NCBI GenBank assembly: GCA_000403215.2
Contig: KE159536.1
Span: forward strand, 43,295 to 107,294
DNA: 64,000 bases
Direction: 5' to 3'
Origin: Lachnospiraceae bacterium A4
GTDB taxonomy: Bacteria > Bacillota > Clostridia > Lachnospirales > Lachnospiraceae
Shown: piece after piece, positions 1-64,000 of the stretch
Layout: every line of letters begins with the position of its first letter
Numbering within the stretch: the stretch's first letter is position 1
Made by a program: the position numbers and the translations under genes
The notes under the pieces: generated by a model
Seen by the model: only the letters and a program-made list of their open reading frames with translations
The model's database searches: none
Told to the model about the DNA's origin: nothing

Positions 1-383
1 TTCAGCGGAATTGAGAGTTTTTATTGATATAAAATAAGTATATAGGATTTGAAAAAAAGTGTAAATAAGATAGAGGGGATGTTTTGCGCATTTTTTCAGA
101 TGTGGACAACTGAAAAGAAAAAAAGCTGTGAAGGCGGCAGGATGTCCAGATTCCGAACAGACTGACAGCAAGTTCATAATAAATGATGTCGTTTGGAAGC
201 CTTCGTGAAACAACCCTGCCATTGAATCATTGCCTATAGCGTTACAAATGATCATCTGATATACTGAGTATAGACCAGACATTTGGCAGATGCAATCGAA
301 GCGTGTTTTAGGGGATTCTAATGATGGTTGAAGCGTAGTATCATAAAAAGTTATAGGAGAAAAAATAGAAAGGAACAAATCTT
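1..383. other. Gene-free leader region
   Basis: AT-rich sequence in which I see no supported gene, RNA or clear terminator. The only functional element recognised is the ribosome binding site AAAGGA about 9 bases before the first gene. It may contain remnants of an older gene, but nothing identifiable. Confidence 0.5.
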
Positions 384-983
384 ATGAACATCGCACAAGA
401 ATACATACAAGGCTTGAAAAAAGCATATCACGACAATGAAATTGGGGAGGAGTGGGACGCGTTTGCAGCCGTCATGCATGGTGCAGACAAGATCGACCTT
501 GAAGCACTGCAAAAATTATACCCCGATATCCCCGAAAGCCTGATTCAGCTTTTAAATATAGTGGACGGGACCTATTGGCGGGAATATGACGGAGAAAAGT
601 ATGGAATCTATTTTCTTGGTTCGGATATCGAAGAATATCCATATTATCTCTTGTCTGCCCGGGAAATGACAGACAAAGAGGACGCGGACTGGCTAAAAGA
701 TTATATTAACAGAAACTATGCAGAAGAAGTCGAAGTAGATGAAAAAATTATAGAGGACGCGGATCAGATGTGCTGGCTGCACTTTTCTGACTGCATGAAT
801 AATGGCGGCACATCGCAGTTGTTTATAGACTTTTCACCCGCGCCCGAGGGCAGAAAAGGGCAGATTGTCCGATACCTGCACGACCCGGATGAACTTGTCG
901 TGATTGCAGAGAGTTTTGACGCGTATCTGCAAATGCTCATGGAGGACGAATACAATTTTATACAAAATGAAGATTGGATCTGA
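384..983 (+). CDS. SMI1/KNR4 (SUKH) family protein
   Basis: A 199-residue cytosolic protein of the SMI1/KNR4 (SUKH) type. Residues about 45-100 have the typical pattern: 'LYPDIPESLIQLLNIVDG' followed by a Trp/Tyr-rich stretch. The C-terminal 'DELVVIAESFDAYLQML' helix is the usual end of the fold. In bacteria, SUKH proteins are best known as immunity proteins against polymorphic toxins or as stand-alone paralogues of such proteins. No toxin gene is visible nearby, so its partner, if any, is unknown. It starts at ATG behind an AAAGGA site, has no signal peptide or membrane segment, and is very acidic. It is followed after 66 bases by the Fe-S protein gene, possibly on the same transcript. The family call is fairly safe; the role is inference. 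Confidence 0.75.
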   Translation: MNIAQEYIQGLKKAYHDNEIGEEWDAFAAVMHGADKIDLEALQKLYPDIPESLIQLLNIVDGTYWREYDGEKYGIYFLGSDIEEYPYYLLSAREMTDKEDADWLKDYINRNYAEEVEVDEKIIEDADQMCWLHFSDCMNNGGTSQLFIDFSPAPEGRKGQIVRYLHDPDELVVIAESFDAYLQMLMEDEYNFIQNEDWI

Positions 984-1049
984 GGCAGACAACACATGAA
1001 ACATGTGTTGAAAGACGCAAGATGTATTGATAGGTGAGGCGGGGGATTT

Positions 1050-1703
1050 ATGGTTGAAAAGCACATTCGCAGCATATTTTTAGAATATCCTGAAGTGATT
1101 TATGGATTTACAGATATTGCGTACAGCGCATATGCCGGCGCGTATCAATCAGCTTTGGTATATGCCGTTCCTTATGGGGAACTGCTGACAATCGAAACCT
1201 ATACAGAAGAAAAATTTGAAAAGGGCATACAGGATGCCAAAAAAGTAGTGGAGAAAATAGGAGCACAGTTGATACAGGTGCTTGATGAATATCATGTAAA
1301 ATATGATATTCCGCCTGTGGCGCAAAGCAATGAGGCAGACTTGGAAGCCCCCTTTTCCTTTAAGTTTGCGGCAGTGAATGCCGGCTTAGGCTGGATTGGG
1401 AAAAATGATGTCATTATCACAGAAAAATATGGGCCGCGGGTAAGGCTGTCTGCAATCTTAATCAATGAGCAGTTTGAGTATGGGAACAAAATCTTAATGA
1501 GCAATTGTCCAGAAAATTGTAAAAAGTGTGTTGAGGTTTGTCCATATCATGCACTGCATGGTGTGCAGTGGAATATAGATGCATTCCGAAGTGAAATAAT
1601 AGATTATAGGTTGTGCAACGAAAAGAGAAGCATTTATTTGAAAACACATGGAAGAAAAAATGCCTGTGGGCTTTGTATGGCTGTCTGCCCGTTTGGAACG
1701 TGA
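1050..1703 (+). CDS. QueG-like 4Fe-4S double-cluster protein
   Basis: A 217-residue iron-sulfur protein resembling the short Firmicutes relatives of epoxyqueuosine reductase (QueG), which carries out the last step of queuosine synthesis in tRNA. The N-terminal half holds the conserved 'FKFAAVNAGLGWIGKN' segment and 'YGPRVRLSAIL', typical of the QueG catalytic region. The C-terminal 60 residues carry two cluster motifs, CPENCKKCVEVCP and CGLCMAVCP, plus an extra Cys in 'RLCNEKRS', enough for two [4Fe-4S] clusters. It is clearly shorter than classical QueG (over 300 residues) and ends right after the second motif, so it lacks the C-terminal HEAT-like part. It may therefore act on another substrate. 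The start follows a GGGGGAT site. It is followed closely by bcp, suggesting a redox-related transcription unit. Confidence 0.75.
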   Translation: MVEKHIRSIFLEYPEVIYGFTDIAYSAYAGAYQSALVYAVPYGELLTIETYTEEKFEKGIQDAKKVVEKIGAQLIQVLDEYHVKYDIPPVAQSNEADLEAPFSFKFAAVNAGLGWIGKNDVIITEKYGPRVRLSAILINEQFEYGNKILMSNCPENCKKCVEVCPYHALHGVQWNIDAFRSEIIDYRLCNEKRSIYLKTHGRKNACGLCMAVCPFGT

Positions 1704-1754
1704 TGGCAGTTAAGAAAAAAACACGCAATTTTTATCGAAAGGAGAATTTAGAAT

Positions 1755-2207
1755 ATGTTACAGACAGGGACGAAAGCACCAAATTTTTCACTCTCAGACC
1801 AGAATGGACAAGTACACACGCTGGAGGAATACAAAGGAAAAAAAGTAATCCTGTATTTTTACCCAAAGGACAACACGCCGGGCTGTACCACGCAGGCATG
1901 TGGATTTGCAGAACTCTATCCACAGTTTCAGGAAAAAGGCGCAGTCATACTTGGCGTGAGCAAGGACAGTGTGGCGTCACACAAGAAATTTGAGGAAAAA
2001 AACAATCTTCCCTTTACGTTATTGTCCGACCCAGATCTTTCTTGCATACAGGCATACGATGTATGGCACGAGAAGAAAAATTATGGGAAGGTCAGCATGG
2101 GGGTGGTGCGGACAACGTACCTTATAGATGAGGAGGGCATGATCGTTCAGGCATACGACAAAGTAAAAACAGCACAAAATCCTGCGCAGATGCTGGCGTG
2201 TATTTGA
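1755..2207 (+). CDS. bcp: Thioredoxin-dependent thiol peroxidase (Bcp/PrxQ)
   Basis: A 150-residue peroxiredoxin of the Bcp/PrxQ class, which reduces hydroperoxides in the cytosol with thioredoxin as electron donor. The hallmark motif TPGCTTQACGF is present at residues 41-51: Cys44 is the peroxidatic Cys and Cys49 the resolving Cys five residues later, as in classical atypical 2-Cys PrxQ. 'LYFYPKDN' and 'LLSDPDLSCIQAYDVW' are also family-typical. The length is as expected. It starts at ATG behind a strong AAAGGAG site, 51 bases after the Fe-S gene. Confidence 0.93.
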   Translation: MLQTGTKAPNFSLSDQNGQVHTLEEYKGKKVILYFYPKDNTPGCTTQACGFAELYPQFQEKGAVILGVSKDSVASHKKFEEKNNLPFTLLSDPDLSCIQAYDVWHEKKNYGKVSMGVVRTTYLIDEEGMIVQAYDKVKTAQNPAQMLACI

Positions 2208-2290
2208 AAACGCAACTGTACTATCTGAGTCAGGAATCCAGAAGAAAAAACCAAATTCATAAAATATAGGAGACGAAAAGGAGAGCAGCG

Positions 2291-3199
2291 ATGAAACTAG
2301 ACAGAATGATAGGAATTTTGTCAATCCTGTTGCAGAAAGAAAAAGTGACAGCCCCCGAACTCGCAGCCAAATTTGAGGTATCGCGCCGCACCATCATCAG
2401 GGATATTGACGCGCTGTGCATGGCGGGGATTCCGATTGTGACAGTGCAGGGGCAAAACGGCGGCATTTCTATTATGGAAAATTATAAAATAGACAAAACG
2501 CTGCTGAGCACATCGGATATGCAGGCAATTTTGGCAGGGCTGCGCAGTCTCGACAGCGTGAGCGGCACCAGTCGCTACGCGCAATTGATGGAGAAATTGT
2601 CTGCTGGGGCATCGAACATGTTATCGGGAGACCACCACATCTTGATAAATCTGTCCTCGCATTACAAGGAAACCCTGTCGCCCAAAATCGAGCTGCTCCA
2701 CGGCGCAATCCGCACTGCACAGACGGTTTCGTTCACCTACTTTGCACCGACAGGAGAATCCAGCCGGGTCATTGAGCCCTATTATCTGATATTTTAGTGG
2801 GCAGGCTGGTATGTGTGGGGCTGGTGTACCCTGCGCCGCGATTTTCGTCTTTTTAAACTCAACCGCATGGTAGCGCTGCGGACCGGGGAACCTTTTAAAA
2901 AGCGGACAGCGCCGCCGCCCGATTTTTCGCAGAAGAATATATATCCTTCTTTATATCAGGTAAAAGCAATTATCCAGCCGCAGTTTCGGTGGCGCCTCGT
3001 AGATGAATTTGGCCCCGAAAGCTTCGTACAGCAGCCTGACGGGAGCTTGCTGTTCACCCACGGTTTTGCAGACAAAAACGCTATCATCTGCTGGCTGGTC
3101 TCCTTTGGCAAGGACGCAGAGCTGATCGAACCTGCTGAGCTTCGGCAGGACATTTTGGCGTTTGCGGAGGCAATACAGCAAAATTATTCACAAACATGA
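2291..3199 (+). pseudogene. YafY-type WYL regulator, split by an in-frame amber codon
   Basis: A DeoR-type winged-helix plus WYL-domain transcriptional regulator (YafY family). The N-terminal HTH runs through 'KVTAPELAAKFEVSRRTIIRDIDAL', followed by 'AGIPIVTVQGQNGGISI'. The WYL region contains 'RVIEPYYLIF' and then, in the same frame after a TAG at 2795-2797, 'WAGWYVWGWC...RDFRLFKLNRM' and the C-terminal WYL extension to 3199. Relatives normally have a Lys (AAG) where the TAG stands, so a single A-to-T change explains the break. Without readthrough the product is 168 residues: HTH plus an incomplete WYL domain. WYL domains sense nucleic acids or small ligands, so the truncated protein would bind DNA without normal ligand control. 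The start is ATG behind AAAAGGAG. Confidence 0.85.
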
Positions 3200-3287
3200 C
3201 ATTCAGTTGTCATGTATGACCTGCTAAACTCTGTGTAAGACAAATGAAATCTGCCATGTACAGAGTGCATGACAGACTGTGCAGCTA

Positions 3288-3379
3288 CAACGATGTATAA
3301 GGCAGTACGCATTTGTTTAGAGCATTGTATTGCCGCAACGATGTATAAGGCAGTACACATTTGTTTAGAACATTGTATT
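3288..3379 (+). repeat. Tandem direct repeat, 44-bp unit, 48-bp period
   Basis: Two copies of a 44-bp unit (3288-3331 and 3336-3379) that begins CAACGATGTATAAGG and ends ATTGTATT, with two mismatches. The second copy ends just before the ribosome binding site of the downstream gene, so the repeat makes up the 5' leader or promoter region of that gene. Confidence 0.85.
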
Positions 3380-3398
3380 ATCAAATGAAAGGCAGGTC

Positions 3399-3863
3399 AT
3401 GAGTATGGATTATGAAATTGTAACATTGGAGGAAAAAATTGCGGTCGGCATCGCCGCGCGGACAAACAATGCGTCACCTGAGATGGGGGCAGTCATCGGA
3501 GGATTGTGGAACCGCTTTTACAGTGAGGGCATTTATGCGGCGGTACCAGACAAGAAAAATCAAAAGGCGCTGGGCATTTACACCGAATATGAAGGCGATG
3601 AAAAATCAGAGTACACCGTTATAACCGCCTGTGAGACCAACAGTGTGCCGCAGACAGGAGGGTACACCGTCTGCAAAATCCCCGCAGGACGCTATGCGAA
3701 GTTTGTTGTTCACGGAGATATGGTGCAGGCTGTCGCGGCGGCTTGGCAGGAAATATGTCGGCTGGACTTGCCAAGAACCTTTCAATGTGACTTTGAGGAG
3801 TATCAGGACGACAACATGGAGAATGCGGAGATTCATCTTTACATCGGATTAACATCGGATTAA
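3399..3863 (+). CDS. GyrI-like / AraC effector-binding domain protein
   Basis: A 154-residue stand-alone effector-binding (GyrI-like, Cass2-type) domain with no DNA-binding part. It opens with 'YEIVTLEEKIAVGIAARTNN', the usual first strand, and carries 'ALGIYTEYEGDEKSEYTVITACE' and 'YTVCKIPAGRYAKFVVHGDM' as the duplicated SHS2-like core. Such proteins bind hydrophobic or cationic small molecules and are often encoded next to YafY/WYL or AraC-type regulators, as is the case here with the WYL gene directly upstream. A drug- or stress-sensing role is likely but inferred. The start is ATG behind AAAGGCAGG; an alternative ATG lies two codons on. Confidence 0.8.
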   Translation: MSMDYEIVTLEEKIAVGIAARTNNASPEMGAVIGGLWNRFYSEGIYAAVPDKKNQKALGIYTEYEGDEKSEYTVITACETNSVPQTGGYTVCKIPAGRYAKFVVHGDMVQAVAAAWQEICRLDLPRTFQCDFEEYQDDNMENAEIHLYIGLTSD

Positions 3864-4018
3864 AAAATATTTTTACAATGGATAAACCGCGATACACAAG
3901 CCAGCCGGCAGACCAAACAACACGCCGCCAATGAATACAATACTACAGCGCCAAACTCCGGCGCAGAACAAGCGCCAGACGAAATCTGACAGCAAAGTTC
4001 TGCCGTAGAATTGACAAG

Positions 4019-4056
4019 AAAAAGTATCCCTGTCAGCAATTCCGGGGATACTTTTT
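4019..4056. terminator. Bidirectional rho-independent terminator
   Basis: A perfect 12-bp stem (AAAAAGTATCCC at 4019-4030, complement at 4045-4056) with a 14-base loop. It ends in T5 on the plus strand and A5/T5 on the other. The rest of 3864-4166 shows no gene. Confidence 0.75.
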
Positions 4057-4166
4057 GGTTTCTGATTATATCAAAAAAGTGTTCCGCGAAATTGATAGTT
4101 TCATAAATAAGATGATAGGCAGTCAGAAAATACGCTGGAAGAAACACACCAGATATGGAGGTAAAG

Positions 4167-4559
4167 ATGACAGAGCAGGAAATAAAAATAGTAGTACACC
4201 AAATCAACGACTATTTGAGTGAGCAGTTATGGATGGATTTTGAGATTGCCGAATATTCAAAATATGTTATGAGGATTATTGGCTGTTTGGATTTCTGCGG
4301 GCAGCCTAACCTTGAAATTATTTTACATGATGTATTTTTTGCTTCCGCTGTTTTTGCATGGACAACAGACACGGCCCGCCAAGCCGTAGAACTTATTGAA
4401 GGAGAAGAAGCAAGACAAATTAACATGAAATTTCATGTAGAGCAGGGATACCATCTGATTCGGTTTCAAGCGGAGGATTATCCTGATACCTGTGGGTGTA
4501 TATTTGGGGTAAAAGAGATGGTATTGGAGCTGCCAAGAGTGGCACGAGAGATCAAATGA
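4167..4559 (+). CDS. Conserved hypothetical protein
   Basis: A 130-residue soluble protein I do not recognise. The ATG at 4167 is preferred over an upstream in-frame ATG (4155), because GGAGG at 4157-4161 then serves as ribosome binding site with normal spacing. The sequence is acidic, alternates helices and strands, and has no signal peptide or membrane segment. It stands alone: a terminator precedes it and a convergent hydrolase gene follows. Confidence 0.65.
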   Translation: MTEQEIKIVVHQINDYLSEQLWMDFEIAEYSKYVMRIIGCLDFCGQPNLEIILHDVFFASAVFAWTTDTARQAVELIEGEEARQINMKFHVEQGYHLIRFQAEDYPDTCGCIFGVKEMVLELPRVAREIK

Positions 4560-4654
4560 CAGGAAAAATGAACTTGTTATGGGGCATTTATAATTTTTTA
4601 AGACTTTTGCCCATTCGATTGCATACGGACGCCCGGGGAGTACGCTATTTTGCG

Positions 4655-5476
4655 CTACATTAGAAACTGCATCACACGGCTGTTGAAATCGGGCGCCTCC
4701 TCATAGGCGGCATGGCCGAGTCCTTCGTAGAGATATAATTCACAGTTTCTGATCTGTTCAGCGAGTTCGACTGAGGCGGCTGCACTGACAATTTTGTCGC
4801 AGCTGCCGCCAATGACCAGCGTAGGGCACAAAATGCGGTCTAGCAGCGCATAGGCATTATGGCTGGCGCACGCGTCCGCCTGTGTGAGAAAGCGCCGAAA
4901 ATCCTTTGGCTTTCCGATTTTAGTGAGGATTGGGTAGAGGCGGCGGTATTTTTTCAAATACGCTTCGGAGTAAGATTTTTCGGCAATATCAATCATCAGC
5001 GCTTTGTAATCCCCCTGTCTTGCCAATTCAAGCCAGCCCGAAAGCACATTCTGTACTGTTGCATTTTGGCGCGATAGCGTGACAGCCAGCACAAGCTTGT
5101 CCACAAGTGACGGGTGGCCGATTGCGAGATACTGCGCAATCATACCGCCCTGTGAAACGCCCAGAACTTTTGCGCTGCCAATGCCAAGTGCGTTGAGCGC
5201 AAAGGCAAGGTCATCTGCCATCTCTCTTGTCGTGTATGTTTGATTCAAGTCTTGATACATTTCCAGATTATTTTTGCGGCTGAAAACATAGACCTTATAA
5301 ACTTTTGCGTACATTCTGTAGGTATATGCCATTGCAGCAGCCATTCCTTTTACCGTGGTCAAGCCATCTCCAAGCCCGGGAATCATAACGAGCACCTGCG
5401 TTCCTGTGCCAAACGTCACATAGTCCATCGTGGTATCCGATAAGTTTACCGAGCCGCTTTTTGCATTCCAAAACAT
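4655..5476 (-). CDS. Alpha/beta hydrolase
   Basis: A 273-residue alpha/beta-hydrolase fold enzyme, cytosolic. The nucleophile elbow is GVSQG (residues 106-110, Ser108), the acid is likely Asp227 in 'IGGSCDKIV', and the base is His255 in 'GLGHAAYEE', in canonical order and spacing. The oxyanion-hole region reads 'VMIPGLGDG'. An upstream in-frame extension to 5545 is possible, but the ATG at 5476 follows AAAAGGAG on the minus strand and opens the conserved part. The substrate cannot be told; relatives include small esterases, C-C hydrolases and haloperoxidase-like proteins. Confidence 0.85.
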   Translation of the reverse strand: MFWNAKSGSVNLSDTTMDYVTFGTGTQVLVMIPGLGDGLTTVKGMAAAMAYTYRMYAKVYKVYVFSRKNNLEMYQDLNQTYTTREMADDLAFALNALGIGSAKVLGVSQGGMIAQYLAIGHPSLVDKLVLAVTLSRQNATVQNVLSGWLELARQGDYKALMIDIAEKSYSEAYLKKYRRLYPILTKIGKPKDFRRFLTQADACASHNAYALLDRILCPTLVIGGSCDKIVSAAASVELAEQIRNCELYLYEGLGHAAYEEAPDFNSRVMQFLM

Positions 5477-5719
5477 CGGCGTGTTTCTCCTTTTAAAAGC
5501 GATAATCTTCAAATTCACTCTAGCACAGAATAGCGAGACATGCAAGCATTCGTATCACAGGAAAATAAATGAATCCCTAGCGCGGGGTGATTTTCGTGCA
5601 GTCAAAACAGCAGCAAACGAAAAAGACGAATATAATTGCTATTAATAAATTGCGCTGACAGACGATATATGAAATAGAATGATGAAATGAAACGGATGAA
5701 AGAAAGGGAGTGGGTGCAA

Positions 5720-6325
5720 ATGCAGATTCATTTATCAAATGGTTCCTTACAGTGCAGAAATTTTTCTGGCACAGGCAGTATCGGAGGGATTCCTCTGCCT
5801 GATTTTCATGACGAGTATGTGTACTCTAAAAAGAAAAGCAGCACAAGCGAATCAGCGTACAAACAACAGATTGCAGAACAGGCATATCAGGATTTTGCCA
5901 AAGGACAATTCCAGAATCAGTCGGAAGGCTTTCGCCGCCTGATGAAACGCTATACGTCAGAGGTGTCTCCAGACCGCAAGGGAATTATCAGTTCTGGCTT
6001 AAAGGCTGTTTCAAGAAACAATCAAAAAGTGCTCAAACCGATAGATTTGATACAAACGCTGCTTGAGGGAAAAGTAAAATATCAGAAGCTGCCCTCGGGG
6101 GAGAGTGACTATATTGAATTTTATGATAACAATGGGGAAATGGTAGCAACCTATTCAAATAATGGGTGGACGATGTACACCACAAATGCAGAGGCGGCCA
6201 GACAGACAAAGATGTGTACGATTTATAATGAAGCATGGGGAAATGCCAAGAGAGGCGTTCCAATGACAGGCTCAGAAAACGTACCAACAGAAAGCCCGCA
6301 GGAAGGTTTTGATGTGACAGCGTAA
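5720..6325 (+). CDS. Conserved hypothetical protein
   Basis: A 201-residue protein of no recognised family. The ATG at 5720 is chosen because AAAGGGAG lies about 9 bases upstream, although in-frame ATGs exist at 5687 and 5696. The N-terminal third is Gly/Ser- and Lys-rich ('SKKKSSTSESAYKQQIAEQAYQ') and probably helical. The middle contains 'YTSEVSPDRKGIISSGLKA'. The C-terminal part 'YIEFYDNNGEMVATYSNNGWTMYTT' looks like a small beta sheet. There is no signal peptide. Two hairpins follow the stop, so it is probably a single-gene transcript. Confidence 0.6.
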   Translation: MQIHLSNGSLQCRNFSGTGSIGGIPLPDFHDEYVYSKKKSSTSESAYKQQIAEQAYQDFAKGQFQNQSEGFRRLMKRYTSEVSPDRKGIISSGLKAVSRNNQKVLKPIDLIQTLLEGKVKYQKLPSGESDYIEFYDNNGEMVATYSNNGWTMYTTNAEAARQTKMCTIYNEAWGNAKRGVPMTGSENVPTESPQEGFDVTA

Positions 6326-6350
6326 TATTTTGATAAACGAGGTACCGTTC

Positions 6351-6404
6351 GTGTGAGAAGTACGATGTCTCACACTGAGAAATGCCTGAAATACGGCATT
6401 TCTC
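6351..6404. terminator. Pair of tandem hairpins between convergent genes
   Basis: Two adjacent perfect stems: GTGTGAGA/TCTCACAC (6351-6358 with 6368-6375) and GAGAAATGCC/GGCATTTCTC (6377-6386 with 6395-6404). Their position between two convergent genes suggests a transcription barrier, although neither is followed by a T-run. Confidence 0.5.
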
Positions 6405-6425
6405 ATCTGGATATGAGTCACGGCA

Positions 6426-6905
6426 TTAAATTTCCTTGTTGATCGCCTGTAAATTTATCATAGCTATTATTTGGTTCTGCATATCCTCAACGGTTTCTAT
6501 CCTAATTCTGCCTATATTTTTTCTTGTCACTTCAAAATCTATATCGGGAAACAATCTCTCACAAAAACTATTTGTTTCAGGAGATGCCCCCATTAAAGCT
6601 GTTACAAGCAAATTCGTGTCAAATTGTTCTAACACTTCTTTCAATTCCTTTTCAGAAATTGTTGAAATCTGCTCAAAATCAGTTATCCGCTGTTGCTGTA
6701 TCTTTGGTTCTAATATGTCATTTATCGTGATGCCATATAATTTAGAAATTCTCAATAAAACTTCTAAGTCGGGAATAGTCGTTCCTGTTTCCCATTTTGA
6801 TACTGCCTGCCTTGATAGACCTAATTCTTTTGATAGATCATCTTGTGTGTAGTTATGACTTTTACGCAAAAACTGTAAGTATTTCGATATAATATTTATA
6901 TTCAT
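6426..6905 (-). CDS. XRE-family helix-turn-helix regulator
   Basis: A 159-residue DNA-binding protein. Residues about 1-60 form a Cro/C1-type HTH: 'LRKSHNYTQDDLSKELGLSR' followed by 'QAVSKWETGTTIPDLEVL'. The remaining 95 residues form an acidic helical tail without recognised domain. The ATG at 6905 has AAGGAAGGTGA at good spacing; an upstream in-frame ATG lacks a site. The gene is divergent from the DUF4869 gene, with a 300-base intergenic region between them that it may regulate. That link is inference from position only. Confidence 0.85.
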   Translation of the reverse strand: MNINIISKYLQFLRKSHNYTQDDLSKELGLSRQAVSKWETGTTIPDLEVLLRISKLYGITINDILEPKIQQQRITDFEQISTISEKELKEVLEQFDTNLLVTALMGASPETNSFCERLFPDIDFEVTRKNIGRIRIETVEDMQNQIIAMINLQAINKEI

Positions 6906-7078
6906 AAAAATCACCTTCCTTATTGCCATTATAAGGTATATGATAATAAGAATAAAGAATTTGCTAAGTGCTAAAAAGCAAATGACAGTTGCGCATTATT
7001 TTGTTGCCTGTCTTGCTGTCTTTGCCCGCGTGTGATATAGATTGATTGGTTTCGTGACGCATAATCAATTCCCTCCTT

Positions 7079-7206
7079 CCCGCCAGTACCGCATAAATGC
7101 GATGCTGTGGCGCGTTTGTATTTATTTTGAGCTAACTCCGTTTACGAAGGAGTATTTCTTTGATATGATAGATATGATAAAAGTGAATTATTGAAGGAGT
7201 CAATCA
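7079..7206 (+). repeat. Duplicated promoter segment, copy 1
   Basis: About 125 bp nearly identical to 13441-13566, with roughly 8 substitutions and one short indel by eye. Both copies lie directly upstream of a plus-strand gene (DUF4869 here, DUF1963 there) and end just before its ribosome binding site. The two direct repeats bracket the DUF4869/ATPase genes and the whole reverse-strand exporter module. Confidence 0.85.
7127..7158 (+). promoter_or_regulatory. Possible MerR-type promoter/operator (copy 1)
   Basis: TTGAGC (7127-7132) and TATTTC (7153-7158) are 20 bases apart, longer than normal. The spacer holds the dyad ACTCC-N9-GGAGT. A 19-20 base spacer filled by a dyad is the hallmark of MerR-family controlled promoters. 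No MerR gene is in the window, so this remains a proposal. Confidence 0.35.
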
Positions 7207-7207
7207 G

Positions 7208-7657
7208 ATGGTAAAAGTATATTTTGAATTAAATGATAAGGATATTATTTCCACCTCAAAATATTTTAATAATTCTTATACAGAGGCATGGCTCGATGAT
7301 TGGGCGAAGAGAGTGATTCGGGAGATTGACAGCTCGGAGCTGGTCTCAGAGGGATTGGTACAAAGTCCGGTGTTGGGACCGATTACACTCCGCGAAATCA
7401 GCAGCGGGGCGAAGGCATTGATTACGATGAACGCAGATGACACTGTGATTAGCAATGCCAACAGTTGCGGTGACAACTGTGCGGCGCTGCTGGCAGAGCT
7501 GAGCAGAAAAAAGGATTTTGAAATTTATCTGGCATATCCGATGAATTTTGGCAGCTTAGAGTTTGATATGTACATTGTGCGTGACGGAGCCATTTGTCAC
7601 AATGCCAGAGAATTTGAGAAGGAGTATCTGTTATGGAGACACAGCATGACATTTTAG
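7208..7657 (+). CDS. DUF4869 domain-containing protein
   Basis: A 149-residue cytosolic protein that I assign to DUF4869 from its opening 'MVKVYFELNDKDIISTSKYFNN', the central 'LREISSGAKALITMNAD' and 'SCGDNCAALL'. The function of the family is unknown. In Clostridia it is usually followed by an AAA/ABC-like ATPase gene, and here such a gene overlaps its end by 25 bases, though it is truncated. The start is ATG behind AAGGAG. Its leader is the duplicated 125-bp segment. Confidence 0.75.
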   Translation: MVKVYFELNDKDIISTSKYFNNSYTEAWLDDWAKRVIREIDSSELVSEGLVQSPVLGPITLREISSGAKALITMNADDTVISNANSCGDNCAALLAELSRKKDFEIYLAYPMNFGSLEFDMYIVRDGAICHNAREFEKEYLLWRHSMTF

Positions 7658-7974
7658 TACAGAATAAAAGAGATATTCAGTTTAAAATTACGATCAACAG
7701 GAAGTTTACGCTGATAAGAGGGGATAGTGCGACGGGAAAATCAACTTTATTTCAGATGGTAAGCGATGCAGGGACATCTGTACAGGTTGGGATTCATATA
7801 GCATGTGATGTGCCAGTGGTCGCTTTGCATGAAACAGGATATAAGTATGAGCTGAGCAATGTAAAAGGGAGAACACATAGGAACTCCCCTTTTCTGAATG
7901 GTAGTGCGGGGCGACAGCGCTTTAGTCTGTCGCTCTTAATCGTTCTACAACACTTTGCTTTTCCAAATTCTTGA
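7633..7974 (+). pseudogene. Truncated ATPase, partner of DUF4869
   Basis: The reading frame starts with ATG at 7633 inside the DUF4869 gene. It gives about 80 residues of a P-loop ATPase N-terminus: 'FTLIRGDSATGKSTLFQMV' is a Walker A motif (GDSATGKST) after a typical first strand. Beyond about 7875 the frame runs into sequence antisense to the permease gene and stops at 7974, so Walker B, signature and everything downstream are missing. The exporter module that follows on the other strand probably replaced the 3' two thirds. The remaining protein should be inactive as an ATPase. Confidence 0.7.
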
Positions 7975-10483
7975 AACAAATATACGGAATCAGAATTGCA
8001 AAGATAATCAAAATCGGTGTGCAGATCACAAGCGGCATAAGAGTAAAGTGGAACGTTGCTGTCCAGTCGCCGGACACCATTGCGCGGATGCCGATCGCTA
8101 CGCCCAATGTTCCCAAGACATAGGAGGCAGCTAAGGTACTCACCGCATAGGAAAGACCCTCGTCAATCAACATACAGCGAAGCTGCCGCTTTGTCATGCC
8201 GATACTCTGTATCATGGCAAATTCTTTCTGCCGGGAAACAATCGCTGTCAGCATGGAATTGATAAAGTTCAAAATGCCGACAAAGGCAATGATCAAGCTG
8301 ATAGCAAAGCCCATGACCGTATTCGCCCGTGTCTGTTCCCGATAATGTTCAATTAAAGTGGATTTTGCAGTATAGTTCAAGGATTTATCCACGTTGTCGC
8401 GGTAGTCAATCAGCATTTCTTCCGCCTGCGGCTGGTATTCTTCGGCTACATCAAAGAACATCTTCCGCGGGGTGTTGTCCGGGTACATCTTTCGGAATAT
8501 ATCTGCCGGAAGATAAAACGAAAGGAAATCCTGTGTACTGCTATTGACGCCCTCAGTGACCGTGGGTATATCTGCTACAATCGCCATCACTTCATATTGT
8601 CGTTCATTCAGTTCTACGATATCCCCAACGGAATACGTCGGCTGTGTTTCTTTCCCGCTGTCCTCCGCGCCGGTGGCTGCCTCCATCACGACATAGCCAC
8701 CGGACAGGAATTTGCCTTTGTCAAAGGTGCCATCTAATATTCGGGCATCTTGTGCAAAGGTGTCCAGTATCAGGCCGTCAACGCCGTACAGAATGGAAAC
8801 ACACTCGCCGCTCAGGGTCATATCATGGTAGGCTTTGGCCAGCTCTGCGTCCGTTGCTTCCATGTATGCCAACCGGTTGTCAGCATGATAATAGGTCTGG
8901 ATATTTTCGAGGGCAGAGATTCCGATCTGGTGGGTAAATACCTGCGAATACAAGCGTCCTGTGGTCTCTAGCCCGGAAAGCCCCTCAATGTTCTGTACCA
9001 GCTTTGGGGAAATGGTTGTGCCGTAGGGGTTATAGGTTCCAAATGTGGAAGAAATCGAGCTGTCCTTCACCTCAAAATCACTGATAACCGTCTGACTCAG
9101 GTATTTATCGATATCAAAGCTGGCATTTTTCGCATAGACGCAGGAGAGCAGCACAAGCCCCAGCGTCAGGGAGCAGATCACCGTAATGGTGCGCTTCTTG
9201 TTCCGTCCTAAGTTTGCCAGCGCCATTTTCGGGATACTTGCGCCGCCGGTGCTTTTCTTGATTTTCCGTTTGCTGGCGGTTCCTGTATCGGTGTAGCGCA
9301 GGGCTTCCATCGGAGAAACTTTTCCAGCGATTTTATCGGGCTTCATGCAGGAGATCAGGACGGTCAGATAGGCAAACATCGCAGAGCCAATGAAGACATA
9401 AGGATTGACTGTTGCCTTTGCTTCTTTCGTTGTCTTGGTTATCATTATCGGCACTAACACAGCGCCCAGCAGATACCCAATCACTAGCCCGATCGGAATA
9501 CCAATCAGCGACAGATGGTTGGCCTGCCCGTAAATCATCTTTTTTAGCTGCTTTTTGGTCGTTCCCAAAGTTTTCAGCCTGCCATAAAAGCGGATATCAC
9601 TGGCAACGGAAATCTGGAAAATATTATAGATAATCAGATACCCGCTGGCAAATACCAGTATCATGCAAATTGCCATCGGCAGCACTTCACGGATAATATT
9701 CTGGTTCATGGTGGCATCGTAAGCCACATTGGGAGAAAGGGACACATCTGACAGGCCGGTGTCGACTAAAATCTGTTCCGCCGCTCCTTCCAGATTGCTG
9801 TCACTGTAAAGATCAAGGTGGAGCATCACAGTTCCCAAAACCTGCCCGTTTGCAAGCTGCGCTTCTTGGCCGGTATCTGCACACTGGCTTTGAACAAAGG
9901 CTTCGGAGACCCATGCCATACTTGCCATAGCAGCAAAATTACCGTCCCAATAGCCGGAGAGGACAAAGGTGCTGGTGGTGTATTCATCAGAAGTTAAGTC
10001 CTTGCGCCAATCAAAGGTGATTTCCTGTCCCAATTCATAGGGCAGCCCCAGCTTATCAAGGGTGATGGTGTCCAAAGCGATCTCCCGCACCTGTACCGGC
10101 ATGGTTCCTGTTGTGGGATAGGAAAAGCTGGAACGGGCATAGTTTTCATCGGCATAGCGGATTTCCACTTGCCGCCCGGTCAATTCTTTATTTTCAGCCA
10201 CGCCGATGATCGTGCTTTGCCCGTAGTCTCGGACAGCTTCATGGGCAATGATTTTCTCCACAGCGGCGTCCGTCATGGTGCCGGAACTCAAATGGCTGTT
10301 ATATCCGGCTTGCTGGAAATTGATGTTCCGCATCGTTTCAACCATGCTCTGCGACAGAACAAACAGAGATGTAAACATGAGCGTTGTTAAGACGATGGCA
10401 AAGACGGCAATCAAATTGCGCGTTTTATTTGCCTTGAAACTGCGGTTTGTCAATGTGTGTATGATTGATTTCTGTTCTTTCAT
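7922..10483 (-). CDS. FtsX-type ABC transporter permease (module 1)
   Basis: An 853-residue inner-membrane permease with two FtsX-like units. The N-terminal membrane helix lies in 'NLIAVFAIVLTTLMFTSLFV'. A large extracytoplasmic loop follows, then clusters of helices ('AICMILVFASGYLIIYNIFQ'), the cytoplasmic 'FYGRLKTLGTTKKQLKKMIY' coupling segment, a second large loop and a final FtsX unit ('EFAMIQSIGMTKRQLRCML'). Such permeases pair with MacB/LolD-like ATPases and handle antimicrobial peptides or lipids. The ATPase gene lies 12 bases upstream on the same strand, with kinase and regulator genes before it. Its 3' end abuts the truncated ATPase gene on the opposite strand. Confidence 0.88.
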   Translation of the reverse strand: MKEQKSIIHTLTNRSFKANKTRNLIAVFAIVLTTLMFTSLFVLSQSMVETMRNINFQQAGYNSHLSSGTMTDAAVEKIIAHEAVRDYGQSTIIGVAENKELTGRQVEIRYADENYARSSFSYPTTGTMPVQVREIALDTITLDKLGLPYELGQEITFDWRKDLTSDEYTTSTFVLSGYWDGNFAAMASMAWVSEAFVQSQCADTGQEAQLANGQVLGTVMLHLDLYSDSNLEGAAEQILVDTGLSDVSLSPNVAYDATMNQNIIREVLPMAICMILVFASGYLIIYNIFQISVASDIRFYGRLKTLGTTKKQLKKMIYGQANHLSLIGIPIGLVIGYLLGAVLVPIMITKTTKEAKATVNPYVFIGSAMFAYLTVLISCMKPDKIAGKVSPMEALRYTDTGTASKRKIKKSTGGASIPKMALANLGRNKKRTITVICSLTLGLVLLSCVYAKNASFDIDKYLSQTVISDFEVKDSSISSTFGTYNPYGTTISPKLVQNIEGLSGLETTGRLYSQVFTHQIGISALENIQTYYHADNRLAYMEATDAELAKAYHDMTLSGECVSILYGVDGLILDTFAQDARILDGTFDKGKFLSGGYVVMEAATGAEDSGKETQPTYSVGDIVELNERQYEVMAIVADIPTVTEGVNSSTQDFLSFYLPADIFRKMYPDNTPRKMFFDVAEEYQPQAEEMLIDYRDNVDKSLNYTAKSTLIEHYREQTRANTVMGFAISLIIAFVGILNFINSMLTAIVSRQKEFAMIQSIGMTKRQLRCMLIDEGLSYAVSTLAASYVLGTLGVAIGIRAMVSGDWTATFHFTLMPLVICTPILIIFAILIPYICFKNLEKQSVVERLRATD

Positions 10484-10495
10484 GGTATCACCGCC

Positions 10496-11159
10496 TTACT
10501 CCGCAATTCGGCCATCTTCAATGTGAATGGTGCGGTCTGCCTGTGCTGCGATTTCTGGGTTGTGGGTAATCATTACAATGGTCTGATGGAATTTCTGGCT
10601 GGTGACTTTTAGAAGTTGAATCACTTCATCGCTGGTCTTACTGTCCAGATTTCCGGTTGGCTCGTCAGCAAGGATAATGGCTGGTTTGCTGGTTAATGCC
10701 CTCGCAATGGCTGCCCGCTGCTGCTGGCCGCCGGAAAGTGTGTTGGGCATATGCAAAAGCTTCTTTTCCAGCCCCAGCAGCGCTGCAATCTTTGATGAAT
10801 TTCTGATCCGGCTTTTTCCCGTCAAGCTGAATGGGCATGACGATGTTTTCATACACGTTCAGAATCGGAACAAGATTATAGTTCTGGAAAATGAAGCCGA
10901 TGCGCTGGCGGCGGAATACCGTCAAATCCTCGTCTTTCAGCTTGCCCAGCTCGAATTTGTCCACCCTTACGCTGCCGGAAGTAGGACGGTCTAAGCCTCC
11001 CAGCATATTTAATAGAGTTGACTTGCCACTGCCTGATGTGCCGATAATAGCAGCAAATTCCCCTTGCTCAATGGAGATGCTCACATTATCCAGAGCTTTT
11101 ACAATATTCGGTTCTTGGCCGTATTGTTTTGTCAAATGAGTGGTGCTTAGAATACTCAT
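10496..11159 (-). pseudogene. ABC transporter ATP-binding protein, frameshifted (module 1)
   Basis: A MacB/BceA-type ATPase of about 220 residues, broken by a frameshift near 10790. The first frame (from 11159) contains Walker [10 protein letters not shown], the Q-loop '[17 protein letters not shown]' and runs to 'KKPDQKFIK'. A second frame then continues with '[10 protein letters not shown]', the signature LSGGQQQR, Walker B 'IILADEPTG', the D-loop and the H-loop 'MITHN'. Alignment with the intact paralogue at 44356 suggests loss of two bases at the D/I codons. Nothing resembles a programmed slippery site. Either the transporter is dead, another ATPase substitutes, or it is a sequencing error. 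Confidence 0.85.
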
Positions 11160-11284
11160 AGTGCTTACCTCGTTTCTTGCTTATTCGTTCCTGCTGGAAT
11201 GAAACTCATTATATCGCTCAGAAAAAAAGGCACAATGGCAAATGGGAAAACTAACATTCACAATGCAAAATCTAACATACGGAT

Positions 11285-11321
11285 ACAAAAAAGATGCCGC
11301 CTTGTATGGAAAGCGGCATCT
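11285..11321 (-). terminator. Rho-independent terminator after kinase gene
   Basis: A 9-bp stem (AGATGCCGC at 11292-11300 paired with 11313-11321), followed on the minus strand by T6. It lies just after the kinase stop, so kinase/regulator and ATPase/permease genes are probably separate transcripts. Confidence 0.75.
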
Positions 11322-11326
11322 ATACA

Positions 11327-12616
11327 TTATGGAATTGGAATTAGGATTTTCAGTATGAACATACCATTTTCAGTTTTAATGCTGCACTGGCCGCCGTATC
11401 GCTCCACGGCCTTTCGAATGTTGGGAAGTCCAAAGCCATGTGAAAAAGTATCTTCTTTCGTGGTTTTCCCTGTGAGATGGTTTCCCGGCGACATATTGTT
11501 TTCTATGGCGATAAGCAGCATATCCCGGACACGCTCGGCCTTAACAGTAATCAGACGCTTGTACTCTGGCAGATTTTCGCTGGTCTCTATCGCGTTGTCA
11601 ATGGCGTTGCCGAAAATGGTGCTGATGTCCAGAGGCTCCATAAAGCCGATCCCGTGAAAGTCAACCATAGTAGAAAAATCAATCCGTTTTTCATGAGCCT
11701 TTGCCGCCTTATCTTTCAGAATGATGTCCAGAAATTCATTTCCCGTATGCAGATAGTCCTCGTAGTCCGCAATTTGGGCGCGTAGCGTTTTGGCCATATG
11801 GCGTGTTTCTTCTGTGTTCTGACTGCTTTCCATGACAAGCAAGTGGTTTTTCAGGTCATGGTAGATGGCGCGAACCCGTTCTTCATCTTTCATTTTCTCT
11901 TGATAGTAAGCAAACTGCTGTTGTAGCTGGGCAATCTGCATTTTGTCCCGCTGACCCTGCTCCCGGAGGTAGGACACATTTCTGGAATACAAAAATTGTA
12001 TAATAAAAACGACACAGAGCACAGATGTAATGAAATCCAAGAATGATGTATCGGACGTTCTCAAATTTAAATACCCATAAGTGCTTGTAAATGATACACT
12101 GAAAACCAAAAGAAAACTGATAGATACAATCGCTGCATCTTTTGCCAGAATATCATAGTTGAAATTCTTTAATAAGCGGTAAGTAACCATCAAAAACAGT
12201 AACCTGAGCAGCATGATAAAGACATATATCTGCCATTTAATAATCGCTGTTCCATCCACTTGTGTCATGATATCGTCGTGATAAATAAAACTTATAATGG
12301 AAAGCCCGACGGATTCTGTAAATGGTATTATGAATAGGTAGGATAGCTCCATGACAATCAGCGCCCGACGGAATGGTACTTCATAGCACAGGAGTGTTAA
12401 TCCTATAAGCAACGCCAGCAACACAAAAAGACGATATGCCCCTATATCCACCAAAAAGGTCATAACAATAACCGCCATTGCATAAACAACCGGCGGGATA
12501 ATTCTGCTGATTACTTTTTGAAATCGGCAAGTCTTACAGAAACACAAAGTCATTACATAAAAAATAGCCGCTTCCGTGATTGTTGCCACGATGTCTAACA
12601 TGTTATAAAGCCACAT
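11327..12616 (-). CDS. GHKL-type sensor histidine kinase (module 1)
   Basis: A 429-residue membrane kinase of the AgrC/VirS-like GHKL class. The N-terminal 200 residues are six or so hydrophobic helices. A coiled-coil linker ('REQGQRDKMQIAQLQQQFAYYQE') leads to the phospho-acceptor box 'RAIYHDLKNHLLVME'. The ATP-binding N-box is 'IFGNAIDNAIE' and the G-box 'FSHGFGLPNIRKAVERYGGQ'. Translation starts at the ATG at 12616, whose A overlaps the TAA of the regulator gene (TAATG), a sign of translational coupling. It should sense an envelope or peptide signal and phosphorylate the LytTR regulator. Confidence 0.88.
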   Translation of the reverse strand: MWLYNMLDIVATITEAAIFYVMTLCFCKTCRFQKVISRIIPPVVYAMAVIVMTFLVDIGAYRLFVLLALLIGLTLLCYEVPFRRALIVMELSYLFIIPFTESVGLSIISFIYHDDIMTQVDGTAIIKWQIYVFIMLLRLLFLMVTYRLLKNFNYDILAKDAAIVSISFLLVFSVSFTSTYGYLNLRTSDTSFLDFITSVLCVVFIIQFLYSRNVSYLREQGQRDKMQIAQLQQQFAYYQEKMKDEERVRAIYHDLKNHLLVMESSQNTEETRHMAKTLRAQIADYEDYLHTGNEFLDIILKDKAAKAHEKRIDFSTMVDFHGIGFMEPLDISTIFGNAIDNAIETSENLPEYKRLITVKAERVRDMLLIAIENNMSPGNHLTGKTTKEDTFSHGFGLPNIRKAVERYGGQCSIKTENGMFILKILIPIP

Positions 12617-13326
12617 TACAGCATATCCCCCCAATAATCAGCCAAACGTTCCATAAACTTTTTGCGTTTCGGCTGGCTGATGGGGATAATCTCACCAGTA
12701 ATCAATTCAAGTTCCAGCTTATTCACACCCTTTACATAAAACAAATTTACAATGTAGCTGGTGTGGCAGCGGATAAAACCTTTGCCTTGCAGCGCTTGTT
12801 CCATCTCTTTCATGCTCTTGTAACAGAGAATATTTTCCTGCTCTGTATGCAGGAGCAGATTGCGGTGAAAGGTTTCCACATAGCGGAGCGATTTCAAAAA
12901 CACTTTATATCTCCCTGTATCGTTGGAAATTACCATAGCAGGGCTATCATCTTTCCTATGCTTCTTGAACCACGAATCCATTTCCGCTTTTAGCCGGACA
13001 TACTTCATCGGCTTAATGATGTAATTGGCGGCTTGATATTTATATCCCTCTAAGCCATATTGGGTGAGGGTAGTCAAAAAGATAATGCCGACTTTCTCGT
13101 CCATCTGGCGAATGCGCTCGGCGGCTCGCAGACCGTCTACCAGCCGCATTTGAATGTCAAGGAAAATCAGATCAATGGTGGTATCGTACTTTTCAATTAA
13201 TTCCATGCCGTCGTAATAAGCAGTTATCTTTATTTCTTCGCCGGTTTCGGCGGCGTATTGATTTAACAGGCTTGTCATGTGTGTGACAAAATCTTTCTTA
13301 TCATCACAGATTGCTATGTGTATCAT
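12616..13326 (-). CDS. LytTR-family response regulator (module 1)
   Basis: A 236-residue regulator. The receiver domain has the acidic pair Asp8-Asp9 ('AICDDKKDF'), the phosphorylation site Asp57 ('LIFLDIQM') and 'FLTTLTQYGLEGYKYQAANYIIKPM'. The C-terminal LytTR DNA-binding domain (about 140-236) includes 'FLKSLRYVETFHRN', 'FIRCHTSYIVNLFYVK' and 'ELITGEIIPISQPKRKKF'. The ATG at 13326 is chosen because AAAGGAAC precedes it. LytTR regulators bind direct repeats; the likely target is its own exporter operon. It is transcribed from a consensus-like promoter just upstream. Confidence 0.9.
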   Translation of the reverse strand: MIHIAICDDKKDFVTHMTSLLNQYAAETGEEIKITAYYDGMELIEKYDTTIDLIFLDIQMRLVDGLRAAERIRQMDEKVGIIFLTTLTQYGLEGYKYQAANYIIKPMKYVRLKAEMDSWFKKHRKDDSPAMVISNDTGRYKVFLKSLRYVETFHRNLLLHTEQENILCYKSMKEMEQALQGKGFIRCHTSYIVNLFYVKGVNKLELELITGEIIPISQPKRKKFMERLADYWGDML

Positions 13327-13360
13327 TTTGTTCCTTTCAATGTCCAGTATTCCACGAAAT

Positions 13361-13389
13361 ATTATACTGTACTTTGCGTCTGTTCTCAA
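13361..13389 (-). promoter_or_regulatory. Promoter of the LytTR regulator/kinase genes
   Basis: On the minus strand, TTGAGA (13389-13384) and TATAAT (13366-13361) are separated by 17 bases. This places the start about 30 bases before the regulator ATG. Confidence 0.65.
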
Positions 13390-13440
13390 TGGCAATCTGA
13401 AAAGAAGCGGGAATGGGTTCTTCTACTGGATTTCCTTCTT

Positions 13441-13566
13441 CCCGCCAGTACCGCATAAATGCGATGCTGTGGCGCGTTTGTATTTATTTTGAGTTAACTT
13501 CGTTTACGGAGGGGTATTTTTTTGATATGATAGATATGATAAAAGTGGATATTGAAGGGGTAAATC
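13441..13566 (+). repeat. Duplicated promoter segment, copy 2
   Basis: The second copy of the 125-bp segment also found at 7079-7206. It forms the leader of the DUF1963 gene and ends about 14 bases before its start codon. Confidence 0.85.
13489..13520 (+). promoter_or_regulatory. Possible MerR-type promoter/operator (copy 2)
   Basis: TTGAGT (13489-13494) and TATTTT (13515-13520) with a 20-base spacer, the same architecture as at 7127-7158. Four substitutions reduce the dyad (ACTTC...GGGGT), so regulator affinity may differ. Confidence 0.35.
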
Positions 13567-13580
13567 ACAAGGAGGCTATT

Positions 13581-14519
13581 ATGTCAGAGAAAATACAGGA
13601 AACAGGAACAAACAGCGACAACCAAACAGGCATTGAGAAGGCATTAGAGAAGCTGTCCATTTTATTCCAGTGTGCAGATGAACACTGTGCGCCGCCGCAG
13701 TATCTTCCGCTCACGCCGGTGCGCGTGCAGTCCGCCTCTGTCTATGCAAGCAAACTGGGCGGCGTCCCATATCTGCCAAAGGAGATGGAATATCCGAAGG
13801 TTTTGGAGGGGTATGCGAAAGGAAAACCACTCAGGCTGCTTGCACAGCTCAATTTTTCAGCACTGCCGCATGTAGAAGGGTTTCCGCAGAAAGGGATTTT
13901 ACAGATCTTTGCGGGGTATGACGGCGATGACAGTTATGGGTATGATGATGTAGACCAGACCTATCCCAACGGTTTTCGCATCGTGTATCACGAGACTGTT
14001 CTTGAAGATCAGACGAAGCTGCTGACTGAGGAGGAAATGCCCCAATTCAGCGATATAGAAGCGTTTCAATATCCATTTACGGGCGAGTTTTTACTCGAAG
14101 CTTCCACATGCGGCCTAAGTTCTGCGAGGTTTGTCGATGACTGCTTTATTAAGGAGGCTGTGGACTGTTATGAGCAGCTTTTTGGAGACAACGTTACAGC
14201 GGAAAATGTTGCAAAATGGTGGAGAGCTCTGGAGGAGGAGCCTGTACTCTGTGAGGCAGTTTATGCGATGCGCTGTCCACAGAGCACAGAGCCCGGCACG
14301 CAGATTGGCGGTTATCCGTTTTTCACACAGGGGGACCCGCGCGCTTATGACAGAAGTACCAGAAAGTATGATGTGCTGCTTTTTCAGCTAAACAGTGGAG
14401 GGACGTGCGGTGATGAAATTATGTGGGGAGACTGCGGGATTGCGAACTTTTTTATCAGCGCAGCGGACCTTGCGGCATGCAATTTTTCGCATGTGATGTA
14501 CACATGGGACTGCGGCTGA
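13581..14519 (+). CDS. DUF1963 (YwqG-like) protein
   Basis: A 312-residue cytosolic protein of the DUF1963/YwqG family. Typical elements are 'ASKLGGVPYLPKEMEYP', 'LRLLAQLNFSALPHVEGFPQKGILQIFAG', 'IGGYPFFTQGDPR' and the C-terminal 'DVLLFQLNSGG...WGDCGIANFFISAADLAACNF'. The function of the family is unknown; genes often sit beside SUKH/Imm-type proteins. The ATG at 13581 with AAGGAGG is clearly the start. The longer in-frame extension to 13413 runs through the promoter repeat and is rejected. Confidence 0.85.
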   Translation: MSEKIQETGTNSDNQTGIEKALEKLSILFQCADEHCAPPQYLPLTPVRVQSASVYASKLGGVPYLPKEMEYPKVLEGYAKGKPLRLLAQLNFSALPHVEGFPQKGILQIFAGYDGDDSYGYDDVDQTYPNGFRIVYHETVLEDQTKLLTEEEMPQFSDIEAFQYPFTGEFLLEASTCGLSSARFVDDCFIKEAVDCYEQLFGDNVTAENVAKWWRALEEEPVLCEAVYAMRCPQSTEPGTQIGGYPFFTQGDPRAYDRSTRKYDVLLFQLNSGGTCGDEIMWGDCGIANFFISAADLAACNFSHVMYTWDCG

Positions 14520-14570
14520 GGCAGACCTTCGCCGCGTAGGATTATAAGAGATTTTGAAAGGAGAAATCAA

Positions 14571-15407
14571 ATGAATTTTGAGGAAATCAAACAGCAGATT
14601 CTGGACTTTGCGAAGGCGCAGCAGGTCGAGATGGATTACACGGCTAAAAGTATTGAGGTGCTCGATGAAATCATGGAGATTTTTCACGAGAAGCTCAATC
14701 AGTGCAGCGAGGAGGAAGGGGATGCGCTGCTGGCAGAATGGACACAGCGCTTTGGCTGTTATGTCGGAGAGACGCTGCTGAATGAGCATTTGGCGGAAAA
14801 AGGATTTTCATGGGCGCTGAACGGAGAGATGCCAGTGCTGCAAAGGGGGGAAGAGCGGCTGTATCCCCTTGACAGAGTGTACGCCCGACTCCGCTATGGG
14901 TGTGAATTTGACATCGGCTCATTTTACCAGATGGCTGTGTGGACGGCAGACCAGATGCCGTTTCAGGCAGAGCGCATCGTGGACATAGAGCTGGTTGAAA
15001 ATGAGTATCATGAACAAAATGTATTGTATGAAAATGTTGAGAGGCTTTTACTGGCAGTTGTCAACGGAGAAGAGGAGTACATGATTCTCAAGTCCGCAGA
15101 TGGATTTCTACAGTTTTTCGGCATGAATGACAAGTTTGTTGCGGAGACGTGCGTCAATCTGCCGGACGGAGACTTTCGCATGTATTCCATAATTAATAAG
15201 GAAAAGAAACATGTGACGGAGAAGATTACAGTCCACACAATGCTTTCAGAGACCAAAATTTCAGCGTGCAAGGTGATTTCACTGGAGATGCTCAGAGCGG
15301 CAGTGCGGGCGTATTACAGCAATGGGCAGTATGAGGCTTTCCTCAAATGCATTCCCCACATAGATACAACCGATGAGACAAAAAGGTATATGGGGCTGAT
15401 AAAATAA
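14571..15407 (+). CDS. Conserved hypothetical protein
   Basis: A 278-residue acidic cytosolic protein, family not recognised. The N-terminal 90 residues are helical and contain 'WTQRFGCYVGETLLNEHLAEKGFSWALN', which recalls immunity-like or DUF3806-like proteins where a 'CYVGE' turn follows a helix, but this is only a resemblance. The C-terminal half mixes strands and helices. It starts with ATG behind AAAGGAG, 51 bases after the DUF1963 gene, and probably shares its transcript. Confidence 0.65.
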   Translation: MNFEEIKQQILDFAKAQQVEMDYTAKSIEVLDEIMEIFHEKLNQCSEEEGDALLAEWTQRFGCYVGETLLNEHLAEKGFSWALNGEMPVLQRGEERLYPLDRVYARLRYGCEFDIGSFYQMAVWTADQMPFQAERIVDIELVENEYHEQNVLYENVERLLLAVVNGEEEYMILKSADGFLQFFGMNDKFVAETCVNLPDGDFRMYSIINKEKKHVTEKITVHTMLSETKISACKVISLEMLRAAVRAYYSNGQYEAFLKCIPHIDTTDETKRYMGLIK

Positions 15408-15418
15408 GGGTGTTGACG

Positions 15419-15447
15419 TTGACACGGGGAAATCGGTATGCTAAACT
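15419..15447 (+). promoter_or_regulatory. Candidate promoter for the giant repeat protein gene
   Basis: TTGACA (15419-15424), 17 bases, TAAACT (15442-15447). An overlapping alternative pair is TTGACG (15413) and TATGCT (15437). It leaves a leader of about 90 bases before the TTG start. Confidence 0.45.
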
Positions 15448-15540
15448 GACTTTTAGAGTGGGTTGAACTGCCTGCTTGTAAAAATGCTTTTGACTCAGGA
15501 TCAAAGATGAGGGGGGCAGCATCGTCAGAGGTGATGAAAC

Positions 15541-18500
15541 TTGGATAAATACGAATATAAAGTTCGTTCTGAAGAAATATCGAAATTAATAGATAAAGAA
15601 AAATATGCGGAAGCCGTGAAAATAGCGGACACGATTGACTGGCGAAGGGTCAAGAGTGTGACAATGCTTTTGAGGATTGCGGCTTTATATAGAGTCAGCA
15701 GAAGAAATGACGACAGCAGGGAAATGCTGCTGCTTGCGTATGACCGTTATCCGACAAATCGTTCCGTGGTACATTCGCTGTGCGAACTGTCAATCGAGAT
15801 GGAGGATGTCGTATCTGCGGTCGAATACTATAAGCAGTTTGTAAAACTGGCACCCAAGGACAGCGGAGTCTATACCCTGCGGTACCGTATTCTGGAAGCG
15901 CAGGAGGTAAGCCTTGAAGAGCGGATTGAGGTTCTCGAGGAGTTAAAGAAAAAGGATTATCAGGAAGAGTGGGCGTATGAGCTTGCCTATCTTTACCACA
16001 GGATCGGACTGGCGACAAAGTGTGTGGAGGAATGTGACGATATCATTCTATGGTTTGGCGACGGGCCTTATGTAATGAAGGCGATGGAGCTGAAGGCCAT
16101 GCATGTGCCGCTCACCGATATCCAGCAGAAAAACTATGATATTATGCTGGGAAATGCAGCGGAGAATTACAGCAGCGAGAACTATGATTATGGAAGTAAT
16201 GATGCGAACGATAAGATTGTAAATTTTAACCCGAGAAATAACAATGTAGAAAACGATACGGAAAATTACATAGAAAACGATATACAAGACAACTATACTG
16301 CACAGGATTACGGCACAGACGGATATGATGAAAATTTTTCTGTGCAGGATTTTGCGGGAAGCGGTTATGAAAATGCTGCGTATGGGCAGGAAGCATACAC
16401 AGAAAACGGGTATGATCAAACTGCATATAATCAAACCCCATATGACCCAAACGGGTATGATCAAACGGCATATGCTCAAGACGGCTACGGACAAGACGAA
16501 TACCATGATAATAATTATGACCCAAAAGAGTACCATGCGGAACAGTATGCAGGCAATAACAGCTATGACCAAACTGCATATGGCGGGAATGACAGCTTTG
16601 CGCAGTATCCCAATAATGATTATGAACAAAGCGGGTACAACGCAGACTCTTATACAGAAAATGCTTATGCACAAGGCGAATATGCCAATTCCCGGTATGC
16701 AGGCGATAACAGCTATGACCAGAATGCATACAGTGAAGAACCGTATACAGACAATCAAGAGTATGGTCAAACTGCATACAGCACAGAGCCGTATACAGGC
16801 CAAGGTGGTTCCGGACAAAACGAATATGGCACAGAGCCGTATGCATACACAGACAATCCGTATGGACAAACGCAATACGGCACGGAACAATATACAGAGA
16901 ATGGCTATGGACAAGCAGATTATACAAATGAGCACTATCCAGACAACAGCTTTGACCCAAACCAGTATGTAGATGACGGTTATGGGAATCTGAGCTACAA
17001 TGACGGGACATATCAGGAAAACAGCGCTTATCCAGATACGCCATATCAGGAGAATGGCTATACCGAGGCATTTTATGTGGAGCAGATTTATGATGAAAAT
17101 GGAAATTTGATAAATCTAGACAGTGACCCTGGTGCCAGTTATCCGCAGACCCAAGAGCCGCCTTTGTCCAGACAGTACCGCAATGGACTGCATTTGGTGG
17201 AGAATAAGAAGGCGGCCGCTGGTGAGTCTGACGATATGAGCCAGTACAACACCATCAATCTCCAGAAGGTAGTCGCAGAGAGCATGAAGGAGCTGTTCCC
17301 GGACGATGACGAGGATGTGTTTGCGGAGGACCGAGAGAAATATAATTCTGGCGAGGACATCAAGAGTATTACAGAGCGGAATACGCGTGTATTTGCAAAT
17401 ATAGCAGACGCGCAGGCACAGCGCGGGAGGCGGGCTGTACAGCCTGCCGCGGAGCAGGACCCAGACGAGGCAGAGGGGCCTTACAATTATTTTACACAGA
17501 CTGGCAGAATAGCCCAGATGGTGACAGGCGTGTCAGAAACGGCGCCAGAGCCGCATACGGGGGCGATTAAAAAAGTCTATGTTCCCGGGGACGATGCGCG
17601 GCTGATTAAAACGGACGCTGACATGAATGAACTGCGCGATATCACTGAAAAATCAGTGAGTGATGAACAGAGCTGGATTGAGAGCAATGAGGAAAATGTA
17701 TATCATGAGCAGAGCATTATGGAAATGAACGGGACAGACAGTGCATCAAAGAAACGGGCGACAGGCCCGATGAAAATTGATGAAGTATTAGTTGAGTGGG
17801 AGCGCATGAAGCTTGACAATGCCAAGAAACATCAGGAAGAAATCAAACAGCATGTGCTGACACAGACAGGAAAAATATTTGTGAATTTTGACAATTCTAT
17901 TAAAAGCGGCATCTTAGGAGAACTTGAGCGTGAGGAGGAAGAGGCACGCAGAAGCAGTCAGGCAGATAAGGCATTACGCAAAGAGCGTGCCGCCAGAAAA
18001 CAGTTTTTGGAGGCAGATGTGACGGGAGATATCCCGCAGCGCACCGCGTCGGACGATGATTTTGATGTCGAGTATGTGACGGAGCATTCCTCCCGCGGGA
18101 CTGCTGCGCCGCAGACGCAAGAGCGTGCACCCGCATCAGAAAAGCCAGCCAGAACCGTAAAGAGTGAGGCAGAGCTGAGAGAGGCATATCTCGACATGCT
18201 TGAACGGGTGATTTCGCGTGAGCTTGGCAAAGAGGCAGAGGAACAGAATGAAGTGGCGAAGGATATTTCTGCGGAAACGGGCAAAACCGTCCCGAGTAAT
18301 CCCAGCCAGAACACAGCCGAAGCTGCTGCGCAGACAGCGTATCCACTGGAAACTGGCGGACACGCACAGGACGCGCCTGCGGAGTATGCACAGGAAACGT
18401 ACACAGACGTCGAAACAGATCCGGCAGACAGTCTTATAGAAGCTGCAGCATATGCCTCGGAGAACTGCACAGAATATGAATCAGAACAAGCTTTTGAAGG

Positions 18501-20625
18501 CGCAGCATATGAAACTGGCGGGTATGAACCAGACCAAGCTTCCGAGGGCGCAGCATATGATACGAACAGGTATGAACCAGACCAAACTTCTGAAGGCGTA
18601 TCATATGAGACTGGTGAGTATGAACCAAACCAAACTTCTGAAGGTGAATCGTATGAAATTGGTGAGCATGAATCAGACCAAGCTTCTGAAAGTGCAGCAT
18701 ATGACGCGAACAGGTATGAACCAGACCAAGCTTCTGAAGGTGTATCGTATGAAACTGGTGAGTGTGGACTAGACCGAACTTCGGAAGGTGAATCATATGA
18801 AACTGGTGAGTATGGACCAGACCAAACTTCGGAAGGTGTATCGTATAATACGGGCAGGTATGAACTAGACCAAACGTCCGAAGGCGCATCGTATGATACT
18901 GACGGATATAAAACACAACAAGCTTCCGAAGGCACAGCGTATGATACTGATGGATATGAACCAGACCAAACTTTTGAAGATGCTTTGTACGAGTCTGGCG
19001 AATACGAGCAAGAGAGGGCTTCTGATACTGGGGCATATGAAGCAGGCGAATACGCACAGAATTTTGACGCCGCGGGTGCGGAGTATACAGGAGACATGTA
19101 TGCACCCGAAACTTATACGAAAGGTGCAGCATATGAAGCAGATACATATACAACAGAGGACGCTATAGAAAATGACAGTAACCTATCCCAAGTAGATGAC
19201 CAAGCTGCGATGTATGCGGCAGAGCGTTACACTGAAAATACAGCCTATGATACAGACGGATATGAGCCGCCGGATTCTGCGGAAAATGCGATGTATGCGG
19301 AGGACGGATACGCACCGGAGAACTATGGAGACAACACAGAATACACACCCGAGCAGTATGCGCCAGCAGGTTCTGCGGAAAATGAAGCATATAACGCCAG
19401 CGAATACACGCAGGAAATACCAGCTTCTGCCGCAGGTTACACCTCACCGGACTATACACAGCAGTTGTATACAGGAGAAGCTGCTTACATAGAGAATACG
19501 CCGCAGGACTATACACGAAAATCTTATGCAGAGGAGTCCGCCGCGTACTCAGAGGGCTACAGCGGGCAGAAGTCTTATGCAGAGGAGTCTGCCGCGTACT
19601 CAGAGGGCTACAATGAGCAGAAGCCTTACGCAGAGTCCGCTTCTAATGCACACAAGAAGCACAGCAGACGCCGCGAGGACGCAGAGCTGCTGCGGCAGCA
19701 GTTTCAGTACGACGAGAAGGCACTTGACCCTGAAGATGCGCAGAGCATCGCGGAGATGGCGATGGAGGACGCTCTAAAGACGCAGGAAATCAAGATGAAC
19801 ACGGCGGATTTGAGCTCGCTCTCCGAGAAGATTGTCGCTACGACCAAGAAGGAGGCAAAAGGTGCAAAGCGCGAGGAGCTGCGCGAATTTACACCGGACG
19901 AGCAAACGCTGTTTGAGAATTTTGCTGTCACCAAAAAAATAAAGAAGCAGATCATTCATGCCCTTGAAAATATGACGCTGACAGCTTACACTGGAAATGT
20001 CATTATCACAGGAGACGCCGGTCTCGACACTGTCAGAATGGCGAAAAACCTTGTGAAAGAGTATCAGGCATCTGACGAGAGCTTCTCAGGAAAGCTTGCG
20101 AAGATCACCGGGGAAAAAATCAATCAAAGAAATATCAAAGATGTCTTTGAGAAATTGAACAATGGTGGTATTATAATAGAGAAGGCAAATGGTATGAGTG
20201 AGGAGAAGCTGTATGAGATGGCGATAAACCTCAATCAAGAAAATCTCGGAATTGTCGTTATTATGGAGGATACTAAAAAAGAGATTACAAAACTTTTGGA
20301 AAAGCAGGCAATGATCGCAGACTATTTTAATATCAGAATCGACCTGATGGAGATGGATAACAACGCGCTGGTTGCTTACGCCAAAAACTATGCCTTGGCA
20401 TTGGAGTATTCCATTGATGAGTTAGGTACACTCGCCCTTTACACAAGAATAGCAAACATGCAGAGCGGAAATCATGTGGTGACAAAGGATGAGGTCAGGG
20501 ACATCATAGACGAGGCAATTTGGAAATCCAAGAAATCCAAGATTAAGAACTTTGTGGATGTGCTATTCGCAAGACGGTATGACAACGAGGACATGATCGT
20601 TCTCAAGGAAAGGGACTTTATGTAA
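15541..20625 (+). CDS. Giant TPR / Tyr-rich repeat / degenerate AAA-like protein
   Basis: A 1694-residue protein starting at TTG (15541) behind AGAGGTGA. Residues 1-190 form TPR-like helix pairs ('VSAVEYYKQFVKLAPKDSGVYTLRYRILEAQ'). Residues about 215-540 are low-complexity, rich in Tyr, Asn, Gln and Gly ('YDQTAY', 'YGQTAY'), and about 950-1400 again, with eleven 16-residue repeats at 988-1163. Charged helical stretches lie between. The C-terminal 270 residues are ordinary globular sequence resembling an AAA/CbbX-type NTPase: 'GNVIITGDAGLDTVRMAKNL' stands where a Walker A would be, but the GK[ST] is missing (GDAGLDT). 'NNGGIIIEKANGM' takes the place of Walker B, and sensor-like and lid-like helices follow. 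No signal peptide is seen, so it is cytosolic. glgB follows 17 bases later and is probably co-transcribed. I infer a scaffold role; I know no named function. Confidence 0.75.
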   Translation: MDKYEYKVRSEEISKLIDKEKYAEAVKIADTIDWRRVKSVTMLLRIAALYRVSRRNDDSREMLLLAYDRYPTNRSVVHSLCELSIEMEDVVSAVEYYKQFVKLAPKDSGVYTLRYRILEAQEVSLEERIEVLEELKKKDYQEEWAYELAYLYHRIGLATKCVEECDDIILWFGDGPYVMKAMELKAMHVPLTDIQQKNYDIMLGNAAENYSSENYDYGSNDANDKIVNFNPRNNNVENDTENYIENDIQDNYTAQDYGTDGYDENFSVQDFAGSGYENAAYGQEAYTENGYDQTAYNQTPYDPNGYDQTAYAQDGYGQDEYHDNNYDPKEYHAEQYAGNNSYDQTAYGGNDSFAQYPNNDYEQSGYNADSYTENAYAQGEYANSRYAGDNSYDQNAYSEEPYTDNQEYGQTAYSTEPYTGQGGSGQNEYGTEPYAYTDNPYGQTQYGTEQYTENGYGQADYTNEHYPDNSFDPNQYVDDGYGNLSYNDGTYQENSAYPDTPYQENGYTEAFYVEQIYDENGNLINLDSDPGASYPQTQEPPLSRQYRNGLHLVENKKAAAGESDDMSQYNTINLQKVVAESMKELFPDDDEDVFAEDREKYNSGEDIKSITERNTRVFANIADAQAQRGRRAVQPAAEQDPDEAEGPYNYFTQTGRIAQMVTGVSETAPEPHTGAIKKVYVPGDDARLIKTDADMNELRDITEKSVSDEQSWIESNEENVYHEQSIMEMNGTDSASKKRATGPMKIDEVLVEWERMKLDNAKKHQEEIKQHVLTQTGKIFVNFDNSIKSGILGELEREEEEARRSSQADKALRKERAARKQFLEADVTGDIPQRTASDDDFDVEYVTEHSSRGTAAPQTQERAPASEKPARTVKSEAELREAYLDMLERVISRELGKEAEEQNEVAKDISAETGKTVPSNPSQNTAEAAAQTAYPLETGGHAQDAPAEYAQETYTDVETDPADSLIEAAAYASENCTEYESEQAFEGAAYETGGYEPDQASEGAAYDTNRYEPDQTSEGVSYETGEYEPNQTSEGESYEIGEHESDQASESAAYDANRYEPDQASEGVSYETGECGLDRTSEGESYETGEYGPDQTSEGVSYNTGRYELDQTSEGASYDTDGYKTQQASEGTAYDTDGYEPDQTFEDALYESGEYEQERASDTGAYEAGEYAQNFDAAGAEYTGDMYAPETYTKGAAYEADTYTTEDAIENDSNLSQVDDQAAMYAAERYTENTAYDTDGYEPPDSAENAMYAEDGYAPENYGDNTEYTPEQYAPAGSAENEAYNASEYTQEIPASAAGYTSPDYTQQLYTGEAAYIENTPQDYTRKSYAEESAAYSEGYSGQKSYAEESAAYSEGYNEQKPYAESASNAHKKHSRRREDAELLRQQFQYDEKALDPEDAQSIAEMAMEDALKTQEIKMNTADLSSLSEKIVATTKKEAKGAKREELREFTPDEQTLFENFAVTKKIKKQIIHALENMTLTAYTGNVIITGDAGLDTVRMAKNLVKEYQASDESFSGKLAKITGEKINQRNIKDVFEKLNNGGIIIEKANGMSEEKLYEMAINLNQENLGIVVIMEDTKKEITKLLEKQAMIADYFNIRIDLMEMDNNALVAYAKNYALALEYSIDELGTLALYTRIANMQSGNHVVTKDEVRDIIDEAIWKSKKSKIKNFVDVLFARRYDNEDMIVLKERDFM
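18502..19029 (+). repeat. Eleven in-frame 48-bp repeats (16 residues each)
   Basis: Units follow the pattern [AV]-[AS]-Y-[ED]-T-G-x-Y-E-P-D-Q-[TA]-S-E-G, for example AAYETGGYEPDQASEG. All are in frame and conserved mainly at protein level, with many third-base differences, so copy number is old enough for drift. Confidence 0.9.
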
Positions 20626-20642
20626 CAGAAAGGGGGATTTTT

Positions 20643-22550
20643 ATGAACAATGAAGAAACAACAGTGTTTATCTCTGATGCAGACCAGTACGTATTTGGAC
20701 AGGGCACACATTATGAGATTTACAAGAAGTTAGGTGCACATTTCTGCAAAAAAGGAGAGAAGGAAGGCGTGTTCTTTGCAGTGTGGGCGCCAAATGCAAA
20801 AGATGTGTATGTGATTGGTGAGTTTAACGGCTGGGACGAGGGTGCGACTCCTTTGAAGCGTCTTGGCGAGGGCGGCATCTATGCCGCTTTTGTGGAGAAT
20901 GTAGAAGAAGGTCAAATGTACAAATATATGCTTGTGCTGGCAGACGGCAGACGGCTGTACAAGGCAGATCCCTATGCAAATTATGCAGAGATGCGACCGG
21001 GCACAGCTTCCCGTGTGTATGACCTCAATCACTTCAAATGGGCGGATATGAAATGGATGACCGACCGCGATAAGAAGGACATGAACAAAGAGCCAATGGC
21101 GATCTACGAGTGCCATATCGGTTCATGGATGAAGCATCCTGACGGAACCGCAGACGGATTCTACAATTATCGTGAATTTGCGGACAAAATCGTAGAATAC
21201 TTAAAGAAAATGCCCTATACACATATCGAGCTGATGGGTGTCGCAGAGTTTCCGTTTGATGGCTCTTGGGGATATCAGGTGACTGGATACTATGCACCGA
21301 CATCAAGATATGGCACACCGGACGACTTCCGCTATCTGATCGACTTACTCCATCAAAATGACATTGGTGTCATTCTTGACTGGGTTCCGGCTCATTTCCC
21401 AAGAGATGCGCACGGTCTGAGTGAGTTTGACGGCACATGTCTCTATGAGCATCCAGACAAGCGTCTCGGTGAGCATCCAGACTGGGGAACCAAGATTTTT
21501 AACTACAGCAAAAATGAGGTCAGGAATTTCCTGATTGCCAACGCGCTGTTCTGGATTCGGGAGTTCCACATTGATGGTCTGCGCGTGGACGCGGTGGCAT
21601 CTATGCTTTACTTAGACTATGGCAAACAGGCTGGCCAGTGGGTGCCGAACAAGTATGGCGGACACGAGAATCTGGACGCGATCGAGTTCTTTAAGCATCT
21701 GAACTCTGTAATCCACGGCGCGCATCCCGGTGTTATGACGATTGCTGAGGAATCGACAGCATGGCCGAAGGTGACAGCAGAGCCTGAGGACGGCGGACTT
21801 GGCTTCTCCTTTAAGTGGAATATGGGGTGGATGCATGATTATTGCGAGTACATGAAGCTCGACCCATATTTCAGAAAGGACAATCACTATCGTCTGACCT
21901 TTGCGATGAGCTACAACAGCTCAGAGAACTATATTCTGCCGCTGTCACACGATGAGGTAGTGCATCTGAAATGTTCGATGGTCAACAAGATGCCGGGTTA
22001 CGAGATCGATAAGTATGCGAACCTTAGAAATCTGTATACGTTTATGTTTGGTCATGAGGGCAAGAAGCTGCTGTTCATGGGTCAGGAGTTCGGACAGGAG
22101 CGCGAGTGGAGCGAGGCCAGAGAGCTTGACTGGTTCTTGTTGCAGGAGCCTTTTAACAAGGGTATGCATGATTACATGAGCGAGCTTTTGCAGCTCTACA
22201 GAAAGAGCCCTTGCCTCTATGAGATTGACAATGACTGGCTGGGCTTTGAGTGGATGAATGCAGATGATACAGAGCGCAGCATCTACAGCTTTGTCAGAAG
22301 AACCAAGGACGGCAAACAGCACATGCTTTTCGTTATCAATATGACGCCGGTTGAGTATCCGAAATATAAGGTCGGTGTGCCGATGAATACACAGTACAAG
22401 CTGCTGCTCAATTCTGATGAGGAGAAGTTTGGCGGAAACGGCAACAAGATTCCAAAGCTGATTAAGGCGAAGAAGGGATTGTGCGATAAGCGGGATTATC
22501 ACATTGCATTCCCATTGCCGCCCCTCACAGCAGCAATCTTTACATTTTAA
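20643..22550 (+). CDS. glgB: 1,4-alpha-glucan (glycogen) branching enzyme
   Basis: A 635-residue GH13 enzyme that cuts alpha-1,4 chains and re-attaches them by alpha-1,6 bonds during glycogen synthesis. An N-terminal CBM48-like domain ('GVFFAVWAPNAKDVYVIGEFNGWDEG') precedes the catalytic barrel. The four GH13 regions are clear: DWVPAHFPRDAHGL, GLRVDAVASMLY with the nucleophile Asp near residue 315, the acid/base Glu in 'IAEESTAWP' near 368, and LSHDEV near 437. The C-terminal beta domain ends at 'LPPLTAAIFTF', as in other GlgB proteins. The start is ATG behind AGGGGGAT. No other glycogen genes are in the window; the upstream neighbour is the giant repeat protein. Confidence 0.96.
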   Translation: MNNEETTVFISDADQYVFGQGTHYEIYKKLGAHFCKKGEKEGVFFAVWAPNAKDVYVIGEFNGWDEGATPLKRLGEGGIYAAFVENVEEGQMYKYMLVLADGRRLYKADPYANYAEMRPGTASRVYDLNHFKWADMKWMTDRDKKDMNKEPMAIYECHIGSWMKHPDGTADGFYNYREFADKIVEYLKKMPYTHIELMGVAEFPFDGSWGYQVTGYYAPTSRYGTPDDFRYLIDLLHQNDIGVILDWVPAHFPRDAHGLSEFDGTCLYEHPDKRLGEHPDWGTKIFNYSKNEVRNFLIANALFWIREFHIDGLRVDAVASMLYLDYGKQAGQWVPNKYGGHENLDAIEFFKHLNSVIHGAHPGVMTIAEESTAWPKVTAEPEDGGLGFSFKWNMGWMHDYCEYMKLDPYFRKDNHYRLTFAMSYNSSENYILPLSHDEVVHLKCSMVNKMPGYEIDKYANLRNLYTFMFGHEGKKLLFMGQEFGQEREWSEARELDWFLLQEPFNKGMHDYMSELLQLYRKSPCLYEIDNDWLGFEWMNADDTERSIYSFVRRTKDGKQHMLFVINMTPVEYPKYKVGVPMNTQYKLLLNSDEEKFGGNGNKIPKLIKAKKGLCDKRDYHIAFPLPPLTAAIFTF

Positions 22551-22587
22551 ATCAAACTACATCAGAATCGAATCTTTATACTGGATA

Positions 22588-22632
22588 ATAAAAAGATGGA
22601 TATGGCACAAACGCCGTATCCATCTTTTTATT
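22588..22632 (+). terminator. Rho-independent terminator after glgB
   Basis: A long stem, AAAAAGATGGATATGG paired with CCGTATCCATCTTTTT (one G-T type mismatch), with an 8-base loop and a T-rich end. Confidence 0.85.
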
Positions 22633-22648
22633 GTCGCGATTTAGTTAA

Positions 22649-22803
22649 GGAACTGTTCAGAAATTACTCATGACAATTACTTGTCTAAATGTCCATCTGC
22701 GTCATCAGAAAATCTTGATATAGCCCGCTATGCCTGCGATTTTCTTCTTTGCAGCTGAACATTTATACGGCGTACTTGTCACAAGTAATTGCATCACAGT
22801 TCC
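22649..22803. mobile_element. MITE-like element, copy 1 (155 bp)
   Basis: Ends GGAACTGT and ACAGTTCC are inverted repeats, extended inward by similar ATTACTTGTGACAA-type sequence on both arms. It is flanked by TAA on both sides (22646-22648, 22804-22806), a 3-bp target duplication. It has no coding capacity. The right end supplies the last base of the stop codon of the adjacent minus-strand gene. Confidence 0.8.
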
Positions 22804-22994
22804 TAACCAAACTTAAATAGTGCCAGAATACCACAGATCATTCCTGTTAACAACACGATCACAACATACGCAGCCATTCGCTCCCTGTTTGAAATGTTTT
22901 GTCCGGCATTGCGCTTTAAGTCCTCCTCCATGAAGCGCGAAGTAAGAACTGCGTTGCGAGTTGGGTCTCTGAATGAGTTAAATCCGCCCCACAT
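22803..22994 (-). CDS. Small single-pass membrane protein
   Basis: A 63-residue protein with a charged N-terminal half ('DLKRNAGQNISNRERM') and a single C-terminal membrane helix ('AAYVVIVLLTGMICGILALF'), so tail-anchored with the N-terminus probably inside. The ATG at 22994 is preceded by GAAAGGAGA; the longer frame to 23024 lacks a site. The MITE inserted exactly at its stop, where TAA became TAG, without changing the protein. Function unknown. Confidence 0.65.
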   Translation of the reverse strand: MWGGFNSFRDPTRNAVLTSRFMEEDLKRNAGQNISNRERMAAYVVIVLLTGMICGILALFKFG

Positions 22995-23164
22995 AGTCCG
23001 GTCTCCTTTCTGAATGTAAAACAATCAATGGATACAGTTTGTCTTTTGATGCGAACATCTTGAGTGAGGTTTGTGCATCTATTCTTGTCATTTAGAGATT
23101 GTATCTATCTACATTATAATAAAATGGTGCCGGAATGTAAAGTGAAAGGCTGCTGCAATCAATT

Positions 23165-24718
23165 TTAAATCCTTGTACTCCACTGTGAGCAGTCCCAAAT
23201 ATCGGTGGCAAGCCCGTCATAAAATTCTGGTTCGTGGCATACCATCAGGATACTGCCTTTGTATTCTCGAAGCGCACGTTTTAGTTCTGCTTTCGCATCG
23301 ACATCAAGATGATTTGTCGGCTCATCTAAAAGCAAGATGTTTGTCGGCTTGTTGATGAGCTTGCACAGCCGTACCTTTGCCTGCTCGCCGCCGCTCAACA
23401 CTTTTACCTTGCTCTCAATGTGTTTGGTTGTCAGCCCGCACTTGGCGAGGGCTGACCGCACCTCGTACTGAGTGAGGGACGGAAATTCATTCCAGATTTC
23501 CTCTATGCAGGTGGTGGCGACAGACTGGTCCATCTCCTGTTCAAAATATCCGATTTCCAGATAATCTCCTAATTCCACACCGCCGTTTAAAGGCTGAATC
23601 AGTCCTAAGATGCTTTTGAGCAGGGTTGTCTTACCAATGCCGTTTGCACCGATGAGTACGACTTTCTGCCCGCGCTCCATCGAGATGTCAAGCGGTTTGG
23701 ACAGGGCTTCATCGTAGCCGATCACAAGACTTTTGGCAGTAAAAATATACCGTCCGCTTGTGCGCGCCTCCTTAAAGCGAAATTCCGGTTTGGGTTTCTC
23801 AGAGGCAAGCTCGATCACGTCCATCTTGTCAAGCTTCTTCTGGCGTGACATTGCCATATTCCTCGTTGCCACGCGCGCTTTGTTGCGTGCCACAAAGTCT
23901 TTTAAGTCTGCAATTTCTTTCTGCTGCTTGTTGTAGGCAGCTTCAAGCTGCGCTTTTTTCATCGCATAGACTTCCTGAAACTTGTCATAATCCCCGACAT
24001 AGCGCGTCAGTTCGGCATTGTCCATATGGTAGATGATATTGATGACGCTGTTTAGGAAGGGAATGTCATGCGATATCAGAATAAACGCATTTTCATACTC
24101 CTGTAAATAGCGCTTCAGCCATTCGATGTGATTTGCATCGAGATAGTTTGTCGGCTCGTCTAGGAGCAGGATGTCGGGCTTCTCGAGCAGCAGCTTTCCA
24201 AGTAAAATTTTCGTGCGCTGTCCGCCGCTTAGGTCTGTCACATCGGTGTCCAGACCGACTTCCAGAATGCCCAGCGCGCGCGCCACTTCCTCTACTTTGG
24301 CGTCAATCATGTAAAAGTCGTGCTGGTCTAGCAGTTCTTGAATTGTGCCAAGCTCCTCCATGTATGCCTCAAGCGCTGAATCAGAGGCGTCGCCCATCTT
24401 GTCACAGATTTCATTCATGCGCTGTTCCATTTCATACAGGAAATCAAAGGCGGAGGAGAGCACAGCCCGCACGGACATGCCCTTTTCCAGTACCGTGTGC
24501 TGGTCCAGATAGCCGACGCGCACATTTTTGGACCACTCGACCTTGCCCTCATCTGGCATGAGCTTTCCAGTAATAATGTTCATAAAAGTGGATTTTCCCT
24601 CGCCGTTGGCACCCACAAGACCAATATGTTCCCCCTTTAGGAGACGAAAGGACACGTTTGTAAATATCGTCCGGTCGCCAAAACCGTGTGAGAGATTTTC
24701 AACATTTAATATACTCAT
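23165..24718 (-). CDS. ABC-F family ATPase
   Basis: A 517-residue cytosolic twin-ABC protein without membrane part, of the ABC-F type acting on ribosomes. Domain 1 has Walker A GANGEGKST, signature LSGGQRTK and Walker B 'ILLLDEPTNYLD'. The linker (about 240-320, 'NKQQKEIADLKDFVARNKARVATR') is the P-site tRNA-interacting motif region. Domain 2 has GANGIGKTT, LSGGEQAKVR and 'ILLLDEPTNHLD'. The short arm and absence of an extended linker fit housekeeping YkpA/YbiT-like members rather than clear antibiotic-resistance types, but the subclass is uncertain. The ATG at 24718 is used because AAGGAAGG is well spaced; a TTG two codons upstream overlaps that site. Confidence 0.92.
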   Translation of the reverse strand: MSILNVENLSHGFGDRTIFTNVSFRLLKGEHIGLVGANGEGKSTFMNIITGKLMPDEGKVEWSKNVRVGYLDQHTVLEKGMSVRAVLSSAFDFLYEMEQRMNEICDKMGDASDSALEAYMEELGTIQELLDQHDFYMIDAKVEEVARALGILEVGLDTDVTDLSGGQRTKILLGKLLLEKPDILLLDEPTNYLDANHIEWLKRYLQEYENAFILISHDIPFLNSVINIIYHMDNAELTRYVGDYDKFQEVYAMKKAQLEAAYNKQQKEIADLKDFVARNKARVATRNMAMSRQKKLDKMDVIELASEKPKPEFRFKEARTSGRYIFTAKSLVIGYDEALSKPLDISMERGQKVVLIGANGIGKTTLLKSILGLIQPLNGGVELGDYLEIGYFEQEMDQSVATTCIEEIWNEFPSLTQYEVRSALAKCGLTTKHIESKVKVLSGGEQAKVRLCKLINKPTNILLLDEPTNHLDVDAKAELKRALREYKGSILMVCHEPEFYDGLATDIWDCSQWSTRI

Positions 24719-24965
24719 TTTCAACCTTCCTTATTTGTTGTTCATTCATGCTTCCAAGATGCCTCTGCATATAAGCAGGAGAATTTCCTGCCTATGTGCA
24801 AAACAGCAAGCCTATTATATCATAAAAAATGCAGTATGGGCAGATGTTCATTCTGGAAAATCGACTCATTTTCAATATAAACCTGAGATCTGATTGGCAT
24901 CATAACATATTCTGCTGATTTTTTTCATAGGATAAATCAAGAGTAATATGAGGGTGTTAAGAACT

Positions 24966-25616
24966 ATGATGAATTACATCTGGGGCGGTATGCTCATCAT
25001 TGGAATTATCTTTGGTGTCGTGACAGGAAATATGCAGGCGGTGACAGACGCGGTGCTGCAGTCCTCCAAGGAGGCGGTCACACTTGGCATATCAATGTTT
25101 GGCATTGTTGCATTTTGGACAGGGCTGATGGAAGTGGCGGGAGAAGCCGGAGTCATAGCAGGGCTCACAAGGCTGATCGCGCCATTTATGCGTTTCTTGT
25201 TTCCTCAGATTCCCAAAGGCCATAGAGCTTGGGATTCGCTGTCGGCAAACTTTGTGGCGAATATACTAGGGCTTGGCTGGGCGGCGACGCCGGCGGGATT
25301 AAGGGCGATGAGTGATTTGGAGGAACTTGAGCGGGAGCGGGGGAATGAGGAATATATGGATGCAAAGGTGGGTATGGCAGCTTCAAATGGTTTTGCGGAT
25401 TGCGGGGCGCGGACGGCAAGTAATGAAATGTGTACGTTTCTTGTGATGAATATTTCGTCTTTGCAGTTGATACCGGTGAATATTATTGCTTATCGCAGTC
25501 AGTATGGGAGTGCGAATCCGGCAGCGGTGATTGCGCCCGCGATTGTGGCGACGTTTTTTAGTACGGTGGTGGCGGTGATATATTGTAAACTTATGGATAG
25601 AAAGCAAAGAATATAA
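24966..25616 (+). CDS. spmA: Spore maturation protein A, nucleoside-recognition (Gate) domain
   Basis: A 216-residue membrane protein of the SpmA type, needed for spore core dehydration in Bacillus. The N-terminal helix 'YIWGGMLIIGIIFGVVTGN' and 'AVTLGISMFGIVAFWTGLMEVAGEAG' are typical. The Gate domain continues through 'NFVANILGLGWAATPAGLRAMSDLEEL', the variable loop and 'ARTASNEMCTFLVMNISSLQLIPVNIIAY' to a final membrane helix. The ATG at 24966 follows GAGGGTG; an in-frame ATG at 24948 has no site. spmB, normally next to spmA, is not in the window. Three further copies of the 3' half (from the codons for GLRAM onward) lie downstream, so this gene is probably a chimera of a native 5' part and an element-borne 3' part joined near 25295. 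Confidence 0.9.
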   Translation: MMNYIWGGMLIIGIIFGVVTGNMQAVTDAVLQSSKEAVTLGISMFGIVAFWTGLMEVAGEAGVIAGLTRLIAPFMRFLFPQIPKGHRAWDSLSANFVANILGLGWAATPAGLRAMSDLEELERERGNEEYMDAKVGMAASNGFADCGARTASNEMCTFLVMNISSLQLIPVNIIAYRSQYGSANPAAVIAPAIVATFFSTVVAVIYCKLMDRKQRI

Positions 25617-26031
25617 CGCTCTTTGCTTTTTGGGATTAAAAATGTACTCATTATTTGTTGGCATAATTTTAAAAAATGACAACAAATTTTTGGTTTCATA
25701 TTTTTTTTAAAGTTCGTGTCAATGACTTGACACAAGGGTGATTGCGGGCAATAAGTGATATGGACTGAAACTATGCTTATAGTCTAATCAAAAATTTGAA
25801 ATATGTACATTTTGTTTTTATTTATTATGAATTGGTAAAAATATTTATTTAATGCATTTATGAAACAGTGAATAAGAAAGTTTTAGATATTAGAAACCAA
25901 ATATAAATTCGTTAAATATAGAATAATAATAAATAAATCTTAAACAAATTAGATTATTTTATGTGATAAAATAATGAAAAATACAAATATTATGCTCTTG
26001 AAACTTATATTTTATGTATCATAAAATGTGA
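25617..26031. other. AT-rich gene-free stretch after spmA
   Basis: No gene is supported here. It holds a decayed boundary repeat at 25709-25763 and otherwise very AT-rich DNA, marking the sharp drop in GC at the start of the cassette region. Confidence 0.6.
25709..25763 (+). repeat. Decayed cassette boundary (boundary repeat plus spmA stub)
   Basis: Matches the boundary sequence found before the three partial spmA copies (AAAGTTCGTGTC..., CTTGACACAAGGG, TTGCGGGCA). It then shows ATAAGTGATATGG, a mutated form of ATGAGTGATTTGG. The GGA codon has become TGA and the remaining spmA 3' part is gone. Confidence 0.7.
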
Positions 26032-26059
26032 TTGACATTTCGGGAAAATATTTTATAAT
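26032..26059 (+). promoter_or_regulatory. Consensus promoter of the integrase-like gene
   Basis: TTGACA (26032-26037), 16 bases, TATAAT (26054-26059). Both hexamers are perfect, followed by AGGGGGAA as ribosome binding site. Confidence 0.75.
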
Positions 26060-26082
26060 AGTAAAAAAATAGGGGGAATGAA

Positions 26083-27063
26083 ATGGATTATAAAGATATT
26101 ACAAATAGTTTTATAAAAGAATATCCTGATTATAAGAGTGATGTGAGGAATTTTAGTGAATATTTAGAAAAATATTGGGAGAATTCGTTGTCAGGTGATC
26201 CGCTTCGTATTTTATTGAAAGGCATAGATGTTGAGTTTATATTAAAGAGTTTAATTTACAATGTGGAAAATGTAAATAGGTATAAAACAAAGACAAAAGC
26301 GAAACGGTATGCAACTGTGGTCGGCCAGCTCTTCAATTACATTCGAAAAGAGACGGATATTGTGAATTCTGACTTATATGATGAAATTTCATATAATCGA
26401 TTACGCGAAAATTCATATATGCAGCAAATGATGGCATATATTGAAAAATCTGAGCTATTAGCAGGCATTGTGGAACAGGAACCACTAACATCCAGTCAGG
26501 CTGAAAAAATTTTAAATTGGGCAAATGAACAATTTGTTGAACAAGACTGGGAAGATACAACGAACTTTAGAAAAGCAATGGCAGCCATTGGAATGAAAAT
26601 GATGATGCTGTATGGGATTACTTACCGTGAATTGAGAAAAGTAAAATGGGATGACTATGACGAATTGCATAGTTGTATTGTTATTAATGCGTTTGAACTT
26701 CGCCTACCTCTAAAATTATCCGAACAGTTAAAAGACATGAAAGAGTTTGTACGAAAAAAGAATATTGTAAATAAAGACGAGCTTTTGTTTACAGATTGTT
26801 TTGGTGAACCATGGGCAGAGGTCACATCATATTCTGGAATTCCTGATTATATGGGAGCTTTGATTGGGATTACCAGCGTTACAAGCACCGTAAAGTATGG
26901 AATCAGTCAATTGTTAAAGGCAGGTTTAAGTGATTCTATTATAAAGAAGATGACAGGAGCAAGTGAGAAATTGATTCAGGGTTGCTTATTGCAGGAGGAT
27001 AATGAATTGAAAAAAATTATAAATACAAAAATTCTTATGGCTGAGCACTACTATAATTTTTAA
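26083..27063 (+). CDS. Tyrosine-recombinase-fold protein lacking catalytic residues
   Basis: A 326-residue protein laid out like a phage integrase: an N-terminal SAM-like core-binding part (about 1-140) and a C-terminal catalytic-like part. Around residue 185, 'MMMLYGITYRELRKVKWDDYD' aligns with the usual TGLRxSELxxLxWxDID box, but the catalytic Arg is Thr. The 'LRLPLKLSEQL' strand lacks the usual Lys. The HxLRH box aligns with 'VTSTVKYGISQLLKAGLS', without His or Arg. The nucleophilic Tyr position ('GASEKLIQGCL') is Cys. By eye every catalytic residue is replaced while the fold-determining hydrophobic pattern persists, so it probably binds DNA but cannot cut it. It is AT-rich, with its own consensus promoter, inside the spmA cassette region. 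Confidence 0.65.
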   Translation: MDYKDITNSFIKEYPDYKSDVRNFSEYLEKYWENSLSGDPLRILLKGIDVEFILKSLIYNVENVNRYKTKTKAKRYATVVGQLFNYIRKETDIVNSDLYDEISYNRLRENSYMQQMMAYIEKSELLAGIVEQEPLTSSQAEKILNWANEQFVEQDWEDTTNFRKAMAAIGMKMMMLYGITYRELRKVKWDDYDELHSCIVINAFELRLPLKLSEQLKDMKEFVRKKNIVNKDELLFTDCFGEPWAEVTSYSGIPDYMGALIGITSVTSTVKYGISQLLKAGLSDSIIKKMTGASEKLIQGCLLQEDNELKKIINTKILMAEHYYNF

Positions 27064-27097
27064 AAAATTATATAATTTTGGAAAGGTGGTAATTAGT

Positions 27098-27355
27098 ATG
27101 TCAATATTGCAGAAACAAGTGATACAGTCTCTTGATGGTTTGTCTGAGGATAATTTACAGTTTTTATTTGACATGATTCAGCGGTTTATGAAACCCAGCG
27201 GAATTGAAGAAAACAATAATGAAAAATCAGATATAGTTAGAAATGGTGTGCGTAGAATTGGCAGTTTAGAGGGGCAGGATTTAATTGATGCAGATTATGA
27301 TATTGATGCGTGTAATGATGAAATTGCAGAAATGTTCGGGGTAAACGATTTATGA
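27098..27355 (+). CDS. Antitoxin of a PIN-type toxin-antitoxin pair
   Basis: An 85-residue acidic protein. The N-terminal 'LQKQVIQSLDGLSEDNLQFLFDMIQRFM' resembles the opening helices of small VapB/DUF2281-like antitoxins. The C-terminal 'GSLEGQDLIDADYDIDACNDEIAEMFG' is the usual acidic toxin-binding tail. It overlaps the PIN toxin start by four bases (ATGA). The ATG at 27098 has GAAAGGTGG upstream; a GTG at 27086 is inside that site. It should neutralise the toxin and autorepress the operon. Confidence 0.75.
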   Translation: MSILQKQVIQSLDGLSEDNLQFLFDMIQRFMKPSGIEENNNEKSDIVRNGVRRIGSLEGQDLIDADYDIDACNDEIAEMFGVNDL

Positions 27356-27756
27356 AAGTATTGATAGACACACATATAGCAATTTGGGCTGTGCTAAATG
27401 ATCCTAAATTACCAAAACAGGCAAAAGACATTATTCTTGACAAGGCAAATGACATATTTTATAGCACTGCTTCTGTGTGGGAAATTACAATTAAGTATAT
27501 GTTGCATCCGGATAAACTTCGCATGAATGGAAATCTTTTAGAAAAGGGATGTGAAGAAAACGGATACCTTGTATTGCCTATTTTAAACAAACATGTTTCA
27601 GCATTGGAAACATTGACGTGAACAGAAAATGCGCCTCGCCACAATGATCCGTTTGACAGAATTATGGTGGCTCAAGCAAAAGCAGAAAGCTTTATGTTTC
27701 TAACACATGATTCTTTGATTCCGTATTATGACGAACCATTTATTATTTTAGTTTAG
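27352..27756 (+). pseudogene. PIN-domain toxin with an in-frame TGA
   Basis: A VapC-like PIN ribonuclease of 134 codons. 'MKVLIDTHIAIWAV' carries the first catalytic Asp and 'ASVWEITIKYMLHPDKL' the conserved Glu. After a TGA at 27619-27621 the same frame goes on with 'ENAPRHNDPFDRIMVAQAKAE', holding the downstream Asp residues, and 'FLTHDSLIPYY', then TAG. The truncated 89-residue product lacks the downstream acidic residues of the active site and should be harmless. TGG to TGA is the simplest change, but the original residue is not certain. Confidence 0.85.
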
Positions 27757-28009
27757 TAGATGATAGTAAAATTTTCTAAACAATATAGATTTTGCTATTA
27801 AGAGGCAAGTACAATTTGCTATAATCGGATTAAAGGCACAAGTTCAGTGTTTTTTGCTGGAAGTAAAAGTCACTTCCGATAAGTTATATTATAACGGATT
27901 ATGAAAGCAGGAGTTTTTAAAATGACATCCTGCTTTTATGATATGGATTCTTTATTTATTGACATGATTTAACAATGATGGAAAATATGTGATTTTATAA
28001 ATTTTTCAA

Positions 28010-28050
28010 AAAGTACGTGTCACTACCTAGACTCAAGGGGGACTGCGGGC
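28010..28050 (+). repeat. Cassette boundary repeat 2
   Basis: The 41-bp boundary sequence beginning AAAGTACGTGTCACTACC and ending GGGGGACTGCGGGC. Here the palindrome reads CCTAGACTCAAGG, one base off CCTTGACTCAAGG. It runs without a break into spmA-homologous codons. Confidence 0.85.
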
Positions 28051-28051
28051 G

Positions 28052-28357
28052 ATGAGCGACTTGGAGGAACTTGAACGGGAGCGGGGGAACGAGGAATATA
28101 TGGATGCAAAGGTGGGGATAGCAGCTAATGGTTTCCTAGATTGTGGGGCAAGAACTGCAAGCAATGAGATGTGCACGTTTCTTGTGATGAATATTTCGTC
28201 GCTGCAGTTGATACCAGTGAATATTATTGCTTACCGCAGTCAATATGGGAGTGCAAATCCTGCGGCAGTCATTGCACCTGCAATTGTGGCAACGTTTTTC
28301 AGTACGGTGGTGGCGGTGATTTACTGTAAAGTTATGGGTAAGGAATCTAGAATGTAA
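28052..28357 (+). pseudogene. spmA 3' part, copy 2
   Basis: A reading frame of 101 codons from ATG matching residues about 115-216 of SpmA: 'MSDLEELERERGNEEYMDAKVG', a variable loop, then 'ARTASNEMCTFLVMNISSLQLIPVNIIAYRSQYGSANP...' to the last membrane helix. Homology extends four codons upstream (GLRA). The frame is fully open and most differences from copy 1 are silent. AAGGGGG about 10 bases before the ATG could allow translation of this C-terminal fragment, but it lacks the first half of the Gate domain. Confidence 0.85.
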
Positions 28358-28465
28358 ATGCACGTTGCCTTTAGATATGTGAAGGGATTATAAAATAAGT
28401 ATCAAAAGTGATACATACTAAGAACGAAAATAGTAGATGTACATTGTCTTAATTCAATCTCTTTA

Positions 28466-28494
28466 TTGACGGCCTTTCTTTAAAAAGCTATAAT
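28466..28494 (+). promoter_or_regulatory. Promoter of the NTPase operon
   Basis: TTGACG (28466-28471), 17 bases, TATAAT (28489-28494), about 40 bases before the first start codon of the operon. Confidence 0.75.
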
Positions 28495-28533
28495 TACTTT
28501 AAAATAGGGAGTAAAATGGGAAAGGACTAAAGT

Positions 28534-28941
28534 ATGCTTGTTGCAGATAAAAAGGATATTTTGACATCATATAATCTGGAGAAAATATTGAAAGAGTTAG
28601 GAACTGTTAAGGAATAACTTTTTAATAGTGCGCAGGATTTTTCTTCGAGAGTGCCGCTCAAAAATCAGGCGCATAGCGGGCTATGTAACTGATTTTTGAG
28701 TGGTGCTATCGGAGAAAAAGACAAACAATATGAAAAGTTATTTTTGGACAGTTCCTTAGGACAACAGGGGAATTTCAGGTTTCCGCAATTAGCCACTGTA
28801 CATAAGAATGTAGTCGTTGCAGAAACTTATCATCAGCTTTACCGATATTGTATCAGGACACAGGAAAAACAGCAGGATAAAGAGGAAAAAATGGAAGAAA
28901 CCTTAAATAATGTTGCGTGTTGGATCGAGGAAGGGATGTGA
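28534..28941 (+). pseudogene. Small gene interrupted by a MITE, first gene of the NTPase operon
   Basis: The ATG at 28534 (AAAGGA upstream) opens 22 codons, 'MLVADKKDILTSYNLEKILK' then EL, up to the MITE at 28600. After the element and one copy of the TTA duplication, the same frame resumes at GGA 28759 as 'GQQGNFRFPQLATVHKNVVV' and continues to a TGA at 28939-28941. The restored protein would have 82 residues, charged and mostly helical, of unknown family. It ends six bases before the NTPase ATG, so it was translationally linked to it. As it stands, the first part reads into the element and stops early. Confidence 0.75.
28600..28755. mobile_element. MITE-like element, copy 2 (156 bp)
   Basis: Starts GGAACTGTTAAGGAATAACTT and ends AAGTTATTTTTGGACAGTTCC, an imperfect terminal inverted repeat of about 20 bp. 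It is flanked by TTA duplications (28597-28599, 28756-28758). The centre is another palindrome around 'CTCAAAAATCAG'. It interrupts a small gene. Confidence 0.85.
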
Positions 28942-28946
28942 TTTCA

Positions 28947-31580
28947 ATGTTGTTATATACATGGAAAGATGTGGAAAGAAAACTATTGTTAAACAAGGAT
29001 AAATGGGGAACTGTAATTGTTGATATAGAAACATATACCGATGAGGTGATTGTTCACTTAAATGAAGAGGGCACGGAAAAAGATGCTGACACTTTATTTG
29101 ATGAGATTTTTGATAAAAAATATGAAAATGAAAAACATAGAATTTTGTTGGATTTAACAGATGAATATTTAAATGTTACTTTTGAGATTGAAGAAGGTGG
29201 AGAAAAAAAGAGTGTGGTAGCACCGCTTTTTAAAAGTGTCTTATATCAAAAATCTGCATACTATGATGCGCTGATCGAAAAAGAACTTCCCGGAGTACCT
29301 GTGATTGCTTTCCATTCATATAAGGGAGGAGTAGGACGCACATTGTATTTACTAGCGTTTGTTAAGGCATGGTCTTCATTAAAGGATATGAAAAATCCCA
29401 AAAAGCTTCTCGTTGTAGATGCGGATATAGAGGCTCCGGGAATTACATGGTTGACCAAAGGCCAGGAGGAAGCGGCATTTAGTTTTTTAGATCTTTTAGA
29501 GATAACACAGGAAAAGGAGAACGTGGATGAAATTATTGAATTGATCTCGGATAAAATGTCGGAATTATCAATTAAGATAGAAACTGAAAAAACCATTGTG
29601 GAACATATTGTTTTGCCAACGTATAGATATATAGAGCAGTTGCTGGATATGTATTCAAGTCCTGAGAGTCTTGCCATTAGCTATAGTAAGAAATATGTTC
29701 TGTCAGAGGTTTTGTCAAAATTGGGTGAGAAAGTAAATGCAGAACTGGTTTTAGTTGATTTGCGCGCAGGATTAAGCGAATTTTCAGCGCCGTTGTTATT
29801 TGATCCAAGAGTAAAGAAATATCTTGTAACATCAACATCTTATCAGTCAGTAAAGGGAACAGAGATTTTATTAAACCAGTTAAGCAAAGGATTACCATTG
29901 AATGAAAATTCTAAAATACCCGAAATCTTATTAACAATGGTGCAGGAAGGTGTGACTACCAGTGATATTATTAGTGAATTAGTCGCTGTATATGATCAAT
30001 ATATGACAGATGACAGGGTTTTTATCACGGATGATATTGTGACAGTACTTCCTTTTGCGAGTGAACTTGTTCATTTGGAGTCTCTTCCTAAAATAATGAA
30101 GAATTTAAATGGAAGAGATTTTTATAAAAATATTTGTGAGATTGTACAAAATAGTTATATAGCACCAAGCAGAGTACAAATGCAAAATTACAAATTATCG
30201 CGTGATAAGATCATTAAATGTATCCATGATTTCGCTGCAAACCAGATTACTGCGGAAGGAAATGGTACATTTGAAGTATTAATGACAGACTCCATTCAGA
30301 ATCTAATAAAGAAATATAAAAACAGTGTTCCAAATACAGTAATCATGGGAGCCAAAGGATCAGGGAAAACATTTTTATACAGAGAGATATTAAGGGATCA
30401 ATATTGGGAAAACTTTATAAAGCGTATGGATAAAAATGGAATGCATACAGCAGTTCCCGATGCGGATATGCGTACACTGATTGTCCCACTCTTAGCTTCT
30501 GGCAACGCAGGGGGGGTTCCTAAAATTATAGAAAATGCTATATGTAATTATAGCAAGTGCAACTTGAAAGGTAAAATCAACAATTCTGTATATGTACACA
30601 GCAAGGACATGCTGTTGGAATATATGAGAAATGAGCATGATATATTGGAGTGGAAAGAAATTTGGAAAAAAGTCGTATTAGATGCTGTTAATAAAGCATA
30701 TCAATCATTAGAAGAATTTGAGGAGGAATTGAAACAAAAGTGCATTAAAGTTGTATTTTTAATTGATGGTTTAGAAGAGATTTTTCAGCATACGATTTTA
30801 TCGCAAAATGAAAGAAATGCCGTCGCAGCATTATGCAGGGATTTAATTGATGAAGTGAAGATATCATATCACAATTTGGGTTTTATGATATTTTTGAGAA
30901 AGGATATGGTACGGGACTCGCTGACGATCAATTATGAGCAGTTTCATTCACTCTACCGTTCGGTCGAATTGCAGTGGTCAAGTACGGAAGCATTAAGATT
31001 AGCAGCTTGGCTGACTAGTCAGGCTGTATCAGATTTTTATGAGGAGGATGTTCCACTTGAAATGGCGCCAAGAGATGTAATTGACCAGACACTTCATAAA
31101 TTATGGGGAGTGAAACTTGGAAAGCCGACTTCCAATGAAGCAAATTCATCGAGATGGATTTTGGCGGCATTATCAGATTTTAATGGACAATTACAGGCGC
31201 GGGATATCATAAGATTTTTGGAAAAAGCGACTGTAAATGCAGGTAAACCTGTTTATACAGATAGGTATTTAATGCCTACAGAAATCAAAAAAGCTGTATC
31301 AGAATGCTCAACGGATAAGATTGGTGAAATAAGGGATGAAATTAAAGCACTTGGACCAATCTTTGATAAGCTGGAACATGCGCCAGCAGAAGATAAAATT
31401 TTACCATTTTCTGGTGACACATTTCAGCTCACACAGGGAGAAGAGAAAATTATGAAGCAGGAAGGTTATTTAAGGATAGATAATGATAGGTATTATTTAC
31501 CCGAGATTATCAGGCACGCCTTAAAATTTAAATATGGGAAAGGCGCCCGTCCCAAGGTACTTTCCTTATTACTAAAATAA
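28947..31580 (+). CDS. KGGVGR-variant ParA-like ATPase fused to P-loop NTPase
   Basis: An 877-residue protein with two NTPase modules. Residues 1-115 form an N-terminal acidic beta-rich domain. Near residue 125 'FHSYKGGVGRTLYLLAFVKAW' is a deviant Walker A of the ParA/MinD kind, in which the usual GKT is GRT. 'LLVVDADIEAPGITWL' and 'ELVLVDLRAGLSEFSAPLL' are the matching A' and Walker B strands. Near residue 467 'NTVIMGAKGSGKTFLYRE' is a second, ordinary Walker A, and 'IKVVFLIDGLEEIF' near 605 is its Walker B, giving a STAND/AAA-like module with a helical C-terminus. KGGVGR-variant ATPases are known from predicted bacterial conflict systems. The ATG at 28947 is preferred; a GTG at 28938 is possible. 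It is AT-rich, and a promoter and a disrupted small gene lie upstream. Confidence 0.8.
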   Translation: MLLYTWKDVERKLLLNKDKWGTVIVDIETYTDEVIVHLNEEGTEKDADTLFDEIFDKKYENEKHRILLDLTDEYLNVTFEIEEGGEKKSVVAPLFKSVLYQKSAYYDALIEKELPGVPVIAFHSYKGGVGRTLYLLAFVKAWSSLKDMKNPKKLLVVDADIEAPGITWLTKGQEEAAFSFLDLLEITQEKENVDEIIELISDKMSELSIKIETEKTIVEHIVLPTYRYIEQLLDMYSSPESLAISYSKKYVLSEVLSKLGEKVNAELVLVDLRAGLSEFSAPLLFDPRVKKYLVTSTSYQSVKGTEILLNQLSKGLPLNENSKIPEILLTMVQEGVTTSDIISELVAVYDQYMTDDRVFITDDIVTVLPFASELVHLESLPKIMKNLNGRDFYKNICEIVQNSYIAPSRVQMQNYKLSRDKIIKCIHDFAANQITAEGNGTFEVLMTDSIQNLIKKYKNSVPNTVIMGAKGSGKTFLYREILRDQYWENFIKRMDKNGMHTAVPDADMRTLIVPLLASGNAGGVPKIIENAICNYSKCNLKGKINNSVYVHSKDMLLEYMRNEHDILEWKEIWKKVVLDAVNKAYQSLEEFEEELKQKCIKVVFLIDGLEEIFQHTILSQNERNAVAALCRDLIDEVKISYHNLGFMIFLRKDMVRDSLTINYEQFHSLYRSVELQWSSTEALRLAAWLTSQAVSDFYEEDVPLEMAPRDVIDQTLHKLWGVKLGKPTSNEANSSRWILAALSDFNGQLQARDIIRFLEKATVNAGKPVYTDRYLMPTEIKKAVSECSTDKIGEIRDEIKALGPIFDKLEHAPAEDKILPFSGDTFQLTQGEEKIMKQEGYLRIDNDRYYLPEIIRHALKFKYGKGARPKVLSLLLK

Positions 31581-31632
31581 ATGTCAATTCTATTAATAAG
31601 GTTTAGACTAAAAAGATAAGGAATACACAGAG

Positions 31633-32091
31633 ATGAAAAAAGTTGAAAAATATGACGCTGATAAACTAGAGTGGAATTTAATTTCGAAGGAAGAGGTTTC
31701 ATTACTGAAAATGAAGCTTGGAAAAAGCCACAGAAAAGAATCTGACTGGGAAGTCATAAAGGATATTTTGGGGAGACACAATGTGATTACATTTATTCCG
31801 CCCAAAAGGGAGAAAGGGCTTACAACGATTGAAAAGGTACTTTGTGAGAATGGAAATCTGATTGTTTTTACAAACATGGAGGACTGTACACGGCATATTC
31901 AGATTGTACAGTTCAAAGGGAAATTTCGGAAATATGTCGAGATTGGTTCTATTCCATTTGCGAATGTTTTGGATATCGCAGACCAGCATGGCATGAATGT
32001 TCTTATTGATGTGAATTACGAAGTTAATTGTAAGTGCCTCATGTATGAGTCCAGAGAACAACGATTAAAAGCTGTTATCATGACATATTAG
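31633..32091 (+). CDS. Hypothetical protein, possibly SseB-like
   Basis: A 152-residue cytosolic protein, third gene of the NTPase operon (52 bases downstream). The C-terminal half, 'LIVFTNMEDCTRHIQIVQF...EIGSIPFANVLDIADQHGMNVLIDVN', has the strand-helix order of SseB N-terminal domains: a short '(V)FT' strand, then 'PF..(L)L.IA...G..(V)(L)I'. The match is weak and not proof. The N-terminal 60 residues are charged and helical. It is conserved only by context: it lies between the NTPase and the next spmA copy and so travels with this cassette. Confidence 0.6.
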   Translation: MKKVEKYDADKLEWNLISKEEVSLLKMKLGKSHRKESDWEVIKDILGRHNVITFIPPKREKGLTTIEKVLCENGNLIVFTNMEDCTRHIQIVQFKGKFRKYVEIGSIPFANVLDIADQHGMNVLIDVNYEVNCKCLMYESREQRLKAVIMTY

Positions 32092-32187
32092 AAATGAAGA
32101 TGTCATGCTTTTATGTATTAATTTTTTGAATTGGTAAAATATTATAAAAAACCGAATAATAAGTTTCTAGTTTTAAACAACTTTTAC

Positions 32188-32229
32188 AAAGTACATGTCA
32201 CTACCTTGACTCAAGGGGGACTGCGGGCA
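32188..32229 (+). repeat. Cassette boundary repeat 3
   Basis: Same boundary as at 28010 and 33842 (AAAGTACATGTCACTACC..., GGGGGACTGCGGGCA), with a perfect CCTTGACTCAAGG palindrome. Confidence 0.85.
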
Positions 32230-32541
32230 ATGAACGATTTGGAGGAATTGGAGCGGGAGCGCGGGAATGGGGAATATATGGACACAAAAACAGCTCCAGC
32301 TACCTCAAGCGGTTTTATGGATTTCGGGACACGGACGGCAAGTAATGAAATGTGTACTTTTCTTGTGATGAATATCTCGTCGCTACAGCTCATACCAGTG
32401 AATATTATCGCGTATCGCAGCCAGTATGGGAGTGCCAATCCGGCGGCAGTGATTGCGCCCGCGATCGTGGCGACGTTTTTTAGTACGGTGGTAGCGGTGT
32501 TTTATTGTAAGGCAATGGGAAAACATAGTGTAAAAATTTAG
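32230..32541 (+). pseudogene. spmA 3' part, copy 3
   Basis: 103 open codons. 'MNDLEELERERGNGEYMDTK' is followed by a loop of different sequence and length ('TAPATSSGFMDFGTRTASNEM'), then the conserved core identical in protein to the other copies and an end at 'YCKAMGKHSVKI'. Many silent differences separate it from copies 1 and 2. Confidence 0.85.
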
Positions 32542-32788
32542 TTTTTTAAGACAATGATAAGGATACATATGGGTATGAGCAAAAAATGAAACACGATATG
32601 TAATTGCATTATAATCAAAAGAAAATTTAAACTATAGAAAAAAGACGTGGTTGAACAGTCTGTTAATCAATGTTATACTGTAAATGTGGCATGATATAAA
32701 ATAAATTTAAAAAGACCTCTGATAAAGAAACTGCTATTTCACATAATTATGTAGTCAGATATTTTGATTTAGTGGAGAAAAACTACTT
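32542..32788 (+). promoter_or_regulatory. Intergenic region with promoter TTGAAC-N17-TATACT
   Basis: No gene. The hexamers at 32651-32656 and 32674-32679 are spaced 17 bases. The surrounding sequence (TTGAA...TGTTAAT...TGTTATACT) resembles the promoter after spmA copy 4 (34180-34208), so these two cassettes share a promoter segment. Confidence 0.5.
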
Positions 32789-33087
32789 GTGACTGAAAGC
32801 TTAGAAAAAGGTTTTTATGAATTTGAGAGAAAATATTTTTCTAAGTATTTTTTAGAGAAGACACGGATTTGAAATGGAATTATTACCTTATTACAAAATT
32901 AGAAAAACAAAAAACGGAAAAAGAACTTTTGTTAAAAGAATGTGTTCATAGAGAGCAGGAGTTAGAGCAGGAATATAAAAAATCAATGGACGAAAATATT
33001 TCTTTTTCAGAGCAGGAATGGGAGGAGTATCAGTTAAAAGCAAAAGGATTACAGGCACTTAAAAAAATATGGAAAAAGAGTGTGTAG
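32789..33087 (+). pseudogene. Short helical gene, probably frameshifted
   Basis: Two overlapping frames look like one gene: GTG 32789 to TGA 32870-32872 ('VTESLEKGFYEFERKYFSKY...'), then from TTG 32869 (TTGA overlap) to TAG at 33087 ('KWNYYLITKLEKQKTEKELL...ALKKIWKKSV'). The second part is a strongly charged coiled-coil-like helix of 72 residues. Neither start has a convincing ribosome binding site. Either one base was lost or gained around 32868, or these are two remnants. No family recognised. Confidence 0.35.
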
Positions 33088-33193
33088 CATTTGTATTGAT
33101 ACAGAATGTTGTGAGACACAAGGAGCGATATGATGTAGGAATAGATGTTTTTATTAAAAACATTTTAAAGGACAGGTAAATGACTTATGGCAA

Positions 33194-33697
33194 GTGAGCA
33201 AAAAAGGGAAGAAAAACAGCAGTTTAATGGATGCCAATGCAATCCTTCCAGGAGATGATACAGAATTGCTTCCAGAAACATATGTGATATTTATTACAGA
33301 AAATGATGTGCTAGAGGGGAATCTCCCTATTTATCATATTGATAGGACAATTAAAGAGAACGGAAAAATATTTGATGACGGGGCGCATATTATATATGTA
33401 AACGGAGAAATTAAGAACGATACACCATTGGGACGATTGATGTATGACTTAAACTGTTCCGACCCGGATAATATGAATTATAAAGAATTGGCCGATCGAG
33501 CAAGATACTTTAAAAGAGATAAGGAGGGACAAAAAATTATGAGCAGAATTATGGAAGAAATTGTAAATGAAGAAAAGATTGAAGCAGCAAAGCGTATGCT
33601 GGATGATGGCGAGTTAACTATTGATAAGATAGCAAAATATTTAGCGCTTCCGATTGAAATTGTAGAGAAATTGGCAGACAGTCTGCAACTCGTGTAG
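33194..33697 (+). pseudogene. Rpn-family PD-(D/E)XK nuclease, C-terminal fragment
   Basis: 167 codons matching the C-terminal part of recombination-promoting nuclease / putative transposase (PDDEXK_2) proteins: 'SSLMDANAILPGDDTELLPE', 'TYVIFITENDVLEGNLPIYH' and 'TPLGRLMYDLNCSDPDNMNY' are family-typical. The N-terminal third with the nuclease active site is missing. The frame starts at a GTG within unrelated-looking sequence, so the protein should be inactive. The end ('ELTIDKIAKYLALPIEIVEKL') is the usual helical tail. Confidence 0.75.
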
Positions 33698-33841
33698 ATG
33701 GTCACAAGTGAATAGCTGATTTTAGAAAGCAGGAAACCTTTGTATAGGAGAAGTCCTGCTTTTATTATATAGATTTACTTGCTTTGGTATAATTCGACAA
33801 TAAAAGAGAGGAAAAATCCATTATTATAAGATGTTTTTGAC

Positions 33842-33883
33842 AAAGTACGTGTCACTACCTTGACTCAAGGGGGACTGCGGGCA
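33842..33883 (+). repeat. Cassette boundary repeat 4
   Basis: The best-preserved boundary: AAAGTACGTGTCACTACC, the perfect palindrome CCTTGACTCAAGG, then GGGGACTGCGGGCA, continuing directly into spmA codons. Confidence 0.85.
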
Positions 33884-34183
33884 ATGAGCGATTTGGAGGA
33901 ATTGGAGAGGGCGCGTGAAAACAGCGAATATGTAGACGAGGGAGCATCAACTGGTTCTTTGGGGAGTTTGACAAATTATGGAGCGCGGACTGCAAGCAAT
34001 GAGATGTGCACATTTCTTGTGATGAATATATCGTCATTGCAGTTAATACCAGTGAATATTATTGCCTATCGCAGCCAGTACGGGAGCGCCAATCCGGCAG
34101 CAGTCATCGCACCTGCAATTGTGGCAACGTTTTTTAGTACGGTGGTGGCTTATTGCAAAATAATGGGGAAAAACTGTAGTTGA
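33884..34183 (+). pseudogene. spmA 3' part, copy 4
   Basis: 99 open codons. It is the most divergent copy in the loop ('RARENSEYVDEGASTGSLGS'), but again identical through 'TASNEMCTFLVMNISSLQLI' and the following 'PVNIIAYRSQYGSANPAAVI'. Two codons are missing in the last helix ('STVVAYCKIMGKNCS'). It is the rightmost copy, so under the insertion model it is the oldest displaced 3' end. Confidence 0.85.
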
Positions 34184-34208
34184 AGCTCTTGTTAATTGAT
34201 GTTATACT
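34180..34208 (+). promoter_or_regulatory. Promoter overlapping the end of spmA copy 4
   Basis: TTGAAG (34180-34185), 17 bases, TATACT (34203-34208). It resembles the promoter at 32651-32679 and could drive the DUF2589 genes. Confidence 0.5.
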
Positions 34209-34242
34209 AATAATTGGAAATTATTTAAGACAAATTTAATAA

Positions 34243-34287
34243 GGAATTGTAGGAAAATAAGTGATGCAGATTGCGCAGGTATATTGT
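34243..34287. mobile_element. MITE-like element, half copy
   Basis: GGAATTGTAGGAAAATAAGTG and the following 'GATGCAGATTGCGCAGG' match one arm of the elements at 36187 and 42258. The other arm is missing. It is preceded by TAA. Confidence 0.65.
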
Positions 34288-34413
34288 TTTTATAATGGTT
34301 TACTGCCAATTATCTATTGGAATAAATTTAATGATGTTGAAAGACTGATAATGATTACTTTATAAATATTGCAAGAGAGAAAAAGTCGATAATGATAGAA
34401 AGGAGCAAACAAT

Positions 34414-35031
34414 ATGGCAGATTATGGTAATGAAATTTCTTCTATTAGTTTAGGCAGCATTATAGGGGGTGCATTAAGTGCAATTGTAGAAGCACAAAGT
34501 CAAGCAGCACATACCACAGTTAATTTTATAAATGAAGTTGGCTTTGAAGGAAAACAAGGAGAAAGAAAACCGGTATATATAGATTTTCAATACGAAAAAA
34601 TGATTATACCTGAAAAGGAAACTCAGCAGGAAGAAGCAGAAAAACAAAAACAAATTACCTCTTTAAAAGTACCGCTTTTAACAATGGTGCCTATTCCCTA
34701 CATAAGAGTAGATGATGCTACAATTGATTTTAATGTAAAAATAAATTCTGTGCAAGAAACAAAAACATCATCTGATCTAAACTATGGCGGAAAAACGGAA
34801 GCATTTGCTAATTATAATGGATTTCGTTTTAAAACAGGAATTAAATTAAGCGCTTCTATTTCCAATCAGAAAAAAAGCAGTACATCAGATACCGTAAAAA
34901 GAGATTATTCTTTAAATATTCATGTTCATGCAAAGCAAGATGATATGCCTGCTGGTGTAGAGCATTTATTAGATTTACTTTCTGATGCATCTTCTACAAA
35001 TACTTATATTGAAAAAATATCTAACAAATAA
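34414..35031 (+). CDS. DUF2589 domain-containing protein
   Basis: A 205-residue protein with the DUF2589 signature: 'SLGSIIGGALSAIVEAQSQA' at the N-terminus, then 'LKVPLLTMVPIPYIRVDDATIDFNVKINSV' and the strand-rich 'DYSLNIHVHAKQDDMPAGVEHLLDLL'. Family function is unknown; members often occur in pairs. It is AT-rich with a good AGAAAGGAG site, and a second related short gene follows after 18 bases. There is no signal peptide. The middle 'SASISNQKKSSTSDTVKRDY' looks like an exposed loop. Confidence 0.8.
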   Translation: MADYGNEISSISLGSIIGGALSAIVEAQSQAAHTTVNFINEVGFEGKQGERKPVYIDFQYEKMIIPEKETQQEEAEKQKQITSLKVPLLTMVPIPYIRVDDATIDFNVKINSVQETKTSSDLNYGGKTEAFANYNGFRFKTGIKLSASISNQKKSSTSDTVKRDYSLNIHVHAKQDDMPAGVEHLLDLLSDASSTNTYIEKISNK

Positions 35032-35049
35032 AAGAAAGGGAAATAAATC

Positions 35050-35247
35050 ATGATAACATTTGGTGAATTTGCAGGATTACTGATAACTGATTTTTTGCAG
35101 GCACGTAAAATTGCAGATACTTATAGTGCAGCTTTATCTCAGGAATATTATGTTAATCCAGTTTTAAAAGGCATGCCTGTTCCACACTATACCATTGATG
35201 AAGCAGAGATTGATGTTCCTATGAAAATTATGGGAGTAAAAAAGTAG
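35050..35247 (+). pseudogene. Second DUF2589-type protein, probably 3'-truncated
   Basis: 65 codons, 'MITFGEFAGLLITDFLQARK...VLKGMPVPHYTIDEAEIDVP', equal to the first part of the partner protein usually encoded beside DUF2589 genes ('GMP(V/I)PHYT..EAEI'). It stops after 'MKIMGVKK', just 7 bases before a lanthipeptide-dehydratase fragment that lacks its own N-terminus. That suggests a deletion joined the two genes. It starts with ATG behind AAAGGGAAA. Confidence 0.6.
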
Positions 35248-35254
35248 AAATTAC

Positions 35255-36175
35255 ATGAGAACAGATTTGCTCATAACACAAACTTTAGTTTATTTTAACA
35301 ATTTTTTAGAGGAAGAATTTCGTATTCCTATTTATCAAATTGAGTTATTAAAGGATGATACCGGAATTATGGAGTTTGTAACGCATACAGAAAATATGAC
35401 TCAAGAACAAGCACACTCCTATTTCTTAAAGTTTGGTGTATTAATGTGTTTTATCAAACTATTTGGTATTGGAGATATTCACTATGAAAATATAATTGCT
35501 ACAGTACAAGGTCCTGTTATAGTAGATTTAGAATGTGCTTTAAATCCAATTATTATAAAAACAGAAAGCATAAAAGATACATGCATTGGTATGATAAAAG
35601 ATTGTTTTCAGCTAGGAAAAATAAAAAATGCTACTTTTACAGTTGAAAAACAATTTCATCCTTTGACCCATTGGAAAGCTGATATAGTAAAAGGTTTTTT
35701 AACAGCAGCCAGATGTTTCGAAGATAATCAAGATGATTTTGTACAACATTATTTTAATTTATTTCAAGAACCTCTTTTTTGCAGAATTGTTCCTATGGAA
35801 ACAGGGGATTTTTATACTCTTATATATCGTATGATTTATAGTAATAAAGAGATAATAGAACATATGTTGCAAACTATTTTGTCAAACATTTCTAAATTTT
35901 TAAAACTAATCTGGAATATCGAAGAAAATTTTATTGATAAAGGAGTTATTTGGCAGTCTGTCTATGAAAATTTATTTTATGGAAATATTCCTTTTTTGCA
36001 ATTAAGCATTAATATTGTAGATGGACATGCCTATTATATATTTTATATTAATGGTGAGCCTTTTGTACAAACAATCAAACGTCCTCTCGCTGCCTTGGAA
36101 ATTGAATTTAGAAATCAAATTAATTGGTTAAATTCATCAAACGCAAAAGATTCTATAACAAGCTTAATTGGTTGA
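35255..36175 (+). CDS. LanM-like dehydratase (DUF4135) fragment
   Basis: 306 residues matching the second half of the dehydratase domain of class II lanthipeptide synthetases. The key segment 'YFLKFGVLMCFIKLFGIGDI' continues with HYENIIA and 'VIVDLECAL'. It keeps the kinase-like catalytic set Asp, His, Asn (GDIHYEN) and the metal-binding Asp (VDLE). The N-terminal 250 or so residues of LanM and the whole C-terminal LanC cyclase domain are missing, and no precursor peptide gene is visible. It could be a remnant of a lanthipeptide cluster or a stand-alone DUF4135 protein. No convincing ribosome binding site precedes the ATG, which favours a remnant. Strongly AT-rich. Confidence 0.65.
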   Translation: MRTDLLITQTLVYFNNFLEEEFRIPIYQIELLKDDTGIMEFVTHTENMTQEQAHSYFLKFGVLMCFIKLFGIGDIHYENIIATVQGPVIVDLECALNPIIIKTESIKDTCIGMIKDCFQLGKIKNATFTVEKQFHPLTHWKADIVKGFLTAARCFEDNQDDFVQHYFNLFQEPLFCRIVPMETGDFYTLIYRMIYSNKEIIEHMLQTILSNISKFLKLIWNIEENFIDKGVIWQSVYENLFYGNIPFLQLSINIVDGHAYYIFYINGEPFVQTIKRPLAALEIEFRNQINWLNSSNAKDSITSLIG

Positions 36176-36186
36176 CTACATCTATA

Positions 36187-36332
36187 GGAACTGTAGAAAA
36201 ATAACTGACGCATCCTGACTTGGCGATTTCTCCGATTATGCATGCCAAAAAGCCTCGCCGCAGCCCGCTTTAGCAATTTCACCTCGAAGAAATATCCTGC
36301 GCAATCTGCATCACTTATTTTCCTGCAATTCC
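36187..36332. mobile_element. MITE-like element, copy 3 (146 bp)
   Basis: Starts GGAACTGTAGAAAAATAACTG and ends with the complement of GGAATTGCAGGAAAATAAGTG. The interior 'CTCGAAGAAATATCCTGCGC' is shared with the copy at 42258. No clear target duplication at this copy. Confidence 0.8.
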
Positions 36333-36395
36333 TGACGGGATCACTCTGGAAATAGCGGGCGATATTTTAGAGCCGCTTCTTAGGATGCTCCTGCT

Positions 36396-36662
36396 ATGCT
36401 CATCGGTGATAAATATCTGTTTTTATTTTGCGGCGGCCGTCTGGACAGGATCAAAGGGTTGTTGTGGATGGGTACAGGTTTTCTTCTCCTGTACAAGCGT
36501 TTCGAAGCCGGTTGCCTTTCCTGGCCAAGGACCACACAGGAGGCAGCGGATCTTACGGAAGAACAATTCCATTACCTGATGATGGGATTAAATCCACTGG
36601 AGCCAAAGATCAAAGAGGTGGCCCTCCCGAAAAGGTATACTGATGATTGTGCAAAACAGTGA
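36396..36662 (+). pseudogene. IS66-family TnpB (accessory ORF2) fragment
   Basis: 'YLFLFCGGRLDRIKGLLWMG' and 'TGFLLLYKRFEAGCLSWPRT', then 'EEQFHYLMMGLNPLEPKIKE', are diagnostic of IS66 TnpB. About 45 N-terminal residues are missing, and neither the IS66 transposase gene nor TnpA is present. It is a dead remnant lying between a MITE and exporter module 2. Confidence 0.85.
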
Positions 36663-36764
36663 AGTGAGGACAACCTTATGGAAAAGAGAGTAAAAATGAT
36701 ATGGATATAGTATATGTAAAGAAGCCAACGAATGGGCAGGTGGGAAAAAGAAAGGAGCAGGATT

Positions 36765-37448
36765 ATGAGTAATATATTATTGCTGGAAGATGATTTAAGC
36801 CTGATTAACGGCCTTTCCTTCGCACTCCGCAAGGGCGGCTATGGTTTGGAAGTGGCAAGGACGATAAAAGAAGTGGATACTGTCTGGGCAGAGGGGAAGT
36901 ATGACTTGTTAATCTTAGATGTTTCACTTCCTGACGGTTCTGGTTTTGAAATATGCGAAAAAGTTCGCCAGACTTCAAAAGTTCCTATTATTTTTCTGAC
37001 AGCATCAGATGAGGAAGTCAATATTATTATGGGATTGGATATGGGTGGGGATGACTATATTACAAAACCTTTTAAATTGGGAGTGCTGTTATCCCGGATC
37101 AATGCGCTGCTAAGGCGTGCAGGTGATTTTAGCCAGACAGAAACAGAAATTCATTCCAATGGTTTCAAGGCGATTTTGACACAAGGAAAGGTTTATAAAA
37201 ATGGAGAGCTTTTGGATTTGACGGCAGGAGAGTATAAGCTGCTGTGTCTGTTTATGCAAAATCCGGGTACAGTGCTTTCCAAAGAGCAGATTTTAGAAAA
37301 CCTGTGGGATAATGAAGGAAATTATATCGATAACAATACGCTGAATGTCTATATCCGCAGACTGCGGACAAAAGTTGAGGACAATCCCAGTGATCCGCAA
37401 ATGATTTTGACTGTAAGGCGTATGGGATATAAATGGAATATTATTTGA
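36765..37448 (+). CDS. OmpR-family response regulator (module 2)
   Basis: A 227-residue regulator. The receiver has acidic pocket 'LLLEDD' (Glu8, Asp9, Asp10), phosphorylation site Asp52 ('LLILDVSLPDGSG'), Thr in 'IIFLTASDEE' and Lys in 'DDYITKPF'. A winged-helix domain (about 130-227) ends with 'LRTKVEDNPSDPQMILTVRR' and MGYKW. The ATG at 36765 follows AAAGGAG; longer in-frame starts have no site. It is first of four genes: regulator, kinase, ATPase, permease. It presumably activates the ATPase/permease genes in response to a membrane-active compound. Confidence 0.93.
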   Translation: MSNILLLEDDLSLINGLSFALRKGGYGLEVARTIKEVDTVWAEGKYDLLILDVSLPDGSGFEICEKVRQTSKVPIIFLTASDEEVNIIMGLDMGGDDYITKPFKLGVLLSRINALLRRAGDFSQTETEIHSNGFKAILTQGKVYKNGELLDLTAGEYKLLCLFMQNPGTVLSKEQILENLWDNEGNYIDNNTLNVYIRRLRTKVEDNPSDPQMILTVRRMGYKWNII

Positions 37449-37460
37449 CGGGGTATTTTT

Positions 37461-38516
37461 ATGAGGATATTTACAAACAAAAATATTAAGGCGCTATTTA
37501 TCGGAATGTCCCTGTTTTTATTTTGCAATACAATTCTTTCACAGGTTATATTGTGGAGATTTCACGGAAACTGCCGGCTTGCACTCTTTATTCTTTCTCT
37601 TTTTATGGGATGCGGGATTCTGCTTCTTAGCTTATGCTACTTTCATAAGCAGCATATAATCATGGAAACGGCAGTGGCAGAAATAGATGATTATCTTATA
37701 GGAGATACGGACGCCCGCATTGAATGTGATGATGAGGGTGAAATGTACAAGCTTTTCCATTCGGTTAATACGTTGGTGTCGGTATTGAACGCACATATAG
37801 AGAACGAGTTTCGGACAAAGGAATTTCTGAAGGATACCATATCGGATATTTCCCACCAGTTGAAAACACCGCTTGCGGCCCTTAATATTTATAATGGTAT
37901 TTTACAAAGTGAAACAGAAAATCTTCCGGACTTAAAGGAATTTACCATTTTGTCAGAGCAGGAACTTGACCGCATCGAAGCGTTGGTACAAAACCTGCTG
38001 AAAATTACAAGGCTGGATGCCGGAGCGATTATACTTGAGAAAAATTTTGAGAATGTGTCTGACATGATGCATGATATTGAACAGCATTTTGCATATCGTG
38101 CAAAACAGGAACAGAAAGAGCTTATCCTTTCCGGAGATGATGATATTATGCTTTTTTGTGACCGTGAATGGATGATAGAAGCGGTCAGCAACCTTGTAAA
38201 AAATGCTTTTGACCATACGGATGCAGGAAAGCATATCTGTGTTGAATGGAAACAGATGCCGGATATGTTACAGATTGTAGTGGAAGATAATGGGTGCGGT
38301 ATCCATTCCGAGGATGTCTATCATATTTTTAAGCGTTTTTACCGCAGCCGTTTTTCTAAAGATACACAGGGGATCGGACTTGGACTGCCTCTGGCAAAGA
38401 CGATTGTTGAACTGCATGGCGGCAATATGAAAGTAGACAGTGTTTTGGGAAAAGGGAGCGCTTTTATTATCAATTTGTTTGGTTTGAAGGAAAACATTAC
38501 AAAATTGTCGGTTTAG
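37461..38516 (+). CDS. Sensor histidine kinase (module 2)
   Basis: A 351-residue membrane kinase. Two N-terminal membrane helices (about 10-30 and 40-60) are separated by only a dozen residues, so there is almost no extracytoplasmic sensor. This is typical of intramembrane-sensing kinases that read the state of an ABC transporter. A HAMP-like linker follows, then the H-box 'ISDISHQLKTPLAAL' (His132), N-box 'LVKNAFDHT', G1 'VVEDNGCGI', F-box 'IFKRFYRS' and G2 'GIGLGLPLAKTIVELHGG'. It starts 12 bases after the regulator gene. Confidence 0.92.
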   Translation: MRIFTNKNIKALFIGMSLFLFCNTILSQVILWRFHGNCRLALFILSLFMGCGILLLSLCYFHKQHIIMETAVAEIDDYLIGDTDARIECDDEGEMYKLFHSVNTLVSVLNAHIENEFRTKEFLKDTISDISHQLKTPLAALNIYNGILQSETENLPDLKEFTILSEQELDRIEALVQNLLKITRLDAGAIILEKNFENVSDMMHDIEQHFAYRAKQEQKELILSGDDDIMLFCDREWMIEAVSNLVKNAFDHTDAGKHICVEWKQMPDMLQIVVEDNGCGIHSEDVYHIFKRFYRSRFSKDTQGIGLGLPLAKTIVELHGGNMKVDSVLGKGSAFIINLFGLKENITKLSV

Positions 38517-38537
38517 AGAAATATCAGAGTAAGGATT

Positions 38538-38575
38538 GGGTGTTATACTTCTTTGCAGAAGGAGGAATAACACCC
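38538..38575 (+). promoter_or_regulatory. Hairpin enclosing a ribosome binding site
   Basis: A perfect 9-bp stem GGGTGTTAT/ATAACACCC (38538-38546 and 38567-38575) whose loop contains AGAAGGAGGA. That site would serve an ATG at 38576, in frame with and 13 codons before the usual ATPase start at 38615. There is no T-run, so control of translation or mRNA processing is more likely than termination. Confidence 0.45.
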
Positions 38576-38614
38576 ATGACTTTATCAGATCAAAAAAGTA
38601 ACAGGAGGCATAGC

Positions 38615-39298
38615 ATGAACTTATTGGAAGTGAATGGAATTTCAAAAACTTATGGGGCAGGGGAAACTGCTGTCCGTGCTTTGAAAAATGTCAGTTTTTC
38701 AGTTCCGAAGGGAGAATTTGTTGCGGTAGTAGGGGAATCCGGTTCCGGCAAAAGTACGCTGCTGAATATGCTGGGCGCATTGGATGTGCCTACTTCCGGC
38801 AAGGTAATGATTGATGGAAAAGATACGTTTTCCATGAAAGAAAGGCATCTTACCGTGTTCCGCCGCCGGAACATTGGATTTATCTTTCAGGCATTTAACC
38901 TTGTTCCCGAACTGACGGTGGAGCAGAATATTATCTTTCCGGCACTTTTGGATTACCAGAAGCCAAACAAAAAATATCTGGAGGATTTACTGGATGTATT
39001 GAATTTGAAAGAACGCCGGAATCATTTGCCTAGTCAGTTGTCCGGCGGACAGCAGCAGAGAGTGGCGATCGGGCGTGCTTTGTTTACCCGCCCGGCTCTA
39101 ATACTTGCAGATGAGCCGACGGGAAATTTAGACTCGCAGAATACCAGTGAAGTGATTTCGCTGTTAAAAGAAGCATCAAAAAAGTATGAGCAGACAATTA
39201 TTATGATTACACACAGCCGCAGTATTGCACAGACAGCAGACCGTATCCTGCAGGTATCAGACGGGGAACTTACTGACTTGGGGAGGTGCAGGGAATGA
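38615..39298 (+). CDS. ABC transporter ATP-binding protein (module 2)
   Basis: A 227-residue MacB/LolD/BceA-type ATPase. Walker A is GESGSGKST (residues 40-48), the Q-loop 'FIFQAFNLVPELTVEQN', the signature LSGGQQQR, Walker B 'LILADEPTG' and the H-loop 'MITHS'. The ATG at 38615 behind AGGAGG is chosen; an alternative in-frame ATG at 38576 has its own site within a hairpin. The stop overlaps the permease ATG by four bases (ATGA). It powers the FtsX permease encoded next. Confidence 0.93.
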   Translation: MNLLEVNGISKTYGAGETAVRALKNVSFSVPKGEFVAVVGESGSGKSTLLNMLGALDVPTSGKVMIDGKDTFSMKERHLTVFRRRNIGFIFQAFNLVPELTVEQNIIFPALLDYQKPNKKYLEDLLDVLNLKERRNHLPSQLSGGQQQRVAIGRALFTRPALILADEPTGNLDSQNTSEVISLLKEASKKYEQTIIMITHSRSIAQTADRILQVSDGELTDLGRCRE

Positions 39299-41628
39299 AA
39301 AGTTATTTAAGCCTTGTGCCTATTTCGGGAAAGGTGCGGAAACGCCAGAACCGCATGACGATTTTCTGTGTTATTATTTCTGTGCTGCTTGTGACTGCGA
39401 TTTTCAGTGTGGCGGATATGTGGATTCGGGCATCAAGTGAGGGGCTTAGGCAGAAACATGGAAACTGGCATATCCGGTTGGAAAATATCTCTCAGGACAT
39501 AGCGGAAGAAATCGCCCAGCGCCCGGATGTTGCCGCCGTCGGCTGGTCGGAAACATTTAACACAGACGCAGACCAGCCTTTCTATATCGGGGAGAAAAAA
39601 GCTGCATTATACGGCGCTGACAGTATTTATCTGGCAGAGCTTGTGAATGCCCTGGAAGAAGGCAGTCTGCCGCAGGGTGACAATGACGTTATGCTTAGTT
39701 CCAATGCGCGCCTTGCGTTAGATGTAAAGATTGGTGATCATGTGACGGTGAAGACACCTTCGGGAGATACGGATTTTACGGTATGCGGTTTTGGGTCGGA
39801 TGACGCAGACACTTATCAGGGGCAGACCTATCTGGTTGCTGTATATATGATGCGGGATGCGTATATCGGGGTCATGGAACAAAACAATATTCCGATTAAC
39901 CCAACCTGCTATATTCAATTTCAGGATGTGTCAAAGGCAACCGGTATCATTACGGAAATCAGACAGCAGTATGATCTGCCGGAGGGAGATATTTCGGAAA
40001 ATACAGCGATTATGGGTCTTGCCGGGCAAAGCAGCAATGAATCTATGAAGAATATTTACGGAATAGCGGCAATCTTGTTCGTTATAGTATTATTGGCCGG
40101 CGTATTGATGATTTCCGGCAGTATGAACAGCAATGTAGCGCAGCGGACAAAATTTTTTGGAATGATGCGCTGTATTGGTGCAAGCCGCCAGCAGATTATC
40201 CGGTATGTACGGCTGGAGGCGTTAAACTGGTGCAAAACGGCTGTCCCTGTTGGGTTGGTCACAGGTACGGCAATTGAATGGGGGATTTGTGCATTCTTAC
40301 GTTATGGAGTTGGCGGTGAATTTGCAGCTATGCCGGTATTTGCCTTAAGCCCCGTCGGGCTGCTCAGCGGGGCGGTGGTTGGCATTGTAACTGTCCTGCT
40401 GGCGGCGCAGTCTCCTGCAAAACGTGCATCTAAAGTTTCACCGGTGGCAGCGGTTTCCGGAAATTCGGATACGGCGCTTTCGGTACGACATACAACAAAA
40501 CGGAAGATCAGAAAGGTTGAAAGGACACTGGGTATCCACCATGCAACAGCATCTAAGAAAAACTGGTTTTTATTGACTGCCAGCTTTTCACTCAGTATTA
40601 TACTGTTTCTTTGCATTTCCGTAGGGTTGGATTTTGCGTATGAACTGATTCCCTCCGTAATGCGGTCATGGCAGCCGGATATTAGCCTTACAGGCTATGC
40701 AAATGAGCGTGTACTGGATCAGGGTTTAAGCGATGCAATCAGCAGGATTACCGGTGTAGAGCATGTTTGGGGCAGTTCCTATATAGAGCATGTTCCGGCT
40801 GCTTCTTCGCGGCAGGAAATCGATCATGTCAATATAACGTCATACAGTGAGTATGTGCTGGACTGTGCAGAGGAGAGTCTTGTGGAGGGAAATTTATCGG
40901 AAGTGTATGGGGACAGCGGCAAGGTTATGACAGTTTTGAATAAAGATAATCCGATAAAAGTTGGGGACGTCATTCAGGTGGCGGGACAGGAGATTGAGGT
41001 TGTATGCGGCATATCAGACGGGCTGTATCCCAGCGAATACAGCATCATCTGCTCACAGGAAACTTTTACCCGGCTGACAGGGGAAGAAAATTACAGTATG
41101 ATAGGGATACAATTAAGCAGACAGGCTACGGATGAAACGGTAAAGCAGATCAACAGTCTTGCGGGAAGCGATGTTATTTTTACGGATGAGCGTCAGCGTA
41201 ATCAGGAAAATACCAATACATGGCTGGCTGCGAAATTTCTGCTGTATAGTTTTATGGCAATCATTGCGATGATTACGCTGTTTAACATAATCAACAGCAT
41301 TTCTATGAGCGTAACTGCCCGAATAAAGCAGTATGGAGCGATGAGAGCGGTTGGTATGGATGGGGAACAGCTTACCCGGATGATTGCTGCGGAAGCCTTT
41401 ACTTACGCTGTATCCGGTCTTATCGTCGGCAGTGGCATCGGAATCGTTTTAAGCCGCTTTTTGTATGTGAGACTGGTCACACGGTATTTTGGAAGCCAGT
41501 GGAGTCTGCCGATCGTTTTGCTTGCTATTATTGTGGTATTCGTTACAGCTTCTGCTGCGGCAGCAGTATATGCACCTGCAAAGCGGATTCGGAACATGCC
41601 AATTACAGCAACGATCAATGAACTGTAA
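39295..41628 (+). CDS. FtsX-type ABC transporter permease (module 2)
   Basis: A 777-residue membrane protein with two FtsX units. The first helix 'MTIFCVIISVLLVTAIFSV' is followed by a MacB-like extracytoplasmic domain. Then come helices around 'IYGIAAILFVIVLLAGVLMISG', the coupling segment 'FFGMMRCIGASRQQIIRYVR', another extracytoplasmic domain and a C-terminal unit with 'QYGAMRAVGMDGEQLTRMI' and 'FLYVRLVTRYF'. The size (over 750) and two extracytoplasmic domains differ from classical BceB (about 650, one loop). Substrates are probably peptides or lipids. Its ATG overlaps the ATPase stop, so translation is coupled. Confidence 0.92.
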   Translation: MKSYLSLVPISGKVRKRQNRMTIFCVIISVLLVTAIFSVADMWIRASSEGLRQKHGNWHIRLENISQDIAEEIAQRPDVAAVGWSETFNTDADQPFYIGEKKAALYGADSIYLAELVNALEEGSLPQGDNDVMLSSNARLALDVKIGDHVTVKTPSGDTDFTVCGFGSDDADTYQGQTYLVAVYMMRDAYIGVMEQNNIPINPTCYIQFQDVSKATGIITEIRQQYDLPEGDISENTAIMGLAGQSSNESMKNIYGIAAILFVIVLLAGVLMISGSMNSNVAQRTKFFGMMRCIGASRQQIIRYVRLEALNWCKTAVPVGLVTGTAIEWGICAFLRYGVGGEFAAMPVFALSPVGLLSGAVVGIVTVLLAAQSPAKRASKVSPVAAVSGNSDTALSVRHTTKRKIRKVERTLGIHHATASKKNWFLLTASFSLSIILFLCISVGLDFAYELIPSVMRSWQPDISLTGYANERVLDQGLSDAISRITGVEHVWGSSYIEHVPAASSRQEIDHVNITSYSEYVLDCAEESLVEGNLSEVYGDSGKVMTVLNKDNPIKVGDVIQVAGQEIEVVCGISDGLYPSEYSIICSQETFTRLTGEENYSMIGIQLSRQATDETVKQINSLAGSDVIFTDERQRNQENTNTWLAAKFLLYSFMAIIAMITLFNIINSISMSVTARIKQYGAMRAVGMDGEQLTRMIAAEAFTYAVSGLIVGSGIGIVLSRFLYVRLVTRYFGSQWSLPIVLLAIIVVFVTASAAAAVYAPAKRIRNMPITATINEL

Positions 41629-41633
41629 AATTT

Positions 41634-41662
41634 GCTGCACGATGGAAAAGCCCTCGTGCAGC
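41634..41662 (+). terminator. Hairpin after module 2
   Basis: Perfect 9-bp stem GCTGCACGA/TCGTGCAGC (41634-41642 with 41654-41662), 6 bases after the permease stop. There is no T-run, so an intrinsic terminator is only partly supported. Confidence 0.5.
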
Positions 41663-41688
41663 AGAAGAATGTAAAGAGATAGTTTTAT

Positions 41689-41955
41689 TTGGCAACGAAT
41701 TATATTTTACAGACAGAAATAGCAAAACATAGATTAGGAAGAGAAGGCATTTTGATAACAGGAGTTAGGCTGATGCAAGTCGGTTTGCCAGCGCTAGTCA
41801 AGTGGTTATTGGGATTGGAGAGGTACGGTATAAGAAAGAATCAGTGTAAATGGGGAAGAATATACAGCAAAGAGCAGATCTATGATATTGTCTGGCAGGA
41901 GCCCTTCTTTGCAGCTGAACATTTATACGGCGTACTTGTCACAAGTAATTTCTGA
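41689..41955 (+). pseudogene. Chimeric remnant with a winged-helix regulator fragment
   Basis: The open frame contains 'RIYSKEQIYDIVWQEPF', the recognition-helix region of an OmpR-type winged helix ('SKEQIYDIVW'). It then runs straight into a MITE arm ('FAAEHLYGVLVTSNF' is translated element). The preceding 40 residues are not recognisable. It is a patchwork of fragments rather than a gene. Confidence 0.5.
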
Positions 41956-41963
41956 ACAGTTCC
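41903..41963. mobile_element. MITE-like element, right-half copy
   Basis: CTTCTTTGCAGCTGAACATT and the following bases to ACAGTTCC match the right arm of the element at 22649-22803 almost exactly. The left arm is missing. Confidence 0.7.
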
Positions 41964-41966
41964 TTA

Positions 41967-42164
41967 TTGTTTGTTTTTCGCAGCTGCGTTCAAGGAGTAG
42001 CTACACCTGCTGTACCTATGTGTTCTGGAATAATTGAAATGATTATTCGCATACCTGCTGTTTATTTTGGATTACCTGTATTTGGATTTGCAGCAACCAT
42101 ATATGCAGAAGGTATGGCATGGATTGGAGCATTGATGCTCAATATATTTTTTATAAAAAAATAA
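41967..42164 (+). pseudogene. MATE-family efflux transporter, C-terminal fragment
   Basis: 65 codons, 'FVFRSCVQGVATPAVPMCSG' then 'IIEMIIRIPAVYF' and 'ATIYAEGMAWIGALML'. This matches the last two membrane helices of MATE exporters ('R..GQ...P...S..E...R', then 'A.(P)(L)AW(I)GA'). The first 80-85% of the gene is missing. A 21-codon start of another gene follows (ATG 42180 to TGA 42245), also broken off. Confidence 0.65.
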
Positions 42165-42257
42165 GAGGGGCGGATTAATATGGTAAGAATTTTACTTGTA
42201 AGTTTCGGTTCAGAATGGCATAATGATGTTTGGAATGTAAGCTGATGCAGGATTTAA

Positions 42258-42415
42258 GGAACTGTAGAAAAATAACTGACGCATCTTGACTTGGCTATTT
42301 CTCCGATTATGCATGCCCAAAAGCCTCGCCGTAGCCCGCTACGCCTACGTTTTTTGTCATGCATCCTCGAAGAAATATCCTACGCAATCTGCATCACTTA
42401 TTTTCCTACAATTCC
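42258..42415. mobile_element. MITE-like element, copy 4 (158 bp)
   Basis: Ends as in the copy at 36187 (GGAACTGTAGAAAAATAACTG and the complement of GGAATTGTAGGAAAATAAGTG). It is flanked by TAA on both sides (42255-42257, 42416-42418). Confidence 0.82.
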
Positions 42416-42569
42416 TAAGAAATTTTAGAGTATCTGGATTTGCCATTCCCCATAGTAGAGACTTTGGCAAACGATTTGCAGCCAGTATAAATGATCACAG
42501 TGCTGCAACGAAGTCGCAGGAAAAAGTTTCATCACGATTCAACCCGCCGACGGCGGCAAGGGGATTCAT

Positions 42570-43262
42570 ATGAAGCAGATTTTAATGGTTGAAGATGACA
42601 CAACCCTGAACAAAATGTTGTCCAATATATTGCTTGCTGAAGGGTACAAGGTTACTTCTGCCTGCACAGTCGCAGAGGCATGCCAATGCTTTCAGCAGGC
42701 AATTTATGATTTGGTGGTTCTGGATATAAACTTGCCAGACGGTTCGGGTTATGAGGTTTGCAAAATAATCAAGGAAAGGGCACAGACGCCCGTGATTTTT
42801 TTGACTGCAAATGATTTAGAACAGGATATGATAAAAGGCTATGAGCTGGGGGCTGCCGATTATATTACCAAGCCGTTTCCGAACAGTGTCTTGCGCCATA
42901 AAGTCAAAGCGATTTTTGCGATGCTGGAGAGCGCACAGAAAGAACCGCCGCACAAAATTTATGATGATGGGCAGCTCATGATTGATTTTTCTTCGGTGAG
43001 AGCCACGTTCAATGGGGAGGAAATTGTCTTTGCCCCGCTGGAATACAGAATGCTCGAAGTCTTTACGAGGAATCAGAAAATATTGCTGACCCGCCAAAAG
43101 CTGTTGGAATCTTTGTGGGACAGTCAGGAAAATTACGTGGATGAGCATACCCTGACGGCAGCGGTCAGCCGCATTCGGGGCAAAATTGAAAAGGGCGGCA
43201 GGAAATATATTCAAACAGTATACGGCATGGGGTATATGTTTACAGGTGGAAATACAATATGA
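42570..43262 (+). CDS. OmpR-family response regulator (module 3)
   Basis: A 230-residue regulator. The receiver has 'MVEDD' acidic pocket, Asp52 ('LVVLDINLPDGSG'), 'VIFLTANDLEQ' and 'ADYITKPFP'. The winged helix (about 135-230) includes 'LEYRMLEVFTRNQKILLTRQ' and ends 'YIQTVYGMGYMF'. ATG at 42570 behind AAGGGGAT. It overlaps the kinase gene by four bases. Gene order (regulator, kinase, ATPase, permease) equals module 2, but the sequences differ, so the modules are not a recent duplication. Confidence 0.93.
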   Translation: MKQILMVEDDTTLNKMLSNILLAEGYKVTSACTVAEACQCFQQAIYDLVVLDINLPDGSGYEVCKIIKERAQTPVIFLTANDLEQDMIKGYELGAADYITKPFPNSVLRHKVKAIFAMLESAQKEPPHKIYDDGQLMIDFSSVRATFNGEEIVFAPLEYRMLEVFTRNQKILLTRQKLLESLWDSQENYVDEHTLTAAVSRIRGKIEKGGRKYIQTVYGMGYMFTGGNTI

Positions 43263-44284
43263 AAAGAGCTTTTTGGCTGATTGGCGCAGGTGTTTTGAGC
43301 ACAATGCTTGTCCTGTGCAGTGGTCTTTTTTTCCTCACGCAAAGTATCGACGCCGTTTTAGGCTGCGTGATAACGGCGGCGGTCTTGGGCGTATGGGGAT
43401 TTATTTTTGTCCGTGTTGTGCATAACAGAATGGCGTCTTTTACGGAGGAGGTCTGCCAGACTATTGATGAGATGATGCAGGAGCGCGCGGTGCCGCGGCT
43501 GATTTTTGATGACGATACCATGTTTGACCGCATCAGCCACCAGCTAAGCCGTTTGTACCAGATGCTGCGCAGCCACCAGCAAAGAATTGAGGAGCAGCAA
43601 GCTGACTTGCAGGGCATGGTTTCCGACATATCCCATCAGGTCAAAACGCCGATGACAAATTTGAAAATGGCAGCGGAGACGCTTATAGAACAGGAGTTTC
43701 CCCGCTGTGAGCAAATAGAATACCTGCAAGCCATGAATATTCAGCTTGACAAGCTGGACTTTCTCATGCGTACTATGATTCAGTCCTCCCGTTTGGAAAC
43801 AGGGGTTATCGCCTTGGAGAAGCAGACGTTCTCTGTATATGAGACGCTGGCGCGCGCCCTGGGCAGTATTTTTCTGAAGGCGGAGGAAAAGCAGTTACAG
43901 GTCATTGTAAACTGTCCGAGTGATCTGAGTGTTCCGCATGATTCCAAATGGACCGCGGAAGCGCTGTTTAATATTTTGGAAAATGCAGTAAAGTACACGC
44001 CGTCAGGGGGAAGTATTCGGGTGAGCGCTGTGCGCTGGGAAGCGTATACGAAAATCAGTATCACAGATACAGGCCGCGGTATTCCGGAGAGCGCGCAAGG
44101 GGCAGTCTTTAGGCGGTTTTACAGAGCGCCGGAAGTGCACAATACAGAGGGGATTGGGATTGGTCTGTATCTTACCAGAGAGATTATTGCCAAACAGGGC
44201 GGGCACATTGAAGTAAAATCTGCGGTCGGAAAGGGTTCGGCATTTACGGTATATCTGCCAAATGATTTTTCGGCGGAAAATTGA
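43259..44284 (+). CDS. Sensor histidine kinase (module 3)
   Basis: A 341-residue membrane kinase with two N-terminal helices (about 4-26 and 33-54) joined by a very short loop, so an intramembrane-sensing type. H-box 'VSDISHQVKTPMTNL' (His126), N-box 'NILENAVKYTP', G1 'ITDTGRGIP', F-box 'VFRRFYRAPEV' and G2 'GIGIGLYLTREIIAKQGG' are complete. It is translationally coupled to the regulator gene (ATGA). Confidence 0.92.
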   Translation: MKRAFWLIGAGVLSTMLVLCSGLFFLTQSIDAVLGCVITAAVLGVWGFIFVRVVHNRMASFTEEVCQTIDEMMQERAVPRLIFDDDTMFDRISHQLSRLYQMLRSHQQRIEEQQADLQGMVSDISHQVKTPMTNLKMAAETLIEQEFPRCEQIEYLQAMNIQLDKLDFLMRTMIQSSRLETGVIALEKQTFSVYETLARALGSIFLKAEEKQLQVIVNCPSDLSVPHDSKWTAEALFNILENAVKYTPSGGSIRVSAVRWEAYTKISITDTGRGIPESAQGAVFRRFYRAPEVHNTEGIGIGLYLTREIIAKQGGHIEVKSAVGKGSAFTVYLPNDFSAEN

Positions 44285-44355
44285 CAGACGGCGACATTCT
44301 CGTGACCTTTTTGTTTTATGATGGAAGTATGAAAACAAGAAAGGTGGTATGTATG

Positions 44356-45033
44356 ATGCCAATTGTACAAACGGTGAATTTGAAAAAGTATTACCAGCAG
44401 GGCGGGAACGTGGTCAAGGCGCTCGACGGCGTGAGCCTTGAAATCAGCGCGGGAGAATTTGTTGCGATTGTCGGCACTTCCGGCTCTGGCAAGTCAACAC
44501 TTTTACACATGATGGGCGCGCTGGACACGCCCACATCTGGCAAGGTACTGATCAATGGCAGGGACATTTCCGAGAAAAGCGCAGAACAGCTCACGGTGTT
44601 TCGGCGCCGCCATATTGGATTTGTATTTCAGAATTATAACTTAGTGCCTGTTCTGAATGCCTATGAAAATATTGTACTTCCAGTTCAATTAGACGGAAAA
44701 AAGGTAGACGAGAGACTGATGGCAAAGATTGTAGAGCTGCTGGGGTTAAGCGATAAGCTTGAAAATCTGCCAAACACTCTTTCGGGCGGACAGCAGCAGC
44801 GCGTTTCGATTGCCCGCGCACTGTTGGCCAAACCAGAAATCATTCTTGCCGATGAACCAACGGGAAATCTCGACAGCAAAACCAGTCAGGACGTGCTTTC
44901 ACTGCTGAAACTTACCAGCATGAAATTTCATCAGACGGTGGTCATGATTACCCATAATGATGCGATTGCCCAGCTTGCGGACCGCATTATCCGCATAGAG
45001 GATGGAAAACTCCTCCGAAATGATGACAAGTAG
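44356..45033 (+). CDS. ABC transporter ATP-binding protein (module 3)
   Basis: A 225-residue MacB/BceA-type ATPase: Walker [10 protein letters not shown] (residues 40-48), Q-loop '[20 protein letters not shown]', signature LSGGQQQR, Walker B 'IILADEPTG', H-loop 'MITHND'. AAAGGTGGT precedes two adjacent ATGs (44353, 44356); the second has better spacing. It is the closest intact relative of the frameshifted ATPase of module 1 ('PVQLDGKK' in both). The permease gene follows 15 bases later. Confidence 0.93.
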
Positions 45034-45048
45034 GAGGGAGGCAGGCTT

Positions 45049-47535
45049 ATGTTTTATAACGATACGCGCAGACAAATCAACGTGCTCGCAGAGAAAATGA
45101 TGAAGGGAAACCGCTGCCGCAACATTTTTGTCATTATTGCGATTGCAATGACAATGTTTCTGATTTCCTCGATTATCAGCATTGGCAGCGGATATCTCAA
45201 AAGCGCAGGCAGGCAGCAGCAAATGCTCAATGGCACCACAGCAGACATTATTTTGACAAACCCGTCTAAGCAGCAGCTTTTGGCATTACAGCAGGACAAC
45301 AATGTAAAGTCGATCGGAATCAGCCGCCAGATTGGTTTTATTGACACCACAGCGTATCCCCGCATCAATAGTATCTTGCTGCGCTGGTGCGATACGGCTG
45401 AGTGGGAACAGCATATTGCTCCCGCCGTTGGAACGATAAACGGACAGTATCCGGCTTCTGGTAATGAAATCATGCTGCCGTCATGGGTTCTGGAGCGCAT
45501 GGGGATTTTGGAGCCAGTTCTGGGGCAGGCAATCACCGTTTCATTCCGTTATGGCTATACGGATATTCACTGGCAGCCGCTGTCAGAAGCAGCGGATTTT
45601 ACATTTTCACTGTGCGGCTGGTATGAGGATTACAGCAGCAACAAACTGTATGATAACGCTGTTGCCTATATTGCAGCAGACTTTTGGCAAACTTCTGTTG
45701 CCAATGAAACCAATACCAAAAGTGCGTTGTCGCTCACTGTTTCTGCGGAGGGCATTGATCAGCTATGCGCAGGTCTTGAGCCCCTCAATGCGCTACAGGA
45801 GCTGACAGATTTGTCAAAAGCCGGCAGCAGCAAACATAGTGCAGGCCCGCTTGCCGCAGCGCTTGGAATGATTGTCACCATTATGGTGTGCGGCTCTTTG
45901 CTGATTTACAATGTCTTTTATATTTCGGTGACAAAGGATATTCAACTGTATGGGCAGCTCAAAACGCTGGGAATGACCAAGCGGCAGTTGCGGAAAATGA
46001 TTGACCGCCAAGTCAGGATACTGAGCTTTTGGGGGATTCTTTCAGGCTTGGCATTCAGTGCCGCCACCGTCTTTGTTATCGTTCCTTTTGGCATACGGAC
46101 ACTGGCGGGCGAGCTGATTATGGACTATGCCATCTCGCCGTCGTATTCTCCGTTTGTATATGCAGGGGCGGCAGTGTTTTCATTTATCACAGCGCTGGCG
46201 AGCAGCAGGAAGCCAGCCAGAATTGCGAGCATGGTATCCCCGATTGAGGCCCAGTGCTACATGGCGGCAGATGCGCCGGGAAAAAAGAGCAGCAGAACGG
46301 CGCGCGGGAATAAAGTAGTCCAAATGGCTGTACGAAATGTTTTTCGCGACAAAAAAGGAACGGTACTGGTACTTGCGTCTTTATTTTTGGGAATCAGCCT
46401 GTTTGTCGTTGTGAATGGCATTTTGGCAGGCTTAGACGTCTCTTATCTGGCTGACGAATACATGGAGGACGACGTAGTGATTACAGCGGGCGCGCAGACA
46501 GCGTTCAGCCGCCGCGTGCTGGCTGATTTACAGGCTGCTTGGGGTGTGCAGGAGGTATCTTATACCACAAAACTTGATGGGCAGTGGATACTTGACACAG
46601 ACCATATTTTTGAACAGTACTGTGCTGACTTTTGCAGTGCCGGGACGGTTCCGCAGAGCGCAGCGGAGCAGTATGTTCAGGGAAATACGTACCAGACGTA
46701 TCTATACGGAATTGGTGAGCAGGATTTTTATAAAGCAGTTGAACTGATGGGCAGTTCAGCCGAATTTTCCTATGATGATTTTTCTTATGACGAATTTTGT
46801 AATGGAAATCTCGTTTTTTGCGCATCAGCAACGATTGTGCCCTATGAGGGGACTGCCATCAATGGAACGATTGAGCTGTTATTGAATGGAGAAAATTATA
46901 CTGTAACAGTAGCGCCGTATTATCTGTCTGCGAAGTTCAGGGAGGACGGCAAGACGCTCATTGCCCCCAATATTTATGCCAGCCGGGAATGGCTGGAACG
47001 GGTTGGTGCCGCGGCAGAGATCAACAGGATTGCGTTGCAGACTGATTCCTCAGAGCGGGCGCTGGCGGCTGTCAATGCGGTCTTGGCAGATTACAGCGGT
47101 GTCACAGTGACGTCAAAACTGGAGAAAATCAAAGAGCTGAAAGCCAGTTTTCGCGGCATCACGTTCTTAGGAAATGCAATCAGCGTAATCTTGCTGGGAA
47201 TTGGTTTGATGAATTTTATGAACATGATGTATGTGAGCGTCCATAGCAGAAGCAGAGAACTGGCTGTGCTCGAAAGCATCGGCATGACGAGAAGGCAGCT
47301 GAGGCACATGCTGCTGATTGAGGGCAGCACGTATGCCCTCCTCACCGCAGTCTTGGTGCTGACGCTGGGCAGCGCTGTCTTATATGGAAGCTTTCAGTTG
47401 ATCAAAGTGCAGGCGGCCTATGCAGTATTTACGTATCCGTTTGTCTCTGTAGGGTTTTCACTGGCGATGATCTTCCTTCTGTGCAGTCTGGTTCCGCTTC
47501 TCGTCTACAGGGCAGAGGCGGGTTTCAAAATCTAA
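45049..47535 (+). CDS. FtsX-type ABC transporter permease (module 3)
   Basis: An 828-residue membrane protein. The first helix 'NIFVIIAIAMTMFLISSIIS' is followed by an extracytoplasmic domain. The helical block includes 'LGMIVTIMVCGSLLIYNVFY' and the coupling segment 'QLYGQLKTLGMTKRQLRKMI'. A second extracytoplasmic domain and a terminal FtsX unit ('ELAVLESIGMTRRQLRHMLL') follow. It resembles the module 1 permease more than that of module 2 ('GQLKTLGMTKRQLRKMI' versus 'GRLKTLGTTKKQLKKMI'), in line with the ATPase similarity. ATG behind GGAGGGAGG. Confidence 0.92.
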   Translation: MFYNDTRRQINVLAEKMMKGNRCRNIFVIIAIAMTMFLISSIISIGSGYLKSAGRQQQMLNGTTADIILTNPSKQQLLALQQDNNVKSIGISRQIGFIDTTAYPRINSILLRWCDTAEWEQHIAPAVGTINGQYPASGNEIMLPSWVLERMGILEPVLGQAITVSFRYGYTDIHWQPLSEAADFTFSLCGWYEDYSSNKLYDNAVAYIAADFWQTSVANETNTKSALSLTVSAEGIDQLCAGLEPLNALQELTDLSKAGSSKHSAGPLAAALGMIVTIMVCGSLLIYNVFYISVTKDIQLYGQLKTLGMTKRQLRKMIDRQVRILSFWGILSGLAFSAATVFVIVPFGIRTLAGELIMDYAISPSYSPFVYAGAAVFSFITALASSRKPARIASMVSPIEAQCYMAADAPGKKSSRTARGNKVVQMAVRNVFRDKKGTVLVLASLFLGISLFVVVNGILAGLDVSYLADEYMEDDVVITAGAQTAFSRRVLADLQAAWGVQEVSYTTKLDGQWILDTDHIFEQYCADFCSAGTVPQSAAEQYVQGNTYQTYLYGIGEQDFYKAVELMGSSAEFSYDDFSYDEFCNGNLVFCASATIVPYEGTAINGTIELLLNGENYTVTVAPYYLSAKFREDGKTLIAPNIYASREWLERVGAAAEINRIALQTDSSERALAAVNAVLADYSGVTVTSKLEKIKELKASFRGITFLGNAISVILLGIGLMNFMNMMYVSVHSRSRELAVLESIGMTRRQLRHMLLIEGSTYALLTAVLVLTLGSAVLYGSFQLIKVQAAYAVFTYPFVSVGFSLAMIFLLCSLVPLLVYRAEAGFKI

Positions 47536-47559
47536 GCAGCCCTGCCAATTTTTATAACC

Positions 47560-47588
47560 TTGACACATGCCGCAATGCGATATAAAAT
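47560..47588 (+). promoter_or_regulatory. Promoter of the glycosyltransferase gene
   Basis: TTGACA (47560-47565), 17 bases, TAAAAT (47583-47588), about 80 bases before the start codon. Confidence 0.6.
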
Positions 47589-47668
47589 TGTTTTGTATAT
47601 AAAATTTAAAGTAAATCGTGTGAAAAAGCGCAGTTCATTTTTGTCTGAGCGGCGGAATGGAGATTAAA

Positions 47669-48667
47669 ATGAAATTAATCATACAAATCCCTTGTTACAA
47701 TGAGGCGGAGACATTAGAGATCGCGTTGAACGATCTGCCGCGCCACATCGACGGGATTGACGAGATCGAGTACCTGATCATAAATGACGGAAGCGACGAC
47801 GACACAGAGCGCATTGCCTTGGAGTGGGGCGTGCATTACGTTGTGCACTTTAAGCGGAATCTGGGGCTTGCGAAGGGATTTCTTGCGGGGATTGACTTGG
47901 CACTGCGCAATGGCGCGGACATTATCGTCAACACAGATGCGGACAACCAGTACAGCGGTGCGGATATCGGGAAGCTGGTGCAGCCCATCCTGGAGAAAAA
48001 GGCGGATATCGTGATCGGTGAGCGTCCGATTGACGAGATTGAAGAATTTTCGTTTGTCAAGAAGAAATTGCAGCGATTGGGAAGCTGGGTGGTGCGCGCG
48101 GCGTCCAAGACGGATATCCCCGATGCGCCCAGCGGATTTCGCGCCTACAGCAAGAAGGCGGCGATGCGCGTCAACGTGCACAATGAGTATACATATACAT
48201 TGGAGACCATCGTGCAGGCGGGCAGAAACAAGATGGCGATCACCTCGGTGCCTGTACATACGAATCCTGAGCTGCGCAAATCCAGGCTGATGAATTCCAT
48301 GGGGGGCTACATCAAGAAATCCGTGCTGACGATACTGCGCGCCGTTTTGATGTACAAGCCGATGAAAATTTTTACGCTGATCAGCGCTGTGTTTATTCTG
48401 TTTGGCACAGCGATCGGCGTGCGGTTTTTGCTGTTCTTTTTCAGCGGGGACGGCTCAGGCCATACGCAGTCACTGATTCTGGCGGCGATGATGATTATTA
48501 TTGGTTTTCAGACACTGGTGACAGGAATGCAGGCAGATATCATCTCCGCAAACCGCAAACTGCTCGAGGACGTTCAGTTTCGAGTGAAAAAGCTGGAGCT
48601 TGGGCTGCTTGACGCGGAGGGCGAGAGGCGGCAGGAGGAAAAAGAACGCGGGCATGAGAAAGAATAA
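47669..48667 (+). CDS. GT2 glycosyltransferase with C-terminal membrane helices
   Basis: A 332-residue GT-A fold enzyme of family GT2, similar to dolichol-phosphate-mannose/undecaprenyl-phosphate-sugar synthases. 'IIQIPCYNEAETLEIALNDL' and 'YLIINDGSDDDT' bind the nucleotide sugar. 'IIVNTDADNQYSG' holds the DxD-type metal site, and 'APSGFRAYSKKAAMRVNV' is typical of the acceptor side. Two membrane helices near the C-terminus ('IFTLISAVFILFGTAIGVRF', 'SLILAAMMIIIGFQTLVTGM') anchor it, followed by a charged tail. It probably transfers a sugar to a lipid carrier for wall or surface glycans. The ATG at 47669 follows GGAG; an in-frame ATG at 47657 lacks a site. Confidence 0.88.
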   Translation: MKLIIQIPCYNEAETLEIALNDLPRHIDGIDEIEYLIINDGSDDDTERIALEWGVHYVVHFKRNLGLAKGFLAGIDLALRNGADIIVNTDADNQYSGADIGKLVQPILEKKADIVIGERPIDEIEEFSFVKKKLQRLGSWVVRAASKTDIPDAPSGFRAYSKKAAMRVNVHNEYTYTLETIVQAGRNKMAITSVPVHTNPELRKSRLMNSMGGYIKKSVLTILRAVLMYKPMKIFTLISAVFILFGTAIGVRFLLFFFSGDGSGHTQSLILAAMMIIIGFQTLVTGMQADIISANRKLLEDVQFRVKKLELGLLDAEGERRQEEKERGHEKE

Positions 48668-48827
48668 ACAGTACATCAGGATAAAATTAGTGTGCAAATG
48701 TGTGCAAAATTATGTAAAAAGTATGCATTTATTTTGAGCAGATAGAGATGCGCTCATAGAATTGAATAAATATGATAGGCAAAACATAGCAAATTCTAAT
48801 GAAAAGTAAATTTCGTCTAAAAAATGC

Positions 48828-48856
48828 TTTTCAAATGAAGATTTATGTTATATAAT
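48828..48856 (+). promoter_or_regulatory. Promoter upstream of the murI leader
   Basis: TTTTCA (48828-48833), 17 bases, TATAAT (48851-48856). It lies about 300 bases before murI, giving a long leader. Confidence 0.55.
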
Positions 48857-49034
48857 CATTGAGTACTTAAAGTTAAGACACAATTAAAGTAAAATGAACT
48901 TAAATATAGAAACGTGCATGTAAAATGTTTTGGTAGCTCTCTGTAAAATGATGGGTATTGGGACATTTGGCACAGAAAATGATTTAGCTTACATCGTAAG
49001 CGAGCTAGACTCGCTATTCGCTCTCTCAATAACG

Positions 49035-49066
49035 CCCGCAGATCTACATGGATTTGCGGGTTTTTT
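49035..49066 (+). terminator. Intrinsic terminator in the murI leader
   Basis: Stem CCCGCA/TGCGGG (49035-49040 with 49055-49060), 14-base loop, then T6. It lies between the promoter and murI, so it either ends a short RNA or attenuates murI. Confidence 0.65.
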
Positions 49067-49152
49067 ATGCACAGACCCGTGCAGAGGAAAAGGCTGCTAG
49101 AGCGGCGAACGAGCAGTGAAAGCAATGAAGAAGGAGAAAATATTAAGGAGTT

Positions 49153-49953
49153 ATGTGTATCGGGATATTTGATTCGGGGATTGGCGGCATGACGCTGCTG
49201 CATCAGGCATTGCTGCTGATGCCGCAGGAAAATTTTATCTTTTATGCGGACACAGATCATGTCCCGTATGGGACCAAGAGCAGAGAGCAGGTAGTCTCCT
49301 ACGTGGATGAAGTCATTCGTTTTATGCTGGCAAAGGAGTGCAAGGCGGTGGTGATTGCGTGCAATACGGCGACGGCGGTGGCAGCAGAGCAGATGCGCAG
49401 CAAATATTGTGAGCTGCCAATCATCGGCATAGAGCCGGCAGTCAAGCCGGCGGTGGCGGAGAGCGATGGAAAGCGCGTGATGGTGGTGGCGACGCCGCTT
49501 ACGGTTCATGAGAAACGGCTGCAAAAGCTGGTCGAGCGTGTGGATGATGAACATCTGGTCGATATGCTGGAGCTTCCGGGGCTGGTGGAATTTGCGGAGC
49601 AGGGAGAGTTTGTGTCAGCCCGCGTGACAGCCTATCTGCAAGAAAAATTTGCGGGATATGCGCTCGAACAGTATGGCGAGCTGGTGCTGGGCTGCACGCA
49701 TTTTAATTACTTTAAAGATACCTTCCGGGCGCTGCTGCCGCAGGGAATCCACATTATTGACGGGAGCTTTGGCACGGTGAGGCAGTTGATGCGCGTGCTT
49801 GCAGCCAAAGGGGCGCTTGCGCCGCAACCCGCGGAGGAAGCCGCAGGAGGGCAGGTACGGTATTTTGCGTCCGGGCGGGAGATTCTCGAAGCTGACAGGC
49901 TGGAAAGAATCCGTAAGCTGCATGAGCGGTTAGAGCAGATGAGAGCTTTGTGA
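49153..49953 (+). CDS. murI: Glutamate racemase
   Basis: A 266-residue cytosolic enzyme that makes D-glutamate for peptidoglycan. Both catalytic cysteines are present in their motifs: 'VVIACNTATA' and 'ELVLGCTHFNYF'. The opening 'IGIFDSGIGGMTLL' and 'YADTDHVPYGTKS' complete the substrate site. The length is normal. ATG behind TAAGGAG. Confidence 0.96.
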   Translation: MCIGIFDSGIGGMTLLHQALLLMPQENFIFYADTDHVPYGTKSREQVVSYVDEVIRFMLAKECKAVVIACNTATAVAAEQMRSKYCELPIIGIEPAVKPAVAESDGKRVMVVATPLTVHEKRLQKLVERVDDEHLVDMLELPGLVEFAEQGEFVSARVTAYLQEKFAGYALEQYGELVLGCTHFNYFKDTFRALLPQGIHIIDGSFGTVRQLMRVLAAKGALAPQPAEEAAGGQVRYFASGREILEADRLERIRKLHERLEQMRAL

Positions 49954-49960
49954 TAAAAAA

Positions 49961-49991
49961 TTGCGCAGACTGTTGAGCCTGCGCGTTTTTT
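49961..49991. terminator. Terminator between convergent genes
   Basis: Stem GCGCAG/CTGCGC (49963-49968 with 49979-49984), followed by GTTTTTTT on the plus strand and preceded by an A-run that serves the other strand. Confidence 0.75.
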
Positions 49992-50848
49992 TATTCCAGA
50001 TTCAGTTTTTTGGTCATCATGTGCAGATTAACGAAGTACATGGCGACGGCCAGCAGCACTGTAGTGAGCAGCGACATATTCATGGTCGGCGACATGATGC
50101 CAAAGACGGTGGCATTGTCATAGTAGGTTCCCGCGAGCATTCTGGTGTACATAGGAATGGCTGTGATATATCCTATGATCATCATGACAAACTGCAAGAG
50201 AAAGTATGCGGCAATCGCACCGACAATGCGGTGTTTTGCATAGAGCTGTCCCAGCGATACACAGCCAAACAGCGTGATGACATTGGAGATGACGCCAACG
50301 ATACAATAAAATAAAAGGTAGGCGATATATAAGCCAAGGCGGAGGCCAAATTCGTCCTCGAAGCTGTCGAGAATATCCGCAAACACGATTGAAAATTCAT
50401 GGCGCAGTTCCGCATAGCTGTAATCCGGGATAAAAGAAAATACATGGTGTATACCAACCTGCAAAATGATGAAAATACTTAGTATGATGGCAAATATCAT
50501 CAAAAGATGCGTGAAAATGGCAGTAAGAATCTTGCTGTTTAACAGTTGGTGTGGCGTCACAGGCAGCGTGTGGGTCAGATAGCCTTGGTCTGTGTAGCAG
50601 GTTTTGTAAAAACGCACGACGACGATGAGCGTCGTTCCCAGCGTACAGCCTATGATGCCAAAGTAATATAAAAAGATAGAAAGCATCAGTGCCATCACAG
50701 AATACCATGCAAGTGTCTCGTCAAGTTTGGGGTTGATGGTGAGAATGACGCCGCAGGTCAGAATCATGGTGCCTGCCAGCACGATCATCATGATCATGAG
50801 AGGGAAACGCAGTCCCTTCCATTCGTATTTTATAAGTTTTCCTAACAT
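49991..50848 (-). CDS. ABC transporter permease (GntR-controlled operon)
   Basis: A 285-residue integral membrane protein with six hydrophobic helices ('FPLMIMMIVLAGTMILTCGV', 'YYFGIIGCTLGTTLIVVVRF', 'IFTHLLMIFAIILSIFIILQ' and others), typical of ABC-2-type permeases in YtrA-controlled operons. The conserved cytosolic segment 'CYTDQGYLTHTLPVTPHQLL' contacts the ATPase. Its start overlaps the ATPase gene by 7 bases. Substrate unknown; such operons respond to wall-active antibiotics. Confidence 0.82.
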   Translation of the reverse strand: MLGKLIKYEWKGLRFPLMIMMIVLAGTMILTCGVILTINPKLDETLAWYSVMALMLSIFLYYFGIIGCTLGTTLIVVVRFYKTCYTDQGYLTHTLPVTPHQLLNSKILTAIFTHLLMIFAIILSIFIILQVGIHHVFSFIPDYSYAELRHEFSIVFADILDSFEDEFGLRLGLYIAYLLFYCIVGVISNVITLFGCVSLGQLYAKHRIVGAIAAYFLLQFVMMIIGYITAIPMYTRMLAGTYYDNATVFGIMSPTMNMSLLTTVLLAVAMYFVNLHMMTKKLNLE

Positions 50849-51603
50849 GCATATACCTCCCTGAAGTACGTATCTACGGATTTGCCCATCTGGCTTCTGA
50901 TTGAATCAACCGATGTGTACAGCATCAGAGAGCCGTTTTTCATAAAAATCACGTCATCTAGCACATTTTCAATGTCGGATATCAGATGCGTTGACAAGAT
51001 AATGGTTGAACCCGGATTGTAGTTGGTGATGATCGTGCGCAGAATATAATCCCTCGCTGCGGGGTCCACGCCGGCGATTGGCTCGTCGAGAATGTAGAGA
51101 TCCGCCTGCCTGCTCATCACGAGAATTAACTGTACTTTCTCTTTCGTGCCCTTGGAGAGCGTCTTTAAGCGCGCGTCTGAGCTGATTCCAAGCGCGCCCA
51201 GCATTCCATAAGCTTTTTCTGTTGAAAAATCCTCATAAAAATCAGCGAAATATTCGACCATCTGCGAGACTTTCATGCCATTGTCCAGATACGTGCGCTC
51301 TGGCAGGTAAGAGATGACCTTCTTGGTCGCAGGGCACGGTGACATGCCATTGATCAGCACATTGCCGCTTGTCGGCGCAAGAAGCCCGTTGATCATCTTG
51401 ATGAGTGTCGTCTTGCCGCAGCCGTTTGGCCCCAGAAGCCCGATGATGCGCCCCCTTGGAATAATAAGGTTCATGTGAAAGACAGACATATAGGTTCCCA
51501 TGCCCGGATAGCACTTGCACAGATCATTTAACTGCAAAAGCGGTATATTGGACTCTGCATATACAGCATCTTTTGGAATGTTGTTGGTTTGATTGGTATC
51601 CAT
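50842..51603 (-). CDS. ABC transporter ATP-binding protein (GntR-controlled operon)
   Basis: A 253-residue ATPase: Walker A GPNGCGKTT, signature 'LSKGTKEKVQLIL' (SKGTKEK in place of the usual SGGQ, as in YtrB/CcmA-like exporters), Walker B 'LYILDEPIAGVD', H-loop 'LSTH'. A 25-residue N-terminal extension precedes the first strand. ATG at 51603 behind GAGGAGGGA. It lies between the regulator and permease genes. Confidence 0.9.
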   Translation of the reverse strand: MDTNQTNNIPKDAVYAESNIPLLQLNDLCKCYPGMGTYMSVFHMNLIIPRGRIIGLLGPNGCGKTTLIKMINGLLAPTSGNVLINGMSPCPATKKVISYLPERTYLDNGMKVSQMVEYFADFYEDFSTEKAYGMLGALGISSDARLKTLSKGTKEKVQLILVMSRQADLYILDEPIAGVDPAARDYILRTIITNYNPGSTIILSTHLISDIENVLDDVIFMKNGSLMLYTSVDSIRSQMGKSVDTYFREVYAC

Positions 51604-51626
51604 AGTGATTCCCTCCTCAGATCAAT

Positions 51627-51986
51627 TTATTGGATAATGCTTTTGACCAGCTCTAAGATTTCGTGGTCATTGTAGCCAAGCTCACGCATGTTGGCAAAGA
51701 AGCTGTTTACCTGCGCCAGTGCAAGCTGGTGTTTGGCTTCTTCTATTTTCGTAAGATCCTCAGTCACAACGCGGCCGCTGTTTCGCTGCGTCACGATGAG
51801 CCCGCTGTGTTCAAGCTCAGAGAAAGCCCGCTGCATCGTGTTGGGATTGACGCTTGCCTCCGCAGCCAGCTCGCGCACGCTTGGAAGGCGGTTTCCAGCC
51901 TTGTAGATTCCGCACACAATGCGAATGAGAATTTTATCATATAACTGTGAATAGATCGGACGGTCAGAATTCATTTGCCATGCCAT
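51627..51986 (-). CDS. GntR-family (YtrA-type) regulator
   Basis: A 119-residue repressor: a GntR winged helix ('PIYSQLYDKILIRIVCGIYK', 'RLPSVRELAAEASVNPNTMQ', 'RAFSELEHSGLIVTQRNSGR') with only a 45-residue helical tail, the YtrA subfamily architecture. It should repress its own operon, including the two ABC genes. ATG behind AAGGAGG. Confidence 0.92.
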   Translation of the reverse strand: MAWQMNSDRPIYSQLYDKILIRIVCGIYKAGNRLPSVRELAAEASVNPNTMQRAFSELEHSGLIVTQRNSGRVVTEDLTKIEEAKHQLALAQVNSFFANMRELGYNDHEILELVKSIIQ

Positions 51987-52101
51987 TTGTTTACCTCCTT
52001 GTGTATCATTTGGTTAATACACTAATACAATAATACATTTGGAAAAGAATGTCAATATATTTTTGCAAATTTTTAAATAACCATAAATTTCCGTTTTAGG
52101 G

Positions 52102-52130
52102 TTTCAATGCAGAAAAAATCATGCTACAAT
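52102..52130 (+). promoter_or_regulatory. Promoter at the start of the methyltransferase gene
   Basis: TTTCAA (52102-52107), 17 bases, TACAAT (52125-52130). Transcription would begin at about 52137-52138, where the ATG at 52138 lies. Confidence 0.5.
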
Positions 52131-52137
52131 GAAGCTT

Positions 52138-53310
52138 ATGGAAAAATTAAGACAAGTGTTAATGAAGTATATTGAACAAAATGAGCTTATTCTTGGTGCA
52201 ACGCTGAGTAATCCCCGCGACCGGGAACGGATTCAGAAACTCCGCATACGTCCAGTGCTTAGAAAGGAGGCGCTGTCCTATCAGGCGGAGAGGTTTGTGG
52301 GAACCAAGGCATATCACCAGAATCTTAGCCCAGACGAGCTTCCGCCATTGATTACAGAAGCGCTGGCAGCCGATTTCAGGCAGCTTGAGCTCTCTGCAGA
52401 GCGCCATAAACTGACGGTGCTTGTGAGCAGGAAGGGAAAACTGACCATCAAGGAACAGGAGGTTTTGGCGCAAACGAAGGACTTGGACTTATCACACAAT
52501 AAACAGAAGCAGTATATTTTACCGCAGGACAAGCCTGTGCCGTTTTTGGTGGCGCTCGGCGTGCAGAATGCAGAGGGAAAGGTGCTCAAGGCAAAGTACG
52601 ATAAGTTCCGCCAGATCAACCGTTATCTTGAATTTGTGCGCGATATCCTGCCCAATCTTCCCAAAGGGGAGGGGCAGCTTAAAATCATAGACTTTGGCTG
52701 TGGGAAGTCGTATCTGACGTTTGCACTGTATTATTATCTGAAAATCATGAACGGTTACGATATTGCGGTTGTTGGGCTTGATTTAAAAACAGATGTTATT
52801 GCAGACTGTCAGGCACTGGCGGATAAATTGGGATATAATGGGTTAAAATTTGAAGTAGGAGAGATTGGCTCGTATAAAAATAACGGGTGTGTTGATATGG
52901 TGGTGACACTTCATGCCTGCGATACGGCGACAGATTATGCACTCGCGAGGGCAGTACAGTGGAATGCACGCGTTATTTTATCGGTTCCCTGCTGCCAGCA
53001 TGAGATGAACCGCCAGCTTGCGTGTGACGCGCTCGCGCTGGTTCTGCGGTACGGGCTGGTGAAAGAGCGCATGGCGGCGCTTATGACAGACGCGGTGCGG
53101 GCAAACTTGTTAGAACAGTACGGATATGACACGCAGATACTTGAATTTATTGATATGGAACACACGCCCAAAAATATTCTGATACGGGCAGTACGGAAAA
53201 ATCACATGAAATACCATGCAGGGGCAAAGATGCAAGAGGAGCTTGCGCTGCTGGAGGAATTTCTGCATATCAGCCCCACACTTCAGACATTATTGGAACA
53301 GGTTGAATAG
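52138..53310 (+). CDS. SAM-dependent methyltransferase
   Basis: A 390-residue cytosolic methyltransferase of the class I fold, resembling the Methyltransf_32-type proteins. A 180-residue N-terminal helical/beta part ('QAERFVGTKAYHQNLSPDEL') precedes the SAM site 'LKIIDFGCGKSYLTFALYYY' (motif I, GCGKS). 'AVVGLDLKTDV' is motif II, and 'VDMVVTLHACDTATDYAL' and 'VILSVPCCQHEMN' are the later motifs. These 'HACDTATD' and 'PCCQHE' motifs are shared with putative RNA/protein methyltransferases of unknown target. The ATG at 52138 is preferred because the -10 box overlaps an in-frame ATG at 52129; neither has a ribosome binding site. It heads an operon with three secreted-protein genes. Confidence 0.8.
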   Translation: MEKLRQVLMKYIEQNELILGATLSNPRDRERIQKLRIRPVLRKEALSYQAERFVGTKAYHQNLSPDELPPLITEALAADFRQLELSAERHKLTVLVSRKGKLTIKEQEVLAQTKDLDLSHNKQKQYILPQDKPVPFLVALGVQNAEGKVLKAKYDKFRQINRYLEFVRDILPNLPKGEGQLKIIDFGCGKSYLTFALYYYLKIMNGYDIAVVGLDLKTDVIADCQALADKLGYNGLKFEVGEIGSYKNNGCVDMVVTLHACDTATDYALARAVQWNARVILSVPCCQHEMNRQLACDALALVLRYGLVKERMAALMTDAVRANLLEQYGYDTQILEFIDMEHTPKNILIRAVRKNHMKYHAGAKMQEELALLEEFLHISPTLQTLLEQVE

Positions 53311-53324
53311 ACGGAGTTGAGTAT

Positions 53325-55844
53325 ATGAAGAAGGTTATCAGCAAACTGGCAGTCTGCATTGTGGTTTTTGTCATCACGCTTTTTGTGAGCAGCAGTATCT
53401 ATAATCAGGGAAACAAGGAACTGACGACGAACATGGCACAGGCAACGCTGCCGCTGGTGCACATCACCACGAAGGGGATTGCGTACAATTATTTGCACGG
53501 ACTGCGGCAGGAGATGGACGGCAGTTTTTTCAGGGATACGATCACACCGCTTGGAGACGGGCGGACACTTGGATTTGTGATCGACAAATACGACAATGAA
53601 ATCAGCGACATCACCTTTGAGGTGAGAAGCATAGACGGTGCGCGCCTTGTTGAAAAAACAAAGGTCAGCGATTACAAGGAAACCGATGACAGGATTCAGG
53701 CGACAGTGACCATCAAGGATTTGATTGAGACGGGGGTTGAGTACAACTGGATACTGATGGTGAAAATCCAGAATGAGACGGTGCGGTACTACACGCGCAT
53801 TATTGACAGTGAGGGATACAACACCTATGAGAAGCTGCTCTTTGTCAGAGAGTTTCATGACAAGACTTTTGACAAGGAGCGCGCAAAGGACCTTGTGACC
53901 TATCTTGAGCCCAATTCAAAGGGCGATAACACGACGCTGAGCCATGTCGATATTCATAGCAGCCTCAAGCAGATTACATGGGCAGATTTAAATGTGTCCC
54001 AAATCTCAAAGCCGCAGATTGTGATTAGCGAGATTGAGTCACAGACTGCGTCTATCCGAATGCACTACAGAGTGCAGACAAAAGAAGGGAAAAAGACAGA
54101 CCAGTACAATGTGGTGGAGTTTTTCAGAATCCGCCACACGCCGGACAGGACGTATCTGCTCGACTATGAGCGCAGTATGAACCAAATCTTTGACCCCGCG
54201 GCAGATGTGTACGGGGGCAGCAAAATTATGCTGGGTATCCGCGACAGCAATGTGCAGATGATGGAGAGCGACGGCGGCTCAAATCTTGCCTTTGTCAATG
54301 AAAACCAGTTGTTTTGTTATCATGCAGCGGACAAGAAAATCGCGTATCTGTTTAGTTTTTATGACGGCGACGACCCCCGAAGCAATTACGACAACCATGA
54401 TATCAAGATTCTGAATGTGGACGAGACAGAGAATGTGCGCTTTATGGTGTACGGCTATATGAACCGCGGGCGGCATGAGGGCAGCATCGGCGTGCAGGTC
54501 TATGAGTACAATGGCATGCTCAACACCGTCGAGGAGTTAATCTTTATTCCATATAACAAGGCATATGCGACACTCAAAACGGATATGGAGCAGCTTTCTT
54601 ATATTAATAAGAATGGAATATTTTATATGTATCTGGACGGTTCGATTCTGGCGGTTGACTTGATGAAGCTCACGTGTGAGGAGATTGCCCAGAATTTGCA
54701 GCAGGGCAGTTTTCAGGTGTCCCATACCAACAAAATGCTGGTGTGGCAGAACTCAGCCGACGCGTATGACTGTACGAAGCTGATTTTGATGAACCTCAAC
54801 ACCGGGGAGACGCAGGAAATCGAGACATCAGGCACCAGCCGTATGCTGCCGCTTGGTTTTATAGAGGAGGATCTGATTTACGGTGTCGCGGAGTTTGACG
54901 ATATCCGTATTGACTTTTCAGGCTCTGTGACCTTTCCGATGAACACGGTCTATATTCAAAACGAGCGCGGTGAGGTGCTAAAGACGTACTCCCAAGAGGG
55001 CATTTATGTGACAGAGGCAGTAATCGAGGAGAACTTAATCTCGCTCATGCGGGTTGTGAAGCAGGAAGATGGCAGCTACACCAGCACGGCGGACGACCAG
55101 ATTGTCAACAACTTGGTAGACGAGCTTGGATACAACTCGTCGGAGGTGGTTGTGACCCAGACGTATGAGAAGATTGTCCAGCTTGTCCTCAAAAATGGCA
55201 TGGAGATTAAAAAACCGAAAAACACGAAACCGTTACAGGTGTTATTTGAGGGCGCAAGAGAGCTTGCGGTGGAGATCAAGCAGCCTGTAAGCCGTTATTA
55301 TGTCTATGGAAAATATGGGATTGACGGCACGTTCACCCACGAGTCGGAGGCGATTAACCTCGCCTACAGCATCAGCGGGACTGTAGTCAACCAGAACGGC
55401 GACTATATCTGGAAACGCTCTTCGCGCAGCACCCGGAATCAGATTATGGCAATCACAGGGAAACAGCGGGGAGAAGATAACTCTGATTTGGCGGTCTGCC
55501 TTGAGACAATCCTAGAGTTTTGCGGGAGTATTAAGAATGTGCAGCCCATGCTTGACCAAGGAAAGACCGTGCGGCAGATTCTGGAGGAGAACATCAACGG
55601 CGCGACAGCGCTTGATTTGAGGGGCGTGAGCTTGGACGCGATACTGTACTATGTCAATCAAGACATTCCGGTGCTCGTCTCGCTTGAAAATGACAGTGCG
55701 ATGCTGGTGATTGGATTTAACGAACTGAATGTCGTGGTGATGAATCCGCAGTCAGGAACGGTGTACAAGGTGGGAATGAATGATGCCACGGAGTTGTTCC
55801 GGCAGAATGGCAATGCGTTTATTACCTATTTAAAGAAAAAATAA
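53325..55844 (+). CDS. Secreted/anchored protein with C39-like C-terminal domain
   Basis: An 839-residue exported protein. 'LAVCIVVFVITLFVSSSIYN' is a signal peptide or anchor. The long central part (about 60-650) is strand-rich with WD/propeller-like 'LIYGVAEFDDI' and 'GIFYMYLDGSILAVDLMKLT' segments. The last 130 residues resemble a peptidase C39-like domain ('DLAVCLETILEFCG', 'RGVSLDAILYYVNQDIPVLV', 'NVVVMNPQSGTVYKV'). The Cys is present, but the usual His before 'VIGF' is replaced by Ser/Ala ('ENDSAMLVIGF'), so proteolytic activity is doubtful. ATG 14 bases after the methyltransferase stop. It may bind or process wall polysaccharide together with the following DUF5722 proteins; that is inference. 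Confidence 0.65.
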   Translation: MKKVISKLAVCIVVFVITLFVSSSIYNQGNKELTTNMAQATLPLVHITTKGIAYNYLHGLRQEMDGSFFRDTITPLGDGRTLGFVIDKYDNEISDITFEVRSIDGARLVEKTKVSDYKETDDRIQATVTIKDLIETGVEYNWILMVKIQNETVRYYTRIIDSEGYNTYEKLLFVREFHDKTFDKERAKDLVTYLEPNSKGDNTTLSHVDIHSSLKQITWADLNVSQISKPQIVISEIESQTASIRMHYRVQTKEGKKTDQYNVVEFFRIRHTPDRTYLLDYERSMNQIFDPAADVYGGSKIMLGIRDSNVQMMESDGGSNLAFVNENQLFCYHAADKKIAYLFSFYDGDDPRSNYDNHDIKILNVDETENVRFMVYGYMNRGRHEGSIGVQVYEYNGMLNTVEELIFIPYNKAYATLKTDMEQLSYINKNGIFYMYLDGSILAVDLMKLTCEEIAQNLQQGSFQVSHTNKMLVWQNSADAYDCTKLILMNLNTGETQEIETSGTSRMLPLGFIEEDLIYGVAEFDDIRIDFSGSVTFPMNTVYIQNERGEVLKTYSQEGIYVTEAVIEENLISLMRVVKQEDGSYTSTADDQIVNNLVDELGYNSSEVVVTQTYEKIVQLVLKNGMEIKKPKNTKPLQVLFEGARELAVEIKQPVSRYYVYGKYGIDGTFTHESEAINLAYSISGTVVNQNGDYIWKRSSRSTRNQIMAITGKQRGEDNSDLAVCLETILEFCGSIKNVQPMLDQGKTVRQILEENINGATALDLRGVSLDAILYYVNQDIPVLVSLENDSAMLVIGFNELNVVVMNPQSGTVYKVGMNDATELFRQNGNAFITYLKKK

Positions 55845-55859
55845 GGGAGAGTTGGAAGA

Positions 55860-57476
55860 ATGAAGGAAAACAAAAGAGCAGGACTGGCGGTTGTGCTTGC
55901 GCTGTTTCTCGCAGTTGTATTGCAGCTTGGCATTTGCGGCATAGATGTAGTACATGCTGCGGAGGCCGCGGTCACGGTAGAGCAGTGTGTGATTTCCGGG
56001 AAAAATGTCACAGTGACAGCCTCTAGCATAGCAGTGCCAGCGTCGGCAGATGAGACGTATTACCTTTTTGAATTAAAACCCTATGAGCTTGAGGTTGGCG
56101 CGCGGAAAGACTACTGCGCAAAGGCGCCTGCGGCAGCGTCGGCAGTTTTTTCCGTTCCGCTTCATCTCAACAGTGCTTCGTCAAAGCTGTATTCGCGCTT
56201 TGTGGTAACAGTGCAGCAAAATGGCAGCTTTGTGCCGGTGAGCAATGAGATGTACATCACCAATCCGGAGGCGGTGGCGGCAAAGTCAACCGCTTATCCG
56301 GCGAGGAGCAAAAAGGGGCTGACTGCCGACTGGCGCTACAGTGATGAGCTTGCCAGTCTGGGCGTGGGCTTTGCCTCTTATGAGCTGGACGTGAGCCGTT
56401 TCTTCACGGCGGGCGGGATACCATACACTTATAATGGAAAGACGTATAGTTTTAATGCGTCGGTAGTGCGCGAGTATGATGTCGTCTGCACCAGACTTGC
56501 GGGGGCAGGCTGCAATGTGGTCATGGTTATCAAAAATTCATATATCCCGGCGGCATCTGATCTGGTGGTTCCATCGGGGCGTTTGGCTGGAAAGAACTGT
56601 TATGCATTTAACGTCGATGAACAGGTTCCGACGGAGAAATTAGCGGCGCTGATGTCCTTTCTGGCAAACCGTTATTCCGGCTCGATGGGCACGATTCATA
56701 CATGGGTGATTGGCAACGAGGTCAATTCCAGTAATCCGTGGCATTATATGGGCAATGTGTCGGCGGACACGCTCGCCGCGCATTACGCCAAAGAATTTCG
56801 TGTGTGCTATAATGCCATCAAGAGCCAGAACAGCGGTGCGCGGGTGTTTACGAGCTTTGACCAGCGCTGGAACTACAAAGATGGCACGAGAGGGCAGTTT
56901 GCGGCGAAGGAGATTTTGGACACCTTTGCAGCATATATCAGCGCCAGCGGGAATATTGACTGGGGATTGTCGTTTCATCCTTATCCGGCGCCAATGCATA
57001 ACTGCCGTTTTTGGAGTTTTCCGTCGGAGTATGCCAGACTGAATTTGATTGACCATACAGACGACTCCAAGTTTGTCAATCCTGCAAACACAGATGTGGT
57101 GACAAACCATATGATGCAGCCTGCGATGCTTGCGCCAAACGGCGGTGTGCGGCACATTTTGATCACGGAGATGGGTTTTACCTCTTACAGCACCAGCATA
57201 CCGACCGACGAGCTGACGCAGGCGGCGTCTATTGTCTTTGCCTACAAACTGACTGACGCCAATCCGCTCATTGAGGGAATTGTGTTCCACAGGCAGGTAG
57301 ACCATGCGGCGGAGATCAAGGGCGACGGCATGGCGCTTGGTATCCGCACAGAAACAGGCGTCAAGTATGCATTTGGCGTGTTTGCAAATATGGATAAGGG
57401 AAATTCGCCGGAGTACACGGATTTTGCCCTGCCGGTACTCGGCATCACGAGCTGGGCGCAGGTCGGGCTGCAATAA
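55860..57476 (+). CDS. DUF5722 secreted protein 1 (GH clan A-like)
   Basis: A 538-residue secreted protein: signal peptide with cleavage near 'VVHAAEA', an N-terminal beta domain (about 35-140, 'YYLFELKPYELEVGARKDYC'), then a barrel-like DUF5722 domain. The barrel carries 'WVIGNEVNSSNPWHYMG', where Asn-Glu is the acid/base position of clan GH-A enzymes. 'GLSFHPYPAPMHN' and 'HILITEMGFTSYS', with Glu at the nucleophile position, complete the pattern. A glycoside hydrolase role is likely but not proven for this family. It lies 15 bases downstream of the C39-like gene and so is co-transcribed. Confidence 0.78.
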   Translation: MKENKRAGLAVVLALFLAVVLQLGICGIDVVHAAEAAVTVEQCVISGKNVTVTASSIAVPASADETYYLFELKPYELEVGARKDYCAKAPAAASAVFSVPLHLNSASSKLYSRFVVTVQQNGSFVPVSNEMYITNPEAVAAKSTAYPARSKKGLTADWRYSDELASLGVGFASYELDVSRFFTAGGIPYTYNGKTYSFNASVVREYDVVCTRLAGAGCNVVMVIKNSYIPAASDLVVPSGRLAGKNCYAFNVDEQVPTEKLAALMSFLANRYSGSMGTIHTWVIGNEVNSSNPWHYMGNVSADTLAAHYAKEFRVCYNAIKSQNSGARVFTSFDQRWNYKDGTRGQFAAKEILDTFAAYISASGNIDWGLSFHPYPAPMHNCRFWSFPSEYARLNLIDHTDDSKFVNPANTDVVTNHMMQPAMLAPNGGVRHILITEMGFTSYSTSIPTDELTQAASIVFAYKLTDANPLIEGIVFHRQVDHAAEIKGDGMALGIRTETGVKYAFGVFANMDKGNSPEYTDFALPVLGITSWAQVGLQ

Positions 57477-57490
57477 AACGCTCAATACCC

Positions 57491-57519
57491 TTGTCAAACG
57501 GCGGGGGAGATGCTATACT
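57491..57519 (+). promoter_or_regulatory. Promoter of the second DUF5722 gene
   Basis: TTGTCA (57491-57496), 17 bases, TATACT (57514-57519). The leader is about 90 bases. Confidence 0.6.
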
Positions 57520-57606
57520 CTTTATAACTGTTAACTATTTTAATTCATTTTCTTAGGAATCTATGTTATTTTGAGGGGATTCCGCACATAGGAGGTAGTT
57601 AGATTC

Positions 57607-59214
57607 ATGAAGAAGAAATTGACGCTCTGGGCAGCGCTGTGCATGGTATTTGTGTGCTTTATGTCGATGACCGCTGCCGCTGCGGGGACAGCAGCCATCA
57701 GCCAATGCATTATCAGCGGCGGCAACCAGATTACAGTCGTTGCGGCTGCGGACGGCGTGCCAAGTGATGACGGAAACCTGTATTTGTTTGAGATGAAACC
57801 GTATCAAAATTCTATTAGCGGAAGATCTGATTTCTGTGCGGTGACACCGAATGCGCCTACAGTGACTTTTGTGACAGCCTTGGATCAGGGAACAGCCAAT
57901 TCCAAGCTTTATTCAAAATTTGTAGTGGCAGCAGTACAGGGCGGTGCATTTGTACCGGTCAGCCAAGAATTTTATATCACCAATCCAGAGGTACTTGCCA
58001 CACACACCGCAGTGAATCCCGTTCCGCTTTCCATCAAGGGAATCACAGCAGACAATGCGGCGATGGTATCTATGCCAGACCTTGGCGTACAGCATGCAAG
58101 CTATGAGATGGCAATCGACCGATTCTTTCAGCCGGGACCTGCGCTTCCATACAATTACAATGGAAAAACATATAATTTTAATCAGGGAATCGTGGCAGAG
58201 TATGACATGGTTATGACCATTTTTGCTTCACAGAAAGTAGAAGTGACCATGAACCTTGTCAACTACTACAATGCAGCGACAGCGCTCACCGTAAAACCGT
58301 CTGGACGTGTGCCGGGTTACAGGCATTATGCGTTCAACACCGACGAGCAGCAGGGTGCAGAGTCGATCGCGGCACTGATGTCCTTCCTCGCATCGCGCTA
58401 TAGCAATCCGGCGACAGGACTGATCACAAACTGGATTATCGGCAATGAGGTCAACAATAATAACCCATGGTATTTTGCAGGAAACTTTAATGCGTCAAAC
58501 TTTGCACTTGAGTATGAGAAGGCATTCCGCATGTGCTACAATGCCATCAAGAGTGAAAATGCCAACGCGCGAGTGCTCACCTGTATTGACCAGCGCTGGA
58601 ACTGGGAGGACGGCACGGCAAACCAGTATGGCGCGAAGAAATTCATTGATGCCTTTAATATTGATGTGGTTTCCCACGGAAATATTGACTGGGGCGTGGC
58701 ATGGCATCCGCATCCGGTACCACTGACTGCTGCCAAATTCTGGGATATGCCAGCAAACTACAAGAGAATGAACCTGATTGACCACACACCGAACACCAGA
58801 ATGATCAATCCTCAGAACATGGAAGTATTCACGAGCTATATGAGCCAGCCGGCGTTCCTTGCACCGAATGGACAGGTTCGCTACATCATTATCTCAGAGA
58901 TTTTGTTTAACTCTATGACCTCTGACGAGGCGACACAGGCGGCGTCCTTTGCTTACGCATACAAGCTTGCAGAGAAGAATCCGCTGATTAAGGGCTTTAT
59001 CGTACACAGGACTATAGATAATCTCTATGAGAAAAATTCAGACAAGATTGCCTGCGGACTGTACAACTGTGATGCAAATGGTCTTGCGACCACACCCAAG
59101 ATGATGTACGATGTATTTAAGTACATTGACACACCGCAGTCAGCAGCTTACACACAGTTTGCACTGCCGCTAATCGGCGCATCAAGCTGGGCAGCGCTTG
59201 GCGTGAATCCATAA
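57607..59214 (+). CDS. DUF5722 secreted protein 2 (GH clan A-like)
   Basis: A 535-residue paralogue of the preceding protein with the same layout: signal peptide (cleavage near 'MTAAAAG'), beta domain ('LYLFEMKPYQNSISGRSDFC') and barrel. The candidate catalytic Glu residues are in 'WIIGNEVNNNNPWYFAG' and 'YIIISEILFNSMT'. 'VAWHPHPVPLTA' replaces the FHPYP motif. Codon usage is that of a well-expressed gene. It has its own promoter and is followed by a strong bidirectional terminator. The two proteins differ throughout, so the duplication is old. Confidence 0.78.
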   Translation: MKKKLTLWAALCMVFVCFMSMTAAAAGTAAISQCIISGGNQITVVAAADGVPSDDGNLYLFEMKPYQNSISGRSDFCAVTPNAPTVTFVTALDQGTANSKLYSKFVVAAVQGGAFVPVSQEFYITNPEVLATHTAVNPVPLSIKGITADNAAMVSMPDLGVQHASYEMAIDRFFQPGPALPYNYNGKTYNFNQGIVAEYDMVMTIFASQKVEVTMNLVNYYNAATALTVKPSGRVPGYRHYAFNTDEQQGAESIAALMSFLASRYSNPATGLITNWIIGNEVNNNNPWYFAGNFNASNFALEYEKAFRMCYNAIKSENANARVLTCIDQRWNWEDGTANQYGAKKFIDAFNIDVVSHGNIDWGVAWHPHPVPLTAAKFWDMPANYKRMNLIDHTPNTRMINPQNMEVFTSYMSQPAFLAPNGQVRYIIISEILFNSMTSDEATQAASFAYAYKLAEKNPLIKGFIVHRTIDNLYEKNSDKIACGLYNCDANGLATTPKMMYDVFKYIDTPQSAAYTQFALPLIGASSWAALGVNP

Positions 59215-59250
59215 TAACAGAATAAAGTAAAGAATAAAGTAAAATAGAAG

Positions 59251-59290
59251 CCCCTGTGCACAGACATTGAATTTGTGCACAGGGGTTCTT
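59251..59290. terminator. Strong bidirectional terminator
   Basis: 11-bp perfect stem CCCCTGTGCAC/GTGCACAGGGG (59251-59261 with 59275-59285), between convergent genes. Confidence 0.85.
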
Positions 59291-59350
59291 TTACTTTTTA
59301 TACGCAGACGCGTTCAGCGCGCAAGTAGGGGCTTCCCTGCTCGATTGTAA

Positions 59351-61129
59351 TTACAAGATAACATTATAGTACACTGCATCATGTGTCAATGCACTGCGCT
59401 TTTTATAGTCAAAGAGGAGATAAGCGGGGGTTTCCAGTTCCTTGATCTGGTCGGCAGGGCATTTTTTCCAGACGGGATAGGAAAATTGCTCAATGTGGGT
59501 CATTCGCAAAAGCTGTACAGAGGTGTACCCCCCATATCCGTTTAAAAATTGCGGTGCCTGCGCCTCCTTTTCATAAAAACTGCGCACTTTGTCCCGCGCG
59601 GGTTTGCAATCAGGGGCAAAGCTGGGTCTGCTTTTTAAGTTTTCACGCAGATACAAGTCAAAAGTAAGCAGCTCGGCAAACAGTGTACGCTTGCCTGCGG
59701 CGACAGTACATGCAAAATCCAGCAGTACTTGGTAGCGGTAACTCCTAGAGGGGGTGCTGGTAAAAAATCCATTGGTGCGGTAGTAGTCTGCGAGCGCCTC
59801 ATACATGTGAAACGGTGAGGCGAAGTACTGTGCCAGTACGGGGAGTGTGTGTGAAAACTGGCTGGAATTATAATACAGCTCTACCATTTCTTCAATACCC
59901 TTTAATTTCAGTAAATCGTCATAGGAAAGCCACTTGGTGTACAGCACTTCATAGGGCGGTTTACTGTTGTATACAATGCCATATTCACTGGCGAGCGCTT
60001 CCATCGGGGAACCCTTTAGCACTTTCAGAAAGCCGAGCTGTAGCTGGTCGGGCATCATGGCGTATACCGTGTTGAACGAAGCCGCGAAGCTGTCATAGTC
60101 CTCATAGGGAAGTCCGGCAATCAGGTCAAGATGCTGGTGGATATTCTGGAAGCTGTGGAGGACAGCAACCGTTTTGGCAAGTGCGTTCAGGTCCATGTGG
60201 CGGTGAATCGCTTTTAAGGTCTGTTCATTTGCAGACTGCACGCCGATTTCAAGTTGAAGCAGGCCGGGGCGCATACTGCGCATCACCTCAAGGTGTTCTG
60301 CTGTCAGCAAATCCGCCGCGATTTCAAAGTGAAAATTAGTGACACCATTGTCATTTTCTGCCAAGTATGTCCAAATTTCAAGTGCATGTGCTGGATTGCA
60401 GTTGAACGTGCGATCGATAAACTTTACCTGCGGCACCTGATTGTCCAGAAAATAGCGCAACTCTGATTTTACAGTGTCCATACTGCGCAGACGCACCTTC
60501 TTGTCGATGGAGGAGAGGCAGTAGGCGCACTGGAACGGACAGCCGCGCTGGGACTCGTAGTAGACAATGCGGTTCTGGAAGGCGGCGGGAAAACCGGCAG
60601 ACGGCGTGTACAGGAAGGGCAGGCGGTTGAGATCTACTAATCCGCGCTCGCCGGTAAAGCCTTCTTTGCACGCAATTCCCTTTATATCAGACAGTGCGGG
60701 CTTGTTCTCCCAGTAAGCGTGCAGCAGTTCGAGAAATGTCTCCTCGCCCTCACCGACCATGATGCCTGCAAGCTGGGGATAGGTCTGCAACAAACGCGCA
60801 GCATGATAAGAAACCTCCGGCCCGCCAAGCCAGAGTGCAGTGTCAGGCAGAACCTTTGGCAGCTCTTGTAAGAGCTCTTGCACAACCGTCCAGTTCCAGA
60901 TATAGCACGAAAAAGCCGCAAGCTGTGGCTTTTGCCGATAGATTTCGGCGAGAATGGTCTCCGCGGGCTGGTTGATGGTATATTCTGCAATCTCGAGGAC
61001 ACAGCCGTCTGGACGGTCTGGATAATACTTGTCCGCGTAGGCTTTCAGGCTGTAGAGTGCAGGATTCGAGTGAATGTATTTGGCGTTGATTCCGATTAAC
61101 AATACTTTGCCGGGGGTGTATGTACGCAT
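59351..61129 (-). CDS. B12-binding domain radical SAM protein (DUF4080)
   Basis: A 592-residue cytosolic enzyme. A cobalamin-binding-like Rossmann domain (about 1-160, 'VLLIGINAKYIHSNPALYSL', 'LWLGGPEVSYHA', 'IMVGEGEETFLEL') precedes a radical SAM core with CPFQCAYC (CxxxCxxC ligands of the [4Fe-4S] cluster), 'VKFIDRTFNCN', 'IGVQSANEQTLKAIHRHMDL' and 'DLIAGLPYED'. The C-terminal 190 residues form the DUF4080 domain. Members are found widely in Clostridia; the substrate is unknown and a methyltransferase-type reaction is likely by family. ATG at 61129 on the minus strand behind AAAGGAG. It is divergent from module 4. Confidence 0.88.
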   Translation of the reverse strand: MRTYTPGKVLLIGINAKYIHSNPALYSLKAYADKYYPDRPDGCVLEIAEYTINQPAETILAEIYRQKPQLAAFSCYIWNWTVVQELLQELPKVLPDTALWLGGPEVSYHAARLLQTYPQLAGIMVGEGEETFLELLHAYWENKPALSDIKGIACKEGFTGERGLVDLNRLPFLYTPSAGFPAAFQNRIVYYESQRGCPFQCAYCLSSIDKKVRLRSMDTVKSELRYFLDNQVPQVKFIDRTFNCNPAHALEIWTYLAENDNGVTNFHFEIAADLLTAEHLEVMRSMRPGLLQLEIGVQSANEQTLKAIHRHMDLNALAKTVAVLHSFQNIHQHLDLIAGLPYEDYDSFAASFNTVYAMMPDQLQLGFLKVLKGSPMEALASEYGIVYNSKPPYEVLYTKWLSYDDLLKLKGIEEMVELYYNSSQFSHTLPVLAQYFASPFHMYEALADYYRTNGFFTSTPSRSYRYQVLLDFACTVAAGKRTLFAELLTFDLYLRENLKSRPSFAPDCKPARDKVRSFYEKEAQAPQFLNGYGGYTSVQLLRMTHIEQFSYPVWKKCPADQIKELETPAYLLFDYKKRSALTHDAVYYNVIL

Positions 61130-61272
61130 ATAAAACTCCTTTGAAGTGTGATTTGCTTGGTTGGTCTGGAGTTATTATAACAGAAAGCGGGAGAATTTGG
61201 TACCGAATAATAGAATACATTGGAGGAAGGATTTTTTCTTGATATGAAATGCGGAAAATGATAAAACAATGC

Positions 61273-61301
61273 TTGAATTTGCAGGATTGAGATGCTATTC
61301 T
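61273..61301 (+). promoter_or_regulatory. Promoter of module 4 regulator/kinase genes
   Basis: TTGAAT (61273-61278), 17 bases, TATTCT (61296-61301), with GGGGGGAA as the ribosome binding site further on. Confidence 0.5.
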
Positions 61302-61327
61302 TTTATTAAAAATGGGGGGAATCAGCA

Positions 61328-61999
61328 ATGTATAAAATTTTCATAGTCGAAGATGACGAGATGATTGCGGCGGGATTAAAACGCCATCTGGAAAACTGGG
61401 GGTATGCCGTCGAATGTGCGCAGGATTTGGGAAATGTCATGCCGGAGTTCGTGCGGGCGGCGCCGCAGCTAGTCTTGATGGATATTAAACTGCCATTTTA
61501 CAACGGATATCACTGGTGCAGTGAGATTCGCAAGATTTCCAAGGTACCAGTCATCTTTTTGTCCTCCGCAGCCGACAATATGAATATCGTCATGGCGGTG
61601 AATATGGGCGGAGATGATTTTATCGCAAAGCCCTTTGACTTGGACGTCCTCACGGTGAAAATACAGGCAATGCTGCGCAGGAGTTATGATTTTGTGAGTC
61701 AGAGTGTGGTGCTCGAGCACCGGGGCGCGATGCTGAATCTCACCGAGGCGGTGCTGGTGTACGGCAGCGAGAAGCTGGAGCTGACCAAAAACGAGCTGCG
61801 TATTTTGCAGGTGCTGATGGAAAATAAGGAAAAGGTCGTGGCGAGAGACACGCTCATGACAAAGCTGTGGGAGAGTGACAGCTATGTGGATGAAAATACA
61901 CTGTCAGTAAATGTGAACCGTCTGCGGAAGAAGCTCGAGAGCGCAGGGCTTTCGGACTTTATACAGACCAAGAAAGGGATTGGCTACCGCATAGGGTAA
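61328..61999 (+). CDS. OmpR-family response regulator, BceR-like (module 4)
   Basis: A 223-residue regulator. Receiver: 'IFIVEDDEMIAAGL', Asp52 ('LVLMDIKLPFYNGYHWC', the BceR-type 'LP.(Y/F)(N/D)G..WC' signature), 'VIFLSSAADNMNIVMAVNMG' and 'DDFIAKPFD'. A winged helix (about 125-223) ends in 'FIQTKKGIGYRI'. The receiver features and the kinase that follows identify it as BceR-like. It should activate the downstream BceAB-type genes through the box at 63190-63203. Confidence 0.93.
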   Translation: MYKIFIVEDDEMIAAGLKRHLENWGYAVECAQDLGNVMPEFVRAAPQLVLMDIKLPFYNGYHWCSEIRKISKVPVIFLSSAADNMNIVMAVNMGGDDFIAKPFDLDVLTVKIQAMLRRSYDFVSQSVVLEHRGAMLNLTEAVLVYGSEKLELTKNELRILQVLMENKEKVVARDTLMTKLWESDSYVDENTLSVNVNRLRKKLESAGLSDFIQTKKGIGYRIG

Positions 62000-62023
62000 T
62001 CGGCATGGACAGGGAGGATTGGA

Positions 62024-63157
62024 ATGATTGATTTTCGTATATATCTCAGGGAAAACAGCGGATGGCTTACAGTAAATTTGTTTCTTGCGCTGGTGATGAC
62101 CGCGACGATGCTGCTAAATGGAATCCCCGCGCATGAAATCGGCTATGGAATGCTTTTGTGCGTCTTTGTCACTGTGGCAGCGGCAGTTCTGGGATTTGGC
62201 AGGCACTGTGAAAGCCTTCGGCAGCTAAAGGAGATGCGCAAAAATATTGCGGTGGTGCAAAATGAGATGAAGGTGCCAGAATACTTATACGAAACGTATT
62301 ATCAGGACTGTATCAACGTGCTGGTGAAGGAGAAGGACCGGATTCAGAACGAATTAATCAGCCGCCAGCAGGATTTGACCGCATATTATTCCATGTGGGT
62401 GCACCAGATTAAGACACCGATTGCCGCGCTCAGGCTGCTGATTGATGAGGAGATCAGTACATTTCTTGAATTGGAGGAGGCTCTGCAAGATGACATGTGT
62501 GTCATAAAATGCCGCCAGATGCAGAACGAACTTTTCCGGATAGAGCAGTATGCCGATATGGCATTGCAGTACACGCGGCTTGGCGCGGAGACAAACGATT
62601 TCGTGTTTGAGAATGTGATGCTGGACGAGGTGATAAAACTGTCGATTCACAAGTATGCAAGACAGTTTATCCAGAAACAGCTTCGTCTGTCATACACGCC
62701 GCAGCAGCTCATGGCAGTCACGGACAAAAAATGGCTGGGGTTTGTGCTGGACCAGCTTTTGTCAAACGCCGTCAAATACACCAGACAGGGCGGCGTCACG
62801 ATACGGGTATGCTGCGCCGGACAGCCATGTGGCGGCGCAGTTTCTGAGCCTGATGAAAAAAAGGCGGGGCACGGGCATTGCGATGAAGCAGCACAAGCTT
62901 TCTGTGATGCTTATGACGAAAGCGTGCGGATTATTATAGAAGATACAGGAATCGGCATTCGCGCTGAGGACCTTCCAAGGGTCTGCGAGAAAGGCTATAC
63001 CGGCTACAACGGACATGCTGACCAATATTCCACGGGAATCGGGCTGTATCTGTGCCAGTCCATCTTGGAAAAACTGGGGCATTCGTTTCACATTACCTCA
63101 GCACAGGGAAAAGGGACGAAGGCTGAGATTGTGATAGGGGGCATGAGAGACGTGTGA
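62024..63157 (+). CDS. Intramembrane-sensing histidine kinase, BceS-like (module 4)
   Basis: A 377-residue kinase with two membrane helices at the N-terminus (about 16-32 and 41-58) and hardly any outer loop. The BceS-type H-box is 'YYSMWVHQIKTPIAALRLLI' (His127). 'LDQLLSNAVKYT' is the N-box, 'IIEDTGIGI' G1 and 'STGIGLYLCQSI' G2. A 30-residue insertion between N-box and G1 ('GGAVSEPDEKKAGHGHCDEA') is unusual and rich in Ala, His and Cys. It starts 24 bases after the regulator gene. Confidence 0.92.
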   Translation: MIDFRIYLRENSGWLTVNLFLALVMTATMLLNGIPAHEIGYGMLLCVFVTVAAAVLGFGRHCESLRQLKEMRKNIAVVQNEMKVPEYLYETYYQDCINVLVKEKDRIQNELISRQQDLTAYYSMWVHQIKTPIAALRLLIDEEISTFLELEEALQDDMCVIKCRQMQNELFRIEQYADMALQYTRLGAETNDFVFENVMLDEVIKLSIHKYARQFIQKQLRLSYTPQQLMAVTDKKWLGFVLDQLLSNAVKYTRQGGVTIRVCCAGQPCGGAVSEPDEKKAGHGHCDEAAQAFCDAYDESVRIIIEDTGIGIRAEDLPRVCEKGYTGYNGHADQYSTGIGLYLCQSILEKLGHSFHITSAQGKGTKAEIVIGGMRDV

Positions 63158-63189
63158 AGCCTTTTGGAACAGCTTTTATAACATGTTCC

Positions 63190-63262
63190 TTACAACAATG
63201 TAAGAAATCAAAGGAAAATGTAAGCCTGACAAATGGCTGGCAGTTTCCTTTTTTGCTATACT
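63190..63262 (+). promoter_or_regulatory. BceR-like box and -10 element before the module 4 ATPase gene
   Basis: TTACA-ACAA-TGTAA (63190-63203) fits the BceR-type consensus TNACA-N4-TGTAA. A second half site TGTAAG lies at 63219-63224. TATACT (63257-63262) is a good -10, but no -35 stands 17 bases upstream, as expected for an activator-dependent promoter. Confidence 0.65.
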
Positions 63263-63309
63263 GTACTCATAAGGCAGATAGAGGAGCAATCAAAAAAGGA
63301 GAACAAACT

Positions 63310-64000
63310 ATGTCTATTTTAAAGGTAAAAAATGTCAGCAAAATTTATACAACCCGTTTCGGGAGTACGAAAGTACAGGCACTTTCTAATATGAATTTCA
63401 CCGTCGAGCAGGGGGAGTATGTGGCGATTATGGGGGAATCCGGCTCGGGCAAGACGACGCTGTTAAACATTCTCGCGTCGCTTGACAGACCGACCAGCGG
63501 AGAGGTGCTGTTAAACGGAAAGAACCTGACAAGCATTAAGGAAAAAGAAATCTCGGCATTCCGGCGCGACAATCTGGGATTTGTATTTCAGGATTTTAAT
63601 CTGCTCGACAACTTTTCGCTCAAGGACAATATTCTGCTGCCGCTGGTTTTGCAGAGAAAACCGGTTGCGGAGATGGAGGAGCGTCTTACCCCGATTGCAG
63701 AGAGGCTCGGCATCGCGCAGCTACTGGAAAAATATCCGTATGAAGTTTCGGGTGGGCAGAAGCAGCGCACAGCCGTAGCGCGGGCAATCATCACCAGTCC
63801 GCAGTTGATTCTTGCAGATGAGCCGACAGGCGCGCTCGACTCCAAGGCGTCCGCGGGGCTGCTTCATGTGTTTCGGGAGATTAACCGCGACGGGCAGACA
63901 ATCCTCATGGTGACACACAGCACCAATGCGGCAAGCCACGCGGACCGCATTATGTTTATCAAAGATGGCGAGGTGTTCCACCAGCTCTACCGCGGTAATC
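63310..64000 (+). CDS. ABC transporter ATP-binding protein, BceA-like (module 4, runs off the window)
   Basis: At least 230 residues, open to the window end. Walker A is GESGSGKTT, Q-loop 'FVFQDFNLLDNFSLKDNILL' (the 'DFNLLD' form typical of BceA), signature VSGGQKQR, Walker B '[12 protein letters not shown]', H-loop 'MVTHST'. The ATG at 63310 follows AAAAGGAG. BceA ATPases energise BceB permeases that free lipid II cycle intermediates from bacitracin-like peptides; the permease gene is expected just beyond the window. Confidence 0.93.
   Translation, partial: MSILKVKNVSKIYTTRFGSTKVQALSNMNFTVEQGEYVAIMGESGSGKTTLLNILASLDRPTSGEVLLNGKNLTSIKEKEISAFRRDNLGFVFQDFNLLDNFSLKDNILLPLVLQRKPVAEMEERLTPIAERLGIAQLLEKYPYEVSGGQKQRTAVARAIITSPQLILADEPTGALDSKASAGLLHVFREINRDGQTILMVTHSTNAASHADRIMFIKDGEVFHQLYRGN

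Follow-up and report, generated by a model that had tools for sequence, protein, structure and literature searches.

The DNA that follows spmA in the window (the whole stretch analyzed, 64,000 nucleotides) is likely an attachment-site array of a family of serine-recombinase elements that target this gene, and it has probably been reshuffled further by homologous recombination inside the spmA 3' halves that it contains. We favor this reading because the copies have one site and one flanking arm in common, spmA is split at that site in other genomes, one type of recombinase is linked to the arm and to spmA, and units of the array are common to different species.

The host is a spore-forming gut bacterium, and spmA is a sporulation gene. 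As the original prediction described, and as both a repeat search and tblastn confirmed, the full gene is followed by three copies of its 3' part only and by a decayed stub (Table 1). The repeat search recovered a four-member family of 300 nt each in the window (at 25286, 28027, 32208, and 33862; 66–83 per cent identity to the reference copy), and tblastn against the window's own genome recovered one full and three partial copies, the partial ones starting from query residue 113, all on a single contig and all inside the array. The part shared by the four copies opens at the codons for GLRAM (GGA at 25296, 28040, 32218, and 33872), and the three orphan copies are in frame. Ahead of all three stands the same arm, ending TTGACTCAAGGG or TAGACTCAAGGG; with up to three mismatches allowed, the arm pattern has four matches in the 6.96-Mb genome, all in the array (reversed-pattern control, 0). 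The second unit (25739–28039) opens with the stub, whose decayed site is placed at 25739, rather than with a 3' copy. The predicted AT-richness of the array was borne out, with 1-kb windows mostly at 0.29–0.39 GC vs 0.43–0.50 immediately upstream. Because AT-rich DNA continues beyond the last copy to ~36.2 kb with no additional spmA copy, the right end of the array is indistinct. The displacement of spmB had also been attributed to the array; spmB lies on another contig, >61 kb from spmA, a separation that an array of ~9–11 kb cannot cause alone, and its position is weak evidence for displacement.

Table 1. Features of the spmA array (positions in the window).
Feature	Position	Strand	Basis or remark
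spmA, intact, 222 aa	24948..25616	+	Gate domain PF07670
Predicted 2-bp crossover core GG, Gly codon of GLRAM (attB in spmA)	25296..25297	+	Common to all copies and junctions; exact dinucleotide inferred
Stub: decayed right-arm site and ~28 bases resembling spmA 3' start	~25701..25766	+	Sequence alignment, arm pattern
Integrase-like protein, 326 aa (cargo)	26083..27063	+	Weak PHROGs integrase match (E 0.00068)
Small putative antitoxin ORF and PIN-domain ORF (cargo)	27086..27621	+	PIN frame interrupted by in-frame stop relative to G007
38-bp right arm	28002..28039	+	Arm alignment
Orphan spmA 3' copy c2	28040..28357	+	Repeat search, tblastn
KGGVGR-type AAA ATPase with STAND-like part (cargo)	28917..31580	+	NF047398 E 1.3e-42; PADLOC candidate defense PDC-M28B E 1.6e-16
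152-aa ORF adjoining arm (cargo)	31633..32091	+	Same DNA downstream of serine recombinase genes on metagenomic contig L176
38-bp right arm	32180..32217	+	Arm alignment
Orphan spmA 3' copy c3	32218..32541	+	Repeat search, tblastn
Shortened Rpn-like ORF (cargo)	33194..33697	+	Similar DNA ahead of arm in G001, G023, G027, G029
38-bp right arm	33834..33871	+	Arm alignment
Orphan spmA 3' copy c4	33872..34183	+	Repeat search, tblastn

The same arm stands at the same codon at 19 aligned sites overall, in several genera, the four window sites among them. In the alignment of the 19 sites, whose rows are not all independent, 31 of the 38 arm columns are at least 80 per cent conserved vs 2 of 42 columns farther upstream, and arms that differ in upstream DNA (some with Rpn-like DNA, some lacking it, some with recombinase genes) stop at the identical base. 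Within the genus, spmA 3' ends preceded by the arm are present in 10 of 38 genomes. The arm core TTGACNCAAGGGGG has 16 exact matches in 11 of the 38 (reversed control, 1), 15 of them immediately before a spmA 3' end; the remaining match, in G025, falls within an unrelated ORF and was discarded as chance. Across the genus, spmA copy number per genome ranges from 1 to 4, and in COE1 the right-hand flank of the last 3' copy shows synteny with that of the lone spmA in G014 and G020; varying cassette numbers and such empty sites had both been anticipated. The further proposal that the newest unit lies nearest spmA gains weak support from G005, where copies decay stepwise with distance, but not from the window, where decay is strongest at the site closest to spmA. 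A scan of named relatives kept 80 of 386. Many related genomes are MAGs, with several arrays split over contigs, as would suit an assembly or binning artifact of draft genomes. Such an origin is extremely improbable, since the window array sits within a 130-kb contig and the COE1 array within a 1.1-Mb scaffold, and independent assemblies agree on the arm and the junctions.

The 3' copies of the window have separate ancestry and are not recent local duplicates. In a tree test, a single clade of the four was rejected (p-AU 0.000577), and every window copy is closest to a copy from another species (tree of 28 of the 30 copies, two having been left out for short frames; 7 of 25 inner branches well supported). 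Local duplication is thereby rejected as the source of the window copies. As a general account, tandem duplication of the spmA 3' end within a genome, with unrelated DNA inserted later, is very unlikely: the arm does not belong to spmA, yet the same arm stands ahead of every later copy. The original prediction against recent duplication thus holds for the window's genome but not for G001 and G005, where copies are nearest to each other within their own genome (90 and 87 per cent, respectively), a pattern that would agree with duplication and that gene conversion would also produce. In the 56-residue core, every pair of window copies is separated by 14–23 silent codons and 0–4 replacements, supporting the predicted view that the silent divergence reflects past selection as genuine spmA 3' ends. 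The cores had been described as identical, but this applies only to the first two copies; one residue is changed in copy 3 and four are changed in copy 4. Between G004 and G016, the 3' halves of spmA are more alike than the 5' halves (83 vs 74), and between G002 and G021 they are far less alike (72 vs 90).

In 5 of the 38 genus genomes (G001, G018, G019, G024, and G036), spmA is split at the same codon by a conserved left end, TTGAGTTATTATAGTGACAGG. This left end also interrupts the gene in G319, from another genus, which brings the total to six genomes; site-specific insertion has therefore occurred repeatedly. Searched with up to three mismatches, the left-end motif has five matches in 5 of the 38 genomes (control, 0), all directly behind a truncated spmA 5' half. 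The 38-bp right arm of these autonomous elements ends TTGACWCAAGGG. In COE1, both element ends lie on one 1.1-Mb scaffold, 28,774 bp apart, and the 28.8-kb element has three adjacent large serine recombinases at one end (Resolvase, Recombinase, and Zn-ribbon domains; Pfam), in a gene order identical in COE1, G019, and G319. The third recombinase of the triplet was detected in 2 of the 38 genus genomes (E ≤ 1e-150) and in 1 of 298 sampled family genomes (E ≤ 1e-170), and all three chromosomal loci are within 1 kb of the arm and a spmA 3' end. No such recombinase was found in the window's genome at E 1e-150, and the window array is without the gene. Of the ~31 ORFs listed for the COE1 element, part of which is masked, 19 were scanned as proteins; they include ParA, ParB, and a weak RepA_N, and no mobilization or conjugation gene was found among them. 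Read toward the core, the right arm (G019) and the left end (G024) match at 15 of 24 positions, a level reached by 17 of 100,000 shuffles, and at 3–9 when offset by 1–3; two element ends matching in this way are as in a serine-integrase attP.

The original prediction had elements replacing the 3' end of spmA with their own copy. The recombinase-carrying elements bring none; those with this left end split the gene instead and leave only its 5' half. In G018 and G024, the split 5' half is present and the 3' half was not found. In G019, whose assembly is 9 per cent contaminated, the left end passes after ~1.7 kb into flank-like DNA, and the recombinases are on a separate contig. The recombinase triplet is absent from every fetched unit that opens with a spmA 3' end, and neither circles nor excision were observed. 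On metagenomic contig L176, recombinase genes are joined to the ORF beside the arm of the window's third unit (91 per cent identity across the 155 bp that reach the end of the contig); contig L177 terminates within a likely arm (15 of 17 positions match; the next best among 11,126 places has 12). A phage origin was rejected, as the arm pattern has no exact match in viral_contigs; the two recombinase relatives found there, L176 and L177, support the link between recombinase and arm.

The cargo units (toxin–antitoxin, defense-like ATPase, and Rpn-like) were found again in other species, and the units common to different species are 96–98 per cent identical, in agreement with the predicted repeated integration at the GLRAM codons of units with different cargo. 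The window's own candidate for an integration enzyme is the integrase-like protein encoded at 26083–27063, with its weak PHROGs match. That this protein performs the insertion is hardly credible and was set aside as unsupported: its ORF has no tblastn match in the other 20 compared loci of the genus, which hold the same arm and site, and its catalytic residues look absent by eye. The product has no Pfam or NCBIfam family above cut-off. Its single-sequence structure model (pLDDT 45) gave no usable fold match and was too poor for the fold search to be informative.

Units had been predicted to be cut at GLRAM, but the left edges of shared units lie mostly elsewhere. Eight informative pairs have cargo in common on the right side of a 3' copy (pairs within one genome and the sister pair G007/G020 were left out of the count): the 3' half fully co-travels in one pair, is raised in two, and in five, all of them the BrnT/BrnA unit, the proximal 3' half is at background. 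Among four right-edge pairs, two break at the site, one ~32 bases inside the 3' half, and one is too weak to judge. A purely site-specific model was rejected on the left edges; since similarity often fades inside the 3' half, homologous recombination has probably acted as well. Could it have acted alone, with one old insertion leaving the arm beside a 3' half and units then spreading by RecA-type crossing-over between the 300-bp halves? The halves have sufficient length and usually share about 80 per cent identity, the similarity of shared units fades inside them rather than at GLRAM in at least five of the eight left-edge comparisons, and so does one of the four right edges. We nevertheless consider this explanation unlikely, because different arms end at the same base in all 19 sites of several genera, half of the right edges break at the site, the left edge of G021_c2/G029_x also breaks there with the entire 3' half linked, and spmA is split by the left end in six genomes.

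Under the attachment-site reading, the target attB would be the conserved part of spmA that codes for ATPAGLRAM, with the cut falling at GG in the glycine codon. A family of mobile elements whose large serine recombinases are encoded by three neighboring genes would integrate there, autonomous members splitting spmA, and several such events would have left their remnants one behind another in the window, on the right of a working spmA. Each unit would consist of a spmA 3' end, cargo derived from the elements or left behind by them, and the 38-bp right arm. Small units may arrive in circular form and recombine at the GG core through recombinases acting in trans, the entering unit restoring spmA with the 3' end that it carries; homologous recombination between 3' halves would then move and blend units, and toxin–antitoxin cargo may help the array to withstand deletion. 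More tentatively, spmA could be an integron-like growing point at which a circle's spare 3' half is both attachment site and repair patch: because the incoming circle would carry this half, its insertion would rebuild both the gene and the entry site. The outcome would be an open-ended, addiction-stabilized array of defense and toxin–antitoxin cassettes, extending out of the middle of a sporulation gene and fed in trans by spmA-splitting autonomous elements that may excise during sporulation.

The spmA system brings together two themes that are usually separate: the splitting of sporulation genes by serine-recombinase elements, and the tandem stacking of cassettes at one fixed position. What moves as the attachment unit would be one half of a conserved protein-coding gene, and the host's spmA 3' half would therefore be swapped between species together with defense and toxin–antitoxin cargo. 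The system offers a testable set of three recombinases whose target is a conserved codon motif, and the arm with GLRAM provides a marker for mobile cargo in gut Lachnospiraceae.

Our literature search found no paper joining spmA to a serine recombinase or integration, or to prophage insertion in sporulation. An integron needs an IntI-type tyrosine integrase, whereas the spmA-linked enzymes are serine recombinases and the integrase-like ORF has a weak match. The closest tandem arrangement is described, in the available portion of the report, for Dehalococcoides ssrA islands, which lie in tandem downstream of one target gene and are bounded by repeats of its 3' end, with a conserved motif, missing from the target itself, next to every repeat, a large serine recombinase, and some islands without an integration module (PMC3146451). 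The units of the spmA array are likewise bounded by target 3'-end repeats and an element-specific arm; in contrast, the ssrA repeat is a 20-bp stretch where an RNA gene ends, that at spmA spans ~300 bp (106 codons) within a protein gene, and the ssrA elements keep their target whole, whereas autonomous spmA elements split theirs. SCC and the Enterococcus cassette chromosome at rlmH, as far as the excerpted text describes them, share with the spmA system serine recombinases, a conserved gene with a fixed insertion site, att repeats, and remnant and composite islands; the SCC site is at the rlmH 3' end, with att repeats of ~50 bp, and leaves the gene whole, unlike autonomous insertion into spmA (PMC6222049).

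According to the accessible parts of the reports, streptococcal ICEs and IMEs can have three adjacent large serine integrase genes at the element end and disrupt a gene on insertion, as the COE1 element does, and decayed elements accrete in tandem (PMC4701971, PMC5704250). Their targets are mutT, traG, hsdM, and others rather than spmA, those parts hold no description of gene repair by carried 3' halves, and no conjugation gene was found among the 19 scanned COE1-element proteins. The available sections on gin of Bacillus cereus describe a 28.6-kb element without phage genes that splits the sporulation gene gerE, has three serine recombinase genes, and undergoes sporulation-specific excision; they make no mention of a cassette array such as that at spmA (PMC5595907). 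In gin, girC lies apart, whereas the three recombinase genes of the COE1 element are together at one end, yet the two elements are alike in size (28.6 and 28.8 kb), in their three serine recombinases, and in splitting a sporulation gene (PMC5595907).

The later sites of the spmA array in the window are each directly preceded by the same 38-bp sequence, foreign to spmA (the arm), and a whole-genome pattern search located this pattern only four times, always within the array. We use 'unit' for a stretch of the array that ends in an arm. Between the spmA 3' copies lies AT-rich DNA. Its cargo comprises an ORF resembling integrases, a putative antitoxin accompanied by a broken PIN ORF, an ATPase of the KGGVGR type that includes a STAND-like part, and an Rpn-like ORF that is shortened. 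No spmA copy was found in or after the AT-rich stretch to the right of the last 3' copy.

Features of the spmA array and its surroundings (window positions)
Feature	Position	Remark
1694-aa ORF	15541–20625	Long low-complexity stretch rich in Tyr, Gln and Asn
spmA, intact	24948–25616	Gate domain
Decayed site	~25739	Right of intact spmA
PIN-domain ORF	27352–27757	Broken by in-frame stop; frame open in genome G007
Three spmA 3'-only copies, right of spmA	starts 28040, 32218, 33872	Same GLRAM codons
Predicted starts of these copies	28028, 32206, 33860	In-frame TTG (or near) supplied by arm; predicted reading MTQGGLRAM
MITE-like hairpin	28596–28765	Within third unit; matching stretch unaligned in the otherwise 97 per cent alike G021 unit
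AT-rich stretch right of last 3' copy	34184–36230	DUF2589 ORF; ORF matching part of DUF4135/LanM

The original prediction described these copies as having the same protein core with many silent changes. Across a 56-residue core, pairs of window copies differ by silent changes at 14–23 codons and by 0–4 replacements, which upholds the silent divergence, but not strict identity. Because silent differences far outnumber replacements, the window copies diverged under selection as real spmA ends. In a tree of 28 of the 30 copies (two short ones were dropped; only 7 of 25 inner branches are firm), a single clade of the four window copies is rejected (p-AU = 0.000577), and the nearest relative of each is a copy from another genome (87.0, 83.6, 81.8, and 82.1 per cent identity). 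Local duplication, which the prediction had set against repeated integration, is rejected as the source of the window copies. The copies of G001 (COE1) are nearest one another, as are those of G005, counter to a general reading of non-duplication.

Among 38 genomes of the genus, the spmA 5' half is present in 33 and the 3' half is matched in 31, with at least two matches in 8. An arm-preceded 3' end occurs in 10 (G000, G001, G005, G016, G019, G021, G023, G027, G029, and G036), and in 5 (G001, G018, G019, G024, and G036) spmA is cut at the GLRAM codon by a conserved left end; either or both are found in 12. In G319, a genome of another genus, spmA is more distant (5' half 53 per cent identical) and is cut by this left end too, and two loci of more distant Lachnospiraceae carry an extra spmA 3' copy preceded by an arm (L108) or a cut arm (L111). 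Among 397 sampled genomes of the family, just two of which belong to the window's genus, the arm-plus-site pattern appears only in the window genome and G319, and it is therefore not widespread in the family. At loci of G020 and G007 (L055 and L057), antitoxin and PIN cargo directly follows spmA with neither orphan 3' copy nor arm, which suggests a decayed array. In G019 (L074), the left end passes into flank-like DNA after ~1.7 kb, and recombinases and the spmA 3' half lie on a different contig. At a further locus (L148:10444–11475), a 343-aa ORF directly after spmA matches no family and bears no real resemblance to the integrase-like ORF of the window.

In COE1, a single scaffold carries both the spmA 5' half and the first arm-preceded 3' end, and the two sites are 28,774 bp apart. 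Close to its right end, this insert carries three adjacent large serine recombinase genes; it also encodes ParA, ParB, a sigma-like protein, an HTH_16 protein, metal-ATPases, and a MATE protein. Of its ~31 ORFs, 19 were scanned (1,860 bases masked), and none of these showed a relaxase, secretion, or phage structural domain. At strict thresholds, searches for the third recombinase hit 2 of the 38 genus genomes and 1 of 298 genomes sampled from the family, and all three copies lie <1 kb from an arm and spmA 3' end. The comparison with empty sites proposed earlier bears out insertion: COE1 DNA from the last 3' copy to spmB is syntenic with the right-hand flank of spmA in G020 and G014, each with a single spmA (spmB 82–87 per cent identical). 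In the window genome, spmB is on another contig than the array.

Read toward a candidate 2-bp crossover core (GG, in the Gly codon of GLRAM), the element ends form an imperfect palindrome, matching at 15 of 24 positions when the right arm of G019 is compared with the left end of G024; 17 of 100,000 shuffles reached this value, and shifted alignments match at 3–9. Such a palindrome around the core is expected of a serine-integrase attP.

On metagenomic contig L176, the recombinase genes run on into the arm-adjacent ORF of the window's third unit (91 per cent over 155 bp, up to the contig end; 92 per cent over 299 bp to G023). Contig L177, with a 60 per cent recombinase relative, terminates in a likely arm start (15 of 17 positions; the next best of 11,126 places has 12), and the Rpn-like DNA that precedes the arm in the fourth unit of the window likewise sits between recombinases and arm in COE1. 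These junctions identify the right ends of the small units as right ends of such elements. The small units themselves would enter by site-specific recombination in trans.

Four pairs of units are alike left of the arm. Similarity ends at the site in two and ~32 bases within the 3' half in a third; the fourth is too weak to judge. Eight informative pairs are alike on the right-hand side of a 3' copy. In one of them (G021_c2/G029_x), the break falls at the site and the cargo is linked to the entire 3' half; two others have a 3' half above background; and in five, all of the BrnT/BrnA unit, the proximal 3' half is at background and the cargo is 87–98 per cent alike. Similarity between the window's fourth unit and G023 also shifts within the 3' half. 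Between species, the two halves of spmA disagree in both directions (G002–G021: 5' half 90 per cent, 3' half 72 per cent; G004–G016: 74 and 83 per cent). The best reading of these sequence comparisons is that site-specific deposition at GG would be combined with homologous exchange inside the 3' halves.

That the newest unit lies nearest spmA, as originally predicted, agrees with G005, where copies degrade stepwise with distance (the first intact, the second frame-shifted, the third riddled with stops), but not with the window, where the site nearest spmA is the most decayed. Units in the genus and L111 carry as cargo BrnT/BrnA, PIN, a nucleotidyltransferase/HEPN pair, an AbiLi-like AAA protein with a partner, a KGGVGR ATPase, and Rpn-like genes; at a guess, toxin-antitoxin genes may stabilise the array.

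Already known are gin, a serine-recombinase element that splits a sporulation gene (PMC5595907); gene-splitting serine integrase triplets (PMC4701971); and islands in tandem at a single target, bounded by 3'-end repeats (PMC3146451). An open-library literature search returned no paper naming spmA as the target of such elements, and the combination of these traits with a portable spmA 3' half of 106 codons appears to be new.
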